Positions 1 through 62,518 of a DNA stretch of 62,518 bases are shown here, in pieces. The stretch's first letter is position 1; the number at the start of each line of letters is the position of its first letter. The stretch covers positions 1-62,518 of the IMG/VR virus record IMGVR_UViG_3300048928_000663; one strand, 5' to 3'. The DNA is from a virus. The position numbers and the translations under genes are program-made. The notes below the pieces were generated by a model. It made no database searches. It saw only the letters and a list, made by a program, of their open reading frames with translations, and was not told the origin of the DNA.

Positions 1-312
1 TCACCCGGCTGTCCGAGCGGCTGGAGCATCTGGCTGCATAGCGTCGTCGTTGGCCGCCTTCTTCGAGCGGCCCGGCTTGTCGGCGCCCGTGTTCTCGGGC
101 GGCAGCAGTTCGGATACCGGCCGCTCCAGCAGCCACGCGTCCAGCTCGACGCGAAGCCACCCCACGCGGCGGCCGGACAGCAGCCGGGGCTGCGGTGCCT
201 TGCGCTTGCGCACCAGTTCCTCCCAGGTGCTCAGGCCCAGGGCCACGTAGGCGGCCGCTGCCTCGCGCTCCAGCGCGCCGGGGATGATGACGACGGTGTA
301 GGCCTGCGTCAT
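1..312 (-). CDS. AlpA/excisionase-like DNA-binding protein
   Basis: This 103-residue protein is probably a winged-helix regulator or excisionase. A helix-turn-helix stretch (AAAYVALGLSTWEELVR) is followed by SGRRVGWLRVELDAWL, the order seen in AlpA and phage Xis proteins, where the second part is the wing and C-terminal helix. The tail is polar and low complexity. The ATG at 312 was chosen because it overlaps the stop of the upstream gene (ATGA). Such genes usually sit beside an integrase, which would lie left of position 1; that is inference. Family assignment is by pattern only. Confidence 0.72.
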   Translation of the reverse strand: MTQAYTVVIIPGALEREAAAAYVALGLSTWEELVRKRKAPQPRLLSGRRVGWLRVELDAWLLERPVSELLPPENTGADKPGRSKKAANDDAMQPDAPAARTAG

Positions 313-590
313 GGCGCCGGCCCCACACGGATGGCGAAGACCTGGACCGGCTCTTGCCCGAAGTGCTCGTGCTGGATGGTCTGCACCTCGTAGCCGCGCC
401 ACGGGCGCACCATGCGGCGCGCCGCGTCGTCGCGCGAGGGGTAGCCCTTGGTCAGGGTCACGCTGTCGAACGTGCGGCCTTCCAGCCGGCGGCGCCAGTA
501 GGGCGTGCACAGGCGGAACTCGAATGGCTTCGTGCCGGCTGCGATCTGGTCGAAGTGGACAGCCTTCAGGGGGAGGACCAGAGTGCTCAC
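309..590 (-). CDS. ASCH-domain protein
   Basis: A 93-residue protein that fills a single ASCH fold. It starts with a hydrophobic strand and the run VHFDQIAAGTKPFEFR, the usual ASCH pattern (a K-x-FE-R segment after a G-T/K turn), followed by a basic WRRRLEG segment. ASCH proteins are PUA-like and bind RNA or modified nucleosides; some hydrolyse acetylcytidine. Substrate here is unknown. It overlaps both neighbours by 4 bases, so it is translated with the operon running from 1100 to 1. Confidence 0.75.
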   Translation of the reverse strand: MSTLVLPLKAVHFDQIAAGTKPFEFRLCTPYWRRRLEGRTFDSVTLTKGYPSRDDAARRMVRPWRGYEVQTIQHEHFGQEPVQVFAIRVGPAP

Positions 591-916
591 GTGATCGGCC
601 CCTTGATCTGGTGGGGGAACCGCGCCTGCTTGATGCTGGCAAGCGCGTCATCGATGCGGTGCCGGGGGTAGTCGCCGCCTTCGTCGTCCTGCTCGCGGAA
701 CGACCGCAGCGCGTGCTCGGCAACAGCCAGCACATCGGCGCTGATGACGATCAGGCCGAAGGGCTGCACCGCGCGGGCCAGCTGCACGACGTGCCCGCTC
801 ATGGGGTCCGGCATGGTCTTGAAGACCTCGGCCAGTGCGCGGGCGTGGTTGGCCTGGGCTTCGAGTTCGGCCGCCTTCTGGGTCAGGTGGCTGGCGGTGA
901 AGTGGTGGGTGGTCAT
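587..916 (-). CDS. Hypothetical phage protein
   Basis: A 109-residue protein starting at ATG 916 (MTTHHFTASH). The longer upstream extension was dropped because it reads through the small gene at 942-1100 in another frame and has atypical Arg/Ser-rich composition. The N-terminal half is an Ala/Glu-rich helix likely to form a coiled coil; the rest is mixed. No known domain was recognised. Its 3' end overlaps the ASCH gene by 4 bases, placing it in the same operon. Confidence 0.7.
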   Translation of the reverse strand: MTTHHFTASHLTQKAAELEAQANHARALAEVFKTMPDPMSGHVVQLARAVQPFGLIVISADVLAVAEHALRSFREQDDEGGDYPRHRIDDALASIKQARFPHQIKGPIT

Positions 917-941
917 GGTGTTCGTCGGCAGAACGTGGGAA

Positions 942-1100
942 TCAGGCGGCCGAAGGCGCAGCCGGCCCGACCTCACTGCTGCAGACGGCGCAGAGATTGC
1001 AGCCCGCCCACTCCGTGCCTTCATCTCCCGTGTGGGCCTCTTCTTCGGGCAGTTCGCAAGAGCAGCGGTCGCAAATGCCGAAGATTTCTTCGTCGTTCAT
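942..1100 (-). CDS. Small zinc-ribbon-like protein
   Basis: A 52-residue ORF from ATG 1100. It carries a cysteine set CDRCSC near residues 10-15 and CNLCAVC near 34-40, suggesting one small zinc site. The protein is acidic (EEEAHTGDEGTE). It is the first gene of the leftmost minus-strand operon and ends 25 bases before the next start. Function is unknown; the Cys spacing and compact placement are the evidence that it is real. Confidence 0.65.
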   Translation of the reverse strand: MNDEEIFGICDRCSCELPEEEAHTGDEGTEWAGCNLCAVCSSEVGPAAPSAA

Positions 1101-1149
1101 GGTTTCGATCCTTCAGCGGGAGGGCTTGGAAAGGCGGCGGCGGTGCTCT

Positions 1150-1164
1150 GAAAGGGTGTACCTT
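1150..1164. promoter_or_regulatory. Palindrome in divergent intergenic region
   Basis: AAAGG-GTGTA-CCTTT is a 5-bp inverted repeat between the divergent genes starting at 1100 and 1200. It may be an operator; its half-sites do not match the AC-N4-GT operator found elsewhere in the window. Confidence 0.35.
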
Positions 1165-1199
1165 TCGGCCTTTTCACGGACTTGTGCAGAATTTGACGC

Positions 1200-1448
1200 A
1201 TGGACATCAAGGCTCAGTACCGCATCAACCCCGCGCATGTGGTCTTTGAAATTGCTGTCAATGGTGAAAGGCGCACCGCGTGGGTGAGCATGGATGCCTT
1301 GGCGGCACTCGCAGGCTGCTTGGTCATCTCGGAGGAGCAGGCGATTGCCGCGTACCGAGGCCATTGGCGGGTGATTCATGCGGCGGCGCTTGGGTTGTAC
1401 GCCCGAGGACAGGTGCGCCCTTTCGTACGACGGGAAGATGTCGTTTAG
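1200..1448 (+). CDS. DUF1488-like small protein
   Basis: An 82-residue protein whose pattern (VVFEIAVNGERRTAWVS, then a leucine-rich helix and an HWRVIHAAA segment) resembles DUF1488, a small family of unknown function in proteobacteria and phages. It is transcribed away from the 1100-1 operon across a 99-bp gap holding the near-palindrome AAAGGGTGTACCTTT at 1150-1164. No good ribosome-binding site precedes ATG 1200, so start choice is uncertain. Confidence 0.6.
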   Translation: MDIKAQYRINPAHVVFEIAVNGERRTAWVSMDALAALAGCLVISEEQAIAAYRGHWRVIHAAALGLYARGQVRPFVRREDVV

Positions 1449-1500
1449 CGGATGATTGCGCTCGGAATCTTCCAGGCACATAGCTTGCCAGCTGCACACC

Positions 1501-1731
1501 ATGACCATGAGCTTGACGAAAGCAAAACTCGAAGGCTGGCAGGCGTTTGGCTTTGGCACCCCGATGAGCGCAAATCCCCATGCATGCCGAGACGATGTAG
1601 ATCCTGCGGCAGAAATTACCGCGTTAGGCTGGAAACTCGGTTGGCTTTTGCACCAATGTGCAGCTTTGAAGACTGCGAACCGCGAGTTGGTTGCCAAAGC
1701 TCTCCGACAAATGGAAAAAACGCGGCGCTGA
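1501..1731 (+). CDS. Rmf/CrpP-like small protein (tentative)
   Basis: A 76-residue protein starting at ATG 1501. It has the spacing EGWQAFGFGTPMSANPH then ALGWKLGWLL, reminiscent of Rmf/CrpP-type proteins (EGxxA-x-G ... NP/CP ... W-x-GW), which bind ribosomes or small molecules. The match is weak and the function unproven. It ends one base before the convergent DUF5131 gene and lies in the only plus-strand segment of the left 12 kb. Confidence 0.5.
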   Translation: MTMSLTKAKLEGWQAFGFGTPMSANPHACRDDVDPAAEITALGWKLGWLLHQCAALKTANRELVAKALRQMEKTRR

Positions 1732-2751
1732 CTAGGCATGCGTTCCTCCCTGCTCCGCTGGTGAAGGGAAGCCGTTGTGCACCACGCCATCCAGCTTGCG
1801 TCCGGCGGCCTTCTTGCCGACCTTGTGCATGCCGACCGACTGCTGCGTGTAGCGCTCGTCGCCGTCGAGGGCGATCAGCCGGCGGCCGTACAGCGGCGTG
1901 CGGACGGTCTGCGCCAGCACCTGACCCTCGGCATACCACTCGCCCCACTGCTTGAACAGGAAGGGCACGCCGGCGTCGGCGCACTGGTCGCGCAGGGCGC
2001 GCGCCCAGGCGGGGTGCATGGGTCGCGCCTCGGGGCCGCTCTCGCCCCCCGCGATGACCCACTGCAGCTTGCCGATCGCTGGAACCATGTTCCGCAAGAT
2101 GCCGTTGGGCACCAGCACCGCCGAGAGGTCGACCGGCCCAAGCAGCGGCTCCATGGACAGAAAGCGCACGTGCGCCGGCAGGTCGACCAGCTTGGGGATG
2201 TCGCGGTGCGCTTCGATCTGGTCAACGATGGTGGCGCCGATCCAGACGTGCGCCGGCCAGCCGCCGGACTTGAGCCAGGACGCCGGCACCATCTTGCGCA
2301 CGTTGCCGATGCGCTTCGTGAGCACCAGGAAGTCGAGGTTCGGCGCGGCCGCCATCTCGGCGAACATCGCGTCGCGCCAGTCCTGCGCCACGGCGTTGTC
2401 GAACACGTCCGACAGGCTGCTGCAGAACACCCGGCGCCGGGCCTTCATCAGCATGAGGCGGTGACCGCAGGCGGGGCATCCTGCGGCCTTGCGCTCGTCC
2501 TTCTCGCTGCCGCGCCAGCCGCAGTTGCATTCAAGGAAAGGCTCCGCGTTCCAGCGGCGCAGGTTGTTGCGGTTCGTGACGCTGGTCAGCCGGCGCGGCG
2601 CGCCAGGCCCCCAGTTCACGGCCTGGCCGCCGCCGAAGCGCGCGTTGCGGGCCTCGGCATAGCAGTTGTCGCAGCCGGGGCCGACCTTTTGGCACCCTTC
2701 CCAGTGGTTGTAGGTGCTGTCCGTCCAGGCGATTTCAGTGCGATTTCCCAT
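1732..2751 (-). CDS. DUF5131 / phage Gp37-Gp68 family protein
   Basis: A 339-residue protein recognised by its N-terminus: TEIAWTDSTYNHWEGC, then GPGCDNCYAEARNARFGG, a cysteine arrangement like a radical-SAM or metal-binding site. Further Cys pairs (CNCGWRG, CPACGHR near residues 75-100) suggest a zinc ribbon, and VFCSSLSDVFDNAV, FLVLTKRIGN and VIAGGESGPEARPMH are the conserved blocks of the Gp37/Gp68 (DUF5131) family. Its biochemical role is not established. It overlaps the HNH gene upstream by 17 bases and is the last gene of the rdgC-led operon. Confidence 0.88.
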   Translation of the reverse strand: MGNRTEIAWTDSTYNHWEGCQKVGPGCDNCYAEARNARFGGGQAVNWGPGAPRRLTSVTNRNNLRRWNAEPFLECNCGWRGSEKDERKAAGCPACGHRLMLMKARRRVFCSSLSDVFDNAVAQDWRDAMFAEMAAAPNLDFLVLTKRIGNVRKMVPASWLKSGGWPAHVWIGATIVDQIEAHRDIPKLVDLPAHVRFLSMEPLLGPVDLSAVLVPNGILRNMVPAIGKLQWVIAGGESGPEARPMHPAWARALRDQCADAGVPFLFKQWGEWYAEGQVLAQTVRTPLYGRRLIALDGDERYTQQSVGMHKVGKKAAGRKLDGVVHNGFPSPAEQGGTHA

Positions 2752-3205
2752 AGTTCTTGTGCCTTCGGTTGGCGTTGATGCGCTTCCAGTAATCGGTGCC
2801 GCGTGGGGCGCGGGTCTTCTCGCGTTCCTTCATGCAAGCCTTGCAGTGGCGCGTGTTGTTTCCCGCGACCAGCGTGTTCTCGGGGGTGAACTCGTGCCCG
2901 TGCTTGCAATGCGTCTGGCGCTTCCTCTTGCTGTCGCGCTTCACGTGGCACAAGCGGCACACCGGCTGCACGTCCAGGTGGTTCTCGGCGGCATAGCCCA
3001 GGTGGTGGTCGTACTCGTGCTTCAGGCCGTCCGGCTGGTGCGTGTGGCCGCAGTCCGTGCACGCGAGCGTGTTGGGGTGCGGCCTGCGCCCGGTCCGTAC
3101 CTCGACGTTGATCCGCTGGCGCGCCTGGATGCGGTCCCCGTCTCGGGCGGGCTTGGGCTCAGGGCCGGGCCGGCGCGGCCTCTTCGGCGCCGCGTCCTCA
3201 AGCAT
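2735..3205 (-). CDS. HNH endonuclease
   Basis: A 156-residue protein with an HNH nuclease core: CTDCGHTHQ, then HEYDHHLGYAAENHLDVQPV and CRLCH, giving a four-Cys zinc site around the catalytic His and Asn. A second zinc-like module (CKHGHEFTPENT ... CKACMKER) lies near the C-terminus. It probably cuts or nicks DNA, but it does not adjoin the terminase as packaging HNH proteins do. The N-terminus is basic and Pro-rich. Overlaps of 8 and 17 bases with its neighbours show operon membership. Confidence 0.85.
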   Translation of the reverse strand: MLEDAAPKRPRRPGPEPKPARDGDRIQARQRINVEVRTGRRPHPNTLACTDCGHTHQPDGLKHEYDHHLGYAAENHLDVQPVCRLCHVKRDSKRKRQTHCKHGHEFTPENTLVAGNNTRHCKACMKEREKTRAPRGTDYWKRINANRRHKNYGKSH

Positions 3206-3575
3206 TGGCGGCCTCCTGCGGCGCGGGCTGGGGATCGGGCGCCAACTGCAGCGCGCCCTTCAGCGCCTCGATGATGTCGCACAGGTAGCGCTCCATGCGC
3301 GTCTTCTCGGTGCGGCTGGCGCGACTGCCGCGCACAAGGCAACCGGTGATGTACCCGATGCTGGTGCGCGCGATGAACTGCTCGACCGTCAGGCCGTCGC
3401 CCATCGAGCCCCACCAGCAGGTCCAGGCCTCGCCGTAGCAGGTGACGGTCAGGTGCCCCTGGCCAGGCGCGACGTTCTGGATCAGCACCGTGATGGGGTC
3501 GATCAGGCCGCGCCCGGGACCGCGCGTGGCGTCGGTGATGGTCAGCACGCGCTGTTGCTTGGCCTCGACTTTCAT
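3198..3575 (-). CDS. Conserved phage protein, unknown function
   Basis: A 125-residue protein starting at ATG 3575, which overlaps the upstream stop (ATGA). The central part (DPITVLIQNVAPGQGHLTVT, then AWTCWWGSMGD) belongs to a type common in proteobacterial phages beside recombination genes; its role is unknown. The C-terminal third is helical and ends in a Pro/Ala/Gln tail. The longer upstream extension was rejected because it lies inside the preceding gene. Confidence 0.78.
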   Translation of the reverse strand: MKVEAKQQRVLTITDATRGPGRGLIDPITVLIQNVAPGQGHLTVTCYGEAWTCWWGSMGDGLTVEQFIARTSIGYITGCLVRGSRASRTEKTRMERYLCDIIEALKGALQLAPDPQPAPQEAANA

Positions 3576-4270
3576 GCTGCTGCGCACGCCTCGCTGGTTT
3601 CGAGCGACGAGTTCGCCTCGCGCACAGCCTCGGCCGCCTTGAAGGCGTCGTAGCGCTGGATGGCCCACACAATCGCATGGCAGTTCCAGAGGTAGCGACT
3701 GGTGTGCTCGGTAAAGCTGTGATCCCACAGGTCATCGAAGCTCCACGCGCGCCGGTTGGTGCCTTCGGGCTTCCAGCTGAAGTCGTAGGCGGCTTGGAAC
3801 GCGCCATGCTCGCCGTGGTCACCCAGGGCGCCGAACACGCGGTCATCGACCTCTTCCCACAGTTCGCGCCGCTGCACCTTCGTCAGCTGGCCTTCGCGCG
3901 CAGCATCGCGGACCCATCGCACGCGGTACTCGTTGATGACCTCCCGGAAGCGGTCCTCGCTGAACTCCTTCGCGCCCTTGTCCGGCGTCGCTTCCAGCTT
4001 CTCGGCCCAGTAGCCCGGGTTGATGCGCCCCTTGTCCGAGCGGAAGAACTTGAACATGTCGGGCACGCGGTCGAACACCCATGCGCCGCAGTCGCCGCCG
4101 ATGTACAGGCGGCCACCCCAGGTGATCACGTCGAACCAGTAGGCGCTGCTGTCGGGACGGCGGAACCGCAGATGGCGGTCGGCGCCGCTGTCGCGCACCA
4201 CCGTCATCTGGTGCTGGGCTACGTCCTTGAAGAACTGCGCTGCCGCGTCGTCCTTGGTGCTCGCGGTCAT
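3572..4270 (-). CDS. Conserved phage protein, unknown function
   Basis: A 232-residue protein. Residues about 25-80 contain a strand-rich core (FDVITWGGRLYIGGDCGAWV then DMFKFFRSD) recognisable in many siphophage and myophage early regions, followed by an acidic helical region with several Trp. The C-terminus (WNCHAIVWAIQRYDAF) is part of the same family pattern. No catalytic motif is evident. It overlaps its neighbours by 4 bases at both ends. Confidence 0.8.
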   Translation of the reverse strand: MTASTKDDAAAQFFKDVAQHQMTVVRDSGADRHLRFRRPDSSAYWFDVITWGGRLYIGGDCGAWVFDRVPDMFKFFRSDKGRINPGYWAEKLEATPDKGAKEFSEDRFREVINEYRVRWVRDAAREGQLTKVQRRELWEEVDDRVFGALGDHGEHGAFQAAYDFSWKPEGTNRRAWSFDDLWDHSFTEHTSRYLWNCHAIVWAIQRYDAFKAAEAVREANSSLETSEACAAA

Positions 4271-5019
4271 GCGGCGGCCTTCGCGGCCACGGCGGCCAGG
4301 TCCGCGGGCACGGTGTTGCCCAGGGTCTTCATGAGTTCGGCCAGAGCGCGGGCGACGATGGCGGCGTCGCTGACCGGCTTCGTCGGGCGGGCGGCCACGC
4401 TCTTGCCCAGGATGTCCATGGCCTCGCGCAGCGTGCTCGGCGGCACCACGACATCGAGGGCCTTACCTGCGGCGTCGCCCAGGGCGGCGAGCGTCGGGAA
4501 CGCGGTGGTGTCGATGGATTCGAGGTGCTTCGTCAGGGCGTAGAAGTTGGCCCGGCTGAACTTGTTCTGTGCGCCGGGCAGCGGCATCGCTTTGCTCATG
4601 GTGGCTTTCGTGGTGGATGGGGCGGGTTCGGGCTGGGGTGCGACGTGCGGCGTGGGCGTGGGCGCCGGGGCTGGGGACGGCGGCGGCGGAACAGGCGCGG
4701 CCGCGGCAGGCTGCGGCGCCGCCACGCGGTGCACGCGGACCCGCACGGGCACCGGGTGGACCAGCGGGGGCGGGGCCACCTGGGCGATGGCTTGGCTCAT
4801 GGCGGTGGCAGGGTTGTCGCGCGCGAAACGGCGCAGATCTGCCCGCGCGTTCTCGTTCGCGTGCGCGTCGCCGGCCTTCGCGCTGATGCCGTACCGCATG
4901 GTCCTGCCATTGGGGGCCCGCACCAACCCGCCGATGCGGTTGCCTGGGCCCTGCCAGTCGAGGATGACCAGGCCGAACTGGTCGCACAGGCTCTTGAAGT
5001 AGGTCTGGCGCTTGTTCAT
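4267..5019 (-). CDS. Hypothetical protein with proline-rich linker
   Basis: A 250-residue protein starting at ATG 5019, overlapping the upstream stop by 4 bases. Residues 1-75 form a compact basic domain (RQTYFKSLCDQFGLVILDWQ), residues about 95-145 are a Pro/Ala linker with repeated PAP/PTP, and the last 100 residues form a helical domain (FSRANFYALTKHLESID). The N-terminal domain may bind nucleic acid, judging only by charge. No family was recognised. Confidence 0.75.
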   Translation of the reverse strand: MNKRQTYFKSLCDQFGLVILDWQGPGNRIGGLVRAPNGRTMRYGISAKAGDAHANENARADLRRFARDNPATAMSQAIAQVAPPPLVHPVPVRVRVHRVAAPQPAAAAPVPPPPSPAPAPTPTPHVAPQPEPAPSTTKATMSKAMPLPGAQNKFSRANFYALTKHLESIDTTAFPTLAALGDAAGKALDVVVPPSTLREAMDILGKSVAARPTKPVSDAAIVARALAELMKTLGNTVPADLAAVAAKAAA

Positions 5020-5321
5020 GCCGAGACTTCCTTTTCGGTGGTCGTGGCGGCCGGCGGCGTCTGCTCGGGCGGCAGGCGTTCCAGCCAGCACTCCAGAAAG
5101 TCGACCTCCATGGCCTCGAAGTCGTAGGTCTGCAGCGGCTTGCCGTCTTCGCTGCGGCAGCGCCAGACGGGCTCTTGCTCGGCTTGGGGGCCTGCGACCT
5201 CTTTGTGCAAGAACACAGTCACGACGATGCGGCCAATGGTCTGGCTCTTGCCGTGGCCGTTGAAGGCGCGGCGGCTCCCGATGACGCGGCAGCGCTGGCC
5301 GGGTGCGGTTGGCGGGATCAC
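5016..5321 (-). CDS. Small hypothetical protein
   Basis: A 101-residue protein translated from GTG 5321, which overlaps the rdgC stop (GTGA); no ATG is available upstream. The N-terminal 45 residues (GQRCRVIGSRRAFNGHGK) look like a small beta-barrel of SH3/KOW type, followed by an acidic C-terminus. Function unknown. Its coupling to rdgC suggests a role in the same recombination or early-expression programme. Confidence 0.72.
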   Translation of the reverse strand: MIPPTAPGQRCRVIGSRRAFNGHGKSQTIGRIVVTVFLHKEVAGPQAEQEPVWRCRSEDGKPLQTYDFEAMEVDFLECWLERLPPEQTPPAATTTEKEVSA

Positions 5322-6262
5322 GCGGCCCCCGGAGCGGTGCTGTCCGTGGGCTCGGCCGGCGGCGTCAGCTCGACCAGGCCGCCCAGCGCCTCCAGCAGGC
5401 CCGGCAGCAGGCGGCTGATCTCGCCCGTGGTGATGGCCGCATCGGCGTCGAAGCTGTCTTCCTTTTCCTGCGAGGTCTTCTCGAACACGCCGTCCTGGAA
5501 CTGAATCTTGCGCAGGTGCATGCTCTCGGTCAGCACGAAGGAGACGCGCTCGTCCCAGGTCATGGCCAACTTGGTTGGCAGCTTGCCCTCGGCGATGTGC
5601 TGGCGGATTTCCTCGATGTCCAGCGGATGATGGCCGTAGCGGATCGCCGCCTTGGACGCGTCGGTCGCCTTGAGCTCGCATTCGCGATCGATCGAGAAAC
5701 CGGCCGGCGGCTCCTGGCTGCTGAGCCATTCCGACATCGCCGCCGTCGCCGAGGTGGCCGTGTGCAGCTCCTGCACGATGAAGCCATCCAGTGCCCTGAC
5801 CAGCAGCGTGATGATTTCGTCCACGCGGTTCTGGCTTGCAGCGTCCACCACAAGGCGCCGCGCCTGCGGATCGATCCAGACCCAGGTGGCGCCGCGCTTG
5901 GTGAAGGCCACGGGCAACAGCGTCTGCTTGGCTTCCTCGCGCAGGTCGCGGATTTCCTTCTTGCCGGGCTTGCGGCCGGTGGTTGCTTCGATCTGCTTCG
6001 CGCGCTCGTCGGCCTTGCGCTTGACCACCGCGGCCGGCACGGCCTTGCTCTCGACCATCAGGCGCAGCAGGTACTGGCCGCCGATGGACTCGACCAGCGG
6101 GCCGTGTTCCTCGCCGCGCGGCGGCACCCAGCCGGCCGAACGTTCCTGCGTCGCGCCGCACTCTGCGAAGCGCTGCGTCGTCAGCGCCTCGCTGATGTCG
6201 GCGTGGCCGGGAAGTTCGCAGCTGGCCGGGATGCTGTAGATGAGGGCACTGGTTATTTTCAT
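5318..6262 (-). CDS. rdgC: Recombination-associated protein RdgC
   Basis: A 314-residue RdgC homologue, near the usual length of about 300. Family blocks are present: the N-terminal ALIYSI strand, ECGATQERSAGWVPP, LLRLMVESKAVPAAVV, then a basic GRKPGKKEIRDLREE helix and the TWDERVSFVLTE segment. RdgC forms a ring dimer that coats double-stranded DNA and restrains RecA. ATG 6262 was chosen; an upstream TTG at 6280 is also in frame. It heads the operon running to 1732, behind two operators and a promoter whose predicted start lies only a few bases from the ATG. Confidence 0.93.
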   Translation of the reverse strand: MKITSALIYSIPASCELPGHADISEALTTQRFAECGATQERSAGWVPPRGEEHGPLVESIGGQYLLRLMVESKAVPAAVVKRKADERAKQIEATTGRKPGKKEIRDLREEAKQTLLPVAFTKRGATWVWIDPQARRLVVDAASQNRVDEIITLLVRALDGFIVQELHTATSATAAMSEWLSSQEPPAGFSIDRECELKATDASKAAIRYGHHPLDIEEIRQHIAEGKLPTKLAMTWDERVSFVLTESMHLRKIQFQDGVFEKTSQEKEDSFDADAAITTGEISRLLPGLLEALGGLVELTPPAEPTDSTAPGAA

Positions 6263-6270
6263 GATCGCAT

Positions 6271-6298
6271 TTGATAACAAAGGTCGTCATTCTGTCAC
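6271..6298 (-). promoter_or_regulatory. Candidate rdgC promoter
   Basis: On the minus strand GTGACA (6293-6298) and TATCAA (6271-6276) lie 16 bp apart. The predicted transcription start is around 6264, leaving almost no leader before ATG 6262. The -10 overlaps the operator at 6273-6288. Confidence 0.5.
6273..6288. promoter_or_regulatory. Operator site 1 (GATAAC-AAAG-GTCGTC)
   Basis: One of 14 sites sharing two 6-bp half-sites, a 4-bp spacer and an AC-N4-GT core. It covers the predicted rdgC -10 box and lies 32 bp from operator site 2, about three helical turns. Confidence 0.6.
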
Positions 6299-6304
6299 GC
6301 TTAT

Positions 6305-6320
6305 GGCAACCGTTGTCACC
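6305..6320. promoter_or_regulatory. Operator site 2 (GGCAAC-CGTT-GTCACC)
   Basis: Partner of the site at 6273, 32 bp away and upstream of the predicted rdgC -35. It lies next to the terminator of the recT operon, in the only gap between the two early operons. Confidence 0.65.
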
Positions 6321-6329
6321 GTGACAGGC

Positions 6330-6357
6330 AAAAAAAGGGCGGGCTTGATTGCCCGCC
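6330..6357 (-). terminator. Rho-independent terminator of recT operon
   Basis: On the minus strand GGCGGGC-AATCAA-GCCCGCC forms a 7-bp stem with a 6-nt loop, followed by C and seven T residues. It lies 13 bases beyond the YqaJ-type gene stop. Confidence 0.85.
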
Positions 6358-6369
6358 GGTGCTGCGCGA

Positions 6370-7155
6370 CTACTCGCCGCGCAGGGTCTTCTCGTACTGC
6401 GTGACCATGCTTTCGAAGCGCCACATGTCGCGCTGCAGCGCTTCGATGTAGTCGTCGTCGCGTTGCGCGATCCGCAGGTACAACTCACGGTTGATCGTCT
6501 TCAGGGCAGGGCAGTACATGGCGAAGTGCCAGGTCTGAAAGCCCGTGAGCCACAGGCCGCCCTGCACCTGATCGATGAACTCGCTCAGGTCGTTGTCGAT
6601 CCACAGGCGCTTGATGCCGGCCGGACTGACAAGGCACTTGTATTCGGCGCCCGCGCAGTCGTTGATGAAGCCGTCTGCCGAACAGCCAAACTTGCCATCC
6701 AGGGACGTGAGGAAGCCGACCTGCGAGACGATCACGCCCGCCTCGATCTCGTGCGCGCGGCGCGCCGCGGGTTCCAACTCCTGGCCGCGCTCCATCTGCC
6801 AGGTGGTGTGGCCCTCGTCCAGCAGTTCGCCGCTGATGCGCTCGCACGCGAGGCGGAACGCGTAGTCCTGAGCGGCTGGGCTTGGCCCGCCGACCACCTC
6901 GCCGTCCAGCGCGCGCTGCACGGTTTCGGACGTGGGCGCGTTTTTGTAGCCGGCCTCTTCGATGCACAGGGCCTTCGGCTTGCCGGCCTTCATGAGGTCC
7001 ACGTACCGCTGCTGGCGCTCGTCCAGGCCACCGACCCACTCGCGCGCGACCTTGAACATGCTGGCCGTGGCGACGCCGCACCGGGCTTCCCGCCACTCGC
7101 GCGTGCCCTGGGCCACGCGGTGCATGCGGAAGCGAAGGGGTGGGTTCGTGGTCAT
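6370..7155 (-). CDS. YqaJ-type viral recombinase / exonuclease
   Basis: A 261-residue PD-(D/E)xK exonuclease of the lambda Exo/YqaJ type. Residues 16-32 hold the signature QGTREWREARCGVATAS, residues 122-138 the ERGQELEPAARRAHEIE helix, and residues 159-173 the catalytic SADG ... EYK (D161, E171, K173). Such enzymes resect one strand of double-stranded DNA ends to supply single strands to an annealing protein, here the RecT encoded immediately upstream with a 4-base overlap. It is the last gene before the terminator at 6330-6357. Confidence 0.92.
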   Translation of the reverse strand: MTTNPPLRFRMHRVAQGTREWREARCGVATASMFKVAREWVGGLDERQQRYVDLMKAGKPKALCIEEAGYKNAPTSETVQRALDGEVVGGPSPAAQDYAFRLACERISGELLDEGHTTWQMERGQELEPAARRAHEIEAGVIVSQVGFLTSLDGKFGCSADGFINDCAGAEYKCLVSPAGIKRLWIDNDLSEFIDQVQGGLWLTGFQTWHFAMYCPALKTINRELYLRIAQRDDDYIEALQRDMWRFESMVTQYEKTLRGE

Positions 7156-8294
7156 TGCAGCATCCCGTACAAGGCTTCAAATTCCTCGCCCAGCGGGCCG
7201 CGCGTGCCCTCGGGCGCCATGCCAATGAGGTCGGCGGCCGCTTCCAGTGCGGCTTTGTCCTTGCGGTCGAACGCTTCCTTCATCTGGGCGCGCAAGCCTT
7301 CGGCGGTGACCCCCGGCGCGCCGGCCTGGGCGGCAGCATCCGGCGCGGGCGCGCCGGCGGGCGAAACCACGGACGCGGCCGCGGCGTCGACGGTGCGGTT
7401 GCGGTCAGCCTGCAGCGCGACTTCCTTGCGGGCCTCGTGGCGCGGGCCGAGCTTCAGGCGCTCCGATTTCGTCAGTGCGGCCCAGAACTCGGAGTAAGCC
7501 GCGACGCCTTGGGCTGCGGATGCGTCGGCGGCCACCTCCTTCGGGTCTTCCGGTGCGGCGGGATCGGCGCCGAAGGTGTAGGGGTCGGAGCCCACCACGT
7601 CCGCAGCGCCCATGTGCACGGGCGACGATGCCATGTCGTCGTCCCCCCCCACGCCCAGCAGCACACCCGGGGTGTTGGCCCGGCCCCACTTGCGAATCGC
7701 GACGTAGCAGATTTGCTGCTTCGGGTCCGTGGCCCACTGGGTCGAGAAGCGCGGCTGGCATTGCTGCAGCGTCACTTCCATGATGCGCGGCTCGCTCTCA
7801 CCGCGCAGCTGGACGATGCAGCGCACGCCCAGGCCTTCTTCGTCCTCGGCGGTATAGGTCGCGACGTGGTAGTCCTTCTCCTTCGAGTTCTTGCGGATCT
7901 GGAACTTGCCGAGCACCTTGGTCCAGTCGCCGAAGTGCTCGTAGCGCGGCAGGCCCACGGTTGGCGCGTTCTCCGCGATGACGGCGCTGATCAACTGGGC
8001 CTCGTAGTCGATCGTGCCGTTCGGCGCGAGGAACGACTTGCGCGCGGCCGCGAAGGGGCTGATTCCCCACTGGATGGACTGCATGACAACGGCAAGGCAG
8101 TCGGACGGCTTCCCGCGCAGGTGCAGCGGCACGCCGGCAGTGCCTTCCGCCATGGCCTGAGCCAGCTGGAACATGCGGTCCAGCGTGTCGCCGTGCATCA
8201 TCAGGTCGGTGATGCGGCTCTTGACGGACGGCAAGCCGGCCGGCGTGGGGAACTGCGCAACCGTGTTGCGCGCTTGATCTAGAACTGCAGACAT
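7152..8294 (-). CDS. recT: RecT-family single-strand annealing protein
   Basis: A 380-residue RecT-like protein. Recognisable blocks are LADMMQ-like positions early on, the SDCLAVVMQSIQWGISPFAA segment, LAPNGTIDYEAQLISAVI, and PKQQICYVAIRKWGR, all in the first 220 residues. The C-terminal 150 residues are an Ala/Pro-rich extension ending in a short helical domain. It anneals complementary strands produced by the partner exonuclease. The start at 8294 has a clear AAGGAG ribosome-binding site. Confidence 0.93.
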   Translation of the reverse strand: MSAVLDQARNTVAQFPTPAGLPSVKSRITDLMMHGDTLDRMFQLAQAMAEGTAGVPLHLRGKPSDCLAVVMQSIQWGISPFAAARKSFLAPNGTIDYEAQLISAVIAENAPTVGLPRYEHFGDWTKVLGKFQIRKNSKEKDYHVATYTAEDEEGLGVRCIVQLRGESEPRIMEVTLQQCQPRFSTQWATDPKQQICYVAIRKWGRANTPGVLLGVGGDDDMASSPVHMGAADVVGSDPYTFGADPAAPEDPKEVAADASAAQGVAAYSEFWAALTKSERLKLGPRHEARKEVALQADRNRTVDAAAASVVSPAGAPAPDAAAQAGAPGVTAEGLRAQMKEAFDRKDKAALEAAADLIGMAPEGTRGPLGEEFEALYGMLQ

Positions 8295-8325
8295 CGGACG
8301 TTCTCCTTCGTAGGGGAATGCGGGC

Positions 8326-9975
8326 TCAGGCGCCAGGGGCGGTCACGCCGTCGCACTGGTCCAGCAGGTGTTCGGCGCGGGTGACTTCCTCGAACTCGTC
8401 CCAGTCGGTCATGCCGTCGTCGTCGCGATAGCCGATCACACCGACCGAATCGCGGGTGATCTGCAGCAGGTCGCGCACGCAGGCGTACAGCTGGTTCGTG
8501 AACTGGGCGGCGTGCTGGCCGCCGATGAGCGGCGCAGCATCCACCGCCGGGGCGATGGCCACTGCCGGCGTGGGCGCGGTCGCAGGGGCCGCGACCGGCG
8601 GTGGTGCTGCAACCCGGGTCTGCTGCTCGGCCAGCGCCTGGTCGCGCTCGACCGCGCCCGCCAGCAGCGCCTCCATGCGTGCCAGGGCGGCTGCGTGGGT
8701 GGTGCGCGCGAGGCCGATCTTTCCGCCGAACGCGGCCACGGTCACCGGCTGCGCGCGCAGGCGCTCGGTGCCGGTGCGGATGGCCTCGACCGACATCTCG
8801 GCGGTGTAGCTGTCCGGCAGTTCCAGCATCTGCTGGATGGCCGTCGTGATCTGGGCGGCGCGCTGTTCGGCCAGCTTCGTCGCCTCGTCGGCCTGTCGGG
8901 CGGCCTCGGCCTGCTGGCGCGCCGTCTCCGCGGCCTGAGCGGCGGCCACGTCGCGCTGGCGTTGCTCTTCGTCTGCCTGGGCCTGCTCGCGCGCCGCCTG
9001 GGCGGCAGCTTGGGCGTCGAGTTCAGCCTGCTTGGCCTTTGCTGCTGCAGGCTCGGCGGCGGCCTGCTCTGCGACCTGGGCGGCGGCGATCAGGCCCTGC
9101 AGCTGCGCGACGGCCTGATCCTGAGCGGCCTGAGCATCTGCAACGCGCTCGGCGAACACCTCGGGCGTGCACTGCACGGCCTTCAGGCTGTCCAGCACCT
9201 CCGTCATCTGCTGCGAGGTCTTGCCGATGGCGGCCAGGATGGCCTTGCCGAACTTGTCGATTTCGGTCTGGAGCGCGGCCTTGCGCGCGGCCTCGCGTTG
9301 TTCCTCCTGCTGCTTCATCCAAGCCAGGGCCGACGTGTGCATCTCCTGCAGCTTCGCCAGCGTCTCGGTCTTGGCGCGCATCACGTCGCCCGCACCCTCG
9401 CCGAACGTCTCGGCGTCCGGCTCGATGGTCTTCAGGACCGCGATCAGTTCCTCGACTTCGGTCGGCGCCTTGCCAACGGCCATCGTGACGCGGTTGCGGA
9501 TCGCCTCCACCGTTTCGGCGGCGGCGGCCAACTTCTCGGCGCGCAGGCGGGCAGCTTCGATGCGGGCCTTTTCCTTGCGGGCTTCTTCGGCGGTGATGGC
9601 ATCGTGCGAAGTCGCCTCGATCGCCAGCAGGCGGTCGGTCAAGGCCTTGGCGAACTCGTCCACCTTCGAGATGGCGTCACGCAGCTGGGCCTTGCATTCC
9701 TTGGCGATGTCGGGAATGCGGTAGCGGACCTCGCGCACTGCCAGCCGGTCGGCCTTGGCCTCGGCCATGCCGGCCTTGGTCTGGATGTCGTAGGTCTTGT
9801 TGGCGTACTTCTCGGTCAGCGCGACCAGCGAGGCCTGCATCTGGGACAGCGGCGCCAGGGCCGTGCCGCTGACGGTGCCCTCGACCACCTCGAAGTTGCC
9901 CGGCAGCGCGGGTGCGTCGCCGGCCTGGGGGTTGGCCTGTTCGACCAGCTCGACAGTTGCCTCGGCCGTGCTCAT
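8326..9975 (-). CDS. Long coiled-coil protein, DUF1351-like
   Basis: A 549-residue Ala/Glu/Gln-rich protein. The N-terminal third (LTEKYANKTYDIQTKAGMAE then RYRIPDIAKECKAQLRDAI) resembles DUF1351-type proteins encoded beside phage RecT genes. Residues about 230-400 are heptad-rich and predicted coiled coil; a shorter globular C-terminus ends in an acidic stretch. It may assist recombination as a structural partner, inferred from position. It overlaps the next upstream gene by 4 bases and precedes recT by 31 bases. Confidence 0.8.
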   Translation of the reverse strand: MSTAEATVELVEQANPQAGDAPALPGNFEVVEGTVSGTALAPLSQMQASLVALTEKYANKTYDIQTKAGMAEAKADRLAVREVRYRIPDIAKECKAQLRDAISKVDEFAKALTDRLLAIEATSHDAITAEEARKEKARIEAARLRAEKLAAAAETVEAIRNRVTMAVGKAPTEVEELIAVLKTIEPDAETFGEGAGDVMRAKTETLAKLQEMHTSALAWMKQQEEQREAARKAALQTEIDKFGKAILAAIGKTSQQMTEVLDSLKAVQCTPEVFAERVADAQAAQDQAVAQLQGLIAAAQVAEQAAAEPAAAKAKQAELDAQAAAQAAREQAQADEEQRQRDVAAAQAAETARQQAEAARQADEATKLAEQRAAQITTAIQQMLELPDSYTAEMSVEAIRTGTERLRAQPVTVAAFGGKIGLARTTHAAALARMEALLAGAVERDQALAEQQTRVAAPPPVAAPATAPTPAVAIAPAVDAAPLIGGQHAAQFTNQLYACVRDLLQITRDSVGVIGYRDDDGMTDWDEFEEVTRAEHLLDQCDGVTAPGA

Positions 9976-10256
9976 CGTGCACCTCCGCGGCGGCCAAGCA
10001 GGAAGCCCAGGACCATCAGCACGCCCAGGGCGACGCCAAAGCCGACGCCGGCCGCCGGGTTAGTTGCCACCAGGGCGAGTTGGGACGGGTAGACGACAGC
10101 GGCGCCGGCGAGCACTGCGACGGCGGCAACCACCAGCGCGGCCTGGAACACGAGGCGGCGGAGACGCGCAGGCGTGCTGCGGTAGTGGCTGTCGTTGCTG
10201 GCCTCGGGGCGCCGCAATGGCTCGGGCAAGGGAATGGGTTTGCGCAGTGCACTCAT
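9972..10256 (-). CDS. Small two-helix membrane protein
   Basis: A 94-residue protein starting at ATG 10256. After a basic N-terminus (residues 1-35) there are two hydrophobic segments, about residues 37-58 (LVFQAALVVAAVAVLAGAAV) and 65-88, then an RRGGAR tail. Both ends would face the cytoplasm. Function is unknown; membrane anchoring of the recombination operon product is speculative. It overlaps the following gene by 4 bases. Confidence 0.75.
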   Translation of the reverse strand: MSALRKPIPLPEPLRRPEASNDSHYRSTPARLRRLVFQAALVVAAVAVLAGAAVVYPSQLALVATNPAAGVGFGVALGVLMVLGFLLGRRGGAR

Positions 10257-10293
10257 AGGTTCTTTCGAAGTTGCGGGGGAGAAAACGGGGCTG

Positions 10294-10554
10294 TTAGCAG
10301 TACGCAACGAGGCGATCCAGCAGCGACTTGCGCGCCTGCGCCGAGCGCGACGACAGGAGAGATCGCTGCGCGGCGCGGGTGAAGGCCGATTGCTGATGCG
10401 TGCACTTGGGGCGCGCCGCGCGGCTGATGGCGTCGGCCGACAAGGAGCCGCCGATCACGACGCGACGGCAGGTCAGAAGGGCGCCGCTCGCCAAGGCGAC
10501 AGGGGGCGTGTACCCGGCGGGGTAGACGGTGCGGCAATGGGTGGCAGTTGTCAT
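10294..10554 (-). CDS. Small hypothetical protein, first gene of recT operon
   Basis: An 86-residue protein from ATG 10554, preceded by an AGGAG site 8 bases upstream, the best ribosome-binding site in this operon. It is basic, with three Cys and a C-terminal helix (SLLSSRSAQARKSLLDRLV). No domain was recognised. A longer in-frame extension to 10737 was rejected because it crosses the promoter and operators. Confidence 0.72.
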   Translation of the reverse strand: MTTATHCRTVYPAGYTPPVALASGALLTCRRVVIGGSLSADAISRAARPKCTHQQSAFTRAAQRSLLSSRSAQARKSLLDRLVAYC

Positions 10555-10587
10555 CGGTTGCACTCCTGTTGTCACTGGAATGGCGCA

Positions 10588-10615
10588 ATGATAACGTTTG
10601 TATCCAACTGCGCAA
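10588..10615 (-). promoter_or_regulatory. Candidate promoter of the recT operon
   Basis: On the minus strand TTGCGC (10610-10615) and TATCAT (10588-10593) are separated by 16 bp. The start point would be near 10581, giving a leader of about 27 bases with a good ribosome-binding site. The operator at 10590-10605 covers the spacer and -10. Confidence 0.55.
10590..10605. promoter_or_regulatory. Operator site 3 (GATAAC-GTTT-GTATCC)
   Basis: It overlaps the candidate recT-operon -10 box and lies 33 bp from site 4. Its two half-sites are identical to those of the site at 12573. Confidence 0.65.
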
Positions 10616-10622
10616 GCAAAAC

Positions 10623-10638
10623 AACGACAACAGTTGCT
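10623..10638. promoter_or_regulatory. Operator site 4 (AACGAC-AACA-GTTGCT)
   Basis: Second site of the recT-operon pair, upstream of the -35. The AACA spacer is shared with the sites at 22993, 24817 and 48795. Confidence 0.5.
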
Positions 10639-11035
10639 TTCGCAGTGACTAAATCTGCGACGAAATGCCGCAACGTGCATATTCACGTAACAAAACGTGT
10701 CAATGGAACAACGAAATAGCCCTTGTCCTACGGGCATTAGTGGTTTTCGTGCCGAAAAGTAGTTGCGCCCTTCCGGGGCCTTGGGTAGGCGCTGAGTTTC
10801 AGTTTTCGCATGGCTGTCACAATCCGCGGCGTCCTGTCACCGAGAAATGGCCTGCTTCAACCCGCCATTTCTCCTGCCGGCGGTAGCGAAGGTGCTCGCC
10901 AGTTGGCCGCTCGCGCAAGTCGAGAATGGGTAGTTGCGCTGCCAGCGCAGGCGGCCACGGCGGTGCCTGCGTCTGCAGGGCGGGCAGGCCGAAGCCCCGG
11001 CGGCTCGGCGGCGCCGGCGAGAGAAGGCGGAGGGG
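10639..11035. other. 397-bp non-coding region with strong dyad
   Basis: No convincing gene lies here. It holds CACGT-AACAAA-ACGTG near 10684-10699 and a perfect 10-bp inverted repeat, GAGAAATGGC at 10842-10851 and GCCATTTCTC at 10864-10873, with a 12-nt loop. No T-run follows on either strand, so it is not a standard terminator. A small RNA or replication-related site is possible. Confidence 0.5.
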
Positions 11036-11371
11036 TTAGAAACCCTGCTGCAGCAGGGTCGCGACGTAGCCTGCGGTTGAGGCGTGGTCTTTGGGGTCTT
11101 CGATGCCGTCCGTCAGCCGGTCCATCTGGATGGCTGCGTTGAGGGAGAGGCGGTCAGCGAGCGCGGCGCGCTGCTTTGGGGTCAGCATGAGGATCAGTTC
11201 TCGCATCGTCTCTTCCAGGGCCAGCTGGCGTCCGAGAACGTAGTGCGGGAACAAGTCGCGGTCCAGTTCGGACTGGGCCGTCTGGTGGTCAATGTTCGAG
11301 AGTGGTGGGGCACCGGCTATGCGCCGGGGCTCCGCAGCCGGCGCCGCAACTGCATGCGCGCGCCGCGCCAC
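11036..11371 (-). CDS. Repressor-operon hypothetical protein
   Basis: A 111-residue protein from GTG 11371, two bases after the repressor stop. The N-terminus is basic and Ala-rich; residues 30-100 are helical (YVLGRQLALEETMRELILML then TPKQRAALADRLSLN). It is likely translated by reinitiation with the repressor and could be an accessory immunity protein, which is inference from position alone. Confidence 0.65.
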   Translation of the reverse strand: MARRAHAVAAPAAEPRRIAGAPPLSNIDHQTAQSELDRDLFPHYVLGRQLALEETMRELILMLTPKQRAALADRLSLNAAIQMDRLTDGIEDPKDHASTAGYVATLLQQGF

Positions 11372-11373
11372 GA

Positions 11374-12153
11374 TTACAGACCGCCCCGGCCGGCGCGGTG
11401 CACCACGCGGCCGATGATTCGCACGGCCTTGGCCTGGTCCGCGTTGAGGTCCAGTGGAGCCACGCCGGCCTCGTTCACTGCGATGCGCAGGCCTCCACCC
11501 GGAAGGGCAAACAGCCTGCGCGCCCTCTGAACACCGCCGTACCAGATCGCGTAGGTTTTGCCGTCGACCACCTTGGTGTCCGACGTATCCACGACGTAGC
11601 TGTCGCCCTTGTAGATGACCGTCTCCATGCTGGAGTCGGGGGCCTTGCTCCATGCCAGGCCGCCCGGCTTCAACTGGTCTTCCCGTATCCACTCGGCCCG
11701 GAAGGCCTGGATATCGTCTTGCAGTAATACCGTCTTCATCTCATCCGTTCCGTCCCCAGCGACGATGCCCAACTTCGGGACAAACACCCATTCGCATTCG
11801 GGGGGTAGTTCCGTGGGGTGCTCCCACGAGCGCAAAGGCGCTGCGCCCAAGGCTGCGGGGCGCGCGCCGACGTGCCCAGCCAGCCCTATGGCCCTGGGGG
11901 TCGATCCTTCACTCGCGACAGGCGCGCTTGTAGTAAGAGGCTCTGGCGTCCCCTGGCCCGTGCGCACCCACTCGTGGTTCACCTTGTCCTTTGGCACGAC
12001 GCTCAGGATCTGCTCGGTGTACTCAGAACGCTTACTGCCTCGTCGCATAAGCGCGTTGATGGATGTGACGGGAACACCCGTTTGCTTCGAGACGTACGGG
12101 GCTCTGAGCCCTGCCATTTCGAGTGCAACGCCGATGCGTTTTCCCAAGTTCAT
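11374..12153 (-). CDS. S24-family (LexA/CI-like) prophage repressor
   Basis: A 259-residue repressor. Residues 1-60 form an XRE-type helix-turn-helix (RIGVALEMAGLRAPYVSK then VPVTSINALMRRGSKRS). Residues about 120-255 are a LexA-like S24 domain with the nucleophile region DSSMETVIYKGDS (Ser175) and the lysine region VVDGKTYAIW (Lys199). RecA-stimulated self-cleavage is expected, possibly at an Ala-Gly near residue 92. It faces the gene at 12234 across a 80-bp region holding operators, the classic immunity layout, and is the best candidate to bind the AC-N4-GT operators. Confidence 0.9.
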   Translation of the reverse strand: MNLGKRIGVALEMAGLRAPYVSKQTGVPVTSINALMRRGSKRSEYTEQILSVVPKDKVNHEWVRTGQGTPEPLTTSAPVASEGSTPRAIGLAGHVGARPAALGAAPLRSWEHPTELPPECEWVFVPKLGIVAGDGTDEMKTVLLQDDIQAFRAEWIREDQLKPGGLAWSKAPDSSMETVIYKGDSYVVDTSDTKVVDGKTYAIWYGGVQRARRLFALPGGGLRIAVNEAGVAPLDLNADQAKAVRIIGRVVHRAGRGGL

Positions 12154-12209
12154 GCCTTGATCCTATGTCCGAAAGTAAAAAAATGCGGTGACAAGTTGCT
12201 CCGTAGGAA

Positions 12210-12225
12210 CATGACACGAGTTATC
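12210..12225. promoter_or_regulatory. Operator site 5 (CATGAC-ACGA-GTTATC)
   Basis: Located between the divergent repressor and Cro-like genes. It overlaps the plus-strand -10 candidate at 12222-12227 and lies exactly 32 bp from site 6. Confidence 0.6.
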
Positions 12226-12227
12226 AT
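12222..12227 (+). promoter_or_regulatory. Candidate -10 box of the Cro-like gene
   Basis: TATCAT lies 6 bases before ATG 12234 and no good -35 was found. If used, transcription would begin at or beside the start codon, giving a leaderless message; no ribosome-binding site precedes the ATG. Confidence 0.4.
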
Positions 12228-12233
12228 CGGACA

Positions 12234-12554
12234 ATGACTACAGAAACAACGGTTGCCAAATTAGGTACGCCGGACGCTGCTATCCGGGCCGCCATCGCTC
12301 AGTTCCCGTCCCAGGCTGACTTCTGGCGGGCGCTGAACGTCAAGCTGCGCGAGAAGGGCATCAGCATCACCCGCGCGTCCGTATCGCAGTGGGTTCGACG
12401 CAGAAATGGTGCGCCCGCCGATGTCTGTCCCGCCATTGAATCCATCAGCGGCGTTGCTTGTGAACTTCTGTGTCCGACGACGGACTGGGCAGAACTTCGC
12501 AAAAACTCCAGTCCGCCCACCTACGTTCCCCGGCAGGCCGCGACTACGGCCTAG
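12234..12554 (+). CDS. Cro/YdaS-like DNA-binding protein
   Basis: A 106-residue protein with one helix-turn-helix. The run FWRALNVKLREKGISITRAS followed by VSQWVRRRNGAPADVCPAI and an ESISGVACELL segment is the pattern of YdaS-type Cro-like regulators encoded opposite phage repressors. It probably binds the same operators and promotes lytic development. The C-terminus is short and polar. Site 6 lies inside codons 3-8. Confidence 0.82.
   Translation: MTTETTVAKLGTPDAAIRAAIAQFPSQADFWRALNVKLREKGISITRASVSQWVRRRNGAPADVCPAIESISGVACELLCPTTDWAELRKNSSPPTYVPRQAATTA
12242..12257. promoter_or_regulatory. Operator site 6 (AGAAAC-AACG-GTTGCC)
   Basis: It lies within the first codons of the Cro-like gene, 32 bp from site 5. 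The left half-site is poor, but the spacing to its partner matches the other pairs. Confidence 0.45.
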
Positions 12555-12572
12555 CCCCTCCGCCCTCTTGTT

Positions 12573-12588
12573 GATAACAAATGTATCC
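12573..12588. promoter_or_regulatory. Operator site 7 (GATAAC-AAAT-GTATCC)
   Basis: Between the Cro-like gene and the next regulator. The half-sites equal those of the site at 10590. No partner is visible 31-33 bp away. Confidence 0.6.
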
Positions 12589-12593
12589 ATGGT

Positions 12594-12608
12594 GCGTAGT
12601 GTCTACGC
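12594..12608. repeat. Perfect inverted repeat GCGTAG-TGT-CTACGC
   Basis: A 6-bp arm palindrome with a 3-base centre, 6 bases after operator site 7, in the leader of the regulator gene at 12676. It may be a second kind of regulator-binding site. Confidence 0.45.
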
Positions 12609-12675
12609 CAAACGAGTTGCCGGCAAGAGAACCCGTTACCAAATGTGTTAAATCTTCCCTAAATTGGTGGACCAT

Positions 12676-13377
12676 ATGCTCGGTTCGATGACAACCGCTG
12701 CCAAGTTCCAATCTGTGGTTAGTAACCACAGTCTTTTGCAGCGTGCAACACGCGCGGACATGCGAAGGATTGTCTCCGGGCGGCTTGTGGCCGCACGGGA
12801 ACTGAACGGACTCACGCAGACCCAGGCGGCAGAAGAGTTTGGTTACAAGACCTCGGCCCAGCTGTCGCTCTGGGAGATGAACCGACGCATGCCGCCGCTG
12901 GAGAAGCTGGTCCAGGCGAGCGCGGTCTACCGGGTCAGCCTGGACTTCCTTCTGGGCGTGAGCGAAGAGCCGGACCGTGACGCGGCCAGTGCCGAACGGC
13001 GCATGGTGCTCGCGGCCAACGAGTCCCTTGTCCGGGATGTGTTCACGACGCTCACGGACGCGATCATGGCCCAGGCCAAGGCCGGGCAACCGGCCGTGCT
13101 GGCCGCCATGGCCATCGTGGAAGAGGGCGACGCCCTGGTCAAGTCATTGCGCCGCTTCATGGCCGCGAACTCCCCCCACTTCGAAGAAGACATGCGCAGC
13201 AGCGCGAACCTGCAGCACGCCGCTGAATCGTTCGAGGCCAACGCGCTGGCCCCGGCGCGAGCGCAGATTGCACGCTACGCCCGTATCAACCACACCTCCG
13301 TCCAGCGGGCCATCAAGCCAGCCATGGCAGCTCTGGACCTGCGCACCAGGTCGCTGCTCGACCCAGAAGCCGACTGA
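12676..13377 (+). CDS. XRE-family transcriptional regulator
   Basis: A roughly 233-residue regulator. A helix-turn-helix lies near residues 28-85 (VAARELNGLTQTQAAEEFGY, then SLWEMNRRMPPLEKLVQASA, and VSLDFLLGVS), a typical XRE layout. The C-terminal 140 residues are helical and unassigned. Start choice is uncertain: TTG 12664, ATG 12676, ATG 12688 or ATG 12760 are in frame, and none has a strong ribosome-binding site. Positioned after the Cro-like gene and before the replication operon, it may control early gene expression, much as CII-like regulators do. Confidence 0.82.
   Translation: MLGSMTTAAKFQSVVSNHSLLQRATRADMRRIVSGRLVAARELNGLTQTQAAEEFGYKTSAQLSLWEMNRRMPPLEKLVQASAVYRVSLDFLLGVSEEPDRDAASAERRMVLAANESLVRDVFTTLTDAIMAQAKAGQPAVLAAMAIVEEGDALVKSLRRFMAANSPHFEEDMRSSANLQHAAESFEANALAPARAQIARYARINHTSVQRAIKPAMAALDLRTRSLLDPEAD
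12713..12731. repeat. 19-bp perfect palindrome
   Basis: CTGTGGTTA-G-TAACCACAG is perfectly symmetric. It falls within the 5' coding part of the XRE regulator, or in its leader if ATG 12760 is the true start, so it could be an autoregulatory site. Confidence 0.5.
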
Positions 13378-13399
13378 TCGGCAGAAAGCTCACCGAAGA

Positions 13400-13636
13400 A
13401 TGCAGAACGATGTTCCGCAGGGCGGAGCCACGCCCGAAAAGCCCAGCACTGGCAACGCCTTCACCCAGGGGTTCGGTGCGCGCGTCGACCTGTCGAGCCA
13501 CGACCGCGCCGCGCGCCTGACCCGGGCGAAGTCGGCGAAGGCCAAGCCTGTGCCCCAACGCACCAGCATCGCCAAACCCGTGTCCCGACAGGAACTGCAG
13601 GACAAGCGCTGGGGCGCGATGAAGGCGGCCATCTGA
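13400..13636 (+). CDS. Small basic hypothetical protein
   Basis: A 78-residue basic, largely disordered protein from ATG 13400. The middle is rich in Lys/Arg/Ala (RAARLTRAKSAKAKPVPQRT) and the C-terminus forms a short helix. It shares one base with the following start (TGATG), so it belongs to the replication operon. No family was recognised. Confidence 0.68.
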   Translation: MQNDVPQGGATPEKPSTGNAFTQGFGARVDLSSHDRAARLTRAKSAKAKPVPQRTSIAKPVSRQELQDKRWGAMKAAI

Positions 13637-13824
13637 TGATCGCCCCTATCGAGACTATCCAGGCCAATGCCGTGCGGGCCGCCCTTGCCGGTGCGCAGGC
13701 CTGCGCCTGCCCCTTCCCGCCGGGCTCGCCACAGGGCGCGGCCTGGGCCGTGTTCTACGACGTGGCGGCTGACTGCTTCGAGGCCCAGCTGGCCCGCTAC
13801 GCGCGGGCGATCGGAGGGGTCTGA
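13636..13824 (+). CDS. Small hypothetical protein
   Basis: A 62-residue protein with ACACPFPPGSPQGAAWAVFY in the middle, somewhat like Rmf/CrpP-type proteins (CP followed by W and an aromatic), but too short for a firm match. Coupled by one-base overlaps to both neighbours. Confidence 0.65.
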   Translation: MIAPIETIQANAVRAALAGAQACACPFPPGSPQGAAWAVFYDVAADCFEAQLARYARAIGGV

Positions 13825-14906
13825 TGGCCGAAGGCCTGAACGACTTGCCCGCGCCGCTGGCGACGGCCGAGTGCAACCTGCGCGGCTTCCAGTGGATGCC
13901 GCTCGATGTGGCGTCGCTCCCGGACTCCGAGTTCGCGATCCACACGACCGGCGACGAGTTCAAGGCGGCCATCGTGCTCTGGTGCAAGAGCTGGTCGCAG
14001 GTGCCGGCGGGCAGCCTGCCCAACGACGACATCTCGCTCAAGAGACTGTCCGGGGCTGACAACTGGAAGAGGGTGAAGGCCGGTGCGATGCGTGGCTGGG
14101 TTCTGTGCAGCGACAACCGCTGGTACCACCCGGTCATCGTGGCGAAGGCCATGGAGGCTTTGCCTGCGCGCAAGGCTCACGCCGACAACAAAGCAGCCGC
14201 CGCCGAGCGCAAAGAGCGCGAGCGCGAGGACCGCAAACGCCTGTTCGCCCTGCTGCGCGAACACGGCCAAGTGCCTGATATCCATATCAAAACGACCGAA
14301 CTGCGCAAGATGGCCGAAGGCCTTCAGTCACAGCCAGGGTCACGCGATGTCACGCGTGACATGTCACATGCAGTCACGGCTAAGACAGGAGAGGACATGA
14401 CAGGACAGAACAGGACAGGACAGGACCAATCTAGTTCCGTACCTGACGGTACGGGCGGCGAGCCGCCGGACCTGCACCCGATGGTTGCGGCCGGTGCCCA
14501 GCTGCAGGCATCTGCCCGCGACCTCACCGAGGACGAAGAACGCCTGCTGTGGAACGCAGGGCTTGCCATGCTCTTGCCCAGCTACACCACGGGCTCGGAC
14601 AAGCAGAAGGACGCGAAGGCGCGCACCTTCGTTGGCGGCCTGGCGAAGCGGATCAAGGAGGCCGGCCTGGAGCGCCGGGTGCTGTTCGACGTGTTCCAGG
14701 CCGCCTGCGTCGAGCGCCCGGTCAACCCGGAGACCTGGCTGTCGGCGGCCGTGGCTCACCGTTGCGGAAAGCGCGTGCGCTCAGGCCAACTGACGGACGA
14801 GCAGCGCCGCGACGCCGATGCCGCGTCCGACGCCGGCGCGATGGCGTTGATCCGCGCCGCAGCGGGCAAGTCGGCCGCCAACGACGGAGTGATCGATGCA
14901 GCCTGA
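13824..14906 (+). CDS. DUF1376-containing replication-region protein
   Basis: A 360-residue protein. The N-terminal 110 residues match DUF1376: RGFQWMPLDVASLPDS, then KAAIVLWCKSWSQVPAGSLP and the W-VLCSDNRWYHPVI strand, a winged-helix-like domain found in phage replication proteins. A charged helix (residues 115-150) and a Thr/Gln linker follow. The C-terminal 130 residues (DAKARTFVGGLAKRIKEAGL ... RPVNPETWLSAAV) resemble DnaT/GntR-like replication-initiation helpers. The probable role is origin binding or helicase loading. Confidence 0.82.
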   Translation: MAEGLNDLPAPLATAECNLRGFQWMPLDVASLPDSEFAIHTTGDEFKAAIVLWCKSWSQVPAGSLPNDDISLKRLSGADNWKRVKAGAMRGWVLCSDNRWYHPVIVAKAMEALPARKAHADNKAAAAERKEREREDRKRLFALLREHGQVPDIHIKTTELRKMAEGLQSQPGSRDVTRDMSHAVTAKTGEDMTGQNRTGQDQSSSVPDGTGGEPPDLHPMVAAGAQLQASARDLTEDEERLLWNAGLAMLLPSYTTGSDKQKDAKARTFVGGLAKRIKEAGLERRVLFDVFQAACVERPVNPETWLSAAVAHRCGKRVRSGQLTDEQRRDADAASDAGAMALIRAAAGKSAANDGVIDAA

Positions 14907-15696
14907 AGACGCCCCGGAATTCTTGGCGCTGTTGAACGACATCTGGATGCTGAAGGGAACGGCGCTCCTGACGGACGGCCAGAAGGCGCTGTTCTTCGGC
15001 GCGCTGGCGCAGCACCCGCTGAACGAAGTGAAGGCTGGGCTGATGGCCCACGTGCGCGACCCCAGGCGCGGCCAGTTCCTACCCATGCCTGCCGACGTGA
15101 TCGCGCAAATCAAGGGCATCGGGGACGACGACGGCCGGCCGGGTGCTGAAGAGGCCTGGGCGCTGGTCCAGCGTGCCAGGGACGAGGCGCAGACCATCGT
15201 CTGGACGGCCGAGATGGCCGAGGCGCACGGTGTCGCGCGGTCGCTGCTGGCTATCCGCGATGAGGTCGGCGCCCGCATGGCGTTCAAGGAAACCTACCAG
15301 CGCCTGCTGGCCGAGGCGCGCGAGCGCCGCGTGCCGGCCATCTGGACCGTCAGCCAGGGGCATGACCCCCAGTTGCGGGAGTCGGCGATCGCGGCGCACA
15401 TCGCGGCCGGCCGCCCAGGTCTGGGCATGGCCGACGTGGCCTTGCCCGTGCTCGGCCTGGACAAGGTGCTGGCCCTGCCGGCGCCGGTCGACTCGACGCC
15501 TGAACAGATCGCGGCCCGCGAGGCTGCGCGCGCGAAGGCCCAGCAGCTGCGCGAAGAGTTCGCCGCGCGGCGCGACAACCCGCCGCTGTCAGCAGCAGAA
15601 ATCGAGAGTGCGCGCCAGCGTGCACGCACGGAAGCGCTTAAGACTGAGAGCAACAACAAGGTGCGCCAGCACGGCGCCGAGGAAGGGAACCAATGA
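14896..15696 (+). CDS. Replication-region protein, helicase-loader-like
   Basis: A 266-residue protein overlapping the DUF1376 gene by 11 bases. The N-terminal 70 residues (EFLALLNDIWMLKGTALLTD, ALAQHPLNEVKAGLMAH, then RGQFLPMPADVIAQI) resemble the N-terminal domain of phage replication loader proteins that follow a DnaT-like partner. The middle is helical and the C-terminal 60 residues are highly charged coiled coil. No ATPase motif is present, so loader function is inferred from position and N-terminal pattern. Confidence 0.72.
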   Translation: MQPEDAPEFLALLNDIWMLKGTALLTDGQKALFFGALAQHPLNEVKAGLMAHVRDPRRGQFLPMPADVIAQIKGIGDDDGRPGAEEAWALVQRARDEAQTIVWTAEMAEAHGVARSLLAIRDEVGARMAFKETYQRLLAEARERRVPAIWTVSQGHDPQLRESAIAAHIAAGRPGLGMADVALPVLGLDKVLALPAPVDSTPEQIAAREAARAKAQQLREEFAARRDNPPLSAAEIESARQRARTEALKTESNNKVRQHGAEEGNQ

Positions 15697-16007
15697 CCAC
15701 CGCCACCATCCCCCTGCGCGATGTCTGCGCCATCGTGCACTCGCTGCAGGAGCGCGTTCTGCACTGTGCGCTGGGCCTGTTCAACGCCCGGCAGGAACTG
15801 AAGCGCGACGTAGCGCCAGAAGCTGTGCTGCTGGGGCAGCAGCACGTGCGCAACTGGCAGGACGCGCATGCGATCGTGTCGGGCGACCTTCGCGATGTGG
15901 CGCCCGAGGCCGCGGGCGAGCTGATGGCGCGCGCACCCGCCAACGACGCCGTGTTCGACCCCGACGCGCCAAAAAAATTTGGCCGCATTGGTGACAAGAC
16001 GCTCTGA
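15693..16007 (+). CDS. Hypothetical protein
   Basis: A 104-residue protein overlapping the upstream gene by 4 bases. Mostly helical (RDVCAIVHSLQERVLHCALG) with an acidic C-terminus. No family was recognised. A half operator (GGTGAC at 15990) lies at its 3' end. Confidence 0.7.
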   Translation: MTTATIPLRDVCAIVHSLQERVLHCALGLFNARQELKRDVAPEAVLLGQQHVRNWQDAHAIVSGDLRDVAPEAAGELMARAPANDAVFDPDAPKKFGRIGDKTL

Positions 16008-16026
16008 AATCGGACAATAGTTACCA

Positions 16027-16488
16027 ATGCGGAAAGCTACGAAACGGAAGGTCTGGTATGTGCGCGGGTCGGGCCTGGAGCTCGCCATCGCCGGCGCGAC
16101 GATGACCGCGCAGGCGGACCTCGACAAACTGCGGCTGCTTGAGTTGTCAGCGATTGAGTGCTTCGCCAAGGGCAACGCCACGCGTATGGAGTTCACGCAC
16201 ATCGCGGACATGCTGAACCTGACCGAGACGTTCACGACCATGAACATCGGCCGGGAGGCCATCCCGGCGTGCGAGGCCCTGCAAGCTGCGCTGATCGAGA
16301 TTCGCGATCGCCACGCTGCGACAGGGCGCATGGGCGTCACGATCGCGAACCTCGACGCCATGCGGGAGGTGTTCGCCTTTCAGGACGCCCAGCGGTCTGC
16401 TGTGGATCGTTCGACATACGAGCGCGCGATCAAGCTGTGCGCCAACAGGATCAGGTCGGCGCACCCATCGCGCAAGGTTCTGGCATGA
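16027..16488 (+). CDS. Conserved phage hypothetical protein
   Basis: A 153-residue, mainly helical protein (DLDKLRLLELSAIECFAKGN, MEFTHIADMLNLTETFTTMN) of a type seen in replication regions of betaproteobacterial phages. It begins 19 bases after the previous stop, the only gap in this operon. The gap carries a possible -10 (GACAAT) and a GTTACC half-site, so a second promoter may lie here. Function unknown. Confidence 0.75.
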   Translation: MRKATKRKVWYVRGSGLELAIAGATMTAQADLDKLRLLELSAIECFAKGNATRMEFTHIADMLNLTETFTTMNIGREAIPACEALQAALIEIRDRHAATGRMGVTIANLDAMREVFAFQDAQRSAVDRSTYERAIKLCANRIRSAHPSRKVLA

Positions 16489-17024
16489 GCGAGGTGCACG
16501 CGCTCGAAGAGGGCACCTACCTGCTGCGCGCCATCCTGGCGAAGTGCGACGACGACGGCGGATGCATGATGTGGACGGGCGGCGTGGGCAGCGATGACGT
16601 GCCGAAGATGCGCATCCCAGGCGACACGCTGCGCCGCACCCATTCGGTCCGCGCACTCGTGCTGCGCGAGATCGGCAAGCCACTGCCCGAGGGAAACATC
16701 GCCACCAACACGTGTGAGCGCAAGCGGTGCGTCGCTCCCGATCATGCCGTTGCGATGACCCGTTCGCGGCTGGGCAAGCGCGCCGCGGAGTCGACCGGCT
16801 ACCACCTGAACCCGGCTCGAAACGCAAAGATCGCAGCGGCCCACCAGGCCAAGTTCGGTGTCCTGTCCGCAGAGGTCCGCGCGGCCATCGACGCATCCAG
16901 CACCTCCAACCGCGCCACGGCGCGGGCACTGGGTGTGCCCATGAACACGGTCGCAGACTACCGGCGCGGCGACACCTACCGCAACTACTCGACGCCGTTC
17001 CGCGGCCTAGGTGCTCGCTCATGA
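16485..17024 (+). CDS. HNH-like protein fused to a helix-turn-helix
   Basis: A 179-residue protein. Residues 18-95 follow the layout of phage HNH nucleases (CDDDGGCMMWTGGVG, then RTHSVRALVLREIGKPLPEG and a C-x-RCVAPDH segment), but the usual first catalytic CxxH is replaced by NTCERKRC, so activity is doubtful. Residues 125-170 (SNRATARALGVPMNTVADYR) form a helix-turn-helix. It overlaps both neighbours by 4 bases and may be a domesticated homing-type nuclease now acting as a DNA-binding protein. Confidence 0.75.
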   Translation: MSEVHALEEGTYLLRAILAKCDDDGGCMMWTGGVGSDDVPKMRIPGDTLRRTHSVRALVLREIGKPLPEGNIATNTCERKRCVAPDHAVAMTRSRLGKRAAESTGYHLNPARNAKIAAAHQAKFGVLSAEVRAAIDASSTSNRATARALGVPMNTVADYRRGDTYRNYSTPFRGLGARS

Positions 17025-17275
17025 CATGCGACGACTGCGCGGCCGCCAAGGAAACCGCTGGACAGCACCGCCAGTTCGACAACCGGAAATGCTTGTGGTG
17101 CGCGGCCAGGCTGATCCAGCAGATTGGCAGGCTTCCCATCACGCGCGACGAGGCGACAGCACGCCGGCGCGCCGCGCTTGCCGATGCCACAGCGGCCGGT
17201 CTGGACGAGCAACAGATTCGCGAACTGGCGAAGGACAAAGCCCTCGCCATTGCACCGAAACCGGAGAAGAAATGA
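17021..17275 (+). CDS. Small zinc-binding protein
   Basis: An 84-residue protein with CDDC at residues 3-6 and CLWC at 24-27, a likely single zinc site, followed by a charged helix (TARRRAALADATAAGLDEQQ). Function unknown. It is linked by 4-base overlaps to the HNH-like and DUF1064 genes. Confidence 0.72.
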   Translation: MTCDDCAAAKETAGQHRQFDNRKCLWCAARLIQQIGRLPITRDEATARRRAALADATAAGLDEQQIRELAKDKALAIAPKPEKK

Positions 17276-17739
17276 CCATGCGCCTGAAATCGCTGGATGA
17301 CCTGAAGGGCATGACCGCGCGCCCAGCTTCCCAGCGCCCTCGCAGTGCTGCGCCATCGCCGGCGCCCGCCGCCGCGCCCGCCGCCGGCCTCCAGCGCCTG
17401 TACGCGCTCGGCCGCCTGAAGGACGGCGAGAGGAACAAGACCGAGGAGCGCTACGAGCAGTTCCTGGCAGAGCAGAAGCTGGCCGGCGCCATCCGCTGGT
17501 TCATGTTCGAGGGCATCAAGTTGAAGCTAGCACCGCTCACGACGCTGACGATCGACTTCAACGTCATGCGCGCGGACGGCGTGTTCGAAATGCACGACGT
17601 GAAGGGCTCCAAGGCCATCGTGACCGACGACGCCCGCGCCAAGACCAAGGTTGCGGCGGCCATGTTCCCGTTCGTTTTCAAGATGGTCTACCCGCGCACG
17701 CAGAAGGCTGGCGGCGGGTGGGAAGTGGAGGAAATCTGA
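17272..17739 (+). CDS. DUF1064 putative nuclease
   Basis: A 155-residue DUF1064 protein, a family with a PD-(D/E)xK fold. After a disordered Pro/Ala N-terminus come NKTEERYEQFLAEQK (residues 56-69), FMFEGIKLKLAPLTTLTIDF with Asp95, and EMHDVKG with Asp109-x-Lys111, then DDARAKTKVAA. These fit the catalytic D...(D/E)xK pattern of Holliday-junction-type or restriction-like nucleases. Its position between the zinc protein and the DUF4406 gene suggests replication or recombination processing. Confidence 0.86.
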   Translation: MTMRLKSLDDLKGMTARPASQRPRSAAPSPAPAAAPAAGLQRLYALGRLKDGERNKTEERYEQFLAEQKLAGAIRWFMFEGIKLKLAPLTTLTIDFNVMRADGVFEMHDVKGSKAIVTDDARAKTKVAAAMFPFVFKMVYPRTQKAGGGWEVEEI

Positions 17740-18311
17740 TGCGCACGCACTGGTACATCGCTGGCCCCATGTCGGGCCTGCCCAAGGACAACCGCCCCGC
17801 GTTCGCCGAGGCCGCCGCCAAGCTGCGCGGCCTGGGCTACGACGTGATCAGCCCGGCCGAACTGAATCCGCTGCCGGCCGGCACCTACGAAGAATGCATG
17901 CGCCGCGACATCCGCGCGCTGATGACCTACTGCCAGGGCGTGGTGCTACTGCCGGGCTGGGCCGAGTCGCGCGGCGCCAGTAGCGAGCGCTTCATCGCCG
18001 AACTGGTGGGCATGGAGCTTGTGGACCTCGATGTGATGCTGGCGCACCCGCGCCCCATTGGCTGCGGCCACGACGCCACGGAGCACGCCCACTACAAAAA
18101 GGACGTGCGGCACATCGACATGCTCGACGTGTACCGGCTGCTGGATCTGTTCGCGGTCACGCACCCATGCCCACAGCACGCGGTCAAGAAGCTGCTGGTG
18201 GCCGGCGGGCGCGGCGCAAAGGACACGGACAAGGACATCCAAGAGGCCATCGACACGCTGGTGCGCTGGCAGGGCATGCGGGCCGAGGACGCCGGAAAGG
18301 CCGTGCTGTGA
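17739..18311 (+). CDS. DUF4406 protein with C-terminal extension
   Basis: A 190-residue protein. Residues 1-95 match DUF4406, a nucleoside 2-deoxyribosyltransferase-like fold: YIAGPMSGLPKDNRPAF, GYDVISPAEL, then CQGVVLLPGWAESRGA, with the glycine-rich first loop and the acidic catalytic region conserved. The last 80 residues (HYKKDVRHIDMLDVYRLLDL, CPQHAVKKLLVAGGRG) form an added domain resembling the DUF3310-like segment that organises phage nucleotide-metabolism proteins. It may act on nucleosides, which is inference. Confidence 0.82.
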   Translation: MRTHWYIAGPMSGLPKDNRPAFAEAAAKLRGLGYDVISPAELNPLPAGTYEECMRRDIRALMTYCQGVVLLPGWAESRGASSERFIAELVGMELVDLDVMLAHPRPIGCGHDATEHAHYKKDVRHIDMLDVYRLLDLFAVTHPCPQHAVKKLLVAGGRGAKDTDKDIQEAIDTLVRWQGMRAEDAGKAVL

Positions 18312-18556
18312 CCGCCGTAGCCTGCGCACCCGCGCGCCTGAACGGTTGCCACAACCACGCACCCTTCCTCGACACCTTGGAGGTGCAAGACGGATGGACC
18401 CCGGGGGTCTACGACGTGACGCGCGCCGTCACCACGCGCGCGCCGCGCATGATCACGGTGCCGTTCCGCATGGCTCGGGACTGCCGCTACACGCACACTG
18501 ACCTGGGCAAGGCCGATGCGGCCTGCGCGGGCTGCACGTGGAGGGCGCCGGCGTGA
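18308..18556 (+). CDS. Small hypothetical protein
   Basis: An 82-residue protein from GTG 18308, overlapping the previous stop (GTGA). The C-terminus contains CRYTHTDLGKADAACAGC, a Cys/His cluster that may bind zinc. Its middle has YDVTRAVTTRAPRM, a beta-rich stretch. Not recognised. Confidence 0.7.
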   Translation: MTAVACAPARLNGCHNHAPFLDTLEVQDGWTPGVYDVTRAVTTRAPRMITVPFRMARDCRYTHTDLGKADAACAGCTWRAPA

Positions 18557-19002
18557 CCGACACGAGCAAGACCCTGGCTGCGCGCTTCGCGGCCTACGCC
18601 AACCCGGATCGCGTCGAGCCGCGCAAGCCCGACGCGCTGGTCCTGCGCCGCGTGCTGGAAACGCTGCCGCGTTTCACCTACCGATTCACCAACGAGGTTG
18701 AACTGCACAAGGCCCTGGCCCTGGTGCTGGCCGGCGCCGGTCTGGAGTTCGAGCGGGAGCACGTTGCCGGCCCGGCCGACCGCTTCGACTTCCTGCTGCC
18801 CAGCGGCATCGTGATCGAGGCGAAGGTGAAGGGCTCCATGACGCCGGCCTTGAGCCAGTGCGCGCGCTACCTCGCCCGCGAGGACGTGTCGGCCGTGGTG
18901 TTGGTCACGACGCGCTACTGGGCCGCCGGCGGCCGCGAGGTCTTCAAGAACACCACAGGCAAGCCGTTGCACACGGTCAAGGTCAGGGGAGCATCGTTTT
19001 GA
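18553..19002 (+). CDS. PD-(D/E)xK nuclease
   Basis: A 149-residue nuclease from GTG 18553. It shows a textbook core: Glu48-x-Glu50 in a helix, DRFDFLLPSG with Asp79, and IVIEAKVKGS with Glu89-x-Lys91, followed by LSQCARYL and a VVLVTT strand. The compact VRR-NUC-like size suits a stand-alone partner of the helicase encoded immediately downstream, whose start overlaps this stop. It may cut replication or recombination intermediates. Confidence 0.85.
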   Translation: MTDTSKTLAARFAAYANPDRVEPRKPDALVLRRVLETLPRFTYRFTNEVELHKALALVLAGAGLEFEREHVAGPADRFDFLLPSGIVIEAKVKGSMTPALSQCARYLAREDVSAVVLVTTRYWAAGGREVFKNTTGKPLHTVKVRGASF

Positions 19003-20777
19003 GCACGAACATGGGCGAGGTCCGCCTGCAAGCCGGCTACTGGATCATCCGCACCGAGCCGCACATTCGCGGGCGCTTGAAGCGCGTGTTCCCGCGCGCG
19101 CCACAGATGGCGGCCGACACGATCCGCCTGTCGGCCAGCGCCGAGAACACACGGGAACTGGAGTGGTTCTTGATGCGCTACCCGATGACGGTGGAGCGCC
19201 CCGAGATGCTGGCCCAGCTGGCGGAGCAGCACCGCAGCAGCGAGAGCCGCCTGGCGGATCTGTTGGGCGGCCACGTCGCGCCGCTTGAGGTCGCCCTGGC
19301 CGAGCCCGCGCGCGGCTACCAGCTGTTCGCGGCGCAGATGCTCGACCTGAAACTCGGCTTGCTGCTGGCCGATGACCTGGGCTTGGGCAAGACCATCAGC
19401 GCCATCGTGCCGATGGTCGACAAGGCCAAGCTGCCTGTGCTGGTGGTGTGCCCGGCGCACATGCCGCGCCAGTGGCGAAACCAGATCAACCGCTTCGCGC
19501 CGGCCCTGAGCGTGCACATCCTGAAGAAGGGCACGCCCTACGACCTCACGCCGAAGCAGCGCAAGCGGCGCGCCGCCGACGCACAGCTGGACCTGATCCC
19601 CGAGTCCGACATGCCGGACGTGATCATCACGAGCTACCACAAGCTGCGCGGCTGGGCCGAGACGCTGGCCGGCAAGGTCCGCTATGTCGTGTTCGATGAG
19701 GCGCAGGCGCTGCGCCGCCAGGGCACCGAGATTCACGAGGCCTGCGCGCACGTCGCGTCCGCGGCGACGTGGCGCCTGGGGCTGTCTGCCACGCCGATCT
19801 ACAACTACGGCCACGAGTTCCACCACGTCATCAACGTGTTGCGGCCGGACGCCATGGGCGACTACAGCGAGTTCATCCGCGAGTGGTGCACGCCCGAGCC
19901 CGGCGGCAAGGCCAAGCTCAACGACCCCACTGAGTTCGGTGCCTACCTTCGCCGCGAGGGCCTGATGCTCCGGCGCACGCGCGCCGAGGTCGGCCGGGAA
20001 CTGCCGCCGTTGTCCAAGATCGTCCACGAAATCGACGCCGACGAAAAGGCGCTGGACGCGCTGAAGACGGACGCCGTGGCCCTCGCCAAGATCGTCCTGC
20101 AGCACAACGAGCAGTTCCGCGGCGAGAAGATGCAGGCAGCGGGCGAGTTCGACGCCCTCATGCGGCAGGCGACGGGTATCGCGAAGGCGCCCTACGTGGC
20201 CGAGTTCGTGAAGTTGCTGCTGGAGAGCGGCGAGCCCATCGTGCTGTTCGGCTGGCACCGCAGCGTGTACGACATCTGGATGGAGTCGCTGGCGGCCTAC
20301 AACCCGGTGCTCTACACCGGCAGCGAGTCGGCATCGCAGAAGGATGCGGCCGTGCAGGCCTTAGTGACGGGCGAGTCCAAGCTGCTGATCGTCAGCCTGC
20401 GTTCCGGTGCCGGCCTTGACGGGTTGCAGGGCTCATCGCACAACGTCGTGTTCGGTGAGCTGGACTGGTCGCCCGGCGTGCTGGAGCAGTGCGTTGGCCG
20501 CGTGCACCGCGATGGCCAGGAGCAGCCGTGCTCTGCCTACTACCTGGTGTCGGAGACGGGGAGCGACCCGATCATGGCCGAGGTGCTGGGCGTGAAGCGC
20601 GAGCAGATCGAAGGCGTGCGCAACCCGGATTCCGCCTTGGCCGAGCGCATCGAGACCGGCGAGCACACGCTGCGCCGGCTGGCTCGCGACTACCTCGCCA
20701 AGCATGGCGTGGCCGTGCCAGCCGGCAACGTGCTCAAGATGCCGGCCAACGACCCGCAGGCGGATGCAGCGGCATGA
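18999..20777 (+). CDS. SNF2-type superfamily 2 helicase
   Basis: A 592-residue helicase. Walker A is DDLGLGKT (residues 125-132), motif Ia VVCPAHMPRQW, motif II DEAQ (233-236), motif III LSATP. The C-terminal lobe has LLIVSLRSGAGLDGLQ and QCVGRVHRDGQ (motifs V and VI). This is the SNF2/RapA-like layout of phage DNA-repair helicases. TTG 18999 was preferred because AGGGGAG lies 8 bases upstream and the codon overlaps the prior stop; ATG 19011 is an alternative. It probably remodels or unwinds replication intermediates with the adjoining nuclease. Confidence 0.92.
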   Translation: MSTNMGEVRLQAGYWIIRTEPHIRGRLKRVFPRAPQMAADTIRLSASAENTRELEWFLMRYPMTVERPEMLAQLAEQHRSSESRLADLLGGHVAPLEVALAEPARGYQLFAAQMLDLKLGLLLADDLGLGKTISAIVPMVDKAKLPVLVVCPAHMPRQWRNQINRFAPALSVHILKKGTPYDLTPKQRKRRAADAQLDLIPESDMPDVIITSYHKLRGWAETLAGKVRYVVFDEAQALRRQGTEIHEACAHVASAATWRLGLSATPIYNYGHEFHHVINVLRPDAMGDYSEFIREWCTPEPGGKAKLNDPTEFGAYLRREGLMLRRTRAEVGRELPPLSKIVHEIDADEKALDALKTDAVALAKIVLQHNEQFRGEKMQAAGEFDALMRQATGIAKAPYVAEFVKLLLESGEPIVLFGWHRSVYDIWMESLAAYNPVLYTGSESASQKDAAVQALVTGESKLLIVSLRSGAGLDGLQGSSHNVVFGELDWSPGVLEQCVGRVHRDGQEQPCSAYYLVSETGSDPIMAEVLGVKREQIEGVRNPDSALAERIETGEHTLRRLARDYLAKHGVAVPAGNVLKMPANDPQADAAA

Positions 20778-21298
20778 GCGACATCACGCTGGTCAGGATG
20801 GACGAGACGGCGATCACGGAGGCTGACCGCGAGGTGGTGCGCCGCGTGGTCTTCGGCATGGTCGAGGGCCTGGGCGAGGTCAACCGCAAGCGCTGGCACC
20901 GGTTGTGGTGGGCCATCCTGCGCCTGCAGCCGGGCGAGATGATCCAGATCAAGAGCGCCAAGAAGCGCAGCGGGCCGTTCCATCGCTGGCACATGAAGGT
21001 CGAGCACACCGTCTTCGAGGCGCAAGAGACCTTCAGCGACTTCGAGAACGGCTTTCGCACCTGGCTGAAGATCGGCGCAGGGCACTGCGACTGGTTCCCG
21101 AACGCCGAAGGCACGCTGTTCCCGGTGCCGCGCTCGACGGCCTACTCGGCGCTGGAGGACGGCGACATGCGTGACTTCCACGACAACGCGATGGCCTTCC
21201 TGCGCAGCGAGCACGCGGCCGTGACGTTGTGGCCCCACCTGCGGCGGCTGCAGGCCATGAACATGATGCACGCCGTTCTGTCGGGGTTCGACCGATGA
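20774..21298 (+). CDS. DUF1367 protein
   Basis: A 174-residue protein matching DUF1367: GEMIQIKSAKKRSGPFHRWH and then KVEHTVFEAQETFSDFENGF, a long run of aromatic and charged residues, ending in a helical C-terminus. DUF1367 proteins occur in lambda-like nin regions and are uncharacterised. Overlaps of 4 bases on both sides show it is cotranslated with the helicase and HAD-like genes. Confidence 0.85.
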   Translation: MSDITLVRMDETAITEADREVVRRVVFGMVEGLGEVNRKRWHRLWWAILRLQPGEMIQIKSAKKRSGPFHRWHMKVEHTVFEAQETFSDFENGFRTWLKIGAGHCDWFPNAEGTLFPVPRSTAYSALEDGDMRDFHDNAMAFLRSEHAAVTLWPHLRRLQAMNMMHAVLSGFDR

Positions 21299-21597
21299 AG
21301 CGCCTGATCTTCGGCCTCGACTACGACGGCACGTTCACGGCGGACCCGGACCTCTGGCGGCAGTTCATCAGCGATGCCGAGCGGCGCGGCCACCTGGTGG
21401 TCTGCGTCACGGCGCGCCGAGTGCCGCCGGACTTCTCGCGCGAGCCGCGCCTGCCGTCCAGCGTGCCCATCGTGTGCACCGGCGGCCAGCCGTACAAGAA
21501 GCACGCGGCGGCCAAGGCCGGCTACCCGGTCGCGATCTGGATCGATGACATGCCCAGCCTCATCGAGCCGTCCCTGGTGCTGGACTTCGGCAAATGA
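21295..21597 (+). CDS. HAD-like phosphatase
   Basis: A 100-residue minimal HAD fold. Motif I is FGLDYDGTFT (Asp9, Asp11), motif II is VVCVTARR, and AIWIDDMPSL provides the C-terminal aspartates. No cap domain is present. It may dephosphorylate nucleotides or DNA/RNA ends; the family is broad and substrate cannot be predicted. Confidence 0.85.
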   Translation: MKRLIFGLDYDGTFTADPDLWRQFISDAERRGHLVVCVTARRVPPDFSREPRLPSSVPIVCTGGQPYKKHAAAKAGYPVAIWIDDMPSLIEPSLVLDFGK

Positions 21598-22076
21598 GGC
21601 GCAGCGCCCCCATGAAGCGCACGCCCTTCGCGCGCCAGGCCCCGGCGCCCGAGGTGCGGCCCGAGCGCATCCGTCCGGTTGCGCGGCCGCTCGCCCGAGC
21701 CGCGAACTACGGCCAGCCGGCCAACGACGCGTTCGTGGCCGTGCCCAAGCGCGAGTACATCCGCAGTCCGGCGTTGCTGGCCGCGTGCCAGCACCTGCCA
21801 TGCATGCACTGCGGCCGCGCCATCCCGGGCACGGTGTGCGCCGCGCACTCGAACTGGGCCGACTGGGGCGGGAAGGGCGGCCACATCAAGGCCGACGACA
21901 ACTGCATCGCGGCCCTGTGCGATCTGTGCCACATCCCCGTGCTCGATCAGGGCGCCAAGCTGACGTACATCGAGCGGCGTGCGATGTGGCTGGCCGCGCA
22001 CCTCAAGACCGTGGCCGAGCTGGTGCGGACTGCGCGCTGGCCGGCCGGCATTCCGATCCCAACCCTCACACCATGA
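21594..22076 (+). CDS. DUF1364/Ref-like Cys-rich nuclease-type protein
   Basis: A 160-residue protein. After a basic, Arg/Pro-rich N-terminus, residues 68-125 contain CQHLPCMHCGRAIPG, VCAAHSNWADWGGKGG and ALCDLCHIPVLD, a zinc/HNH-like cluster as in DUF1364 and Ref-type phage recombination proteins. The role is probably nuclease or DNA binding in recombination. An internal ATG at 21612 is an alternative start. Confidence 0.76.
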   Translation: MRRSAPMKRTPFARQAPAPEVRPERIRPVARPLARAANYGQPANDAFVAVPKREYIRSPALLAACQHLPCMHCGRAIPGTVCAAHSNWADWGGKGGHIKADDNCIAALCDLCHIPVLDQGAKLTYIERRAMWLAAHLKTVAELVRTARWPAGIPIPTLTP

Positions 22077-22858
22077 AAGGCAGCACCATGCACGCACTGT
22101 CAACTGCCGGCCGCCCGGCGGCGACCACCATCGCGGGCGTCGACATCCGCCAGGACGCGGATGGCCGCTACAGCCTCAACGACCTGCACCGAGCCAGCGG
22201 CGGCGAGAAGCGCCACCGGCCGAACTACTGGCTCGCCAACGACCAGACCAAGGCCCTGGTGCTGGAACTGGTCGGCAGCGATGCCGGCATCCCGGTATCG
22301 GTCACGCGGGGCGGGCCGGGGCAGGGCACCTACGTCTGCCGCGAGTTGGTCTACGCCTACGCCATGTGGATTAGCCCGAGCTTCCACCTGAAGGTCATCC
22401 GGGCCTACGACACGCTCGTGCAGGCCGAGGCGCTGACGCTGCCCAAGTCGTTCGCCGAGGCGCTGCGGCTGGCGGCCGCGCAGCAGGACCAGATCGAGGC
22501 CCAGCAGCAGCAGATCGCGACCATGAAGCCCCAGGTGGCCGCGCTGGTCAGCCTCACGACCGAGACGGGCGCGCTCTGTCAGCGCGACGCGGCCAAGCAC
22601 CTGGGCGTGGCCCCGAGGACGTTCACCGGATGGCTGCTGTCCATGGGCTGGACGTACCGCCAGCAGGTCGCCGACCCGTCCAGGCTGGGCCGCATCGTGG
22701 CCTATCAGGACAAGCTCGACCGGGGATATCTCGCGCACCGTCTGGTGCCCATCACGCACAGCAACGAGGCCGTCAGCCACGACGCTCTGGTGCAGGTCAC
22801 GCGGAAGGGGCTGGCACGGCTGGCCTGCTACATCCAGTCCGGCAAGGGGCCGAAGTAG
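22073..22858 (+). CDS. KilA-N / antirepressor-type protein
   Basis: A 261-residue protein (257 from ATG 22088, which has an AAAGG site). Residues 20-120 are a KilA-N domain: IRQDADGRYSLNDLHRASGG, RPNYWLANDQTKALVLELVG, then YVCRELVYAYAMWISPSFHL. A coiled coil follows (QQDQIEAQQQQIATMKPQ), then a C-terminal ANT-type winged helix (DAAKHLGVAPRTFTGWLLSM). Such proteins often bind DNA or neutralise phage repressors. It is the last gene of the replication operon. Confidence 0.88.
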   Translation: MKGSTMHALSTAGRPAATTIAGVDIRQDADGRYSLNDLHRASGGEKRHRPNYWLANDQTKALVLELVGSDAGIPVSVTRGGPGQGTYVCRELVYAYAMWISPSFHLKVIRAYDTLVQAEALTLPKSFAEALRLAAAQQDQIEAQQQQIATMKPQVAALVSLTTETGALCQRDAAKHLGVAPRTFTGWLLSMGWTYRQQVADPSRLGRIVAYQDKLDRGYLAHRLVPITHSNEAVSHDALVQVTRKGLARLACYIQSGKGPK

Positions 22859-22861
22859 GGG

Positions 22862-22891
22862 CAGGAAAAGTGTAGTTTGACCGAGAGTTAG
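22862..22891 (+). repeat. Direct repeat copy A (CAGGAAAAGTGTAG...)
   Basis: A 30-bp element matched at 25 positions by the copy at 22959-22988. It contains TTGACC, which with TATGAC 18 bp downstream (22901-22906) could be a promoter. Confidence 0.55.
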
Positions 22892-22958
22892 CAAGAGTCC
22901 TATGACGCATTCCCGCCGAAATCGGAAATTCCTCAATCAAACCAATCGGTTGCGAGCC

Positions 22959-22988
22959 CAGGAAAAATATAGCTTGAGCGAGAGTTGG
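22959..22988 (+). repeat. Direct repeat copy B (CAGGAAAAATATAG...)
   Basis: Second copy of the 30-bp element, 97 bp after copy A and ending 4 bases before operator site 8. Both copies share CGAGAGTT near the 3' end. Confidence 0.55.
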
Positions 22989-22992
22989 AGGC

Positions 22993-23008
22993 GGTGACAA
23001 CAGTCACC
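22993..23008. promoter_or_regulatory. Operator site 8 (GGTGAC-AACA-GTCACC)
   Basis: The only site with perfectly symmetric GGTGAC arms. It contains the -35 of the promoter for the 23030 operon. Confidence 0.72.
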
Positions 23009-23023
23009 GTTTCCATATACAAT
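22994..23023 (+). promoter_or_regulatory. Promoter of the 23030 operon
   Basis: GTGACA (22994-22999) and TACAAT (23018-23023) are 18 bp apart. The start point would be near 23030, the first base of the ATG, suggesting a very short or absent leader. Confidence 0.6.
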
Positions 23024-23029
23024 TGCAGC

Positions 23030-23278
23030 ATGGACAAGAACCTGACACCGGACCACGCCGCATCCCTCGCCCTGTTTCTGCTGGAGCGGACGGGCTCCGT
23101 TCTGGGGGCGTGGATCGGCAGGATGACCGCCACCGAGCAGCGCGCGCTGTTCGGCCGCTACCTGGGCAGGGGCCGCATCGTCATCGACGGCGCCGCCGAA
23201 ACCATCTGCAACCGCGTCAAGGTCTGCTTCGGCCTGGACTACGACGATCGCAACCTCACGCGCTGGAGCGCCCTGTAA
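23030..23278 (+). CDS. Small hypothetical protein
   Basis: An 82-residue protein from ATG 23030. The first half is a hydrophobic helix (ASLALFLLERTGSVLGAWIG) that may be amphipathic rather than membrane spanning; the rest is charged. It has one-base overlap (TAATG) with the following gene. No family was recognised. Confidence 0.68.
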   Translation: MDKNLTPDHAASLALFLLERTGSVLGAWIGRMTATEQRALFGRYLGRGRIVIDGAAETICNRVKVCFGLDYDDRNLTRWSAL

Positions 23279-23649
23279 TGCAAGCCGACCTGTTCTCTGT
23301 CGAGAGCCTCGCACCTACCGTGGTGGTGCCCTCTGTGCCCGAGCTGGTGCTGCACGCCGACTGGCCGTTCCCTGGGCTGACGCCCCTCGAAACCGCCCGC
23401 GCATCCCTGGGCATCAGCGCCGAGTACGCCGACATGGTGGCGGCCGTGGTGCTGGCCCAGGGCGGCGCCGAGTTGACCGGCGCCCAGGTCGCGGCCCTGA
23501 TGCCCGACGACTGGAAGCGCGAACTGTGCAACCCCAAGGTGGCCGGCATCTCGACGCGCGAGGGCGAGACGCGCGGCGTGGCCGTCCGATACGTGCCGCA
23601 CGACGGTGGGAGCGGCTTCCACTTCACCTACCGACCCGCAGGCACCTGA
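23278..23649 (+). CDS. Hypothetical protein
   Basis: A 123-residue protein with a helical middle (PLETARASLGISAEYADMVA) and a beta-rich, Gly-containing C-terminus (VAVRYVPHDGGSGFHFTYRP). No domain was recognised. A 193-bp gap without a gene follows; it holds the leader shared with the 24913 gene. Confidence 0.66.
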   Translation: MQADLFSVESLAPTVVVPSVPELVLHADWPFPGLTPLETARASLGISAEYADMVAAVVLAQGGAELTGAQVAALMPDDWKRELCNPKVAGISTREGETRGVAVRYVPHDGGSGFHFTYRPAGT

Positions 23650-23800
23650 GCGCTGAAGCCTGGCGCGCGCCAGGACCGTCACGCATGGGAGCGCACCGCC
23701 ACCCATGCGCGACGGGACACCCCGCAATCCGCATATACCGACCCGGCTGCAGACGGGCGTGAAGGCGGCAAGCGCAGGCCCCGTCAACCTATCGGCACCA

Positions 23801-23846
23801 CGCCAAACCGGCGCCTCGCGGAAACAGGGGCATGGAGTTGCCATGA
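23801..23846 (+). repeat. Repeated 5' leader, copy 1
   Basis: The run from CGCCAAACCGGCGCCTCGCG to the start codon of the 23843 gene closely matches 24872-24916. Both contain GCGCCTCGC, AAACAGGGGCA and GGAG before ATGA, so the two genes share their ribosome-binding region. Confidence 0.6.
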
Positions 23847-24283
23847 TCACGACCACCGCGACACATCGCGAGCAGGCCGCCCGCATCGTCCGCAGTCTGC
23901 AAGTCCGGGAGCCTCACTTGCGCGTGCTTGCACTCATGGGCCGCGTCGACGCCGCCATCCTGGGCGATGACGCCGCGCTGGCGCAGGCCTGGCGCGATGT
24001 CGAGGCCGAGGTAAAGCGCTGGGCTGCGACCGCGAAGGCTGCATGCGAGGGGTTGCAGTCCGAACTCGCGGGCATCGAGGCCGTCGAGCGCGCATGTGGT
24101 CGGGCCGTCGCCCTGTACGACCTGCCGCTGGCGCACCGGCTGGCCACCGAGGGCAAGAGCATGCACGCCGACAGCATCGGCTACTGGCCCGAGGTCTACC
24201 GGCAGCTGTGCAGCAACGCCGGCCGGGTGGCGGCCGCCGCCGGCTTCAACATCAACAGCCGCCTCGGCCGCGTCATCTACTGA
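23843..24283 (+). CDS. Hypothetical protein
   Basis: A 146-residue helical protein from ATG 23843, chosen because GGAG lies 7 bases upstream in a leader shared with the gene at 24913. The middle (GLQSELAGIEAVERACGRAV) and the C-terminus (YWPEVYRQLCSNAGRVAAAA) are helical. No family was recognised. Confidence 0.72.
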   Translation: MITTTATHREQAARIVRSLQVREPHLRVLALMGRVDAAILGDDAALAQAWRDVEAEVKRWAATAKAACEGLQSELAGIEAVERACGRAVALYDLPLAHRLATEGKSMHADSIGYWPEVYRQLCSNAGRVAAAAGFNINSRLGRVIY

Positions 24284-24290
24284 GGTGCCC

Positions 24291-24821
24291 ATGGCGATCA
24301 AGAAGAGCATCACCGACATCACGGCCATCGTTCACGGCGCGCGGCTGTCCATCACCTGCAGCCTCGACGGCAAGGTCTACCGCATCGATGGCGACGTAGA
24401 GCCGCTGAGCCTGGACGACTTGGTGTACGTGAGCCCAGGCCCGGACCTGACCAGCGCTGACCGCGGCTTCTTCCGCACCCGCACCATGGCCGGCGCGACA
24501 GGCCGGGGGAAGCGGATTCGCGACGTGCTCGCGGCCGCCGCGCCCAGGGTGGTGCCCCCGGCCATCGAGCGCTACCGCGGCGAGCAGGCCGCCCAGCTGG
24601 CCGAGCACCGCGAGCAGGTCCGTGCGGCCATGGTGCGCGACTCGGCAGACGAACTGCTGCAGTCCCTGCGGGCCATGACCGCCCTGGCCGGCGAGTTCAT
24701 CGCGGAGCGCGAGCGCGGCGCCGAGTCGTCGCCCAGCGTCTTGCTGCCGCTGTACCGCCAGCAGCATGCCGAGGCCTGCGCCCTCCTGGCCAAGCTGAGC
24801 ACGCCAGCAAGTATTTGGTAA
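24291..24821 (+). CDS. Hypothetical protein
   Basis: A 176-residue protein. Residues 1-60 look like a small beta domain (ITAIVHGARLSITCSLDG, VEPLSLDDLVYVSPGP); residues 80-170 are a long helical region (EQAAQLAEHREQVRAAMVRD). Its stop codon lies within operator site 9. No family was recognised. Confidence 0.72.
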   Translation: MAIKKSITDITAIVHGARLSITCSLDGKVYRIDGDVEPLSLDDLVYVSPGPDLTSADRGFFRTRTMAGATGRGKRIRDVLAAAAPRVVPPAIERYRGEQAAQLAEHREQVRAAMVRDSADELLQSLRAMTALAGEFIAERERGAESSPSVLLPLYRQQHAEACALLAKLSTPASIW

Positions 24822-24832
24822 CAACAGTAGCC
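24817..24832. promoter_or_regulatory. Operator site 9 (GGTAAC-AACA-GTAGCC)
   Basis: Upstream member of a pair that brackets the promoter at 24828-24856. It contains the stop codon of the preceding gene. Confidence 0.65.
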
Positions 24833-24856
24833 AAAGCGGCTAAGTTCAAATACAAT
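24828..24856 (+). promoter_or_regulatory. Promoter between operators 9 and 10
   Basis: TAGCCA (24828-24833) and TACAAT (24851-24856) are 17 bp apart. The -35 overlaps operator 9 and the -10 abuts operator 10. Confidence 0.5.
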
Positions 24857-24872
24857 AGTTACTCTGGTTATC
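24857..24872. promoter_or_regulatory. Operator site 10 (AGTTAC-TCTG-GTTATC)
   Basis: It begins directly after the -10 box and is 40 bp from site 9. It overlaps the hairpin at 24861-24880. Confidence 0.6.
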
Positions 24873-24880
24873 GCCAGAGT
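24861..24880 (+). other. Leader hairpin
   Basis: ACTCTGG-TTATCG-CCAGAGT is a perfect 7-bp stem with a 6-nt loop at the 5' end of the predicted transcript, without a T-run. It may protect the RNA end or influence translation. Confidence 0.5.
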
Positions 24881-24916
24881 GGCGCCTCGCAAACAGGGGC
24901 AAGGAGATGGCAATGA
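24872..24916 (+). repeat. Repeated 5' leader, copy 2
   Basis: Matches the leader at 23801-23846, including GCGCCTCGC, AAACAGGGGCA and the GGAG ribosome-binding site. The unrelated coding sequences after it show that only the leader is shared. Confidence 0.6.
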
Positions 24917-25317
24917 CGACGAGCAAGGAAGTGGGCGGCGAGCCCTCCATGGCCTTCGAGCCAGCATTCCCCGAAGGAGGCGTTTTGGCGCAACTGTGGT
25001 CCAAGGCCAGGCCGGCGCGGCCGGGCGGTTCGTTCATTGATGACCTGCGCGGGCACCTCGCGCAGTTCTGCGCCCTGCTGCAAGAGCGTCTTGTCGCCGA
25101 CCCGGCGGCCCTGCCGGATGACCTGCGCAATGCGGGCCTGACCGTTGCCATGCACACCGACCTCGCCTATGGCATGGGCGGTGAGCGCATGTCCTTCTGG
25201 ATGATGGTTCGCGATGACGGCATGTCGTTCAAGGGGCAGGGCGCCACCGACGCCGAGGCGCTGAACCAAATCCGGGTGGCCGTTGCCCCCAAGAAGCGTG
25301 GAAGGAAGAAGCAGTGA
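24913..25317 (+). CDS. Hypothetical protein
   Basis: A 134-residue protein. ATG 24913 was preferred to ATG 24907 because AAGGAG at 24900-24905 sits 7 bases from it. The middle (SFIDDLRGHLAQFCALLQER) is helical and the end is very basic (PKKRGRKKQ), which could bind nucleic acid. Function unknown. Confidence 0.72.
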   Translation: MTTSKEVGGEPSMAFEPAFPEGGVLAQLWSKARPARPGGSFIDDLRGHLAQFCALLQERLVADPAALPDDLRNAGLTVAMHTDLAYGMGGERMSFWMMVRDDGMSFKGQGATDAEALNQIRVAVAPKKRGRKKQ

Positions 25318-25853
25318 GTCCAATCGAGGTAGATGCGGCTGTCGGGAAGGTTGTGCGGCTGTCGGAAGAGATCGCCACAGGCGGCGCGATGGCTGAAGTT
25401 CGTGCGCTGGAGGCCTACGTGCGCGAGTTGCTGACGCCGGCGCCGGCCGCCGCGATCAGCGATGACCAGATCGTCGCCGCGTGGCAGGCCATGCCCGGCG
25501 GACCGGAAGGCTGGCTCAAGTCTTTTGGCTTCATCCAGTTCGCGCGCACCGTGCTCGCGCTGCGGCCTGAGCCAGAGAAACCAGCGATGTGCACTGTGCC
25601 GCCCGCTGGCTGGGTCTGCACGCGCGGTGCCGGCCATGATGGGCCGTGCGCGGCGCACCCGGAGACGCAAGGCCTTGTAGGTGGCGTCGAGGCGCTGATG
25701 GTCGACATCCGTCGATTGCCAACGGTTCGCGCTGTCGAGTCCGACGGCGAGGAATCGGATGGCACGCCGCGGCGCTGGCGCGATCGCCCGTTTGTGTCCC
25801 TGACGCAGCTGGAGCGTTTGCTGCGCGAGCGCCGTGCGGTGGCCAGATGCTGA
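25314..25853 (+). CDS. Hypothetical protein
   Basis: A 179-residue protein from GTG 25314, overlapping the previous stop. The N-terminus is a helix (VVRLSEEIATGGAMAEVRAL); the middle has CTVPPAGWVCTRGAGHDGPC, a Cys/His pattern common in small phage proteins that may bind a metal. No family was recognised. Confidence 0.7.
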   Translation: MSPIEVDAAVGKVVRLSEEIATGGAMAEVRALEAYVRELLTPAPAAAISDDQIVAAWQAMPGGPEGWLKSFGFIQFARTVLALRPEPEKPAMCTVPPAGWVCTRGAGHDGPCAAHPETQGLVGGVEALMVDIRRLPTVRAVESDGEESDGTPRRWRDRPFVSLTQLERLLRERRAVARC

Positions 25854-26425
25854 CGCTAGACCAGTTCCACTGCGTCATCCGCGCACTTGGCCAACAGGCC
25901 CAGGAAGACATCGCGTGGGCCGAATCTCTGGCTTTGCCGACTACCCCGGCGCAGTTTGCGAGCGAGGTGATCTTCGTGATCTGCAACAGCGGCATGAAGA
26001 ACACCGTGGCCCGCATGATCTTCGATCGGTGCTGCGTCGCCCTGCAGGCCTGCACGCCGGTGTTCGAGGTGTTCAAGCATCCGGGCAAGGCGGCCGCGAT
26101 CGAGGCGATCTGGCGCGATCGCAAGCCTCTGCTGGAGGCGCTCGTGGCCGCGCCGGACAAGCTCGCGTTCTGCGAGTCTCTGCCCTGGATTGGTGGCATC
26201 ACAAAGTATCACCTCGCCAAGAACTTCGGCCTGGACGTGGCGAAGCCCGACGTGCACCTCCAGCGCCTGGCCGACTTGGAAGGCGTTACGGCGCAGGCGC
26301 TGTGCGAGCGCCTGGCAGCCGCTACCGGCTACCGCGTTGCGACCGTGGACACGCTGATATGGCGGGCCTGCGCGAACGGCATCATCAACTCACGCACGGG
26401 TGCCCTCGCGGGCGCGGCTCTATGA
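25847..26425 (+). CDS. HhH-GPD DNA glycosylase-like protein
   Basis: A 192-residue helical protein. The helix-hairpin-helix is LPWIGGITKYHLAKNFGL (residues 112-129), followed by DVAKPDVHLQRLA with Asp135, the catalytic aspartate position of HhH-GPD enzymes such as EndoIII, MutY and AlkA. The iron-sulfur cluster of EndoIII is absent. It may excise damaged or modified bases, which would fit with the SRAP abasic-site protein at 40514. It overlaps the preceding gene by 7 bases. Confidence 0.78.
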   Translation: MLTLDQFHCVIRALGQQAQEDIAWAESLALPTTPAQFASEVIFVICNSGMKNTVARMIFDRCCVALQACTPVFEVFKHPGKAAAIEAIWRDRKPLLEALVAAPDKLAFCESLPWIGGITKYHLAKNFGLDVAKPDVHLQRLADLEGVTAQALCERLAAATGYRVATVDTLIWRACANGIINSRTGALAGAAL

Positions 26426-27075
26426 CCTGGGAAACGAAGCGCTCCATGATCGGCCGCGGCATCCAGCTGATGGCCCAGTTCTGCAAGGCCAACGGCCTGG
26501 ACATGCCCGACGTGCGGGAGGCCGACACGAAGAAGTGGCCGTTCGGCGTCTGCGCCTACTACCGCCCGCAGACCATCACCATCGCGCTGGAGAAGTGCGC
26601 GGGCATCGGCTACGCGGGCATGCAGTGGTCCTTCCCCGGCCACTCGGTCGACCGCACGCCCTACGGCGTGATCCAGCACGAGCTGGGCCACCACGTCGAC
26701 TGGCTGCGCAGCGAGAACAAGGGTCGCTACAACGGCGACTTCAGCATCGACATGCGCAAGCGCTGCTGCGAGCCGCCGCTGACCAGCTACTGCCCGGACG
26801 ATGCCGAGTGGTTCGCGGAGATGTTCCGCCTGTTCGTCACCAACCCCGATCTGCTGTCCAAGCTGCGGCCGCGCACGCATGCGTTCCTGATCGAGCGCTT
26901 CAACCCGGTCTTCAGCGACGGATGGCGGGAGCGCCTGGCCGGTGCGCCGGACCGCACCATCCTGTCCATCGAGCGCAAGCTGGAGCCGAAACGCCCCGTC
27001 AGGCCCCGGCCCAGAGCCAAGCCGGCAGAGCAGGGCACGCTGCCGCTGGGCGGCGCGGCGGAGGTGCACGCGTGA
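26422..27075 (+). CDS. Zinc metallopeptidase-like protein
   Basis: A 217-residue protein. Residues 83-92 (VIQHELGHHV) form a zincin HExxH-type motif, with Glu129 or Glu133 (AEWFAEMFRLF) a likely third ligand or acid. The fold resembles phage SprT- or ImmA-like metalloproteases. The C-terminus is Pro/Arg-rich. A role in cleaving a phage or host regulator is possible but not supported by sequence alone. Confidence 0.75.
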   Translation: MTWETKRSMIGRGIQLMAQFCKANGLDMPDVREADTKKWPFGVCAYYRPQTITIALEKCAGIGYAGMQWSFPGHSVDRTPYGVIQHELGHHVDWLRSENKGRYNGDFSIDMRKRCCEPPLTSYCPDDAEWFAEMFRLFVTNPDLLSKLRPRTHAFLIERFNPVFSDGWRERLAGAPDRTILSIERKLEPKRPVRPRPRAKPAEQGTLPLGGAAEVHA

Positions 27076-27497
27076 TCGACCTGTCGAGGCAACTGATCGA
27101 GTTCGGCGAGCAGGCCGCCCGCGCGCACTTCGCGCACCTGAAGACCGGCGACCACCTGCAGCGCGGCCGCCAGATCGGTCGCGTCGAGGGCTTTACCATG
27201 GAATACTTCATCAGGGAGGGCACGGCCGCCGGCTTCATGCGCCGCCTGCTGGTCGGGCCGGAGCTGACCCCCAGCCCGGCCGTGCTCGTGCGCGCGGCGT
27301 GCCGCATGCAGGGCGTGATGCGCTGGGCGGAGAAGCCGCAGATCGTGAGCGCGGGCAGCGCGCGCGACTGGGCCGCGCCGGAGCCGCGCCTGCTGCGCGA
27401 GGTGCTCGCCGCCATCGACCCGCCGGCGGCGCGCCCGCGCTACGCCGCGAACGGCCGATGGGCGGAAGAGTTCGCCGACGTTTGGAACATGTCATGA
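27072..27497 (+). CDS. Hypothetical protein
   Basis: A 141-residue protein from GTG 27072, overlapping the peptidase stop (GTGA). Helical, with VEGFTMEYFIREGTAAGFM in the middle and a conserved-looking C-terminus ending WAEEFADVWNMS. No family was recognised. Confidence 0.7.
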   Translation: MIDLSRQLIEFGEQAARAHFAHLKTGDHLQRGRQIGRVEGFTMEYFIREGTAAGFMRRLLVGPELTPSPAVLVRAACRMQGVMRWAEKPQIVSAGSARDWAAPEPRLLREVLAAIDPPAARPRYAANGRWAEEFADVWNMS

Positions 27498-27742
27498 GGA
27501 AACGCGAGATGGCCGAGAAGAGGAACCACCCGAACCGGTCCAAGCCCGTCCTGGCCGGTACGCCGACACCCGAGCAGATCAAGGCCGCCCGCGAAGCCGC
27601 CGGCCTGGACATGGACGCGGCCGCCGCCATCGTCATGGACCTGGGGTTGACCTGGGCGCAGTGGGAGGCGGGCGCCCGGCGCATGCACCCCGCCATCTGG
27701 TGGGCGTTCCAGCAGCGTGTCACGAACGAAGGGCCGAAATGA
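27494..27742 (+). CDS. Small putative DNA-binding protein
   Basis: An 82-residue protein. Residues 25-70 (PEQIKAAREAAGLDMDAAAA then LGLTWAQWEAGARRM) look like a degenerate XRE helix-turn-helix of the TerC-like or DUF type with W-x-x-WE-x-GxRRM, often called a helix-turn-helix in phage proteins. The start overlaps the preceding stop by 4 bases. Confidence 0.7.
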   Translation: MRKREMAEKRNHPNRSKPVLAGTPTPEQIKAAREAAGLDMDAAAAIVMDLGLTWAQWEAGARRMHPAIWWAFQQRVTNEGPK

Positions 27743-28293
27743 CGAACCGCACGATTCCCGTCGCCATGTTGCTGGGCGGCCTGCTGGACCACTGGGTAGC
27801 CAGGGCCGAGGGTCACGAGAGCGTTCTGATCGATGGCCGATGCCTTGTGCAACGGTTCGCCAACGGTTTCGAGGTGGCCGCGAAAGGGTCTGGCAAGGGT
27901 TTGCTATGGGAGCCATCCGGCCGAGGCGACCAGGGCCAAGTCGTCATCGAGCGCCACAACATCAGCACCGCCTGGGAGCCCGAGTGGCGCACGATGTACA
28001 GCGAAGGCCACACCGTCGCCGCCGGCTGGACCGCTTACGCGCCCTCGCGGTTGACGCCGGCGGCCCAGCAGCGCCGCGCGCTTGCGAGCGGCGAGCACTC
28101 CCACGGGCGCGAATGGCCGCCAGCGGAGCACTCCCACGGGTCGATCTTCGAGATTCCAACGTCGACGGGCATGAGCGACGGCATCGGGCGCCACAGCCAC
28201 GGCACCGCTCCAGAACCGCGCGCGCCGTCCGCGCTGATCGCGGCGATGCGCTGCCGCGTGGTCATGGCCTTCGGGGCAGAGGTGCCAGCATGA
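27739..28293 (+). CDS. DUF2591-like protein
   Basis: A 184-residue protein. Its N-terminus (LLGGLLDHWVARAEGHESVL) shares the LD-x-WVARAEG motif with the genes at 37553 and 38182, the DUF2591 (NinX-like) signature. The C-terminal half has a repeated EHSHGREWP/EHSHGSIFE motif at about residues 115-140. Function unknown. Confidence 0.72.
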   Translation: MTNRTIPVAMLLGGLLDHWVARAEGHESVLIDGRCLVQRFANGFEVAAKGSGKGLLWEPSGRGDQGQVVIERHNISTAWEPEWRTMYSEGHTVAAGWTAYAPSRLTPAAQQRRALASGEHSHGREWPPAEHSHGSIFEIPTSTGMSDGIGRHSHGTAPEPRAPSALIAAMRCRVVMAFGAEVPA

Positions 28294-28871
28294 AGGTCAA
28301 GTTCCGCGACCGCAACCCCGAGGTGGCCCGCGCCGTTGCCGCCGCGTTTCCCGAGTGGGACGTGCGCCGCGATGACATCTGGACCGGCGTGCCGGCCGAC
28401 ATCGTTGTCAGCCCGGCCAACGTGACGGGTCGCATGGACGGCGGCATCGATCAGGCCTACATCAGCCGCTTCGGCTGGCAGCTGGAAGCGCGGCTGATGC
28501 GGGACATCCGCGCGCTGCACGGCGGGTGCCTGCCGATCGGCGAGGCTCGCTTGATCACGACCTACGACGTGCGAACGGACGCGATCCCGCTGATGATCTG
28601 CGCGCCGACGATGGCGTGGCCGCCCACCGACGTGAGCAGCACCGAGAACGCTTACCTCGCGTTCCGTGCAGCGCTGGCGTGCGCGATTACCGAGGGCGTC
28701 AAGGCCCTGGAGCGCGAGCCGGTGCTGGTGGTGCCCGGCCTTGCCACTGCGACCGGGCGCATGCCTGGGACCGTGTGCGCCGCGCAGATGCGCCGGGCCT
28801 GGGATGAGGTGGTGCCGCACAACTTGCGCGTAAAGATGACGGCCGAGGGGCCTCGCTGGATGGCGGCATGA
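28290..28871 (+). CDS. Macro-domain protein
   Basis: A 193-residue protein almost filling one macro domain. Key elements are ADIVVSPANVTGRMDGGIDQ (residues 37-55; Pro42, Ala43, Asn44, then Gly51 and Gly52), LPIGEARLI and a C-terminal VPGLATATGRMP loop. Macro domains bind or hydrolyse ADP-ribose and can remove DNA or protein ADP-ribosylation. In a phage this could counter a host toxin or defence based on ADP-ribose, which is inference. Confidence 0.82.
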   Translation: MKVKFRDRNPEVARAVAAAFPEWDVRRDDIWTGVPADIVVSPANVTGRMDGGIDQAYISRFGWQLEARLMRDIRALHGGCLPIGEARLITTYDVRTDAIPLMICAPTMAWPPTDVSSTENAYLAFRAALACAITEGVKALEREPVLVVPGLATATGRMPGTVCAAQMRRAWDEVVPHNLRVKMTAEGPRWMAA

Positions 28872-28996
28872 AGGCCCGCCTCTGGACCATGCCTTAGTCC
28901 AGGCGGCAGGGCACGTCGCGGGTCTCACTGGTCCCGTTGATCGCTGATGCAGTCCTGGCAGCGGTAGGGCAGATGTGTTTGCTGCGTCGGCTGGCA

Positions 28997-30043
28997 CTAC
29001 GGATTTGGCAGCTTTTCGAATACTGGCTTCGGGCAGATGATCCGCGGCGCAAGTTGCTTGATGTGCAGCCAGTCCGGCGCATTGACGCTCACGAGCTTCG
29101 TCTCGTTCTGGACGAGATCTTGCTGCGCGGCGTTGTTCAACGCATCCTCAACTTCCAGCACCAGCGCGTCGCCGTACTTTTCAAGCTTTGCTTGGATGGA
29201 CTGAGCGGGCACCGTGGGATGGGCGGCAAAGTAGGCGATCGGGCTGTGCTTGCCGAGGGTGTAGATTGCCTTCGCGACGGCAAGGTAGCCGTCATTGAAT
29301 AGTCGCATGAAGCCGTTGGGATCGCCCAGGGCGACCACCCAGAGGCCTTTCGTCTCGTCCCACCGCACCCCGGCGTCGTTGCCGGTGTGGATCGAGGCCG
29401 GCACGATGCCGATGCGCAAACCCTGGCCACCTTCGAGGTGGCCGTAGTTCGACTTGACAGTTGCCGCAAAGTAGCGGGGATCGCTCTCCGCGCTAAGAAA
29501 CAAGTCGGTCTTCCAGATCTTCTTGATCCGCTCCGTAAGCTTGCCCTCAGCAGTGTGCCCCTCTGCGGCGATGGCAACCCAGGGCCCGAAGTTGAACGGC
29601 TTGCCTCGGCCCTGCGGAAGCAGGTAGGAGTCGGTGCCGGCCTCGTCGACGATCGCGTTCAGGAAACCGAGATACTTCGCCCGCTCCTGGCCAAACAGGA
29701 GCGAGTTTGGAAGCGCCTCTTTAGTCGCGTAGCGGGACGACCGTTGCAACGCCTGCGAAACCAAATTGGTGACTGTGGGTTCCTTGCCGATGATCGCCTC
29801 GTGGACAGCCCACTCGAAGCCGTCGCCGCGCATACCCTTGTCCCGCTCCATCCGAGCGATCTTCGAGAGTTGCCGCAATGTCACGTCTTTGAGCGGCGTG
29901 TTGAGGTCGCGCAAGTCCTCGTCGCTGATCGCGTCAATCAGGGCTCGAAGGATCGAGCGGCAGACGGCATAAAGCGCGCGGCCGTATTCGTCGATCGCGC
30001 CCTTTTGCTCGATGAATGTAATCCCTTCAGGTTGCTTGCTCAT
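28997..30043 (-). CDS. Putative PD-(D/E)xK-type nuclease, cargo gene
   Basis: A 348-residue protein of unknown family, started at ATG 30043. Features suggest a restriction-like nuclease: GDGFEWAVHEAI (Glu77) on a helix, then KTDLFLSAESDPRYFAATVK with Asp180 and a TVK triplet (Lys197) in place of ExK. It lies alone on the minus strand within plus-strand genes, and its base composition and codon use look less GC-biased. The setting is that of a phage cargo (moron) gene, possibly for defence against other phages. No methyltransferase or antitoxin adjoins it. Confidence 0.68.
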   Translation of the reverse strand: MSKQPEGITFIEQKGAIDEYGRALYAVCRSILRALIDAISDEDLRDLNTPLKDVTLRQLSKIARMERDKGMRGDGFEWAVHEAIIGKEPTVTNLVSQALQRSSRYATKEALPNSLLFGQERAKYLGFLNAIVDEAGTDSYLLPQGRGKPFNFGPWVAIAAEGHTAEGKLTERIKKIWKTDLFLSAESDPRYFAATVKSNYGHLEGGQGLRIGIVPASIHTGNDAGVRWDETKGLWVVALGDPNGFMRLFNDGYLAVAKAIYTLGKHSPIAYFAAHPTVPAQSIQAKLEKYGDALVLEVEDALNNAAQQDLVQNETKLVSVNAPDWLHIKQLAPRIICPKPVFEKLPNP

Positions 30044-30242
30044 GTTCTTGTGTGCATTGCGCGCTAATACGCCGAAGGTGGCAAGCATGCCAGACTCTTG
30101 GCGTCGCGTCGTGAGCCGTCGCCCACGAAGCCCGGTCATTGATGGCAAGGATCGCCGGCGTGCATGCTTATCCTCCTAGCTGCAGCTGCGGCGACACTCG
30201 GCTAGTCATACATCTGCTGAAGTCAATCACGCCCGCCACGCT

Positions 30243-30767
30243 ATGAGTTCCATCACAATGTTTAAGCTCATCAAAAACGCTGCATTTGTATTTGCGGTTT
30301 TTTGCGGAGCCAATTCGTTCGCATCTGCTCAGACGCAGACCTTTGGCGCTTGGACTGTAACGGTCAAGACTGACCAGTTTGAGGGCGAAGCAAGGCCGAA
30401 GATGACGGCTTCCATCCTAGACACGAACGGTCGGCAAGTGGGAGTGCTGACGATCGACTACTTCAGGGCTTACAAGGGTCAGTTCTACGCTGCGTTTTTC
30501 CTTCCACGTATGGAAGCAATGGACTCGACGTTCCCAGCCTGCCACTTTCAATACCTCCGCTACAAGCTGGATGATGGCGCGGCCGATTTTTTCCCTAAGA
30601 CTGATGACGTGTGCCCGCTTCTGGTCATTGGACCGAAGATTGGAGGTCGTATGTCTCAGGCCAAGTCGCTCCGGTTCACAGCCATGGAGCGCGTCGGCAT
30701 TGTCAATTTGGAGGGGTTCAGCGATGCCTGGGCATATTCGATTGGCCGTGTAGAGAAAAAGCAATGA
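30243..30767 (+). CDS. Secreted protein of unknown function
   Basis: A 174-residue protein with a signal peptide: a basic start, hydrophobic FVFAVFCGANSFASAQT, likely cleavage after ASA. The mature part is beta-rich (TFGAWTVTVKTDQFEGEARP) with two Cys. It probably acts in the periplasm. Start could be ATG 30243 or ATG 30258. Lower GC and the next gene's overlap indicate one cargo unit with the membrane protein. Confidence 0.7.
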   Translation: MSSITMFKLIKNAAFVFAVFCGANSFASAQTQTFGAWTVTVKTDQFEGEARPKMTASILDTNGRQVGVLTIDYFRAYKGQFYAAFFLPRMEAMDSTFPACHFQYLRYKLDDGAADFFPKTDDVCPLLVIGPKIGGRMSQAKSLRFTAMERVGIVNLEGFSDAWAYSIGRVEKKQ

Positions 30768-31375
30768 CGCCGCTACCGCCCAAGCGCACGCCTTTCACCT
30801 GGGCCGAGTGGCTGATCTACGGCGCGCTGGCCCTTTGGGTTCTCCTTTTGGCGCCGTCCGTGATCTGGGGATGGCCGGCCATTTGGGGCTTACTTCAACA
30901 CGACAATGCGCCGGCTTGGGCGCAGGCCATCGGCTCTGTTGTGGCTATCGGCATAGCCATCTGGGTGCCATGGCGTCAGCGGGAGCACGGCCTTCGTGAC
31001 GCCCGGGTGGCCGCTCTCTCTCTTGCCTCATACGTCGTCGCGACCGTTCGACTTGCGCGCCGAGAGAGTGCCTACATCAACCCCCATGTAGCCGAAGCGG
31101 CGATCGTGCATCTTGAGGTGGCGGCGCGCTTGTGGACGAACGTGCGGCTCGACGCCATGCCGTTTCAGACCATCCCGTCGTTCGTCGCACTGATCGCGCT
31201 GACCGATGAGGCGGTTGCGTTGGCCCGCCTTCAGGAGTCGGAGCCAATCAAGATCATTCAGGCAGGCCGAGCCTGGGACCACATCTGCGACCGGGCCTAT
31301 GGGCACATCAAGAAAATCCATGGCGGCCGGCCAGTCGTGTTGCCCGAGCTTGCGAACGGGGAAACTGGGGTTTGA
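30764..31375 (+). CDS. Integral membrane protein
   Basis: A 203-residue protein. Two membrane helices lie near residues 16-38 (LIYGALALWVLLLAPSVIWG) and 48-66 (WAQAIGSVVAIGIAIWVPW), followed by a cytoplasmic helical domain of about 130 residues (LRDARVAALSLASYVVATVR). Similar proteins occur across proteobacteria without known function. With the secreted neighbour it may alter the lysogen surface or exclude other phages. Confidence 0.75.
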   Translation: MTPLPPKRTPFTWAEWLIYGALALWVLLLAPSVIWGWPAIWGLLQHDNAPAWAQAIGSVVAIGIAIWVPWRQREHGLRDARVAALSLASYVVATVRLARRESAYINPHVAEAAIVHLEVAARLWTNVRLDAMPFQTIPSFVALIALTDEAVALARLQESEPIKIIQAGRAWDHICDRAYGHIKKIHGGRPVVLPELANGETGV

Positions 31376-31404
31376 ACGCCTGCGGCGCCGTCCGATCATT
31401 CGGG

Positions 31405-31479
31405 GGCGCTGTAGACAAGCTGGTAGTCCCCGGTGTCATCGACCGGAGTTCGCAGGTTCGATTCCTGTCAGCGCAACCA
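31405..31479 (+). tRNA. tRNA, anticodon CAT (Met/Ile2-like), atypical
   Basis: A 75-nt cloverleaf with CCA encoded. D stem GAC/GTC at 31414-31416 and 31426-31428, anticodon stem CCGGT/ACCGG, T arm GCAGG-TTCGATT-CCTGT, acceptor GGCGCTG with CAGCGCA. The first acceptor pair is mismatched (G1-A72). The anticodon loop GTCATCG reads CAT with U33, but position 37 is C, which is unusual. Confidence 0.62.
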
Positions 31480-31754
31480 GATCAGAAGGGCGCCCAGCGA
31501 TGGGCGCCATTGAGAACGTCGGGGGTTCCTGGCGCATGCGGGTTTGAGGCCCGACAACCATTCCGGGGGCAGGGCCTGGAGCCATCAGGACTGTGGCCAG
31601 GCATCCGGGCAAAGTACACGCCCTGGGGTCGAAGCGGCCCGGCCGCAGTCCCGATGGTGAATGCGCAGACTGATGCGCTGCAAGCGTGACCTTGGGAGAA
31701 CGGAACAACTGCCGCCCACGCCGGAAATCAGTACCGGCCACCATCGGAAAGTGC
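31480..31754 (+). other. Spacer between the two tRNA genes
   Basis: No ORF or third cloverleaf could be supported. GTCGGG and CCCGAC near 31519-31553 could pair, but the segment is too short for a tRNA. It may be a processed spacer or a degenerate tRNA. Confidence 0.4.
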
Positions 31755-31831
31755 GCCCCCTTAGCTCAGTTGGTAGAGCACCGCCCCTGTAAGGCGAGTG
31801 TCGCGGGTTCAAGTCCTTGCAGGGGGCACCA
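31755..31831 (+). tRNA. tRNA-Thr-like (TGT), atypical
   Basis: A 77-nt cloverleaf with CCA encoded. Acceptor GCCCCCT/AGGGGGC is perfect, and D arm GCTC-AGTTGGTA-GAGC is standard. The anticodon loop reads CCTGTAA, giving TGT at 34-36 but C instead of U at position 33. The T arm has an extra base on its 3' side (CCTTGC). Both changes are rare, so function may be reduced or modified. Confidence 0.68.
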
Positions 31832-31981
31832 GGGATGCGCTCGAAGCAATGCGTCGGGTCCGAAAGGGCGGCCGTGCTGGGATTGAGAGGTAAACGGCCG
31901 CAGTTGCCCCAGGCCGGCAGTCGAGTGGAAGCCTCGGCCTTGTTTCATCGTGGGGGATGCCGTAAAGCCGGCACCTTTCGC

Positions 31982-32018
31982 CCGCCACCTCTAGCCGGGG
32001 TCGCGGGCTTTTTCTTGC
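31982..32018 (+). terminator. Rho-independent terminator after tRNA genes
   Basis: GCCCGC (31982-31987) pairs with GCGGGC (32005-32010), followed by TTTTTCTT. The 17-nt loop is long, but the T-run and position after the tRNA genes support termination. Confidence 0.65.
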
Positions 32019-32112
32019 CTGAGCGCACACAGATATTTCAAAACGCATCTGACGACATCCCCCTTTTTGTGGACGTAATGCCGGTTTTCTGCTGCTCTCA
32101 CGAACATTCGCT

Positions 32113-32128
32113 CGTAACTGTTGTTACT
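32113..32128. promoter_or_regulatory. Operator site 11 (CGTAAC-TGTT-GTTACT)
   Basis: Upstream of the 32171 gene. It overlaps a possible -10 (TACTAT, 32125-32130); no strong -35 is seen. The GTAAC-TGTT-GTTAC core is perfectly symmetric. Confidence 0.65.
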
Positions 32129-32170
32129 ATATGCAGCACCAACGGCAGCACCACAAGAAAAGGAGCAGGA

Positions 32171-32491
32171 ATGGCCCCCACCGAGAAGACGATGAGCATC
32201 AACGGCGTGGCCTTCCCTGCGCCCGCGCGCGTAGAGCCGGACTACCACCAGTGGTACTGGTATGCGTCGCTGGAGAAGCCCCTGGCCCGCAACGAGAAGT
32301 GGTTCGGCCGGCGTGCGGATATGGAGCGCTTCCAGCACGGGCTCGTGCACCTGACCGAAGAGTCGGCGTTCGAGCACGCCAAGGCTCTGCTGAGCGTGAC
32401 AAAGCGCGAAGTGCCGGCGGCTGCGAAGACTTCTGTTATCAACAAGTGGCTCGGCTGGCTCGCGCTGAGCGTCACCGCCCTCGCCGGCTAG
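32171..32491 (+). CDS. Small protein with C-terminal membrane helix
   Basis: A 106-residue protein with an excellent AAGGAG site 7 bases before ATG 32171. The body is aromatic and charged (DYHQWYWYASLEKPLARNEK); the end (KWLGWLALSVTALAG) may be a short membrane anchor. It has its own promoter and terminator, so it is a single-gene unit. Function unknown. Confidence 0.72.
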   Translation: MAPTEKTMSINGVAFPAPARVEPDYHQWYWYASLEKPLARNEKWFGRRADMERFQHGLVHLTEESAFEHAKALLSVTKREVPAAAKTSVINKWLGWLALSVTALAG

Positions 32492-32508
32492 GGCACTCCG
32501 CCCGGCAC

Positions 32509-32544
32509 GGCCCGCCTGATCCATCGCGATCCGGCGGGCCTTTT
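32509..32544 (+). terminator. Rho-independent terminator
   Basis: GGCCCGCC (32509-32516) pairs with GGCGGGCC (32533-32540) and is followed by TTTT. It separates the 32171 gene from the terminase genes. Confidence 0.82.
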
Positions 32545-32605
32545 CGTATATGGAAACTGGAAAAACGGGGGCGTAACAACAGGCGCCGGGCGGGACCATC
32601 GCCCC

Positions 32606-33658
32606 ATGCCCGCCAAGAAGACACCGAAGCCCGCAGAGCCTGAGCCGAAGGCGCGGAAGCCGGCCGCCAAGCGTGCGCCCGTGAAGACCAAGGCCAAGCC
32701 GGCGGCGCCTGCGAAGAAGGCCACCACGCCCGCCAGGAAGGGCCCAGCACCCAAGACTAAGGCACTGGACAAGCGCGCCGCGCCCGTGAAGCGGAAAGGC
32801 GCCACCACCAAGTCCAAGCCGGTGGACGAAGATGCCAGCACGCCGGAAGGGGGCGACTTCTGCGGCCTGTCCATCCGGGCCGCGCGGTTCGTTGACCTCT
32901 ACCTCGCCACCATGAACGCGGGCCAGGCCTACATCGAGGCCGGCTACACCGCCAAGACACCCGAGGTGGCCCGCGCATGCGCATCGCGGCTGCTAACAAA
33001 TGCTAACGCGCGTCACTATCTGGCCGTCCGCTCGAAGGCGATGTTCGACCGCCTGGAGCAGGAACAGGACCGGCTGCTGCAGTCGTTCACCTTCACTGCC
33101 TACGCCGATCCGCGCGAGCTCGTGGAGCACTTCCGCGGGGCCTGCCGGTTCTGCCACGGGAAGTTCAACCGCTGGCAGTACACGGCGGGCGAGTGGGACC
33201 AGATCATCACGAAGCACTCCGAGCGGCAGGAGCGGGCCGAGGACGAAGGCCGGACCTTGCCCAAGGCGCCCGACGAGAAGGGCGGCACCGGCTACGACCT
33301 GAAGGCGGACCCGAACCCTGACTGCCCGGAGTGCGGCGGGCTTGGCATGGGCCGCACCGTGGTGAAGGACACGCGGCACCTGTCGCCGGCCGCGCTCGCG
33401 CTGTACGCCGGCGTGAAGGAGGGCAAGGACGGCATCGAGGTCAAGATGCACGACCAGATGCGTGCGCGCGACACGCTGGCGAAGATCCGCAAGATGTTCG
33501 AGGACGGCACGCAGGTCAACCTGACCTTCGACGCCGAGAAGCTGGGCGAGCAGTTCCACAAGACCATGCAGCAGTCGGCTGATCGCATGGCGAAGATGCG
33601 GGCCGACCGACTTGCGCTGCGGCGCGAGCGCGAGCAGGGCGGCAACGGCGGCGGCTGA
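32606..33658 (+). CDS. terS: Terminase small subunit with H1-like tail and zinc finger
   Basis: A 350-residue protein, long for a small terminase. Residues 1-80 are Lys/Pro/Ala-rich (KARKPAAKRAPVKTKAKPAA), like histone H1 tails. Residues 88-140 are the Terminase_2-type helix-turn-helix (RAARFVDLYLATMNAGQAYI then PEVARACASRLLTNANARHY). CRFCHGKF and CPECGGLG (about residues 177-245) make a four-Cys zinc site. The rest is helical. It recognises packaging DNA and hands it to the large subunit, whose start overlaps this stop (TGATG). Confidence 0.86.
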   Translation: MPAKKTPKPAEPEPKARKPAAKRAPVKTKAKPAAPAKKATTPARKGPAPKTKALDKRAAPVKRKGATTKSKPVDEDASTPEGGDFCGLSIRAARFVDLYLATMNAGQAYIEAGYTAKTPEVARACASRLLTNANARHYLAVRSKAMFDRLEQEQDRLLQSFTFTAYADPRELVEHFRGACRFCHGKFNRWQYTAGEWDQIITKHSERQERAEDEGRTLPKAPDEKGGTGYDLKADPNPDCPECGGLGMGRTVVKDTRHLSPAALALYAGVKEGKDGIEVKMHDQMRARDTLAKIRKMFEDGTQVNLTFDAEKLGEQFHKTMQQSADRMAKMRADRLALRREREQGGNGGG

Positions 33659-35226
33659 TGGCGCGGCGCCTGACGCTGCTGGAAGACCCGCGCTACAACG
33701 CGTTCTGGCAGCGCTACCACTCTGACCCGCTGCTGTTCGCCGTCGAGGTGTGCGGCATGGGCCCGAGCGAGGACCAAGAGGACTTGCTGGTCGCCATGAG
33801 CGACCCCGAGGCGCGCGTGAGCGTGGTGTCGGGCACCGGCACGGGCAAGACGGCCACCTTCGCCCGCATTGCGCTGTGGCACCTGCTGGCGCATCCCTAC
33901 GGGTTCTTCGACGGCCTGGTGCAGGTCGGCAGCAACACCTACATCGGCGCGCCGCTCGTGCAGCAGGTCGGCGATGGCGTGTGGAAGGAGATGCAGGACG
34001 CGAACATCGCGATCAGCAACGGCGCGTGCGCCTGGATTTGCCAGTACTTCAGCATCGGCAAGACCCGCGTGGAGGTCCGCGGCTATGGCGAGCAGTGGTT
34101 CATCGCCCAGGTCGCCATGCAGGCCGGCAAGGCCGTGGGCGTGGCCGGCAAGCACCGGTACTGGCAGCTGATCATCATCGATGAGGCCGCCGGCGTCGGC
34201 GATGACCACTTCGACGTGATCGACGGCACGCAGACGCAGGGCGGCAACCGCACGCTGCTGGCCTCCCAGGGCGTGCGCCCGTCCGGCCGCTTCTACGACA
34301 CGCACCACAAGCTGGCCGTGGCGAACGGCGGCGCCTGGACGAACCTGCGGTTCAGTTCGATCAACTCGCCCTTCGTCACGAACAAGTGGCTGCGCGACCG
34401 CGAGACGGAGACAGGCGGCCGCGACACGCCGGAGTACATGATCCGCGTGCTGGGCCTGTTCCCCGAGCTGGGCGACAAGTTCCTGCTGGGCCGCAGCGCC
34501 ATCGAGCGCCGCATCGGCGTGCCGCCCGTCATCGACGTGGACAACGACCCGTGGGGCCACCTCATCATCATCGACGTGGGCGCGGGCGTGTACCGCGACA
34601 AGACCGTGGCCCTGCACGTGCGCGTGTGCGGCAACGGCGACCGCGTGGATGAAGACCCGCGGCGCGTCGACGTGGTGGGCATCCCGGTGTTCAGCAACGA
34701 ACTGGATTGGGCCGACGTGGCCGGCCGCGTGGTCGAGTACTCGCGCCTGCTGTCGAACGTCACCTTCGTCATCGACGTGGGCGGCCAGGGCGAGCAGTTC
34801 GCGCGCACCATGGAGCGCCTGGGCGTGGGCAACATCGTGCGCTCGCTGTGGGGGAACGCACCCTTCAAGACCAAGAACAAGAAGCGGTTCTTCAACCTGC
34901 GGGCGCAGTGCTCTGTGCACGCCTCCGAGGCCGTGAAGGACGGCCGCATCACCTTCACGCGCGAGCACCAGAAAGACCTGCTGGACCAGGGCGGCCGCCT
35001 GCCGTACCACTTCGATGAGAAGGCCCGCTACCACATCATGCCGAAGGAGCGCATGAAGGAGGAGGAGGGCCTGCCGTCGCCCGACTTGTGGGACACGGTG
35101 TGCATGGCCTTCCTCGAAGATGCGCACTACACCACGGCCGAGCGGGGCGGCCTGGCCAGCAACGCCAAGCAGCAGGGCGTGGTGGACGACATGGCGGCCG
35201 CGCTGGAGGCCTCGCTGGGGCTTTAG
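33658..35226 (+). CDS. terL: Terminase large subunit
   Basis: A 522-residue packaging motor. Walker A is GTGTGKT (residues 59-65), Walker B LIIIDEAAG (Asp175, Glu176), and a coupling segment RTLLASQGVRPSGRF follows. The C-terminal nuclease has LIIIDVGAGVYRDKT, then VTFVIDVGGQGEQFARTM and a late acidic region (SPDLWDTVCMAFLE), consistent with an RNase H-like nuclease. It cuts and translocates the genome into proheads. No portal gene follows it, which is unusual. Confidence 0.94.
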   Translation: MARRLTLLEDPRYNAFWQRYHSDPLLFAVEVCGMGPSEDQEDLLVAMSDPEARVSVVSGTGTGKTATFARIALWHLLAHPYGFFDGLVQVGSNTYIGAPLVQQVGDGVWKEMQDANIAISNGACAWICQYFSIGKTRVEVRGYGEQWFIAQVAMQAGKAVGVAGKHRYWQLIIIDEAAGVGDDHFDVIDGTQTQGGNRTLLASQGVRPSGRFYDTHHKLAVANGGAWTNLRFSSINSPFVTNKWLRDRETETGGRDTPEYMIRVLGLFPELGDKFLLGRSAIERRIGVPPVIDVDNDPWGHLIIIDVGAGVYRDKTVALHVRVCGNGDRVDEDPRRVDVVGIPVFSNELDWADVAGRVVEYSRLLSNVTFVIDVGGQGEQFARTMERLGVGNIVRSLWGNAPFKTKNKKRFFNLRAQCSVHASEAVKDGRITFTREHQKDLLDQGGRLPYHFDEKARYHIMPKERMKEEEGLPSPDLWDTVCMAFLEDAHYTTAERGGLASNAKQQGVVDDMAAALEASLGL

Positions 35227-35317
35227 GCCGAGGTCATTTCGCGCGAGCTGGGAGCGAGGAGGCCTAGGCTAACTTTCCAACTCAGCAGGAAGCGAATCCG
35301 CCTGAAATAGTCAGTGG

Positions 35318-35752
35318 TTAAGGCGCGATACCAATGACCGTGCCAGAGTATTGGCAGTTCGGAATGATGTTGTTCCACGTGTAACCTAGAGCGTTCCCAT
35401 CTGCGTCCGGTTCCGTGGCAATTGAAATACTGAATGGATGTGCTGTGCACTGTGAGACCAGTATTGGAACATACGCTTTCGCCGCAAAGCAGGCATCATA
35501 GCTGCTCAGGTTGCACGTGCGGCAAGCTGGCGTCATTCGATACCACTTTCCCCATGCTCCATTGCTATCTGTAACTTGGACAAACGCAAAGCATTTATCC
35601 GTCATGTTCACAAGTTGCAATATCCAAGTTGAGTCAGTTGCCAGAGACACGGGTCCGTCGCCGATTTGATCCTTAGGAATATTTACTTTGTTTGGTGTGT
35701 GCGATGCCGCAGTAATGTCACTCGCTTGAATTGGCTTGTCGGCTGCGTTCAT
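35318..35752 (-). CDS. Hypothetical protein, low-GC cargo gene
   Basis: A 144-residue protein rich in Cys (MTPACRTCNLSSYDACFAAK, QCTAHPF) and Ser/Thr, with no signal peptide. Its base composition is clearly less GC-rich than its neighbours, suggesting recent acquisition. It lies downstream of terL on the opposite strand. No family was recognised. Confidence 0.62.
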   Translation of the reverse strand: MNAADKPIQASDITAASHTPNKVNIPKDQIGDGPVSLATDSTWILQLVNMTDKCFAFVQVTDSNGAWGKWYRMTPACRTCNLSSYDACFAAKAYVPILVSQCTAHPFSISIATEPDADGNALGYTWNNIIPNCQYSGTVIGIAP

Positions 35753-35958
35753 AAGAGATTCCTCAATTTTGCCCGCTCATCCTCGTTTTTCGGGCAGAGC
35801 GGACGAACGCCCGAAACGAAAAATCAATGCACGACCTGTGTGACTGACCAGCGCCAATTAAGCCACACGGCGCGCTGCCGTGGCAATGCTAAGTGCGACT
35901 TCCCCAACTGCCAGGGTGCCCGGGCCGGTATCGACCCGGAGAGTTGGATTCGCTCGGT
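35753..35958. other. Intergenic region with hairpin
   Basis: No gene is supported. TTCGGGC and GCCCGAA (near 35789-35815) form a 7-bp stem. The A/T-runs beside it face the wrong way for a terminator on either strand. Confidence 0.4.
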
Positions 35959-36381
35959 TTAAGACGTCAATCGACGCCACGGCAATACCGTAGCAGGGCC
36001 AGGGTGGCCCGGTGTGCAGTTGCATGGCTTTGTGACGCGCGCAAAGATCGGCGCATCGCCCTTGTGCTCGCCGATGCACACCTCCCACTCGCACCCGCAT
36101 TCGCTGTGGATTGGCACCACAGCAAGGACGCTGTTTCCGTTCCAGGATTCGCCCCGATCCAAGTAGGGTGGCTTCACGTGGCCGTTGATGCAACCGCATG
36201 ATGGGCAGTACAGATTGCGCTGGCCGTCGCAGGTCTGATGTGCAGACAGAAGGCGCGCTACGTCAAGTTCGTCGTACCGCGGGCTCGGCGCAGCCGGTGG
36301 CAGCGGGATCGAATCCCGGGTCGGCGGCGGGATTTGGGGTGCGCCCCAGCCGGCGGGTGGCGATGGCATCTGCTTGGTCAT
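35959..36381 (-). CDS. Hypothetical Cys-rich protein
   Basis: A 140-residue protein. The N-terminal 35 residues are Pro-rich; the rest has YCPSCGCINGHVKPPYLDRG, then CGCEWEV and KPCNCTPGHPG, suggesting one or two zinc sites. It is separated from neighbouring genes by 206 and 107 bp. Function unknown. Confidence 0.62.
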   Translation of the reverse strand: MTKQMPSPPAGWGAPQIPPPTRDSIPLPPAAPSPRYDELDVARLLSAHQTCDGQRNLYCPSCGCINGHVKPPYLDRGESWNGNSVLAVVPIHSECGCEWEVCIGEHKGDAPIFARVTKPCNCTPGHPGPATVLPWRRLTS

Positions 36382-36488
36382 GGTCGGCTTTCTGTGTAGG
36401 GAAGCCCCATTGACGCCGACCTGGAGTTGGATAGGATTTTTGGCCCGAGCGGCTATCGGAGCCTGGCGGCCAGTGCGCTGAGGCCCGT

Positions 36489-37244
36489 CTAAAAGGGTCC
36501 GTCGTCTTCCGGGTGAGGGATGCGCGGCAGCCTTCGCTCGATGTGCATCCCGAAGTTCTCGGCGCGGTCAATCAGATCGCGAAGGTCGCCCAAGCTCAAC
36601 TTCACGGGGTTGCCGTGCTCGTCGTAGCCGGCGCGGTGGACGCAATGGTGTCGCATACCTACCGCCCTAATCAGCCATTTCACGTCGCCGAAATCGACAT
36701 CGAGCACCTTCTTGTATATAAACATGGTTTTCTCGATGCGGTGGAAAATCATTCGGGTCTTGATGTAGCTCGTCAGGTGACCACGTAGGCCGCCTTTTTT
36801 CATGTACATGTCCCTGAACGTGAATTTTTCTTTCGCTAACTCCTCGTCGTACTCTACGAAGAGCTCGGTGTACTTGTCGGACGCGAGCGCGTATCGCAAG
36901 AAGGTCGAATATAAGTAGGCCTCGATGGCTGCAACGACATTCCCATAGAGCATCACGAGAAACTGACGCTTCCGAAGCCCTTTGGCGGGAGCCATCTGCA
37001 AGAAGTCTTCAGCGGCTTCAAGGTTCGTAAAGAAAATCTCTCGACTGGACTTCCCGGTCACTTCCCATTCGCTGATGTAATCGATATCGCCGTAGAACAG
37101 TTCATATTCATCGGCGTACGTGTCCCACTCATGGTGGGACTCATCAGCGTGGGGATCGCCTGTTTTCTCCCGGACATATTCGGTCTTCCGTTCGTGGAAG
37201 TCGTCTTCAAGGCCTTCCATCCATGCTTGTTTGGCTCGTCCCAT
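36489..37244 (-). CDS. HEPN-like protein, possible RNase
   Basis: A 251-residue helical protein. Residues 196-206 (GMRHHCVHRAG) give Arg198-x4-His203, the catalytic motif of HEPN RNases, at the end of a four-helix region (FLVMLYGNVVAAIEAYLYST upstream). The N-terminus is acidic. Base composition is lower in GC than the neighbours. HEPN proteins often cleave RNA in abortive infection or toxin systems. No nucleotidyltransferase partner is adjacent, so it may be a stand-alone cargo gene or the effector of an unknown system. Confidence 0.7.
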   Translation of the reverse strand: MGRAKQAWMEGLEDDFHERKTEYVREKTGDPHADESHHEWDTYADEYELFYGDIDYISEWEVTGKSSREIFFTNLEAAEDFLQMAPAKGLRKRQFLVMLYGNVVAAIEAYLYSTFLRYALASDKYTELFVEYDEELAKEKFTFRDMYMKKGGLRGHLTSYIKTRMIFHRIEKTMFIYKKVLDVDFGDVKWLIRAVGMRHHCVHRAGYDEHGNPVKLSLGDLRDLIDRAENFGMHIERRLPRIPHPEDDGPF

Positions 37245-37271
37245 AGTCGCTCCAGTGCCGCGGGTTGTGCG

Positions 37272-37556
37272 TCAGGATGGCTGCGGTGGTGCCGCCAGAG
37301 CGTCGATGTCGATCTGCGCCCCCAGGCGCTGCATGTGCTCGCCCACGAGGCGCAGCTGGTTCGGGTGCAGGATCAGCCGCGCGGCCAGGAAGAATGTCAT
37401 GTGCGGGCTCATCTCGCGCGGATCGGCGCCGCCGGTGTACTTGCGCCATTGCTGGTCGCCGGCCAGACCGGTCAGTTCGGCCATCTGCTTGCCGGTGAAG
37501 CCCAGCTCCTGCTTCAAGCGCTGCAGGTCGGCAGTGGTTGGAGGGGTGTAGTTCAT
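37272..37556 (-). CDS. XRE-like DNA-binding protein
   Basis: A 94-residue protein from ATG 37556. Residues 9-60 (LQRLKQELGFTGKQMAELTG then GDQQWRKYTGGADPREMSPH) fit an XRE-type helix-turn-helix of the phage YdaS/Rha-adjacent type. It overlaps the DUF2591-like gene by 4 bases, so it shares the operon coming from 39259. Confidence 0.75.
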   Translation of the reverse strand: MNYTPPTTADLQRLKQELGFTGKQMAELTGLAGDQQWRKYTGGADPREMSPHMTFFLAARLILHPNQLRLVGEHMQRLGAQIDIDALAAPPQPS

Positions 37557-38185
37557 GGGGTCTTCACCTTGCGCGGCGGGTGGCGGCCCGGCCCGGCAAG
37601 CGGGTTCACGATCTGGATGCCGGGTATCACCTTGCAGGCCTGCCCCCTGCCGGTGAGCTGGTGGCCCAGGAACAGTGATTCGCCGCCTTCGTAGACAGCG
37701 CGCCACTGCGCAACGTCTTCGCGCCGAGGATCGAAGACCACGACGGCGCGCAGGCCGTCCGGGTGCTGGATGGTGTCGCCCTCGAACAGGGGCGCGCCCA
37801 GGGGGTCGGGCCAGGGGCACGGGCGGCCAGTCGGGACGTTCGTCACGTCGTCGCCGTAGACCTGGGCAACGCGAGCGCGCATGCCAGCGACCAGCATCGT
37901 GGGGCCCTCAATCAGGCTGCCGCGGCCCGCGCCCCGTCCGGGAACAAGCGCGGAGCACACGTCCGGCGCGCCACCCCACACGGCGCCGATGCGCTCGCGC
38001 TCCATGATGGGCTGGCCCAGGGTCGGATTCGTGGAAGGGTCGTAGCGGCGGCCATCGGCGAAGCACGCGAAGGCCGGCTCGGGCTCGTCGCTCACATCCA
38101 GCAGCAGGATGGCGATGTGCTTGCGGCCCTCGGCCCGCGCCACCCAGGCGTCCAGGTCGGCGCCGATCAGGTCTGCGGCCTTCAT
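37553..38185 (-). CDS. DUF2591-like protein
   Basis: A 210-residue protein with an N-terminal DUF2591 module: LIGADLDAWVARAEGRKH, DPSTNPTLGQPIMERERIGA and WGGAPDVC, as in NinX-type proteins. The C-terminal half (GDTIQHPDGLRAVVVFDPR then GGESLFLGHQLTGRGQACKV) looks like a second, beta-rich domain. Function unknown. A paralogue lies directly upstream. Confidence 0.8.
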   Translation of the reverse strand: MKAADLIGADLDAWVARAEGRKHIAILLLDVSDEPEPAFACFADGRRYDPSTNPTLGQPIMERERIGAVWGGAPDVCSALVPGRGAGRGSLIEGPTMLVAGMRARVAQVYGDDVTNVPTGRPCPWPDPLGAPLFEGDTIQHPDGLRAVVVFDPRREDVAQWRAVYEGGESLFLGHQLTGRGQACKVIPGIQIVNPLAGPGRHPPRKVKTP

Positions 38186-38598
38186 TCAGGCACCTCGTCG
38201 CCAAAGCGGTACTTCACGATGCTGCGCGCCGCCGCGATCAGGCGCGTCTCGCCATAGATGCCGTCGGCCGGCGACAGTTCCAGCCAGCCCGTGGCGTCGC
38301 GCGGCCCCATCTCGCCCAGCGCGTGCGCCAGGTAGCCGCCGCCCTCGGCGGGCCAGCTCACCACGTTCAGCTGGTCGATGAAGGGCCACAGTTGGTCGGG
38401 GATGCGGCTCGGCGTCCAGTGGCACCCAGCCTGCCCCGCTCCTTGGGTGTAGTAGAGATTTCCGCGAACTTCGTGGAAATGGTGATAGGGTTCAGGGCCG
38501 GCATTGCGAGCCGCCTCCCACGCATCGCTGTCGGCGATGTTCACTGCCCGCGATACCCATGCATCGAGGTTCAGGCCAATCAGGTCAGTGGTCTTCAT
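38182..38598 (-). CDS. DUF2591-like protein
   Basis: A 138-residue paralogue of the preceding entry, starting DLIGLNLDAWVSRAVNIADS and ending in a partly conserved region (GDEVPE). The central part (YHHFHEVRGNLYYTQGAG) differs. It overlaps both neighbours by 4 bases. Confidence 0.76.
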   Translation of the reverse strand: MKTTDLIGLNLDAWVSRAVNIADSDAWEAARNAGPEPYHHFHEVRGNLYYTQGAGQAGCHWTPSRIPDQLWPFIDQLNVVSWPAEGGGYLAHALGEMGPRDATGWLELSPADGIYGETRLIAAARSIVKYRFGDEVPE

Positions 38599-38810
38599 CG
38601 CGCAGTCTCCGGGTAGACGATGGCAAGCAGCTTCTGGCCCAGCTCGTGACGCATGCGCTCCTGGGCCACGTGGGTGTGCGGGTCGGCGATGTTGCCGGAT
38701 GCACTGAGCACGCCGCGCAGCTGGCGGATGGCGGCTAGCAGGGCCTCGGCGTCGTCCTCGCGCATGTCGGTGTCGAGCACGACGGTGATGGCGTTGATGC
38801 GATTGGTCAT
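38595..38810 (-). CDS. Small hypothetical protein
   Basis: A 71-residue protein, ITVVLDTDMREDDAEALLAA then LRGVLSASGNIADPHTHVAQ, a pattern common in phage early operons without known function. It overlaps both neighbours by 4 bases. Confidence 0.72.
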   Translation of the reverse strand: MTNRINAITVVLDTDMREDDAEALLAAIRQLRGVLSASGNIADPHTHVAQERMRHELGQKLLAIVYPETAR

Positions 38811-39007
38811 GGGGTCACTCGGCGAAAGCGGATGGCGGGGTACTTCTCTGCCAGCACGTGCTCGGCGTCGCACACCGGGCAGACGTGCATGGCGCCCATG
38901 GGCTCGCGGTTGAAGCCCTTGTAGACGACGGCGCCAGAGTGGCACTCGTCGCAGATGTAGTCGATGCCGTAGGGCTCGACGGCAAACGGCGTCTTGGATT
39001 CGGACAT
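38807..39007 (-). CDS. Small zinc-ribbon protein
   Basis: A 66-residue protein with CDEC (residues 19-22) and CPVC (43-46), a four-Cys zinc ribbon, between YGIDYI and AEHVLAEKYP. It overlaps the following gene by 4 bases. The role is unknown but the ribbon is clear. Confidence 0.78.
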   Translation of the reverse strand: MSESKTPFAVEPYGIDYICDECHSGAVVYKGFNREPMGAMHVCPVCDAEHVLAEKYPAIRFRRVTP

Positions 39008-39043
39008 GGCATTGAAACGGCCCGCGTGGGGCCGTTCAGGGGA

Positions 39044-39259
39044 TCAGAGGAACAGCTTGGTCGCTGCTACCGTGGCGCCGATCACCGACGCGATCACGAG
39101 GCCGGGATACCAGCTGGCCTCACGCGCCAGTTTCCGGGCCTCTGCGTTGAGCTTGGCTTGCTCGGCCGTCAGCTTCGACGTTTCGGCCAGCAGCTTGCCG
39201 GCCTCCGCGATGATCTTGCCGACTTCGGCCTCAACCTTCGATGCGTCCATGGTGGACAT
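39044..39259 (-). CDS. Coiled-coil protein with C-terminal membrane helix
   Basis: A 71-residue protein from ATG 39259, with GGAAG just upstream. Residues 8-48 are a heptad-rich helix (VGKIIAEAGKLLAETSKLTA then QAKLNAEARKLAREASW), and residues 50-70 (YPGLVIASVIGATVAATKLF) are a membrane anchor. The shape suits a small spanin- or exclusion-like protein, but the role is unknown. It is the first gene after the promoter at 39314-39341. Confidence 0.75.
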   Translation of the reverse strand: MSTMDASKVEAEVGKIIAEAGKLLAETSKLTAEQAKLNAEARKLAREASWYPGLVIASVIGATVAATKLFL

Positions 39260-39313
39260 TTTGCTTCCTTTCGGGGTGTCGGGCATAGCGATGTGCCTGC
39301 CGCTGGGATGGAG

Positions 39314-39341
39314 TATATAGCCCCTTTGGGGCTGAGCGCAA
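39314..39341 (-). promoter_or_regulatory. Promoter of the 39259 operon
   Basis: On the minus strand TTGCGC (39336-39341) and TATATA (39314-39319) are 16 bp apart, the same -35 and spacing as the recT-operon promoter. AGCCCC-TTT-GGGGCT at 39319-39333 lies in the spacer. Confidence 0.58.
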
Positions 39342-39352
39342 CAGATGTTGCG
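39337..39352. promoter_or_regulatory. Operator site 12 (CGCAAC-AGAT-GTTGCG)
   Basis: Perfectly symmetric, in the gap between divergent genes at 39259 and 39407. It covers the minus-strand -35. Confidence 0.62.
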
Positions 39353-39406
39353 GTGGGCCATCTAGCGGCCTAAACTGGATGCCCATACAGCACCCGGAGA
39401 AATTCC

Positions 39407-39754
39407 ATGAACCAGCTCGAACTGGGCATTGCGCCGTTCGCGCCGCCACCCGCAGCGCTGCCGCCACCGCCGCCCTACATCGTCAGCCTGCGCGAGTGCG
39501 AGCTGGCGGCGCCCGCGCGCATCAAGATCGAAGCGCGCTTTTGCAAGACCTTGGAGGCGCGCCTGGGCGAGCCGAACCAGGTCGCGGCCATGCTGGCGCA
39601 GCTGCAGGACGCAGAGTTTCAGGAGCGCCCGTTGACGCCCGACGAGAAGGATATGGGCGCGCGCTGGCAGCTGGCCTACGCTGCGGCGCGGCAGGCGGCG
39701 CTGCAAGACCTCGATGCGATCACGGGGGCCTGGTTCGATGTGCGCGTGACGTGA
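39407..39754 (+). CDS. Hypothetical protein
   Basis: A 115-residue protein with GGAGA just before ATG 39407. After a Pro-rich N-terminus (PFAPPPAALPPPPPY) the rest is helical (FCKTLEARLGEPNQVAAMLA). It is the first gene of a plus-strand cluster ending with the ligase-like gene. No family was recognised. Confidence 0.72.
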   Translation: MNQLELGIAPFAPPPAALPPPPPYIVSLRECELAAPARIKIEARFCKTLEARLGEPNQVAAMLAQLQDAEFQERPLTPDEKDMGARWQLAYAAARQAALQDLDAITGAWFDVRVT

Positions 39755-40260
39755 GCCGCACGGCCATCGAGCCATGGTTTGCGCCGGGCAGCGGCTGGTA
39801 CGTGCCTGCGGCGTGCGCGCCGGGCAGCTTGAAGGACATAGAGGACCGCAACCGCGCCGCGTTCAGGTGCGTTGTGTTCCTGCTGCGCGACCACGCTGGC
39901 ACGCCGATGGAGCCGGACAGCATCATGGCGGCGCTGCGCTACGACGGCGCGTTGGTGTGCGAGCGGTCGCGGACGGTGGACGACGGATGGGACGCGGGTC
40001 TGTTCTCGCCGCCGGCCATGTCCAACGTCTACCTGCAGCTGTGGAACGTGCGGTTGGTGCGCCTCAAGGGCTACATCAGGCAGTACCAGGGCGTGGCCTG
40101 GGATCGCAAGCGCGAACGACAGGTGCGGCAGACGTGGCTGTGCGTGCCGGATGCCGAGACAGGCCTGCGCGTGGTCAACCAGATGCCGCGCCCGTCCAAT
40201 CGCGCTGCGTTCGCCAGCACCTTCGCGCCTGTGCTGAACCCGACAGCGGGCAGAGCGTGA
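39751..40260 (+). CDS. Hypothetical protein
   Basis: A 169-residue protein from GTG 39751, overlapping the previous stop. It contains WFAPGSGWYVPAACAPGSLK, a strand-rich core and VERSRTVDDGWDAGLFSPP-like positions; the C-terminus is basic and rich in Arg/Trp. No family was recognised. Confidence 0.7.
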   Translation: MSRTAIEPWFAPGSGWYVPAACAPGSLKDIEDRNRAAFRCVVFLLRDHAGTPMEPDSIMAALRYDGALVCERSRTVDDGWDAGLFSPPAMSNVYLQLWNVRLVRLKGYIRQYQGVAWDRKRERQVRQTWLCVPDAETGLRVVNQMPRPSNRAAFASTFAPVLNPTAGRA

Positions 40261-40493
40261 TCGAGCCGCCGCCGCACACCTTCGTCGGCGAGCGCGACCC
40301 ATTCGCGGATCTGCTGGTCCTGACGGCCGAAGTGCAGGCCTGGGCCGGGCGCGTTGCCTGGCTGCTGGCCGCCGCCGGCGGGGCCGTGCCGGACGATCTG
40401 CAGCGCCTGCTGGCCGGCCAGCCGCTGACCCGCTACCGCTGGCTCTGGCTGCTGCACGCCGTGCAGTGCCCACGGCCGCTATGTCCCTTCTGA
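40257..40493 (+). CDS. Small helical hypothetical protein
   Basis: A 78-residue protein from GTG 40257 (GTGA overlap). Mostly helical (AEVQAWAGRVAWLLAAAGGA) with several Trp. Not recognised. Confidence 0.65.
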   Translation: MIEPPPHTFVGERDPFADLLVLTAEVQAWAGRVAWLLAAAGGAVPDDLQRLLAGQPLTRYRWLWLLHAVQCPRPLCPF

Positions 40494-40513
40494 CCCTGAC
40501 GTAGGATGACTCC

Positions 40514-41176
40514 ATGTGCAATCGGTACAACACGCCGGACCTGGCCGCCATCGAGCGCGAGTGGCACATCGGCCGGCAGAACCCGAACCGCTGGTGGGAG
40601 CAGTTCGTATTCCCTCGCGCGCAGGGGCCGTTCATCCGCCGCGCGCGCGACGACAGCGGCTACTCGCGCGAGCTGGTGGTTGGCCGGTGGGGCCTCATCC
40701 CCTGGTTCGCCAAGACGGCGGACATCACGTACAGCACGAACAACGCGCGCAGTGAGGAACTGGCGGGCAAGGCCACTTACAAGCAGCCGTGGGCCCGCGG
40801 CCAGCGGTGCATCATCCCCGCCGACACCTTCGATGAGCCGAACTGGGAGACGGGCAAGAACGTCTGGTATCGCTTCCATCGCGCGGACGGCCGCCCGTGG
40901 AGCCTGGCCGGCCTGTGGAATGCCTGGACGGACAAGGCGACGGGTGAGGTGCACGAGAGCTACACCATGCTGACGATCAACGCCGACCAGCATCCGCTGA
41001 TGCGCCGCATGCACAAGCCGGACCCCAAGCTGCCGCCGGACCAGCAGGACAAGCGCAGCGTGATCCCGATCGCACCCGACGACGTGGATCAATGGCTGGC
41101 CGGCACTGGAGCGGAGGCCGCGCAGTTGCTGCGGCTGGCGCCCGTGGAGGTATTCGACGCGAGGGCGATGTCATGA
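40514..41176 (+). CDS. SRAP (YedK/HMCES) abasic-site protein
   Basis: A 220-residue SOS-response-associated peptidase. Catalytic residues are present: Cys2 at the very N-terminus (MCNRY), Asn77 (NNARSE), Glu108 (DTFDEPN) and His160 (NADQHPLMRRM). This family forms a thiazolidine crosslink between Cys2 and abasic sites in single-stranded DNA, shielding them. In this phage it may protect replicating DNA after base excision, consistent with the HhH glycosylase-like gene at 25847. Confidence 0.92.
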   Translation: MCNRYNTPDLAAIEREWHIGRQNPNRWWEQFVFPRAQGPFIRRARDDSGYSRELVVGRWGLIPWFAKTADITYSTNNARSEELAGKATYKQPWARGQRCIIPADTFDEPNWETGKNVWYRFHRADGRPWSLAGLWNAWTDKATGEVHESYTMLTINADQHPLMRRMHKPDPKLPPDQQDKRSVIPIAPDDVDQWLAGTGAEAAQLLRLAPVEVFDARAMS

Positions 41177-41787
41177 CAGACGTGGAAGCGAGAACCCGCC
41201 AGCTGGCCACCGAGGTGGGGGCCGAGGAAGGACGCCATGTGGTCGACGGCGCAGACCTGGTTTCTGTGGCCGCCGGGTGGTTCACCAACAAGTGCGCCCA
41301 CGCTGCGGACTCTGGCGGCCTGCTGCCTGAGATGACTTTCGCGCTGGTGAACGCGATGGAAGGATGGGGCACGCCGGCGCAGCAGCGCTTCGCAGGTGTC
41401 CTGGCCAAGCTCTGCGCCGAAATCGCGGCCCAGCACCCTGGCGCGCCGGGCGATGCGGTCCGCGACGCATTCCTGTGGACGGGCTGGTGCCACGACGGTC
41501 TGCACGGCAGCGGCACCATGCTGCACGTGCGCGTCAACGGCCAGGGCGCGCCCGAGGTCGGCGAGCGCAAGGCGCTGGAACGGGCCTTCGGCCGGGTGTT
41601 GCTGCGCGAGTTGGTGACGCCCGAGGCAGTCGATGAGGCCTACAAGGCGGCCCGCAGGGCTGGCCCAGAAACGTTCTGGGCGCGGCGCTGGAAGATGGCT
41701 CGCAGTGCGGCGCTGGCTGAGGTGTTCCCGGAGGGCCAGCCGGCGCGCACGCAACTGCGCACAGCGTTCAGTTACAGCCCCTGGTAG
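41173..41787 (+). CDS. Hypothetical protein in repair cluster
   Basis: A 204-residue protein overlapping the SRAP stop by 4 bases, so cotranslated. Helical, with AAGWFTNKCAHAADSGGLLP, FLWTGWCHDGLHGSGTMLH and a basic C-terminus. No family was recognised. Being between SRAP and ligase-like genes suggests a DNA-repair role, by position only. Confidence 0.7.
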   Translation: MTDVEARTRQLATEVGAEEGRHVVDGADLVSVAAGWFTNKCAHAADSGGLLPEMTFALVNAMEGWGTPAQQRFAGVLAKLCAEIAAQHPGAPGDAVRDAFLWTGWCHDGLHGSGTMLHVRVNGQGAPEVGERKALERAFGRVLLRELVTPEAVDEAYKAARRAGPETFWARRWKMARSAALAEVFPEGQPARTQLRTAFSYSPW

Positions 41788-41796
41788 CTGGGGAGG

Positions 41797-42429
41797 GTGG
41801 TGCAAGCCCCGAGCCTCGCCGAACTGCAGCCGATGCTGCTGACCGAGCGCAAGACGCCGTTCAGCGACCCGGGCTGGTCCTACGAACTGAAGTTCGACGG
41901 GTATCGCCTCATGGTCGAGGTCGACGCCGGCGCGGTGGCGCTGAAGTCTCGGGGCGGCGCCGATGCGACACGATGGTTCCCCGAGGTGGTCGCGGGCCTG
42001 TCGGCGCTGCGCGGAGGCCGCCACGTGCTGGATGGCGAGGTGTGCGTGCTGGATGACCTGGGCCGCGCTGACTTCGACCAGCTGCACGCCCGCGCGATGC
42101 GGCGGAAGTGGTTCAAGGGCGCGCCGCCCGTGGTGTTCTGCGCCTTCGACGCGATGGTGATCAACGGCCGCGACATCATGGCGAAGCCGCTGGTCGCCAG
42201 GAAGGCCGCGCTGCGCCGCCTGTTGACGCCGGCGCCGGCCCAGGTGCTCTACGTGGCCGGGATCAAGGGCGAGGGTGCCGCGCTCTACGAACAGGCGGTC
42301 GCGCTGCGGCTGGAAGGCATTGTGGCGAAGCGCGAGGGCTCGCCCTACGTGCCCGGCGTGCGGTCTGATGACTGGGTGAAGATCAAGCGGCCGGGCGCCA
42401 CGCCGGCCCAACGCTTCACACGCGCCTGA
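41797..42429 (+). CDS. ATP-dependent DNA ligase, catalytic domain only
   Basis: A 210-residue LigD-type nucleotidyltransferase domain. Motif I is ELKFDGYR (Lys32), motif III HVLDGEVCV (Glu81), motif IIIa FCAFDAMVI, motif IV EGIVAKREGSPY and motif V WVKIK. The OB-fold domain usual in DNA ligases is missing, so it is shorter than typical enzymes. It could seal nicks with a partner, or only transfer AMP. The start is GTG 41797 or GTG 41800. Confidence 0.88.
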   Translation: MVQAPSLAELQPMLLTERKTPFSDPGWSYELKFDGYRLMVEVDAGAVALKSRGGADATRWFPEVVAGLSALRGGRHVLDGEVCVLDDLGRADFDQLHARAMRRKWFKGAPPVVFCAFDAMVINGRDIMAKPLVARKAALRRLLTPAPAQVLYVAGIKGEGAALYEQAVALRLEGIVAKREGSPYVPGVRSDDWVKIKRPGATPAQRFTRA

Positions 42430-42436
42430 CGCGCGC

Positions 42437-43033
42437 CTATGCGGGCCTGCGCTTGCGCATGCCGATCATCCCGATCAAGCCCGCGCCGAGCAGGGCGATG
42501 CTGCCAGGCTCTGGCACATCGTTGATGGCCGCCTCCCAGTAGCCGGTGAAGACCGGGCGGTTGTCGATGGTGGTCGGCCCGTTGTCCGAGTTCAGGTATC
42601 CGCTCCACAGTCCCGTGCCGTCCGAACTCATGAAAAAGTCGTCGTAGGTGCCGTTGACCAGAAACGAGCCATCAAGCCAGCTGGTCGCGGTGAAAGAGCC
42701 TTCGATCCGGCAGTAGTAGTCGGACACGCAGGCTTGCTCGGCCAGGTCGATGTAGCCGAAGTTGCCCGGCCCGTTGAACGCCTGGAAGTTCGAGTTCTGG
42801 TAGGCCTGCTTGTCGTAGAAGCCGGGATGCAGGGTGTACGTCGTCACCGAGATGCTGGCGGTGCTGGCCGCCAGTTCGACGGTGATTCCTTCGACCAGGC
42901 TGGCGGGCGCAGGCCCGGGGCAGGCTGCGGACCCGTTGGCGCATGCAGTACTGGTCAGCTTGAACGTGTAGACGGTGCCTGCGCTGGCGGCGGTGCAGGC
43001 GGCCAAGAGCGCGGCTGCAGCGAGTTTCTTCAT
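42437..43033 (-). CDS. Secreted PEP-CTERM protein
   Basis: A 198-residue protein with an N-terminal signal peptide (KKLAAAALLAACTAASAGTV) and, at the C-terminus, the PEP-CTERM sorting tail: VPEPGSIALLGAGLIGMIGM followed by a basic RKRR. PEP-CTERM proteins are sorted by exosortase in exopolysaccharide-forming Gram-negative bacteria. The mature part is beta-rich with six Cys. A phage copy could remodel the host surface. AAGG precedes ATG 43033. It stands alone on the minus strand beside the ligase-like gene. Confidence 0.9.
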   Translation of the reverse strand: MKKLAAAALLAACTAASAGTVYTFKLTSTACANGSAACPGPAPASLVEGITVELAASTASISVTTYTLHPGFYDKQAYQNSNFQAFNGPGNFGYIDLAEQACVSDYYCRIEGSFTATSWLDGSFLVNGTYDDFFMSSDGTGLWSGYLNSDNGPTTIDNRPVFTGYWEAAINDVPEPGSIALLGAGLIGMIGMRKRRPA

Positions 43034-43146
43034 CCTTGGATTTCCCCTCATATCCGGCAACAGGCCTGCCGTGTGGCATGGTGATCTGTTGCGGAATGTA
43101 AACGACCGGCCTGGGGTGGTCCACCGCGGGGGAACGAGGGGGCGGC

Positions 43147-43311
43147 CTACTGGCGCAGCAGCGGCGGCTCGCGGAAGACCAACGACAGCACCAGCGACAC
43201 GATCAGCAGCATGTAGCCGAACTCCAGCAGGCCGCGCAGGCCCAGCAGCGTGCCCAGCACCTCCATGGCGAGGCCGGCGCCGGCCAGGGTCATGAACGGG
43301 CGGGACTTCAT
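43147..43311 (-). CDS. Small membrane protein
   Basis: A 54-residue protein with two hydrophobic segments, about residues 6-27 (FMTLAGAGLAMEVLGTLLG) and 29-46 (LEFGYMLLIVSLVLSLVF). It overlaps the upstream gene by 4 bases. A holin-like role is possible but not demonstrated. Confidence 0.66.
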   Translation of the reverse strand: MKSRPFMTLAGAGLAMEVLGTLLGLRGLLEFGYMLLIVSLVLSLVFREPPLLRQ

Positions 43312-43592
43312 GGGCGCTGGCCCTGCTTGGCGGCCTCGATCGCCGCACTCTGCAGGTTCTGCATCTCGGTCTCGCGCTGCCTGCGCTGTGCGCGCAGGTC
43401 ACGCTCGCGCGCGCAGTCCGCCACCACGCGCTGGAAATCGGGGCCTACGGCGTGGCCGTTCGTTATGCCGGCGAAATGCGCCAGTACCCAGTCGGGCCGG
43501 TCGCGGGCCACGTACAGGCGCCCGGTCTGCGCTCGCACGATCATCACGATGTAGTGCGGGATGACTCGAAGGAACGACAGCAGGCCTCTCAT
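43308..43592 (-). CDS. Hypothetical protein
   Basis: A 94-residue protein. A hydrophobic N-terminus (LLSFLRVIPHYIVMIVRAQ) is followed by a charged coiled-coil C-terminus (CARERDLRAQRRQRETEMQN). It resembles a small i-spanin-like layout, without support from neighbouring lysis genes. Confidence 0.66.
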   Translation of the reverse strand: MRGLLSFLRVIPHYIVMIVRAQTGRLYVARDRPDWVLAHFAGITNGHAVGPDFQRVVADCARERDLRAQRRQRETEMQNLQSAAIEAAKQGQRP

Positions 43593-43759
43593 GGCTTGGC
43601 CTTCCAGCTGACCACCAGTTCAGCCAGCGCCACCAGCAGCGAGGCGACCACCAACGCGGCGCCCAGAAGCCCCAGGCTGCGCATGCCCAGGGGGGCGCCC
43701 ATCAGTCCCACGCTGGTGCCGATCACCGTTCGGATGAGGTGCGCTCTGAGGTCGTACAT
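43589..43759 (-). CDS. Small membrane protein
   Basis: A 56-residue protein with two likely membrane segments (IRTVIGTSVGLMGAPLGM and LGLLGAALVVASLLVALAEL). Together with the 43147 gene and the 43308 gene it forms a small-membrane-protein cluster. Function unknown. Confidence 0.64.
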   Translation of the reverse strand: MYDLRAHLIRTVIGTSVGLMGAPLGMRSLGLLGAALVVASLLVALAELVVSWKAKP

Positions 43760-44421
43760 CACGCTTCAGGCCCCGTGACCATGCCCAGCATCGCGGCCAT
43801 CGCCTTGCCGTGCACGCCCGCCGCCTCGCGGGTTGCGTACAGCATTCGGCGCTCCAGGGCGCGCAGCAGGTTGTCGCGCGCGTATCCCGGGGCGGCGCCG
43901 GCGTTGCCGAGCATGGCGTAACCATCGCTCCAGGGGCTGGCCGCCCACACTTCGCCTTCGGCTGGCAACGTGGTCAGCGGAGCATCGATCTCCACGCCGA
44001 AGATGCGGATGCTGGCCGGCTTGACGCGCATGATGCTGCCCACCGCCACCATGTGCAGGGCTTCACGGGCCGCGACATCGCGCCATTCGTCGTTGACGTG
44101 CGCCTGCACGCCGCGGCCGTCCGCAATGGCGTGCAGCACATCGCCCTGGGGGTGTGGTGTGGCCGGCGACGCCGATACTTCGGCATCGGTCACTAGGTCG
44201 TGCGGGTGGCTTTCCCCCGGGTTGCCGGCGTTGACGCGACCGGTGTCCCTCCAGACGTGCTCTGCATCAACATTGCTCGCGGCGGCGTGCCCGCCGACAT
44301 AGGCGTAGTACTGCGCCAGCCCGTACTTTTGGTGCTGGTCCATTGCGGTCACGGTCATACCGTCACGGCGCACGTAGCGCTTGCCGATGACGATTGGAAG
44401 GGTCAGGGTAGGGCTGTTCAT
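43759..44421 (-). CDS. Hypothetical protein
   Basis: A 220-residue protein. Its start (PIVIGKRYVRRDGMTVTAM) is a motif shared by many phage early proteins, and residues 80-140 are polar. It shares one base with the downstream start (TGATG). No domain was recognised. Confidence 0.68.
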   Translation of the reverse strand: MNSPTLTLPIVIGKRYVRRDGMTVTAMDQHQKYGLAQYYAYVGGHAAASNVDAEHVWRDTGRVNAGNPGESHPHDLVTDAEVSASPATPHPQGDVLHAIADGRGVQAHVNDEWRDVAAREALHMVAVGSIMRVKPASIRIFGVEIDAPLTTLPAEGEVWAASPWSDGYAMLGNAGAAPGYARDNLLRALERRMLYATREAAGVHGKAMAAMLGMVTGPEA

Positions 44422-44540
44422 GGTGCGATGCGGTTGCGCAGCGTCCGGAGCCGGCGCATGTTGAGGTGGGGATAGCGCGCGCACCAGGCGGTGCTGCGTT
44501 GGAAGGCGCGCGAGGCGCGCAGGGCGGTGGCGAGGGTCAT
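44418..44540 (-). CDS. Very small basic protein
   Basis: A 40-residue Arg-rich protein (RASRAFQRSTAWCARYPHLN then MRRLRTLRNRIAP). It overlaps neighbours by 4 bases on both sides, the main reason to accept it. Confidence 0.58.
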   Translation of the reverse strand: MTLATALRASRAFQRSTAWCARYPHLNMRRLRTLRNRIAP

Positions 44541-44761
44541 ACGCGCTGCCGCAGCGCGTTGAGGTCGATCGCCTTCAGCAGCAGGTCGCGGTGCTCGACC
44601 AGCTCGATGGATTCGGCGACCAGCCGGTCCAGCATGTCGCGAGCGCACATCGGGCACGACATCAGGGCGGGTTCTTGGCCCAGCGCCTTCACGCGGTCTG
44701 CGTCGAAGGCGAAGCGCAGGTTGTGCTTGGTGCACAGGATCGTCTGCAGCGAGTTGCTCAT
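44537..44761 (-). CDS. Small Cys-containing protein
   Basis: A 74-residue protein with CTKHNLRFAF and CPMCARD, a partial zinc site, then a helical C-terminus (LDRLVAESIELVEHRDLLLK). It overlaps its neighbours by 4 bases. Confidence 0.66.
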   Translation of the reverse strand: MSNSLQTILCTKHNLRFAFDADRVKALGQEPALMSCPMCARDMLDRLVAESIELVEHRDLLLKAIDLNALRQRV

Positions 44762-44979
44762 AGCGTGGGGTCTCGGCGGAGTTCGGTGTGGCGCTTGGCT
44801 GCGTCGATGAAGACCTGGGCGGCGGCGATGTAGGTGTCCAGATGGCGGTGGCTTCGCACGTCGGGCGCCTGGGCGTGCTCCAGCATGCGAGCCGCATGCC
44901 GCAGGACTTCCTTGCGGTGGGCCATGCCATCCTCCGGTGGCGCGGGCGGCGTGGGCGAGAAGAAGCGGCCGCCCCTCAT
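44758..44979 (-). CDS. Small hypothetical protein
   Basis: A 73-residue protein. ATG 44979 was chosen because it overlaps the upstream stop (ATGA), as every other gene here does; ATG 44925 or an upstream ATG 45012 are alternatives. The body is helical (KEVLRHAARMLEHAQAPDV). Confidence 0.6.
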   Translation of the reverse strand: MRGGRFFSPTPPAPPEDGMAHRKEVLRHAARMLEHAQAPDVRSHRHLDTYIAAAQVFIDAAKRHTELRRDPTL

Positions 44980-45218
44980 TTGCGAGGCCTCCCGCGCGTC
45001 TCGTCCTTCCACTGGGCCTTGCGGCGATCGCGGCCGAAGAACGGCGGCTCAGCGGCATTTGTCTGGATGCGCATCGGCTCGCCGTGCGCGGCGCCGACAG
45101 TCGGAGGCGCCAGTGCGAGGGCCGAGGCGGCCGCCAGAGCAAGGGTGTAGCGCGCTCTGGTGTTGCTGCGCGTGCCGCCCACGTGCACGGTGATGGTCAG
45201 ATCGTGAGCGCGGGTCAT
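44976..45218 (-). CDS. Small hypothetical protein
   Basis: An 80-residue protein with a short strand-rich start (DLTITVHVGGTRSNTRARYT), a hydrophobic Ala-rich stretch (LALAAASALALAPPTVGAA) that may be a membrane helix, and a basic C-terminus. Confidence 0.6.
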   Translation of the reverse strand: MTRAHDLTITVHVGGTRSNTRARYTLALAAASALALAPPTVGAAHGEPMRIQTNAAEPPFFGRDRRKAQWKDETRGRPRK

Positions 45219-45496
45219 GGTGCGAGCACTGCCTTCTCGACCGCGTGCAGGTCGTTGGCCGCGCCCAGGGCTGTCTCGACGTTGCTGCTGGCATTGGCAA
45301 GGCCCCAAGTCAGCGCGTGCATGACGTTGGCCGACTTGGTGACCATGCTGTCGCCGTAGCCCATGACCTGCTCGGCCCGGTCGCACGCCTCGCGCATGGT
45401 CCTGATGGCATGCCGCAGTGCGGCGGTCGCGCGCTCCTGCTGGCCCTTGATCATCGCCGCATCGGCGGCGCGGGGAGGGGAGGTGTTGGTGGTCAT
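45215..45496 (-). CDS. Helical hypothetical protein
   Basis: A 93-residue protein predicted to be almost entirely helical (MIKGQQERATAALRHAIRTM then VETALGAANDLHAVEKAVLA). It is coupled to the methyltransferase by a 4-base overlap. No family was recognised. Confidence 0.64.
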   Translation of the reverse strand: MTTNTSPPRAADAAMIKGQQERATAALRHAIRTMREACDRAEQVMGYGDSMVTKSANVMHALTWGLANASSNVETALGAANDLHAVEKAVLAP

Positions 45497-48042
45497 GCGG
45501 CCTTTCGATAGATGAGGTCTTCGTGGGAGAAGTTGGCCCGAACAAGGGCCTCGGACATTGGCGGGCTCACGCTGTTGCCCACCATGCGCACCTGGGCTTC
45601 GTTGGTCAGGGTGATGCGAGGCAGGCCCAGCGGGTCGGATGCCTGCTCGCCGCCGGCGAACAGCAGCGCGGGATCGGGCACCTCGTTGAAGATGTAGGTG
45701 GCCGGGAAGCCCTGCGCGGCGAACAGTTCTTTCGGCTTGAGCATGCGCAGCGTGATGTCCACCAGCGCCCACCACTGGCCGTCGTGGAACATCAGCACCA
45801 GGTCGGCGGGCTCGGGGAAGTGCTCGGGCAGGTGCTCGCGCAGCAGGTCGGCGCACTGCTTCGCGCGGGTGCGCTGCTCGTCGGTCAGGCACCCGGCTGG
45901 CACCTGCGTGCTCTGCACCAGACCCATGCGGCCCTTAGTCGGCAGCGTGTGCATCGGGCCGCCGACGTGCTGGTCCTGGCCGCCGCTGCTGTAGTACTTG
46001 ACGCAGTACGCCGTCACCAGCCGCTGCTGCGAGCCAGACGCCGTGATCGTGCTCATCGGGTCGTTGGCGGCGCGGCCGTCGCCGTTGTAGAAGCCGCCGT
46101 AGGCCTGCTCCAGGCACGCGCCGACCAGGCCGGCCGTAGCGCCGCTGGCGGTCACGGTGCCAAGCGGGATGCCCAGGCTGCGCACGCCGTGGCTGAAGCG
46201 CCGGCCGGGCGTCTTGCCCTCGCCGTGTCCCATGTCGATGAGGCTGGCCGACACCACGGCGTGCTTGTTCGCGGTCACGACGGTGCCGATGGGCTGCTCC
46301 AGCGACTGCGCGCGGGCGTCCTGGCCGGGCCGCTCGCCATAGCCGATGGTGATGAGGTTGGCCCCCACCATGCCCATGGAGTTGCCGGTGCTCGGCCGCT
46401 TGGGCGTGCCCCCTGCCGTGATGGTAGGCAGCGGCTCGGCGATGTCGCTGCCGACGCTGCCCGTGCGGAACTTCGTGATGTGCGCGGCCATCAGCGCGTG
46501 GTGCTGGCCGCCGGCCGAGATGGTGGAAAGCGGGTCTTGCACGTCATGGCCTCCCAGGTGCGCCTCGCTCGTGCCGCGCAGTGGGGCCAGCGCCGGCGCA
46601 ACCACGGAGAAGTGCCCGCCCTTCACCTGGGCGCAGATTGTGCGCACCGGCTCGTTGGCGGCCATGGTCCGCTGGTTGGAGGCGTTCGCGTGCTCGGTCA
46701 GGAACGGTGCGAGCACCGGCTGCGCGATGCAGCTGTCCGCCTTGCTGGTGATAGTCTGCGCAGGCTTGTGCACGCTGCGCTCAGGCGACTGGCCCATGCG
46801 GCCGCCCACGCCCACGATGAACGGGCTGGCGCTGGTCAGCACGTGGCGCCACAGGCCCTTCGCCACGCGGCGTTGCGTGTTGACGGCCAGGGGCTTCGGC
46901 CTGTCCCACAGGCTGCGGCCCGCGATGTCCCAGTCGATGCACTCGGCAGCGGTGCGGTAGGCCTGCATGTTGCCGGCCAGCACGTCGCGGGCCGTGGGCT
47001 CGGCGTGCGTGGCGTCCGGCCAGACGATCGGCAGGCCGTCGCGCCGCGCGATCAGGAACAGGCGCTTGCGGATGGTCGGCGCGCCGTAGTCGCACGCGCG
47101 CAGTTCGCGGTGGTCCACGGTGTAGCCGTGCGCGCGCAGCTGCCGCTTGAAGCTCTCGAAGGTCTTCCCCTTCTTGGCCGGGTCGGGCCGCGGCAGGCCA
47201 TCGGTGCCCACGATGAGCGGGCCCCAGTCCTTGAATTCTTCAACGTTTTCCAGCATCAAGACGCGCGGTTTGCACAGCGCGGCCCAGCGCATGCCCACCC
47301 AGGCCAGGCCGCGGATGTGCTTCGCCACGGGTGTGCCGCCCTTGGCCTTGCTGAAGTGCTTGCAGTCGGGGCTGAGCCAGACCAGCGCGACCGGCTGGTT
47401 GTTGGTCACGGCGATCGGGTCGACCTCCCACACGCTTTCGCACAGGTGGCGCGTGTGCGGGTGGTTGATGGCGTGCATCGCCAGCGCCTCGGGATCGTGG
47501 TTGATCGCGATGTCCACCGGCCGACCGAACGCCGCTTCCAGGCCCGTCGACGTGCCGCCGCCGCCCGCGAAGTTGTCGATGATGAGTTCGTGGCCCAGGT
47601 CCAGCGGCAGGGTGGGCGCCGTCGCAGTTCGCTCCGCCGGACGGGCGTGGCGCCGGCCCGGCGCGCGGCGCTTCGCTGGGCCAGTGCGCAGCAGCAACTC
47701 GGCGATTTGGGCGGCCGTGACCTGCACCTCGAAGTCCTTGAACTCGACTTGGCGGTGAAGCTCGTTGTCCTCGGCGCGGACTGGGTTGTGCGTCGTGCTG
47801 GCCAGCCGGTAGGTGCGCAGTGGCGCAGGTAGAGCGGGCAGCAGGTGCTGCTCGATGAGGTCGGCCAGCACGCCACGTGCGTCCGCGTCCACGCCAGTGC
47901 TCGCCACGGCCTGAAGGTAGGCGGGGTGGTCTTCCAGCAACTCGCCATCGGCAAAGCCCCAGTTGGCGAACAACTGTGCCGCCGCCAAGGCGACCCCTGC
48001 GGCGGCGGGCAGATCGAGGGGCAGGGTGAAGTTGTCGGCCAT
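45493..48042 (-). CDS. DNA cytosine-5 methyltransferase, large repetitive TRD
   Basis: An 849-residue C5-methyltransferase. Motif I is NFAGGGGTSTGLEAAF (residues 157-172), motif IV SPDCKHFSKAKGG with the catalytic Cys227 (SPDC instead of PPC), motif VI ENVEEF (265-270); motif X MVGNSVSPPMSEALV lies near the C-terminus. The target-recognition region (about 405-660) is made of at least six tandem units of 35-45 residues, each with P(L/M/I)xTI(S/T)A followed by a hydrophobic stretch. An N-terminal domain of about 150 residues is added. It probably methylates phage DNA against restriction. Confidence 0.93.
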   Translation of the reverse strand: MADNFTLPLDLPAAAGVALAAAQLFANWGFADGELLEDHPAYLQAVASTGVDADARGVLADLIEQHLLPALPAPLRTYRLASTTHNPVRAEDNELHRQVEFKDFEVQVTAAQIAELLLRTGPAKRRAPGRRHARPAERTATAPTLPLDLGHELIIDNFAGGGGTSTGLEAAFGRPVDIAINHDPEALAMHAINHPHTRHLCESVWEVDPIAVTNNQPVALVWLSPDCKHFSKAKGGTPVAKHIRGLAWVGMRWAALCKPRVLMLENVEEFKDWGPLIVGTDGLPRPDPAKKGKTFESFKRQLRAHGYTVDHRELRACDYGAPTIRKRLFLIARRDGLPIVWPDATHAEPTARDVLAGNMQAYRTAAECIDWDIAGRSLWDRPKPLAVNTQRRVAKGLWRHVLTSASPFIVGVGGRMGQSPERSVHKPAQTITSKADSCIAQPVLAPFLTEHANASNQRTMAANEPVRTICAQVKGGHFSVVAPALAPLRGTSEAHLGGHDVQDPLSTISAGGQHHALMAAHITKFRTGSVGSDIAEPLPTITAGGTPKRPSTGNSMGMVGANLITIGYGERPGQDARAQSLEQPIGTVVTANKHAVVSASLIDMGHGEGKTPGRRFSHGVRSLGIPLGTVTASGATAGLVGACLEQAYGGFYNGDGRAANDPMSTITASGSQQRLVTAYCVKYYSSGGQDQHVGGPMHTLPTKGRMGLVQSTQVPAGCLTDEQRTRAKQCADLLREHLPEHFPEPADLVLMFHDGQWWALVDITLRMLKPKELFAAQGFPATYIFNEVPDPALLFAGGEQASDPLGLPRITLTNEAQVRMVGNSVSPPMSEALVRANFSHEDLIYRKAA

Positions 48043-48335
48043 CAGCCTTGCACTCCATGCGCGCGCAGTGCTTCCAGCACGCCGGCCACGGTGATGCCGG
48101 GCTTCATCAGGGCGTCGTCGGCCAGTTCGGTGCCGAACTCGTCGTCCAGCGAGAACTGCAGTTCAACCAGGTCCAGGCTGTCGGCGCCCAGGTGCGCGAC
48201 GAGCTGGCGGTCGGGCTCGATGTCCTCGGGCTGCACGCACAGGTGCAGGGAAAGGGCGCGGACCACGCGCTCGAACACGCCCGGGTTGAGCGGCGCTGTC
48301 GGCGTGGCCGGGGAGGGGGTTGCTTGCTCTGCCAT
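48042..48335 (-). CDS. Acyl carrier protein
   Basis: A 97-residue acyl carrier protein. The phosphopantetheine motif is HLGADSLDLVEL with Ser53, after VQPEDIEPDRQLVAHLG and before FSLDDEFGTELADDALMKPG. The first 18 residues are a Pro/Ala tail. Such proteins carry acyl groups on a 4'-phosphopantetheine arm attached by a host transferase. It overlaps the methyltransferase by one base, so the two are translated together. Role in the phage is unknown; DNA or lipid modification are possibilities. Confidence 0.92.
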   Translation of the reverse strand: MAEQATPSPATPTAPLNPGVFERVVRALSLHLCVQPEDIEPDRQLVAHLGADSLDLVELQFSLDDEFGTELADDALMKPGITVAGVLEALRAHGVQG

Positions 48336-48342
48336 GGGCGCC

Positions 48343-48780
48343 TCAGAAGGGAATTTCGGTGTCGGGGTCAGGCTCGACGAAGGCGCTGCACGCGGCCACC
48401 TGAGCCTGGATGTCGGCCGGCAGCGTTTCGAGGGCATACCAGGCAGACAGGCGGCGCATGGCGCCGCGCTCATCGGCAGTCAAGTCCGCCGGGTCGAACG
48501 GCTTCTTCACTTCCTGCGGCGGCGTGGCCGTGGCACGCATGAGGGCGTCGGCGCACCCCACGGCCTGGTTGGCGGCCACGTCGGCCCAGGTTTTGCCATC
48601 CGCGACCCGCAGGGCCGTCGCCATGTCTGCCAGCTCCAGGCGTTCGGAGTTGAGATAGCGCGCCAGCACTGGGGCCATCAGCTGCCCGGCGAGATGCAGG
48701 CGAATGGAGATGCCCGGCGGGTCGTAGGGGCTGGTCGGCGGGTGGTACGGCGCGTCCTGCGCGGGCTGGTCTTCGGCCAT
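48343..48780 (-). CDS. Hypothetical protein, first gene of methyltransferase operon
   Basis: A 145-residue protein with a CAGGAGCC site before ATG 48780. The N-terminal 20 residues are Pro/Asp-rich; the body is helical (RLHLAGQLMAPVLARYLNSE then DALMRATATPPQEVKKPFDP). It ends in an acidic tail. No family was recognised. Confidence 0.7.
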   Translation of the reverse strand: MAEDQPAQDAPYHPPTSPYDPPGISIRLHLAGQLMAPVLARYLNSERLELADMATALRVADGKTWADVAANQAVGCADALMRATATPPQEVKKPFDPADLTADERGAMRRLSAWYALETLPADIQAQVAACSAFVEPDPDTEIPF

Positions 48781-48794
48781 CAGGGCTCCTGTTT

Positions 48795-48810
48795 GATAAC
48801 AACAGATGCC
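48795..48810. promoter_or_regulatory. Operator site 13 (GATAAC-AACA-GATGCC)
   Basis: In the gap between the methyltransferase operon and the structural operon. One core position differs (GA in place of GT). It lies 31 bp from site 14 and overlaps a possible minus-strand -10. Confidence 0.5.
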
Positions 48811-48825
48811 ATTCTAGGCGACGAG

Positions 48826-48841
48826 AGTAACTATCGTCACT
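48826..48841. promoter_or_regulatory. Operator site 14 (AGTAAC-TATC-GTCACT)
   Basis: Well-matched site, 31 bp from site 13. A further half-site (GTCACC, 48888-48893) lies closer to the structural operon. Confidence 0.62.
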
Positions 48842-48913
48842 GAAAATTACGCCCTTTGCTGACTTGGAAAAGCAGTGGCGTCGTGTTGTCACCGGACGGC
48901 GACCATCGTCCGC

Positions 48914-49639
48914 ATGGCAAGCCCCGAAAGCATTGACGAGCGTCTGGCCGTGTTCATCCGGGACACGGAACTGGCGCACCGCCTCGTTCACGGGCGCGCC
49001 GACGAAACCGTCCAGACCGAAGGCGGGCCGCTGGCCACCTTCGCACGCATGCTGGCCGTGCTGCGCGGCGAGGCTGACACCTTGTTCGGCGAGTTCGGCC
49101 TGCGGCCCCCGTTCCTCGGCGACCGCACCACCGAGCAGATCAACGAACTGAACGAGCAGATCGCCGCCGGTGAGAGCGCGCTGCGGATCGGCACCACGCT
49201 GAACGCGCTGGACGGCCCGCACGCCGGGCGCACCTTCATCTTGCAAGGCACTGGCACGTCGGCCGCCTTCGTGCCCATGGGCGCAACGATGGCCGAGGCG
49301 CCGCTGGGCCTGAGCGGGACGCCGGTCACATCCGCGGTCGAGGACATGCCCTACCAGGGCTTCCTCGTCTACGCGACGGGCGGTGCACCGCCCTACAGCT
49401 TCGAAGTCATGAGCGGGCCGCTGCAGGTGGATGCAGGCGGCTTCGTGTCCTGGCCGCAGCCAGTCGAGGGCACCTACCCGGCCAACGTCATCCGCGTCAT
49501 CGATGGCCTGAGCGCCATCGCGCACCTCCCTTCCTTCCCTCTGACGGTCGTTGCCGCAACCGAGTCCCTGCCGGTCGGCTGTCTCTTCCTGGGCGATTCG
49601 CCGCTGCTGTTCGGCGACTCGTTCCTCGTCCTCTCCTGA
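48914..49639 (+). CDS. Tail-associated structural protein
   Basis: A 241-residue protein at the head of the structural operon. The N-terminus is helical (DERLAVFIRDTELAHRLVHG); from residue 95 it is beta-rich and related to the start of the next gene: GRTFILQGTGTSAAFVPMG here, TTYTLTGIGASAAFVPPA there. One Ig-like unit (GLSGTPVTSAVEDMPYQGFL) follows. It likely attaches to or shares an interface with the large tail protein. Confidence 0.72.
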   Translation: MASPESIDERLAVFIRDTELAHRLVHGRADETVQTEGGPLATFARMLAVLRGEADTLFGEFGLRPPFLGDRTTEQINELNEQIAAGESALRIGTTLNALDGPHAGRTFILQGTGTSAAFVPMGATMAEAPLGLSGTPVTSAVEDMPYQGFLVYATGGAPPYSFEVMSGPLQVDAGGFVSWPQPVEGTYPANVIRVIDGLSAIAHLPSFPLTVVAATESLPVGCLFLGDSPLLFGDSFLVLS

Positions 49640-49656
49640 CCCACCCCAAGCACAAC

Positions 49657-52600
49657 ATGCTCAACAAACTGACAGAACAGGGCCAGCGCGTCCCGCTCAC
49701 ACCGAGCGAGCTTGCGCTGCTGCGGGCGGCCCTCGGCGTGGCGACCCACCTGGGCGACCGCTCGCTGGCACAGATCGAGGTCATCAACGCGGCCATCTCG
49801 CAAGGCTCGAACGAGTACGTGTTCGGTAGCACGGTGACGTTGCGCACCAACGATGCCAAGAACGGCACCACGTACACCCTGACCGGCATCGGCGCCTCGG
49901 CCGCCTTCGTGCCGCCGGCGGCGGGCAACACCGCGCCGACCGTGCCGCTGAGCATCGCGGGCACGCCGGTGCTGCAGGCCCAGGTCGGCACGCCGTATTC
50001 CTTCGGTGTCGTGGCCGGCGGCGGCGCTTCCCCCTACGCCTACTCGGTGGTCGGCACGCTGCCCGCGGGCCTGGCGCTGAACTCGGTCACGGGCGTGCTG
50101 TCCGGCACCCCGAGCACGGCCGGCGTCGCTTCCAACATCGTCATCCGCGTCACCGACGCGCTGCAGGCTACCGCGGACCTGCCGGCGTTCACGCTGACCG
50201 TCTCGGCCGTGGCTGTGCCGCTGACCATCGGCGGCACCCCGCCGGTGATCGCCACCGTGGGCACGCCGTACAGCTTCACGCCCACCGTCAACGGCGGCGT
50301 CGGCGCTCGCACCTTCGCGCTGGCCGCCGGCCCGCTGCCGGGCGGTCTGACCCTGAACACGGAGACCGGCGCGATCACGGGCACGCCCACCAGCACCGGC
50401 ACCAGCACGAACATTTCGATCCGGGTCACGGACTCGACCACCGCGTTTGCCACGCTGGCCGCCTTCCAGATCGCCGTGGGCGCCGCGCTATCCATCTCGG
50501 GCGCGCCCGTGACGGCCGGCCAGGTCGGCGCCGCGTACGCCGGCTTCTCGGTCGCCGCTGCCGGCGGCACTGGCCCCTACACCTTCAGCGTGTTCGCCGG
50601 CACGCTGCCGCCCGGCCTGGCGCTCAACGGAACGACCGGTGCCATCACCGGCACGCCGACCTCGGTGGTCAACGCCGCCGGCATCATCGTCCGCGCCACC
50701 GACGCGGCCGGGGCCACGGCCAACCTCGCCGCGTTCTCGATCAACGTCATCGCTGCGGCGGTGCCCGTCACGGTGGCCGGCACCCCGGTGACAAGCGGCA
50801 CCGTGGGCACGGCCTATGCCGGATTCTCGGCATCGGCCTCTGGCGGCACAGGCCCCTACACGTACAGCCTGCACGCCGGCACGCTCCCTGCCGGCCTGAC
50901 CCTGAATGCGTCGACCGGCGCCGTTTCTGGCACGCCGACCGCAGTGGTCACCCGCACGGGCATCGTGATCCGCGCGACCGACTCGCTGGGCGCATTCGGC
51001 GACCTGGCGGCCTTCCAGATCGCCATCGCCGCGGCGGCCGTGCCTGTGACCGTGTCCGGCACGCCCGTGACCAGCGCGGTCGAGGCCTCGGCCTACGCCG
51101 GCTTCACCGTGTCCGCCAGCGGCGGCACCGCGCCGTTCACCTTCAGCGTGGTCGGCGGCGCGCTGCCGGCCGGCCTGAGCCTCAACGCCTCCACCGGCGT
51201 GGTGTCCGGCACCCCGACCACGGTCGGCACGCAGACCGGCATCGTCATCCGGGCCACCGACAGCCTGGGCGCCTTCGCGAACCTCGCGGCGTTCCAGATC
51301 GCCGTGGGCGCGCGCCTGAGCATCGCCGGCACGCCCTCGCAGAACGCCACCATCGGCGTCGCCTACAGCTTCACGCCCACCACGGCCGGCGGCGCGGGCG
51401 CCAAGACGTTCTCGCTGGCCTCGGGCACGCTGCCCGCCGGCCTGTCGCTCAACACCAGCACGGGCGCCATCACCGGCTCGCCGACGACTGCGGGCGCATC
51501 GTCCAACATCGTGCTGCGCGTGACCGACACGTCCGGCACCGCCAGCCTGGCCGCGTTCACCCTGACCGTGACGGCCGCCCTGACCATCAGCGGCACGCCG
51601 GCCACGACGGGGCAGGTCGGCACGGCCTACGCTTTCACCCCGACTGCCGCTGGCGGGGTCGTGCCGCGCACCTTCGCGCTCGTGGCTGGCACCCTGCCGG
51701 CCGGGCTGTCCTTCGAGGCCAGCACCGGCGCGATCACGGGCTCGCCCACCACCGCAGGGACCGCCGCAGGCCTGTCGATCCGCGTAACCGACAGCCTGGG
51801 CGCCATCGCCACGCTGCCCAGCTTCGACATCGCAGTGGCCGCGATGCCCGCGATCGTGTTCACGACGCAGCCGCAGAACCAGGCGGTGAGCGACGGCCAG
51901 AAGGCCACCATCGGCTGGGATTCCACCAACACCACGAACTACCAAGTGCAGGTCCGCGAGGCCGGCAGCACAACGTGGTCTGACGTGGGGGCGGTCATCA
52001 CGGCGAAGTTCTACGAAACACCCGTGCTGAACGCGAGCGTCTCGGGCCGCCAGTACCGCGTCGTTGCCAACCCGGGTGGCGCGGCCGTGCCGAGCCAGGT
52101 TGTGACCGTTGTGGTGCTCGCTGTTGGCGCTGTGACCTTCGACTCCACGACGAAGGCCGAGCAAGACGCAGCGATCGCCGTGAGCGCGGACAAGATGACG
52201 TGGCTCGCGAAGACGATTCAGTTGTTCGGCGCCGCGCCGCGCTACCTGCTCATCACGCGCAACGGAACGACCGTCTTCAACGGCTTGCTGGAGGGGGAGC
52301 CGACCCAAGCGAACGGCCGGATGTACTTCGGCCACGTGGCAGAGCACGTCGCGGCATTGGCTGGCGACTTCTCTTCTGGTACCTGGGTGTTCCGCATTGA
52401 AAGCGCGTCGCGCTTCGCGCAGGGCAGCATCGGACTGCCTGGCTCTGGTGCCGCCTGGATCATCGACGCCTCACTGCCAAACCCCGCGGTCACCGAGTGC
52501 AGCGTGCACCTGAACGGCTGCTGCATCGCCGCGCCGCTGGCGCTGGCGGAATCACCGGACATCGAGCTGTACCGAGTGAACGTGGTCAACGATGCGGCCC

Positions 52601-54873
52601 AGGCCCAGGCCGCCGACTTCAGCGCGCCGATGTTCGGCGCGGGGTTCGCACGCGGTGACATCCCGGCGGGAACCTACCCGCATTTCCGCACTGCCGCCGG
52701 CGTCGCTTGCCCTGCCACGCTGCACAGCATCACGTACTGGCCGGATGGCAGCATGAAGTTTGCGGGTGTGTTGCTCAATGTCCCTGCTGCAGTACCCGCA
52801 ACAAGCGCCCTCGCGATCGGTGTGCGCAGTGGCGGCAGTGCGCCCGTGGCCGGGACACGCACCACGGCGGACCTCACGGCTGCCGACATCAATGTCCAGC
52901 TGGTCGGCGTGGATGGCCTGACGGGGACCTGGGGTGCTATGTTGAACAACGCCATCGCCACAGGCACGGTCGAAAAGCTCGGCGATGGCCCCGCCGGCGC
53001 ACTGTGGCGCATCGGTGGTGAGGTCCGCGATGGCAGCAATGCCGCTCACGGGCAGTTGTACTGCTGGCACTATGTTGTGGCTCTCAGCAACGCCAGCGGA
53101 TCGCTGCGCGGCCTGCGGTATTTGGGCCGTGTTGCCCAGCCGTGGATCGACGTTGCTACGCCGACGCCACGACACCGCGACCTGCAAGCCACGCTGCGGC
53201 GGGGAACCACTGTGATCCGTGTGTTTCAAGGTCACACCGACACGGAAACGCCTGGCGGCACCATCCGCCTGCCGCACTTCGCGTCCTTTCTCACAGCCGG
53301 AACCGATGCCAAGTGGGACTACATCCAAGGCGGTGGGTCGGCTTCCGCAGATTCGTCTGTGCGTGTGACTCTGGACGCCGCATACCTGATCAGGTCCAAG
53401 GTCATCCCGCCGTTCGACCTTGCTAACGCCGCCACCGTCTATGCCAGCGTGGACCACATCCCCATGGGCAAGGGCACATACCAAGCGCGTGGTATGGGGC
53501 AAACAGGTGGCAGGCCAGACATTGGCCTGTGGACGGATTGGTGCGTCACACACCTGTCGAACCAAACGGCGCTCAACGAACGCATCTTGCGCGCGAATGC
53601 GATGTTGGCGGCCAACTGGCGGATCGCAAACCGGCGGCAATCCACAGGCATGCCAGCCCTATATTCCCCCATGCCGGGTTCTTATTCTGGATTGGGTGTG
53701 ACCAACACACCAAGCCCCGCAACCGTGTCTCCAAATTTGAGCCTGTGGGCCGAGGACGGCGCGCATTTCCCCAACCCACTTTCCTGGGCCTACGTGTTCA
53801 GCGGCGAGCCGCAGTATCTGGACTTGATGCAAGACCGGGGTGGAAACGTTCAGAACTTGAACGCTGGAACCAAAGTGCTGAATGTGACGTTCCCACGAAC
53901 GAACACACAAACGTCCTTTGCAGGCGTCCGCACGGTTCAAATGGGATCTGGCGGGCCGTTGTTCCACGGCACGGGGATGTTGTTTCAGTATGGTGGGCGC
54001 ATTGCAGCATGGGCTTTGCGCGATGTCGGCATGGCCGCAGGTTTCTCTCCGGATAGCCCGTACAAGCAGTACCTGACCGATGTGCTGGCGAGCAACTTTG
54101 CGGCGTTCAAATACTACGGAGAATCTCAGCCGTCCACATATCGAGACGCTGGGCTGTTCATTTTGCAGAACAGCGACGGGGCTGCGACCGGGTACGAGAG
54201 TCCGTGGATGAGCGGTTATCTTGGCGGGGCAGTTTGCGCCATCAACGACTTAATACCGAGCGCTGATGGCGCGTACATGCAGAGCTATCTGTCGCGCTTC
54301 TGGACCGCCCATGCGGCCGTGATGGACCCCGGTTCGATGATGGCCTACCGTCACAGTCCTTGGGACGGCAACGGAAACCTCATCGCTTCGGCAGCTGAAT
54401 CGCTGTTTACATCGGGTTCGTGCACGATGTCGTTTACCGCAGCGGATTCGCGGGGCACCATCAATGGCGCCAACTGGAGCCCGACCGACGGAGACGCTTA
54501 TGCCTTCTGCGTTGGCGCATTTTCCAGTGCGTACCCGTTCCCACAGGCAACGTTCAACAAGCGCCTCTATGCAGTCAATTGCGTGGGCAAGACGTTGCAG
54601 CTGGCGGAAACTCCAGGCGGCGCGCCCATAACGGTCCCGGCCGATGTGAATTGCGGAATTTTCCTGCAGCAAGCCAAAAATCTGTCGCCAGACGCGCACG
54701 TCCACTCGACTGCCTACACGGAATATTTCCAAATCCCCGCCGGGGTGATGGGCTATTACGCGGCGCGCGGCGAAACCGGGGCGAAGGCGCTATTCGATAT
54801 CTACCGGGCTCGGTCGGATGCCAAAGGCTTCCCAAATCCGGCAAACCGATTCAATTTTTCTGGAGTTATTTAA
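49657..54873 (+). CDS. Large tail protein with PIG repeats and lyase-like C-terminus
   Basis: A 1738-residue receptor-binding or tail-fibre candidate. Residues 1-90 are a putative virion-attachment domain. Residues about 95-728 hold seven tandem He_PIG-type Ig-like units of 85-92 residues, each with GTPxxxxxVGTxYS, a GTLPAGLxLNxxTGxxxGTP core and a VTDxxxA end. One Ig/FN3-like unit follows. From about residue 980, GDIPAGTYPHFR then LHSITYWPDGSMKFAGVLLN resembles the barrel of YetA/rhamnogalacturonan lyase-like proteins, and residues about 1190-1738 look like an alpha-toroid. Capsule or polysaccharide degradation is likely, but inferred. Confidence 0.8.
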   Translation: MLNKLTEQGQRVPLTPSELALLRAALGVATHLGDRSLAQIEVINAAISQGSNEYVFGSTVTLRTNDAKNGTTYTLTGIGASAAFVPPAAGNTAPTVPLSIAGTPVLQAQVGTPYSFGVVAGGGASPYAYSVVGTLPAGLALNSVTGVLSGTPSTAGVASNIVIRVTDALQATADLPAFTLTVSAVAVPLTIGGTPPVIATVGTPYSFTPTVNGGVGARTFALAAGPLPGGLTLNTETGAITGTPTSTGTSTNISIRVTDSTTAFATLAAFQIAVGAALSISGAPVTAGQVGAAYAGFSVAAAGGTGPYTFSVFAGTLPPGLALNGTTGAITGTPTSVVNAAGIIVRATDAAGATANLAAFSINVIAAAVPVTVAGTPVTSGTVGTAYAGFSASASGGTGPYTYSLHAGTLPAGLTLNASTGAVSGTPTAVVTRTGIVIRATDSLGAFGDLAAFQIAIAAAAVPVTVSGTPVTSAVEASAYAGFTVSASGGTAPFTFSVVGGALPAGLSLNASTGVVSGTPTTVGTQTGIVIRATDSLGAFANLAAFQIAVGARLSIAGTPSQNATIGVAYSFTPTTAGGAGAKTFSLASGTLPAGLSLNTSTGAITGSPTTAGASSNIVLRVTDTSGTASLAAFTLTVTAALTISGTPATTGQVGTAYAFTPTAAGGVVPRTFALVAGTLPAGLSFEASTGAITGSPTTAGTAAGLSIRVTDSLGAIATLPSFDIAVAAMPAIVFTTQPQNQAVSDGQKATIGWDSTNTTNYQVQVREAGSTTWSDVGAVITAKFYETPVLNASVSGRQYRVVANPGGAAVPSQVVTVVVLAVGAVTFDSTTKAEQDAAIAVSADKMTWLAKTIQLFGAAPRYLLITRNGTTVFNGLLEGEPTQANGRMYFGHVAEHVAALAGDFSSGTWVFRIESASRFAQGSIGLPGSGAAWIIDASLPNPAVTECSVHLNGCCIAAPLALAESPDIELYRVNVVNDAAQAQAADFSAPMFGAGFARGDIPAGTYPHFRTAAGVACPATLHSITYWPDGSMKFAGVLLNVPAAVPATSALAIGVRSGGSAPVAGTRTTADLTAADINVQLVGVDGLTGTWGAMLNNAIATGTVEKLGDGPAGALWRIGGEVRDGSNAAHGQLYCWHYVVALSNASGSLRGLRYLGRVAQPWIDVATPTPRHRDLQATLRRGTTVIRVFQGHTDTETPGGTIRLPHFASFLTAGTDAKWDYIQGGGSASADSSVRVTLDAAYLIRSKVIPPFDLANAATVYASVDHIPMGKGTYQARGMGQTGGRPDIGLWTDWCVTHLSNQTALNERILRANAMLAANWRIANRRQSTGMPALYSPMPGSYSGLGVTNTPSPATVSPNLSLWAEDGAHFPNPLSWAYVFSGEPQYLDLMQDRGGNVQNLNAGTKVLNVTFPRTNTQTSFAGVRTVQMGSGGPLFHGTGMLFQYGGRIAAWALRDVGMAAGFSPDSPYKQYLTDVLASNFAAFKYYGESQPSTYRDAGLFILQNSDGAATGYESPWMSGYLGGAVCAINDLIPSADGAYMQSYLSRFWTAHAAVMDPGSMMAYRHSPWDGNGNLIASAAESLFTSGSCTMSFTAADSRGTINGANWSPTDGDAYAFCVGAFSSAYPFPQATFNKRLYAVNCVGKTLQLAETPGGAPITVPADVNCGIFLQQAKNLSPDAHVHSTAYTEYFQIPAGVMGYYAARGETGAKALFDIYRARSDAKGFPNPANRFNFSGVI

Positions 54874-56163
54874 ATGGCACTCCTAAGCACGCATGATTTC
54901 AGTGGAATCGCGGCTGGCGCAAACCCCGTAGGCGCATGGAATAACGCAGATGGGGGTGTCTTCGCCCGTAGCTTTGTACAACGCTCTGCCGGGCAAACCC
55001 TCACCGGAGCGCCCTCGGGTGGAGGTATCACCGCGACGACTCCAACCGTCAACGGGCATGCTGGAGCCTTGTCTTTCCAGGCTCCGCGCTGGGGCCGGCT
55101 TGAGTTTCTGGTGGACCAATCCGCAGGCAATACCAACACATTCAGCCATACGGTATGGGGTAATGCCGGCACAAGCCCAAACATTTACGAGCGTGCACGC
55201 CTTAGCCCGTCCGCAATCGAACTGCGCGACTATGCGCCCGGAAGCACTTTGATTGGGCAGGACAACTACTCGCGACCCGCGGCGAACGTTTGGCTGCACT
55301 TCAGCACCGACCCGCGATACGGACTGGAATACGCCGTCAAAGACGCGGCAAACTCGGGAACATTACGCTCGTTCGCGCGGCCGGCGCCGGGCGCGTCGGG
55401 CGGCATTGGGGGGCCTGCCGCAAGCGGGAATTGGTGGTCTTTCGGCTTCCAAGATTCGTCCCAGCCTCAAGTCGCAAAGTTCATGAAGGTCAGGCTTGAC
55501 GACGGCCAGGGTGGTGGCGCCGTTCCCGCCATCACCGCTGCGTCGAGCCAGGCGACAGGGCGTACAACCGCATCTATCACGCTCACGGTGCCGGCCTCGG
55601 CGGTCGGCGGCGAGACGTGGTACCTGACCACCCCTACCAACACCATCCCGTCCGACTTCGATGCGATGGTGGCGCCGCTCAGCAACTTCCAGGTCATCAC
55701 CACAGCCGGGGTGCAGGTCATCCCCCTTTCGGGCTTGCAGGCGGACACGCAGCACTATTGCTGGGTGCTGGTGCGCGGCCCACAGCGCGATCGCACGTCG
55801 ATCACGCCTGCGGGCAACTTCCGCACGGAGGCCGCGCTGGCGCCGCCCGCGCTCAGCACCGTTGCCGCCAAGGCGCGTGGCGACACCGTTACCGTCACCG
55901 TGACTCCGGCAGGCGGGAGCGGCCCGATCGCCGGCGTCCAAGTGACGTTGCCGGCGCATGCGACCCCGGACGGTGCGGTGGCACGCGGGCCTGTGGCTGC
56001 AAGCCTCGTGGGTGGCGTCTACGTCGCAGTGATTCAGGGAGTTGCCGTGGGGCACTACGGCTTCGCGAGCGCCACCGCCACGGGGACGGAGGGCGGCACC
56101 GACACGAAGGTCGAAACCAAGACGCTGCGCATCCTCTCGTTGACGGGCGTGGCGCAGGCGTAG
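54874..56163 (+). CDS. Tail protein with beta-sandwich domains
   Basis: A 429-residue protein starting directly after the large tail gene. The first 210 residues resemble a lectin-like or LamG-type sandwich (GRLEFLVDQSAGNTNTFSHT, YGLEYAVKDAANSGTLRSFA); the rest contains two Ig/FN3-like units (TASITLTVPASAVGGETWYL, DTVTVTVTPAGGSGPIAGVQ). It may bind host surface sugar alongside the large tail protein. Confidence 0.72.
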   Translation: MALLSTHDFSGIAAGANPVGAWNNADGGVFARSFVQRSAGQTLTGAPSGGGITATTPTVNGHAGALSFQAPRWGRLEFLVDQSAGNTNTFSHTVWGNAGTSPNIYERARLSPSAIELRDYAPGSTLIGQDNYSRPAANVWLHFSTDPRYGLEYAVKDAANSGTLRSFARPAPGASGGIGGPAASGNWWSFGFQDSSQPQVAKFMKVRLDDGQGGGAVPAITAASSQATGRTTASITLTVPASAVGGETWYLTTPTNTIPSDFDAMVAPLSNFQVITTAGVQVIPLSGLQADTQHYCWVLVRGPQRDRTSITPAGNFRTEAALAPPALSTVAAKARGDTVTVTVTPAGGSGPIAGVQVTLPAHATPDGAVARGPVAASLVGGVYVAVIQGVAVGHYGFASATATGTEGGTDTKVETKTLRILSLTGVAQA

Positions 56164-56170
56164 GCGGAAA

Positions 56171-56200
56171 GCGCGCCGCCAGCGGCCCGCGGCGGCGCGC
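56171..56200. other. Strong intercistronic hairpin
   Basis: GCGCGCCGCC (56171-56180) and GGCGGCGCGC (56191-56200) form a perfect 10-bp stem with a 10-nt loop. No T-run follows, so it probably acts as an RNA processing or stability element rather than a terminator. Confidence 0.55.
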
Positions 56201-56212
56201 GATCATGGCCCC

Positions 56213-56602
56213 ATGACCACCCGTATCACAGCACGCGACCTGGCCGGCATGGTCGGCCACTGGCTTGGGTGCCCGGTGAACGGCTACCTCGGCTCTGACT
56301 ACGGAACGGACCTGAAGGCGCTGCTGCAGACCCCGCTCGCAGCGGGCCTGGCGGACGGCCTGATCGCGAAGGCGCGCCAGGACATTGCACTGCTGGCCGC
56401 ATCGCCGCCGGATACCGTCAACGTGTACGCCGCCCAGACGGCCTTGGATGAGCAGACGATCTACTTCGAGGTGGCCGGCGAGCTTGTGGCTGTGAACGAC
56501 GGCACGAGCTCGTCCGCATCCTTCCAGCAGACCAGTCCACTGCAAATCGCTAGCGACGCTCCGGCGGCAGCTCCCGCGCCGGCCGACGACGACATTTTCT
56601 AG
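56213..56602 (+). CDS. Putative baseplate-associated protein
   Basis: A 129-residue protein with GCPVNGYLGSDYGTDLKALL and PLAAGLADGLIAKARQDIAL, a pattern like small baseplate-wedge proteins near gpW/gp25 genes. It lies between the tail protein and the baseplate J-like gene. Function inferred from position. Confidence 0.65.
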   Translation: MTTRITARDLAGMVGHWLGCPVNGYLGSDYGTDLKALLQTPLAAGLADGLIAKARQDIALLAASPPDTVNVYAAQTALDEQTIYFEVAGELVAVNDGTSSSASFQQTSPLQIASDAPAAAPAPADDDIF

Positions 56603-56668
56603 GGCGGCACCAGCTTCGGAAAACACGCCCCTCGCACTGCGCAGCGGCGCTTGATAGTCAGCGCCACC

Positions 56669-58105
56669 ATGCCGGCACTCACGAAGACCCAGTTCCGCGC
56701 CGCGTACGCAGATGTGCTCGCCGGCTTCCCGACCGTGGCCGAGTACGTGCGCGCTGGCGACCAGCGCGTGCTGGCCCAGCTGGATGCCCAGGCCACGATG
56801 CTGGCCATGGTGTCCGCCAACACCGATGTGGCGAAGTTCGAACCGTTCGTCAAGGCGCGCGACGCAACCGTGCTTGCCGACGCGGCGCTGAAAGGCATTC
56901 TTCCGCTCGGGCGGGCCGCGCGCATCACGCTGGCACTGCAGAACTCCGACACGCAGGCCGTGGCCGTGGGTGCGGGGCGCATTTTCCTCGACGCAAAGGG
57001 CCGCGTGTATGAACTGGATGCAGCCGTGACCATCGCGGCCGGCGCCACGGTCAACGCCCGTGCCACGCAGTTCCGCCGCCGGCTGCTGACGAACCGCGTC
57101 ACGACCGCGAGCAACTTCTACCGGATGCAGATCAGCCTGTCATCCGACGAGCTGTTCCTGAACTCCCTGGCGGTTTCGAAGGGCAGCGAGGCGTTCACCT
57201 ACGCCCCGGACTGGTTCAACGTCGAGCCCGACCAGAAGTCCTACCAAGTCGAGGTCGATGAGCTGCGCAAGATGTTCGTCTGCTTCGGCCGGGCGTCGGT
57301 GGTCGGCTATGGCGTCCAGCAGGGCGATGACTTCACCATCGACATCACCGAGTGCAACGGCCGCATCGTGGACCTCACGCCAGGCTCGGCCTTCAACCTC
57401 GAATACATCCTCACGCCGCAGGACGTGGCGATCAAGGCGCAGCTGGTCAGCGTGCAAGACGAAGGCGCGGCGCCGGCCACCATGAGCGAGCTTCGCGTGA
57501 TGGCGCGCTACCCGGCCATCTACGACCACAACGCGGTGTACCTCGGCGAGTTCGGGCTGCTGCTGCGCCGCTTCATCACCGGCATCCGCTTCCTGGCCGT
57601 CTGGAACGAGCAAGCCGAAGAGAAGGTGCGCGGCGCCAGCGTGAACAACATCAACAAGTTGTTTGTGTCCGGGCTCGTGTCCGGCATGACCGATGCCGAG
57701 TTCCGCGCCCGCGCCGAATCGCTGATCCACCGCGCTGACAACAGCTACGGCATCAAGCACGTGGCGGCTGTGCCAACTGCCGTGCCGGTCACGATCACTG
57801 CGTCCGTTGCCATCTCTTGGGACCGTGCCAGCGTGGAGTCGCAGATTCGCTCGCTGATCCTGGCGAACTTCGGCGACGGGTCCGTGCTGGCCTCCCAGGG
57901 CATGACGCAGCCCATCAAGGTGTCGGCCCTCAATCGCCTGCTGCGCGAGAACGTGGATGCGCTGCGCGACGAGCGCGCCGACTACCGCGTGACCGTGACG
58001 CTTCCGACCACGCTGCTGCCCGAGCAGTTCCTTCACGTGTCTGCCGCCTCCCTGAGCGTGACCGTCGCCAGCAACGGCTACGGCGACTCGCTCTGGAACG
58101 CCTGA
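56669..58105 (+). CDS. Baseplate J-like (gp47/gp6-type) protein
   Basis: A 478-residue protein from ATG 56669. The N-terminus (FRAAYADVLAGFPTVAEYVR then DAALKGILPLGRAARITLAL) follows baseplate J/gp47 proteins that form the wedge of contractile tails. The C-terminal 130 residues (IRSLILANFGDGSVLASQGM) are the helical domain usual in this family. It supports assignment of the phage to the contractile-tailed group. Confidence 0.78.
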   Translation: MPALTKTQFRAAYADVLAGFPTVAEYVRAGDQRVLAQLDAQATMLAMVSANTDVAKFEPFVKARDATVLADAALKGILPLGRAARITLALQNSDTQAVAVGAGRIFLDAKGRVYELDAAVTIAAGATVNARATQFRRRLLTNRVTTASNFYRMQISLSSDELFLNSLAVSKGSEAFTYAPDWFNVEPDQKSYQVEVDELRKMFVCFGRASVVGYGVQQGDDFTIDITECNGRIVDLTPGSAFNLEYILTPQDVAIKAQLVSVQDEGAAPATMSELRVMARYPAIYDHNAVYLGEFGLLLRRFITGIRFLAVWNEQAEEKVRGASVNNINKLFVSGLVSGMTDAEFRARAESLIHRADNSYGIKHVAAVPTAVPVTITASVAISWDRASVESQIRSLILANFGDGSVLASQGMTQPIKVSALNRLLRENVDALRDERADYRVTVTLPTTLLPEQFLHVSAASLSVTVASNGYGDSLWNA

Positions 58106-58137
58106 TTCTGCAAATCGAACAACCGGAGCCCCAAGCC

Positions 58138-58581
58138 ATGTTCAGCACCACCTTCGCGAACGACCTGATCAAGCTGATCTTGACGGGCGTCGCAGTCCCC
58201 AACCTTGCGGACAACGCCGTCGCTGCGCCGTTGGCCAACCTTTACCTCGGCCTGCACAGCGCGGACCCTGGCCCAGCTGGCACGCAAGAGACTTCCTCAC
58301 TGGTCTACACGGGCTACGCGCGCGTTGCCGTGCCGCGCCTGCCGGCCAACTGGGTCATCAGCGGCAACGTGGCGAACCCGGCTGCGCGCATCGAGTTCCC
58401 CGAGATGACGGGCGGCGTCGACGTGCTCGCAACCTGGCTGACGATCGGCACAGCCTTGACGGGCGCCGGCAAGGTGCTGCTGCGCGGTCGGCTGGTGCCC
58501 GACATCCAGTGCCGCGTCGGCGTCATCCCTGCCATCAAGGCCGACACCGCCATCACCTTCATCACGGCCACCACTCCTTAA
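58138..58581 (+). CDS. Phage tail fibre-type protein
   Basis: A 147-residue protein with the common start TTFANDLIKLILTGVAVPNL then LYLGLHSADPG, seen in small phage tail proteins, and a beta-rich core (YARVAVPRLPANWVISGN then EFPEMTGGVDVLATWLTI). Role is probably structural decoration of the tail fibre. Confidence 0.76.
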   Translation: MFSTTFANDLIKLILTGVAVPNLADNAVAAPLANLYLGLHSADPGPAGTQETSSLVYTGYARVAVPRLPANWVISGNVANPAARIEFPEMTGGVDVLATWLTIGTALTGAGKVLLRGRLVPDIQCRVGVIPAIKADTAITFITATTP

Positions 58582-58584
58582 GCC

Positions 58585-59658
58585 ATGGCGCACGTCACAG
58601 CTGATCGCGTCATTGAAACCAGTGCGAGCACGGGCACTGGCCCGGTCATTCTGTTGGGAGCTCTTCCTGCATTCCGACGTTTCGGTGCCAAGATGTCGCT
58701 CGGCGACACGTGCCACTATCTGATCCAAGCGGTCGACGTGGTGGGTCAGCCGACCGGGGAATACGAGTATGGGCGCGGCACCTACAGCGCTGCGAACACG
58801 CTCACGCGATCGACCGTCGTGGGGTCGAGCAACAACGATGCGGCCGTGAACTTCTCGGTCGGGACCAAGCAGGTTGCCATGACCGTGCTCGCGCCCACGA
58901 CAACGGCGCAGATCGGCCAGGATTGGCGCGCAGCGCTCGGCCTGGGCAGCGTGAACAACACGACCGACGCCGAGAAGCCCTTGAGCGCGATCGCTGCCGT
59001 CCAGAATGCAGAGCGGAAGGCCGAGGCCGAGGCGGCCCAGGGATCGGCGAACGACGCCTACAACCTGGCGCTCACGAAGGCGCGCGGGGTGGTGTGCACG
59101 GAAGTCGGATACATGTCGTCCAACTTCAATCTGCCGTTCCTTCGCTACGGATCGAGCGGCAGTGTGCGCTACCTCATCTACTCCAGCACCTCGACTGTAT
59201 CGGACGTGGGCCGGCAGGACGGCTTCATACAGTTCGCCACCGATGCTGGCACCGTGGGCGTGGCCTACACACCATCGGACGAGCGGCTAAAGGCCGACAT
59301 CGCGCCGGCCCAGGCGGACGCGCGGGCGATGGTCGACGCATTCGAGTTCATCTCCTACCGCTTCAAGCCCGACAACGGCGCCGGCATGGACCCCGCGGTG
59401 CGGCACGCTGTCGGCTTCCGTGCGCAGCAACTGCGCGCCCTGGACAAGAGCCTGGTGATGGAGATGCCGGTCGAGCGGGCGCCACTGTTCCCTGGCATGG
59501 CCGAGCAGCCCACCGATGAGGTGGGCCGCCTGATGCTGCGCGACCCGGCCATCCTGGCTTACGTGGCGAAGGCCGTGCAGGAGCTGAGCGTCGCAGTTCG
59601 CGCCCAGGCTGAAGAGATCGCGGCGCTGAAGGCCCGCAAGACGCGGACGAAAAAGTAG
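58585..59658 (+). CDS. Tail fibre protein with S74 intramolecular chaperone
   Basis: A 357-residue protein. Residues 1-105 match a phage tail-fibre head domain (ADRVIETSASTGTGPVILLG, TLTRSTVVGSSNNDAAVNFS). Residues about 228-340 are the S74 chaperone: YTPSDERLKADI with Ser231 and Asp232, then FKPDNGAGMDPAVRHAVGFR and a C-terminal coiled coil (VQELSVAVRAQAEEIAALKA). S74 domains trimerise and cleave themselves off during fibre folding. The predicted cut is just before Ser231. Confidence 0.88.
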   Translation: MAHVTADRVIETSASTGTGPVILLGALPAFRRFGAKMSLGDTCHYLIQAVDVVGQPTGEYEYGRGTYSAANTLTRSTVVGSSNNDAAVNFSVGTKQVAMTVLAPTTTAQIGQDWRAALGLGSVNNTTDAEKPLSAIAAVQNAERKAEAEAAQGSANDAYNLALTKARGVVCTEVGYMSSNFNLPFLRYGSSGSVRYLIYSSTSTVSDVGRQDGFIQFATDAGTVGVAYTPSDERLKADIAPAQADARAMVDAFEFISYRFKPDNGAGMDPAVRHAVGFRAQQLRALDKSLVMEMPVERAPLFPGMAEQPTDEVGRLMLRDPAILAYVAKAVQELSVAVRAQAEEIAALKARKTRTKK

Positions 59659-59661
59659 GCG

Positions 59662-60792
59662 ATGTTCGGCTCGATCACGTTCGCGACAGACGGCTTCGGC
59701 GCGAAGCCGCTGCCCTGGCGCAAGATCATCGGCGCGGGGCTTGAGACGCCTGCTGGTGCGGCCGCTGTCGCGGGCGCCGGCGGCGCGAAGGCGACAGGCC
59801 GAACCTCGGCCGCTGCCGCCGGCGTGGCCTCTGTCCCGGGTGTCGGTATTCGCGTGGGCCGCTCGCCGATGAGCCCCGGCGGGCGGATCGACGGCCATGG
59901 TCAAGCCATCGGAGTCGCCGGCGGAGCGTGGACTGCCGCCGTCGCAGCCTCGCTTGTCTCAACGGCGCTCGCACAGGGGTCTGTGGTCACGGTGCCACAG
60001 CAGGGCGGCATCAACGGCGTTGGCATGAGCATTGGCATGTCGCGCGGTCCGGTGGCGCAGGAGGCGCTGCTGACGGCCCAGGCCCAGGCGATGTCGGGCA
60101 CCGGTTCCACGATCCTGACTGCGGGCGCAGTGCTCGCCGTCTCGGCGTCGGCTGGCGAGACGGTGCCCCTGTACGTGCCGAACCCGCCGTCGATGGCGCC
60201 GCTGGAGGCGAGCCATGCAGCCGACGTGCTGGAAGCGGAACTGAAGGCCTTGTTCATCGAGATGTTCGAACGCTTCGTCCGGCCAGACGAGCGGTACGTG
60301 AACCTCATGGGCATGCCGCAGTACGGCACCCGCGAACTGATCGACGCGAGCTTGGCGAACGACGGCCTGAGCATCTACCGCGGCGCGGACGCTGGTGGCA
60401 ACGCAGGTTCCTACCTGCTGCGGTCCTGGCGCGCGAAGAACCCCAAGCGCGGCACACATCTGCTGGAAACCTACCTGCAGTTGCTTTGGCCCAACGTCTG
60501 GACCTCGCGGCAGATGTGGATGAGCAAGGCGCCCGGCGCCGCCTACCCGGCCGACGTGGTGGGCGAGGACGGCGGGAACCACTTCCTCACGAGCCGCGTG
60601 AACGTCACCCTGCCATCGAGCGCCACCACCGGCGGTGACGTGGCGGCCATCTCATCCGGCCTGCGCGCGTCTGTGCCCGCGCGCGTGGTGCTGAACATCG
60701 CCATCGAGACGGTCGAGGACATCGGCATCGGCTTCGCCGGCGTGGTCAGCAGCGGCGTTGTCGGCCAGGCCTTCGAAGGCACAACCATCTAG
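59662..60792 (+). CDS. Putative baseplate or tail protein
   Basis: A 376-residue protein. The first 170 residues are Gly/Ala-rich and low complexity, with several Ala-Gly repeats. The C-terminal 200 (FIEMFERFVRPDERYVNLMG, LRSWRAKNPKRGTHLLETYL, LWPNVWTSRQMWMSK) is compact and resembles baseplate proteins of several phages. No firm family name can be given. Confidence 0.7.
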   Translation: MFGSITFATDGFGAKPLPWRKIIGAGLETPAGAAAVAGAGGAKATGRTSAAAAGVASVPGVGIRVGRSPMSPGGRIDGHGQAIGVAGGAWTAAVAASLVSTALAQGSVVTVPQQGGINGVGMSIGMSRGPVAQEALLTAQAQAMSGTGSTILTAGAVLAVSASAGETVPLYVPNPPSMAPLEASHAADVLEAELKALFIEMFERFVRPDERYVNLMGMPQYGTRELIDASLANDGLSIYRGADAGGNAGSYLLRSWRAKNPKRGTHLLETYLQLLWPNVWTSRQMWMSKAPGAAYPADVVGEDGGNHFLTSRVNVTLPSSATTGGDVAAISSGLRASVPARVVLNIAIETVEDIGIGFAGVVSSGVVGQAFEGTTI

Positions 60793-60801
60793 GAGCAGAA
60801 C

Positions 60802-61647
60802 ATGGCATTGAAGCGCACCGGACTCATCACCTACAACGTGCACGACCGCGGCCGCAAGGCCCGTGGCGTGGAGCGCCATTTCGACACGGCGGCACTCGCC
60901 AAGCTGATCAACGGCCCGTCCGTGCAGGAAAAGGTCCGCAAGGGCGACATGCTGGGCTACCTGGGCCACTGGCCCCGGCTGAAGTTCGGCATGCCGACGC
61001 AGGAGGGCGGCATCCTCGACGGCAAGGTGGTCACGCTGCCGCTGGCCATCCGCATGGTGCACCTGAGTGCCGACGAGCAGGGGAACATCACCCACGAGGT
61101 GGAGTTTCTGGACACGAACGAGGGCCAGCTCGCCGCCAAGATGTACGACAGCCATGCGGGCGGTTTCTCGACGGCCATCGACTCGGTGGCGGGCTCCAAG
61201 CCCAGTATCCCCACGGAATTCCACGGCGCGGACTACGTGTGGGAGCCCAACTACGACAGCAACCGCGGCTACCGGCCCATGCTCGACGGCATCGAGGACG
61301 TGTCGCAGGCCCGGGACACCATGGAGGCGATGCTGGACGCAGCCACGGCCGACCAGGCGCACGCCCTGGAGCTGTTCGACGCCGTGCAGGTCCAACTGCT
61401 GGCCGTGACCGAGGCCCTGGAGCGTGCAACGCGCGAGAACGACCTGCTGGTGGGCCGGCTGGCCGCCGGGCAGCTTGATGGCGTGGGCGAGGGCGCCCGC
61501 GTCGCGCCTTCGCGCCGCGTTGACCCGCCGGACTTCGCGAGCTTCAAGCGCATGCCGCTGGTGCCGCTGCAGGAGCTGGGCGATGCGAAGGGGCAAGATC
61601 GCTCGGACGAGGCCGTGATCCTGCGCGCACGCGGCATGAAGGTCTGA
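60802..61647 (+). CDS. Prohead core protease (gp21/S80-like)
   Basis: A 281-residue protein. The protease pattern is GDMLGYLGHWPR (His56) and HEVEFLDTNEGQLAAKMYDS followed by HAGGFSTAID (Ser123), matching the His and Ser of T4 gp21-type prohead proteases (GELGHP ... GxSS). The C-terminal 100 residues are a coiled coil (LELFDAVQVQLLAVTEALER) that may act as scaffold. It would mature the capsid after assembly. Confidence 0.74.
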   Translation: MALKRTGLITYNVHDRGRKARGVERHFDTAALAKLINGPSVQEKVRKGDMLGYLGHWPRLKFGMPTQEGGILDGKVVTLPLAIRMVHLSADEQGNITHEVEFLDTNEGQLAAKMYDSHAGGFSTAIDSVAGSKPSIPTEFHGADYVWEPNYDSNRGYRPMLDGIEDVSQARDTMEAMLDAATADQAHALELFDAVQVQLLAVTEALERATRENDLLVGRLAAGQLDGVGEGARVAPSRRVDPPDFASFKRMPLVPLQELGDAKGQDRSDEAVILRARGMKV

Positions 61648-61648
61648 G

Positions 61649-62518
61649 GTGGCGAACTTCACCGACCCCATCCGCGCCGCCTTCGGCGTTTACATGCACA
61701 GTTTCCGCGAGGGGCTGATCGCGGACACGCGCGCGCTGCAGGAGTTCGCGTCGCGGCCGTTTGCGGAGGCCTGCGTGTGGGCGCCGGGCCGGATCGTGGA
61801 TCAGGTCGATGAGATGCTGAAGGCGTACCGCAAGAACGACAACAGCGGCGCCGTGCAGCCAAAGACGAAGCTGCCGATCATGATCGTCGGCATGGCGAAG
61901 GACTTCCAGGCCGCGCCGCCGGAGTTTGGCCGCAACCTGAGCAGCCCGGTCGACGTGACCATCCCAGGCGACCCGAGGAACCGCGTGTTCCGCATGCGGG
62001 CAGTGGTGGCCGACATCCGCACCCAGGTGGCGATCATCGCGGCGGACGAGCCAACGGCGCGCTCCATCGCGATGCAGCTGCACACCTACACGTCGGCCAT
62101 CGAGAACCGGACGTTCCGCGCCACCTACAAGCTCGCCGGGATCACCGACACCTGGCCGGTGATGCTGGAGATTCCCGACCTGCTGGCGGCGTCGGCGACG
62201 ATGGCCGACGACGTGAAGAACCTGACCGCGCTGGTGCTCGACATCACCCTGCGCGCCACAGTGCCCCTGCTGACCGCGCCGCACAGCACCGAGCCGAACG
62301 ACCACCAAGGCTCGGGCCCGAATCAGGACGATCCGTTCGCCGCGGGCTATGACCCCAGCGGCTACCTCGTTGTCAGCGAAGCCCGGATCAAGAGCTTCCT
62401 GGCGGGTGAGGGCGAGACGCCACTGCGCGAGTGGCTGGTGGTCGAGATGAAGCCCTTCGAGAACAAGCTGGTCGCCGATGGCGCACAGGCCACGTCGCTG
62501 CACGAGCACCTGAACATC
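61649..62518 (+). CDS. Structural protein, cut by window end
   Basis: A GTG-initiated protein (VANFTDPIRAAFGVYMHSFR) still open after 290 codons at the window end. It starts one base after the protease stop. Residues 95-200 are beta-rich (VDVTIPGDPRNRVFRMRAVV). Gene order next to the prohead protease suggests a head or neck protein, but no family was recognised. Confidence 0.7.
   Translation, partial: MANFTDPIRAAFGVYMHSFREGLIADTRALQEFASRPFAEACVWAPGRIVDQVDEMLKAYRKNDNSGAVQPKTKLPIMIVGMAKDFQAAPPEFGRNLSSPVDVTIPGDPRNRVFRMRAVVADIRTQVAIIAADEPTARSIAMQLHTYTSAIENRTFRATYKLAGITDTWPVMLEIPDLLAASATMADDVKNLTALVLDITLRATVPLLTAPHSTEPNDHQGSGPNQDDPFAAGYDPSGYLVVSEARIKSFLAGEGETPLREWLVVEMKPFENKLVADGAQATSLHEHLNI

Follow-up and report, generated by a model that had tools for sequence, protein, structure and literature searches.

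The occurrence of a gene for a PEP-CTERM protein within a phage contig raises the question of whether such a gene is a working part of the phage and, if so, what a phage would gain from a protein that would be sorted by a bacterial enzyme. Exosortase substrates are poorly understood surface proteins of bacteria, and exosortase is believed to direct its substrates to the cell surface or slime. The window, that is the whole stretch of DNA analysed here, is an IMG/VR contig of 62,518 bases, which is classed as linear and is likely to be a fragment; it lacks the portal and capsid part, which follows the prohead protease in related phages. What is new here is a PEP-CTERM protein of familiar type, borne by a phage.

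The gene is located on the reverse strand at 42437–43033, exactly as the initial annotation had placed it, with the ATG at 43033, the stop codon ending at 42437 and a product of 198 amino acids. The ATG is preceded by a GAGGGG ribosome-binding site, and the G+C content by codon position (0.53/0.53/0.86) is coding-like. The signal peptide, MKKLAAAALLAACTAASA (residues 1–18; 42980–43033, reverse strand), was recognised by inspection, hydropathy and the aligned starts of homologues, and consists of MKK, a hydrophobic stretch and ASA. Its predicted cleavage is most likely at the type I site ASA, followed by G; a lipoprotein signal, considered on account of the lipobox-like string LAAC at residues 10–13, is less likely, since just 12 residues precede Cys13. 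The secreted domain (residues 19–171; 42521–42979, reverse strand) contains four cysteines (Cys31, Cys38, Cys102 and Cys108) and the family motif LWSGYLNSD, and is predicted with low confidence to be all-beta (pLDDT 53). The AlphaFold model, built from three sequences, gave no fold match at E ≤ 0.001, and at that pLDDT the fold search is uninformative.

The C-terminus (residues 173–198), VPEPGSIALLGAGLIGMIGM-RKRRPA, comprises a Pro-Glu-Pro motif, a hydrophobic helix and a basic tail. The sorting signal (PF07589/TIGR02595; 42446–42520, reverse strand) has VPEP from residue 173, and the basic tail RKRRPA occupies residues 193–198 (42440–42457, reverse strand). The protein scored 28.4 bits against TIGR02595 (curated cut-off 16) and 30.8 bits against PF07589 (cut-off 20.7), with residues 172–197 of the 198 matched, so that the model comparison proposed in the initial annotation recognised the tail and its claim of a full PEP-CTERM sorting signal, including the signal peptide, was confirmed. 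In a six-frame scan this gene was the sole PF07589 match of the record (E 1.9e-9), and 14 control genomes contained none. A loose regular expression for the tail matched once in the real window and once each in three of 40 shuffled versions; chance origin is nevertheless excluded by the presence of a signal peptide at the N-terminus, the profile scores and the existence of full-length homologues. By the available sequence tests, the product is a PEP-CTERM protein.

Residues 113–196 also matched the C-terminal part of the model for the floc protein PepA of Aquincola (NF033554; 40.3 bits, E 3e-10). Assignment to that type was rejected, as the score falls below the cut-off of 80, the N-terminal half is unmatched and the score comes largely from the sorting tail. 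With the known PEP-CTERM/exosortase (EpsH, XrtA) system the gene shares the Sec signal, VPEP, hydrophobic helix and basic tail, and its homologues lie in genomes with one EpsH-type exosortase. It differs in being carried on a phage record without exosortase: in agreement with the initial annotation, PF09721 had no match in this linear fragment even at E ≤ 1, so sorting would be carried out in trans by the host.

On this basis we consider it probable that the gene is host-derived cargo and that its product alters the surface of the carrier after sorting by the host's exosortase. In such a scheme, a cargo gene (moron) would have been acquired from a bacterial PEP-CTERM family; the small protein would be exported by Sec, the exosortase of the host (EpsH/XrtA) would cleave and sort it at its C-terminal PEP-CTERM helix, and the mature domain would reach the cell surface or the exopolysaccharide matrix. 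The benefit, at a guess, could be superinfection exclusion, through a changed surface or matrix on the path of other phages into the cell, or altered aggregation of the carrier cells. As expected of a moron, the gene lies inside the genome of a phage of temperate lineage and outside the phage's own machinery, and it has bacterial homologues.

The genes around it encode RecT, an exonuclease, a helicase, a small terminase, and baseplate, tail and prohead-protease proteins. The large terminase subunit (33658–35226, forward strand) is PacB-like and assigns the phage to the P1-like lineage, being 33% identical to PacB of P1, 50% to that of Xanthomonas phage Rb1, 54% to the product of a gene on the Ideonella dechloratans megaplasmid and 64% to copies in Collimonas genomes, the closest relatives in named genomes. 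The likeness to P1-like phages extends to terminases 50–72% identical within the lineage, the same small terminase and a homologue (60802–61647, forward strand) of the Rb1 gene annotated as prohead protease. The window differs from them by a 25-kb cargo interval between terminase and protease, a distance of about 1 kb or less in several relatives and of 14 kb in Rb1. This interval contains SRAP, DNA ligase, the PEP-CTERM gene, a cytosine methyltransferase operon with an acyl carrier protein, and an Ig-repeat tail protein; from the separation of terminase and protease, the PEP-CTERM gene is seen to lie in an inserted, variable cargo and tail-fibre interval. It is adjoined by a cluster of SRAP (SOS response associated peptidase), an unassigned gene and DNA ligase (40514–42429, forward strand), of which the short ATP-dependent ligase, consisting of the adenylation domain alone (41800–42429), is convergent with it at a distance of 7 bp. 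Upstream, on the strand of the PEP-CTERM gene, the variable cargo region is a run of mostly short, overlapping genes (43147–48780, reverse strand) that includes a C5 cytosine methyltransferase (45493–48042, reverse strand). The 1738-residue tail protein (49657–54873) has seven He_PIG Ig repeats and a weak match to the PcRGLX N-terminal domain, and is possibly a polysaccharide-acting fibre.

Relatives of the terminase were found in chromosomal contigs of Collimonas, Pigmentiphaga, Pseudothauera, Nitrosomonas, Methylomonas, Ideonella and others; as these are prophages, the phages belong to a temperate lineage, with its centre in Betaproteobacteria. Assignment of the host by the terminase failed, since Collimonas, Pigmentiphaga, Burkholderia, Nitrosomonas, Methylomonas and others all appear. 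An exosortase was present in nine of the 22 hosts of terminase relatives and absent from the Collimonas hosts of the closest ones. The exosortase-negative hosts had almost no PEP-CTERM gene genome-wide, the exceptions being one Collimonas MAG with one such gene and one Methylovulum MAG with eight, the latter perhaps incomplete; this near-absence fits cargo that is kept only where the enzyme exists. For the window phage itself, we infer from the protein family that its host carries an exosortase.

The position of the window gene, between terminase and prohead protease with no repressor nearby, lends no support to expression in the lysogen rather than in lytic growth, although the initial annotation presumed display by the lysogen. 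A different arrangement was observed in contig G005, whose terminase is 53% identical to that of the window and 100% and 96% identical to those of two isolate-derived IMG/VR contigs, and whose matching segments are 88–93% identical to Nitrosomonas oligotropha. It carries two PEP-CTERM genes, which came to light via the terminase and not via the PEP-CTERM pattern described below; they flank an HSDR-type nuclease gene and, on the same strand as the repressor, begin immediately next to its locus (L182, 12748–15825). A search across the genus of Nitrosomonas oligotropha Nm45 showed that the first of these genes recurs in two genomes (G888 and G915), both exosortase-positive, in prophages of the G005 type and again adjoining the divergent repressor locus. 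In that search the two recurring copies were 82% and 79% identical to the G005 gene; compared with one another, the three are 77–81% identical, with pairwise dN/dS of 0.10–0.13. The sister contig G081 (terminase 96%) has neither PEP-CTERM gene and keeps the HSDR nuclease with an adjoining 58-bp remnant of a PEP-CTERM tail (L187, 9719–10854). By these comparisons of sequence, PEP-CTERM genes are gained and lost in the P1-like lineage, and the ones kept are under strong purifying selection beside the repressor. That is the usual place for prophage genes acting in the lysogen. The arrangement resembles that of the rexAB-type genes of lambda, in that the G005, G888 and G915 genes are directly beside the repressor and that of prophage G018, described below, is one gene away on the same strand; the window copy differs, as it sits in another cargo interval.

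The remnant in G081 shows that such genes do get lost, and it speaks for the strongest competing explanation, in which a host PEP-CTERM gene was gained by recombination as a passive passenger, useless to the phage and destined to disappear. The presence of a PEP-CTERM gene in just a minority of P1-like relatives and the high variability of the cargo region point the same way. However, the window gene is intact and has both signals, and wherever phage copies could be compared they are under purifying selection: this holds for the Nitrosomonas prophages, with the low ratios given above, and for three clusters of viral PEP-CTERM genes from metagenomic phage families, with median dN/dS of 0.40–0.49. 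The position beside the repressor is also kept among the phage copies compared. A mere passenger is thus unlikely, and functional cargo sorted by the host enzyme remains the preferred reading.

The origin of the window gene was approached through its relatives. Single-sequence searches of phage and plasmid collections, including 50,697 phage records, and a single-sequence scan of IMG/VR detected no relative of the window protein, so that, as a further difference from known P1-like phages, it is carried by no phage of the searched collection. Near-full-length relatives (30–41% identity by tblastn) were present in four of 401 genomes of the family of Ideonella livida (Burkholderiaceae), each with one exosortase. 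The family is rare: an order-wide profile search at E ≤ 1e-12, with up to seven candidates scored per genome, found it in one of 399 genomes (G386). In the family alignment the window protein is 38–40% identical to the other members, with no variation at Cys31, Cys102 and Cys108, in the LWSG..xxSD motif or in most of the tail.

Three of the four Burkholderiaceae relatives sit among ordinary chromosomal genes and the fourth, that of G386, adjoins tRNA-Arg. This tRNA-Arg locus recurs at the edge of IMG/VR contigs L022 and L086, and G386 has the same locus without a prophage; L022 and L086 were accordingly rejected as further phage-borne members, their copies being chromosomal flank next to tRNA-Arg. 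One phage-borne member was found, in the IMG/VR prophage UViG 649633004_000004 (G018/L188). Its place is the immunity region, with the recombination arm on one side and the replication arm on the other; an S24-type repressor on the same strand is one gene away, and a nuclease gene follows. Its 73% identity to a chromosomal copy points to exchange between chromosome and prophage.

At two chromosomal family members (L170, 1341–1501; L172, 2112–2283), a tRNA-Arg gene has its 3' end less than 100 bp away, and phages and islands commonly integrate at such sites.

Among viral contigs, this record is not alone in carrying a PEP-CTERM gene. A single strict DNA pattern for PEP-CTERM had matches in at least 119 IMG/VR contigs (L009–L127), some of the matches being host flank, as in L022. 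Among the matches listed, all 120 that were translated are in-frame C-terminal tails no more than 40 codons from the stop, the basic end being present as expected in nearly all, and the 113 proteins long enough to compare, the window's included, fell into 28 sequence clusters. The view of the initial annotation that PEP-CTERM proteins are normally chromosomal and linked to exosortase systems therefore holds in part: an exosortase accompanies the relatives of the window protein in all four genomes, but at least 119 viral contigs carry such genes as well, and the annotation, though largely sound, understates how frequently phages have them. No exosortase was detected in 44 PEP-carrying contigs (43 longer than 20 kb, and G005, the one terminase relative with PEP-CTERM genes among those examined), of which 15 have two or more PEP-CTERM genes, often in tandem. 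Eleven phage PEP-CTERM proteins, that of the window and ten others, had no PHROG match, and four of them, that of the window and three others, had none in the 50,697 phage records. No report of phage-encoded PEP-CTERM proteins was found by full-text searches of the literature, as judged from titles and abstracts, and as a class these genes may have been overlooked so far.

The genomic setting of several of these genes bears on a second alternative, that the tail is a mere C-terminal membrane anchor which perturbs the envelope in lytic infection without any exosortase. In L204 the genes for the portal, the major capsid protein and the PEP-CTERM protein form a row with others on one strand; in L205 just 3 bp separate the end of the PEP-CTERM gene from the portal gene that follows; and in L202 and L203 it stands between the portal and major capsid genes. 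Genes placed in this way within head and packaging modules may be late genes, and a hydrophobic helix with a basic end is what such an anchor would have. On the other hand, Pro-Glu-Pro is found repeatedly in phage families that are unrelated, and conservation is higher in the tail than elsewhere in the protein, an argument that is partly independent, as the search pattern itself contains the motif; both G005 genes, found via the terminase, keep Pro-Glu-Pro; and PEP-carrying phages and prophages with testable hosts sit in exosortase-positive hosts. Anchoring alone is consequently judged less likely again than a useless passenger. Contamination or a boundary error, by which a host gene is wrongly placed in a viral record, does occur, as the L022 and L086 copies prove when set against the prophage-free locus of G386, but it is very improbable for the window gene, which is separated from the record ends by 42 kb and 19 kb, with the terminase on one side and the tail, baseplate and prohead-protease genes on the other.

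With sorting by the host's exosortase retained as the favoured explanation, the upstream region was considered. The genes upstream on the same strand overlap or nearly so and are followed by a 113-bp gap (43034–43146, reverse strand), for which reason the PEP-CTERM gene may be transcribed from a separate promoter. Sigma-70 promoters were not found for it. The sequence CGGCAGGCCTGTTGCC at 43056–43071 (reverse strand) resembles a –24/–12 site, with a score of 8.3. A sigma-54 promoter was rejected here, as this score is reached by 7.7% of random 200-bp pieces and the site is 38 bp from the start. The 9-base string GGCAGGCCT (43056–43071) stands ahead of the window gene and also ahead of the G018 prophage gene and of the chromosomal copy of G095, at 33–38 bp from the start codons. 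It may be a conserved control element or may be due to chance, short GC-rich stretches sharing such strings too easily.

Viral PEP-CTERM genes in general were examined by a position-weight scan, with weights set manually on the basis of the established consensus. Sigma-54-like sites within 150 bp upstream were present at 21 of 91 such genes and at 22 of 1052 other genes of the same contigs (odds ratio 14, p 2e-13, the p value being inflated by kinship within clusters and by host-flank copies). Seventeen of the 21 sites are 48–72 bp before the start, over several clusters. In the case of the floc gene pepA, RpoN drives transcription from a mapped site, TGGCAC / CTGCTT, and some exosortase substrates control floc formation in wastewater bacteria (PMC9850573).

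Taken together, the data suggest that phages may commonly remodel the host surface in this way. More broadly, and more tentatively than for the window gene itself, it is possible that phages of exosortase-bearing bacteria share a widespread, unlisted class of cargo, of which the window gene would be a member: PEP-CTERM proteins that borrow the host's exosortase, often under a host-type sigma-54 promoter, and rebuild the surface and matrix of the infected or lysogenic cell, probably excluding other phages or changing aggregation. If phages keep exosortase substrates without the enzyme, exosortase would be a host factor that phages exploit. Prophages could then spread matrix and flocculation traits, and a comparison of a prophage gene in the presence and absence of epsH could give PEP-CTERM proteins a function.

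Finally, acyl carrier protein genes (PF00550) were observed in two of the P1-like phages. That of the window (48042–48335, reverse strand) lies beside the methyltransferase gene, and that of G005 (26800–27132; L183, 8300–8632) sits directly after the terminase.
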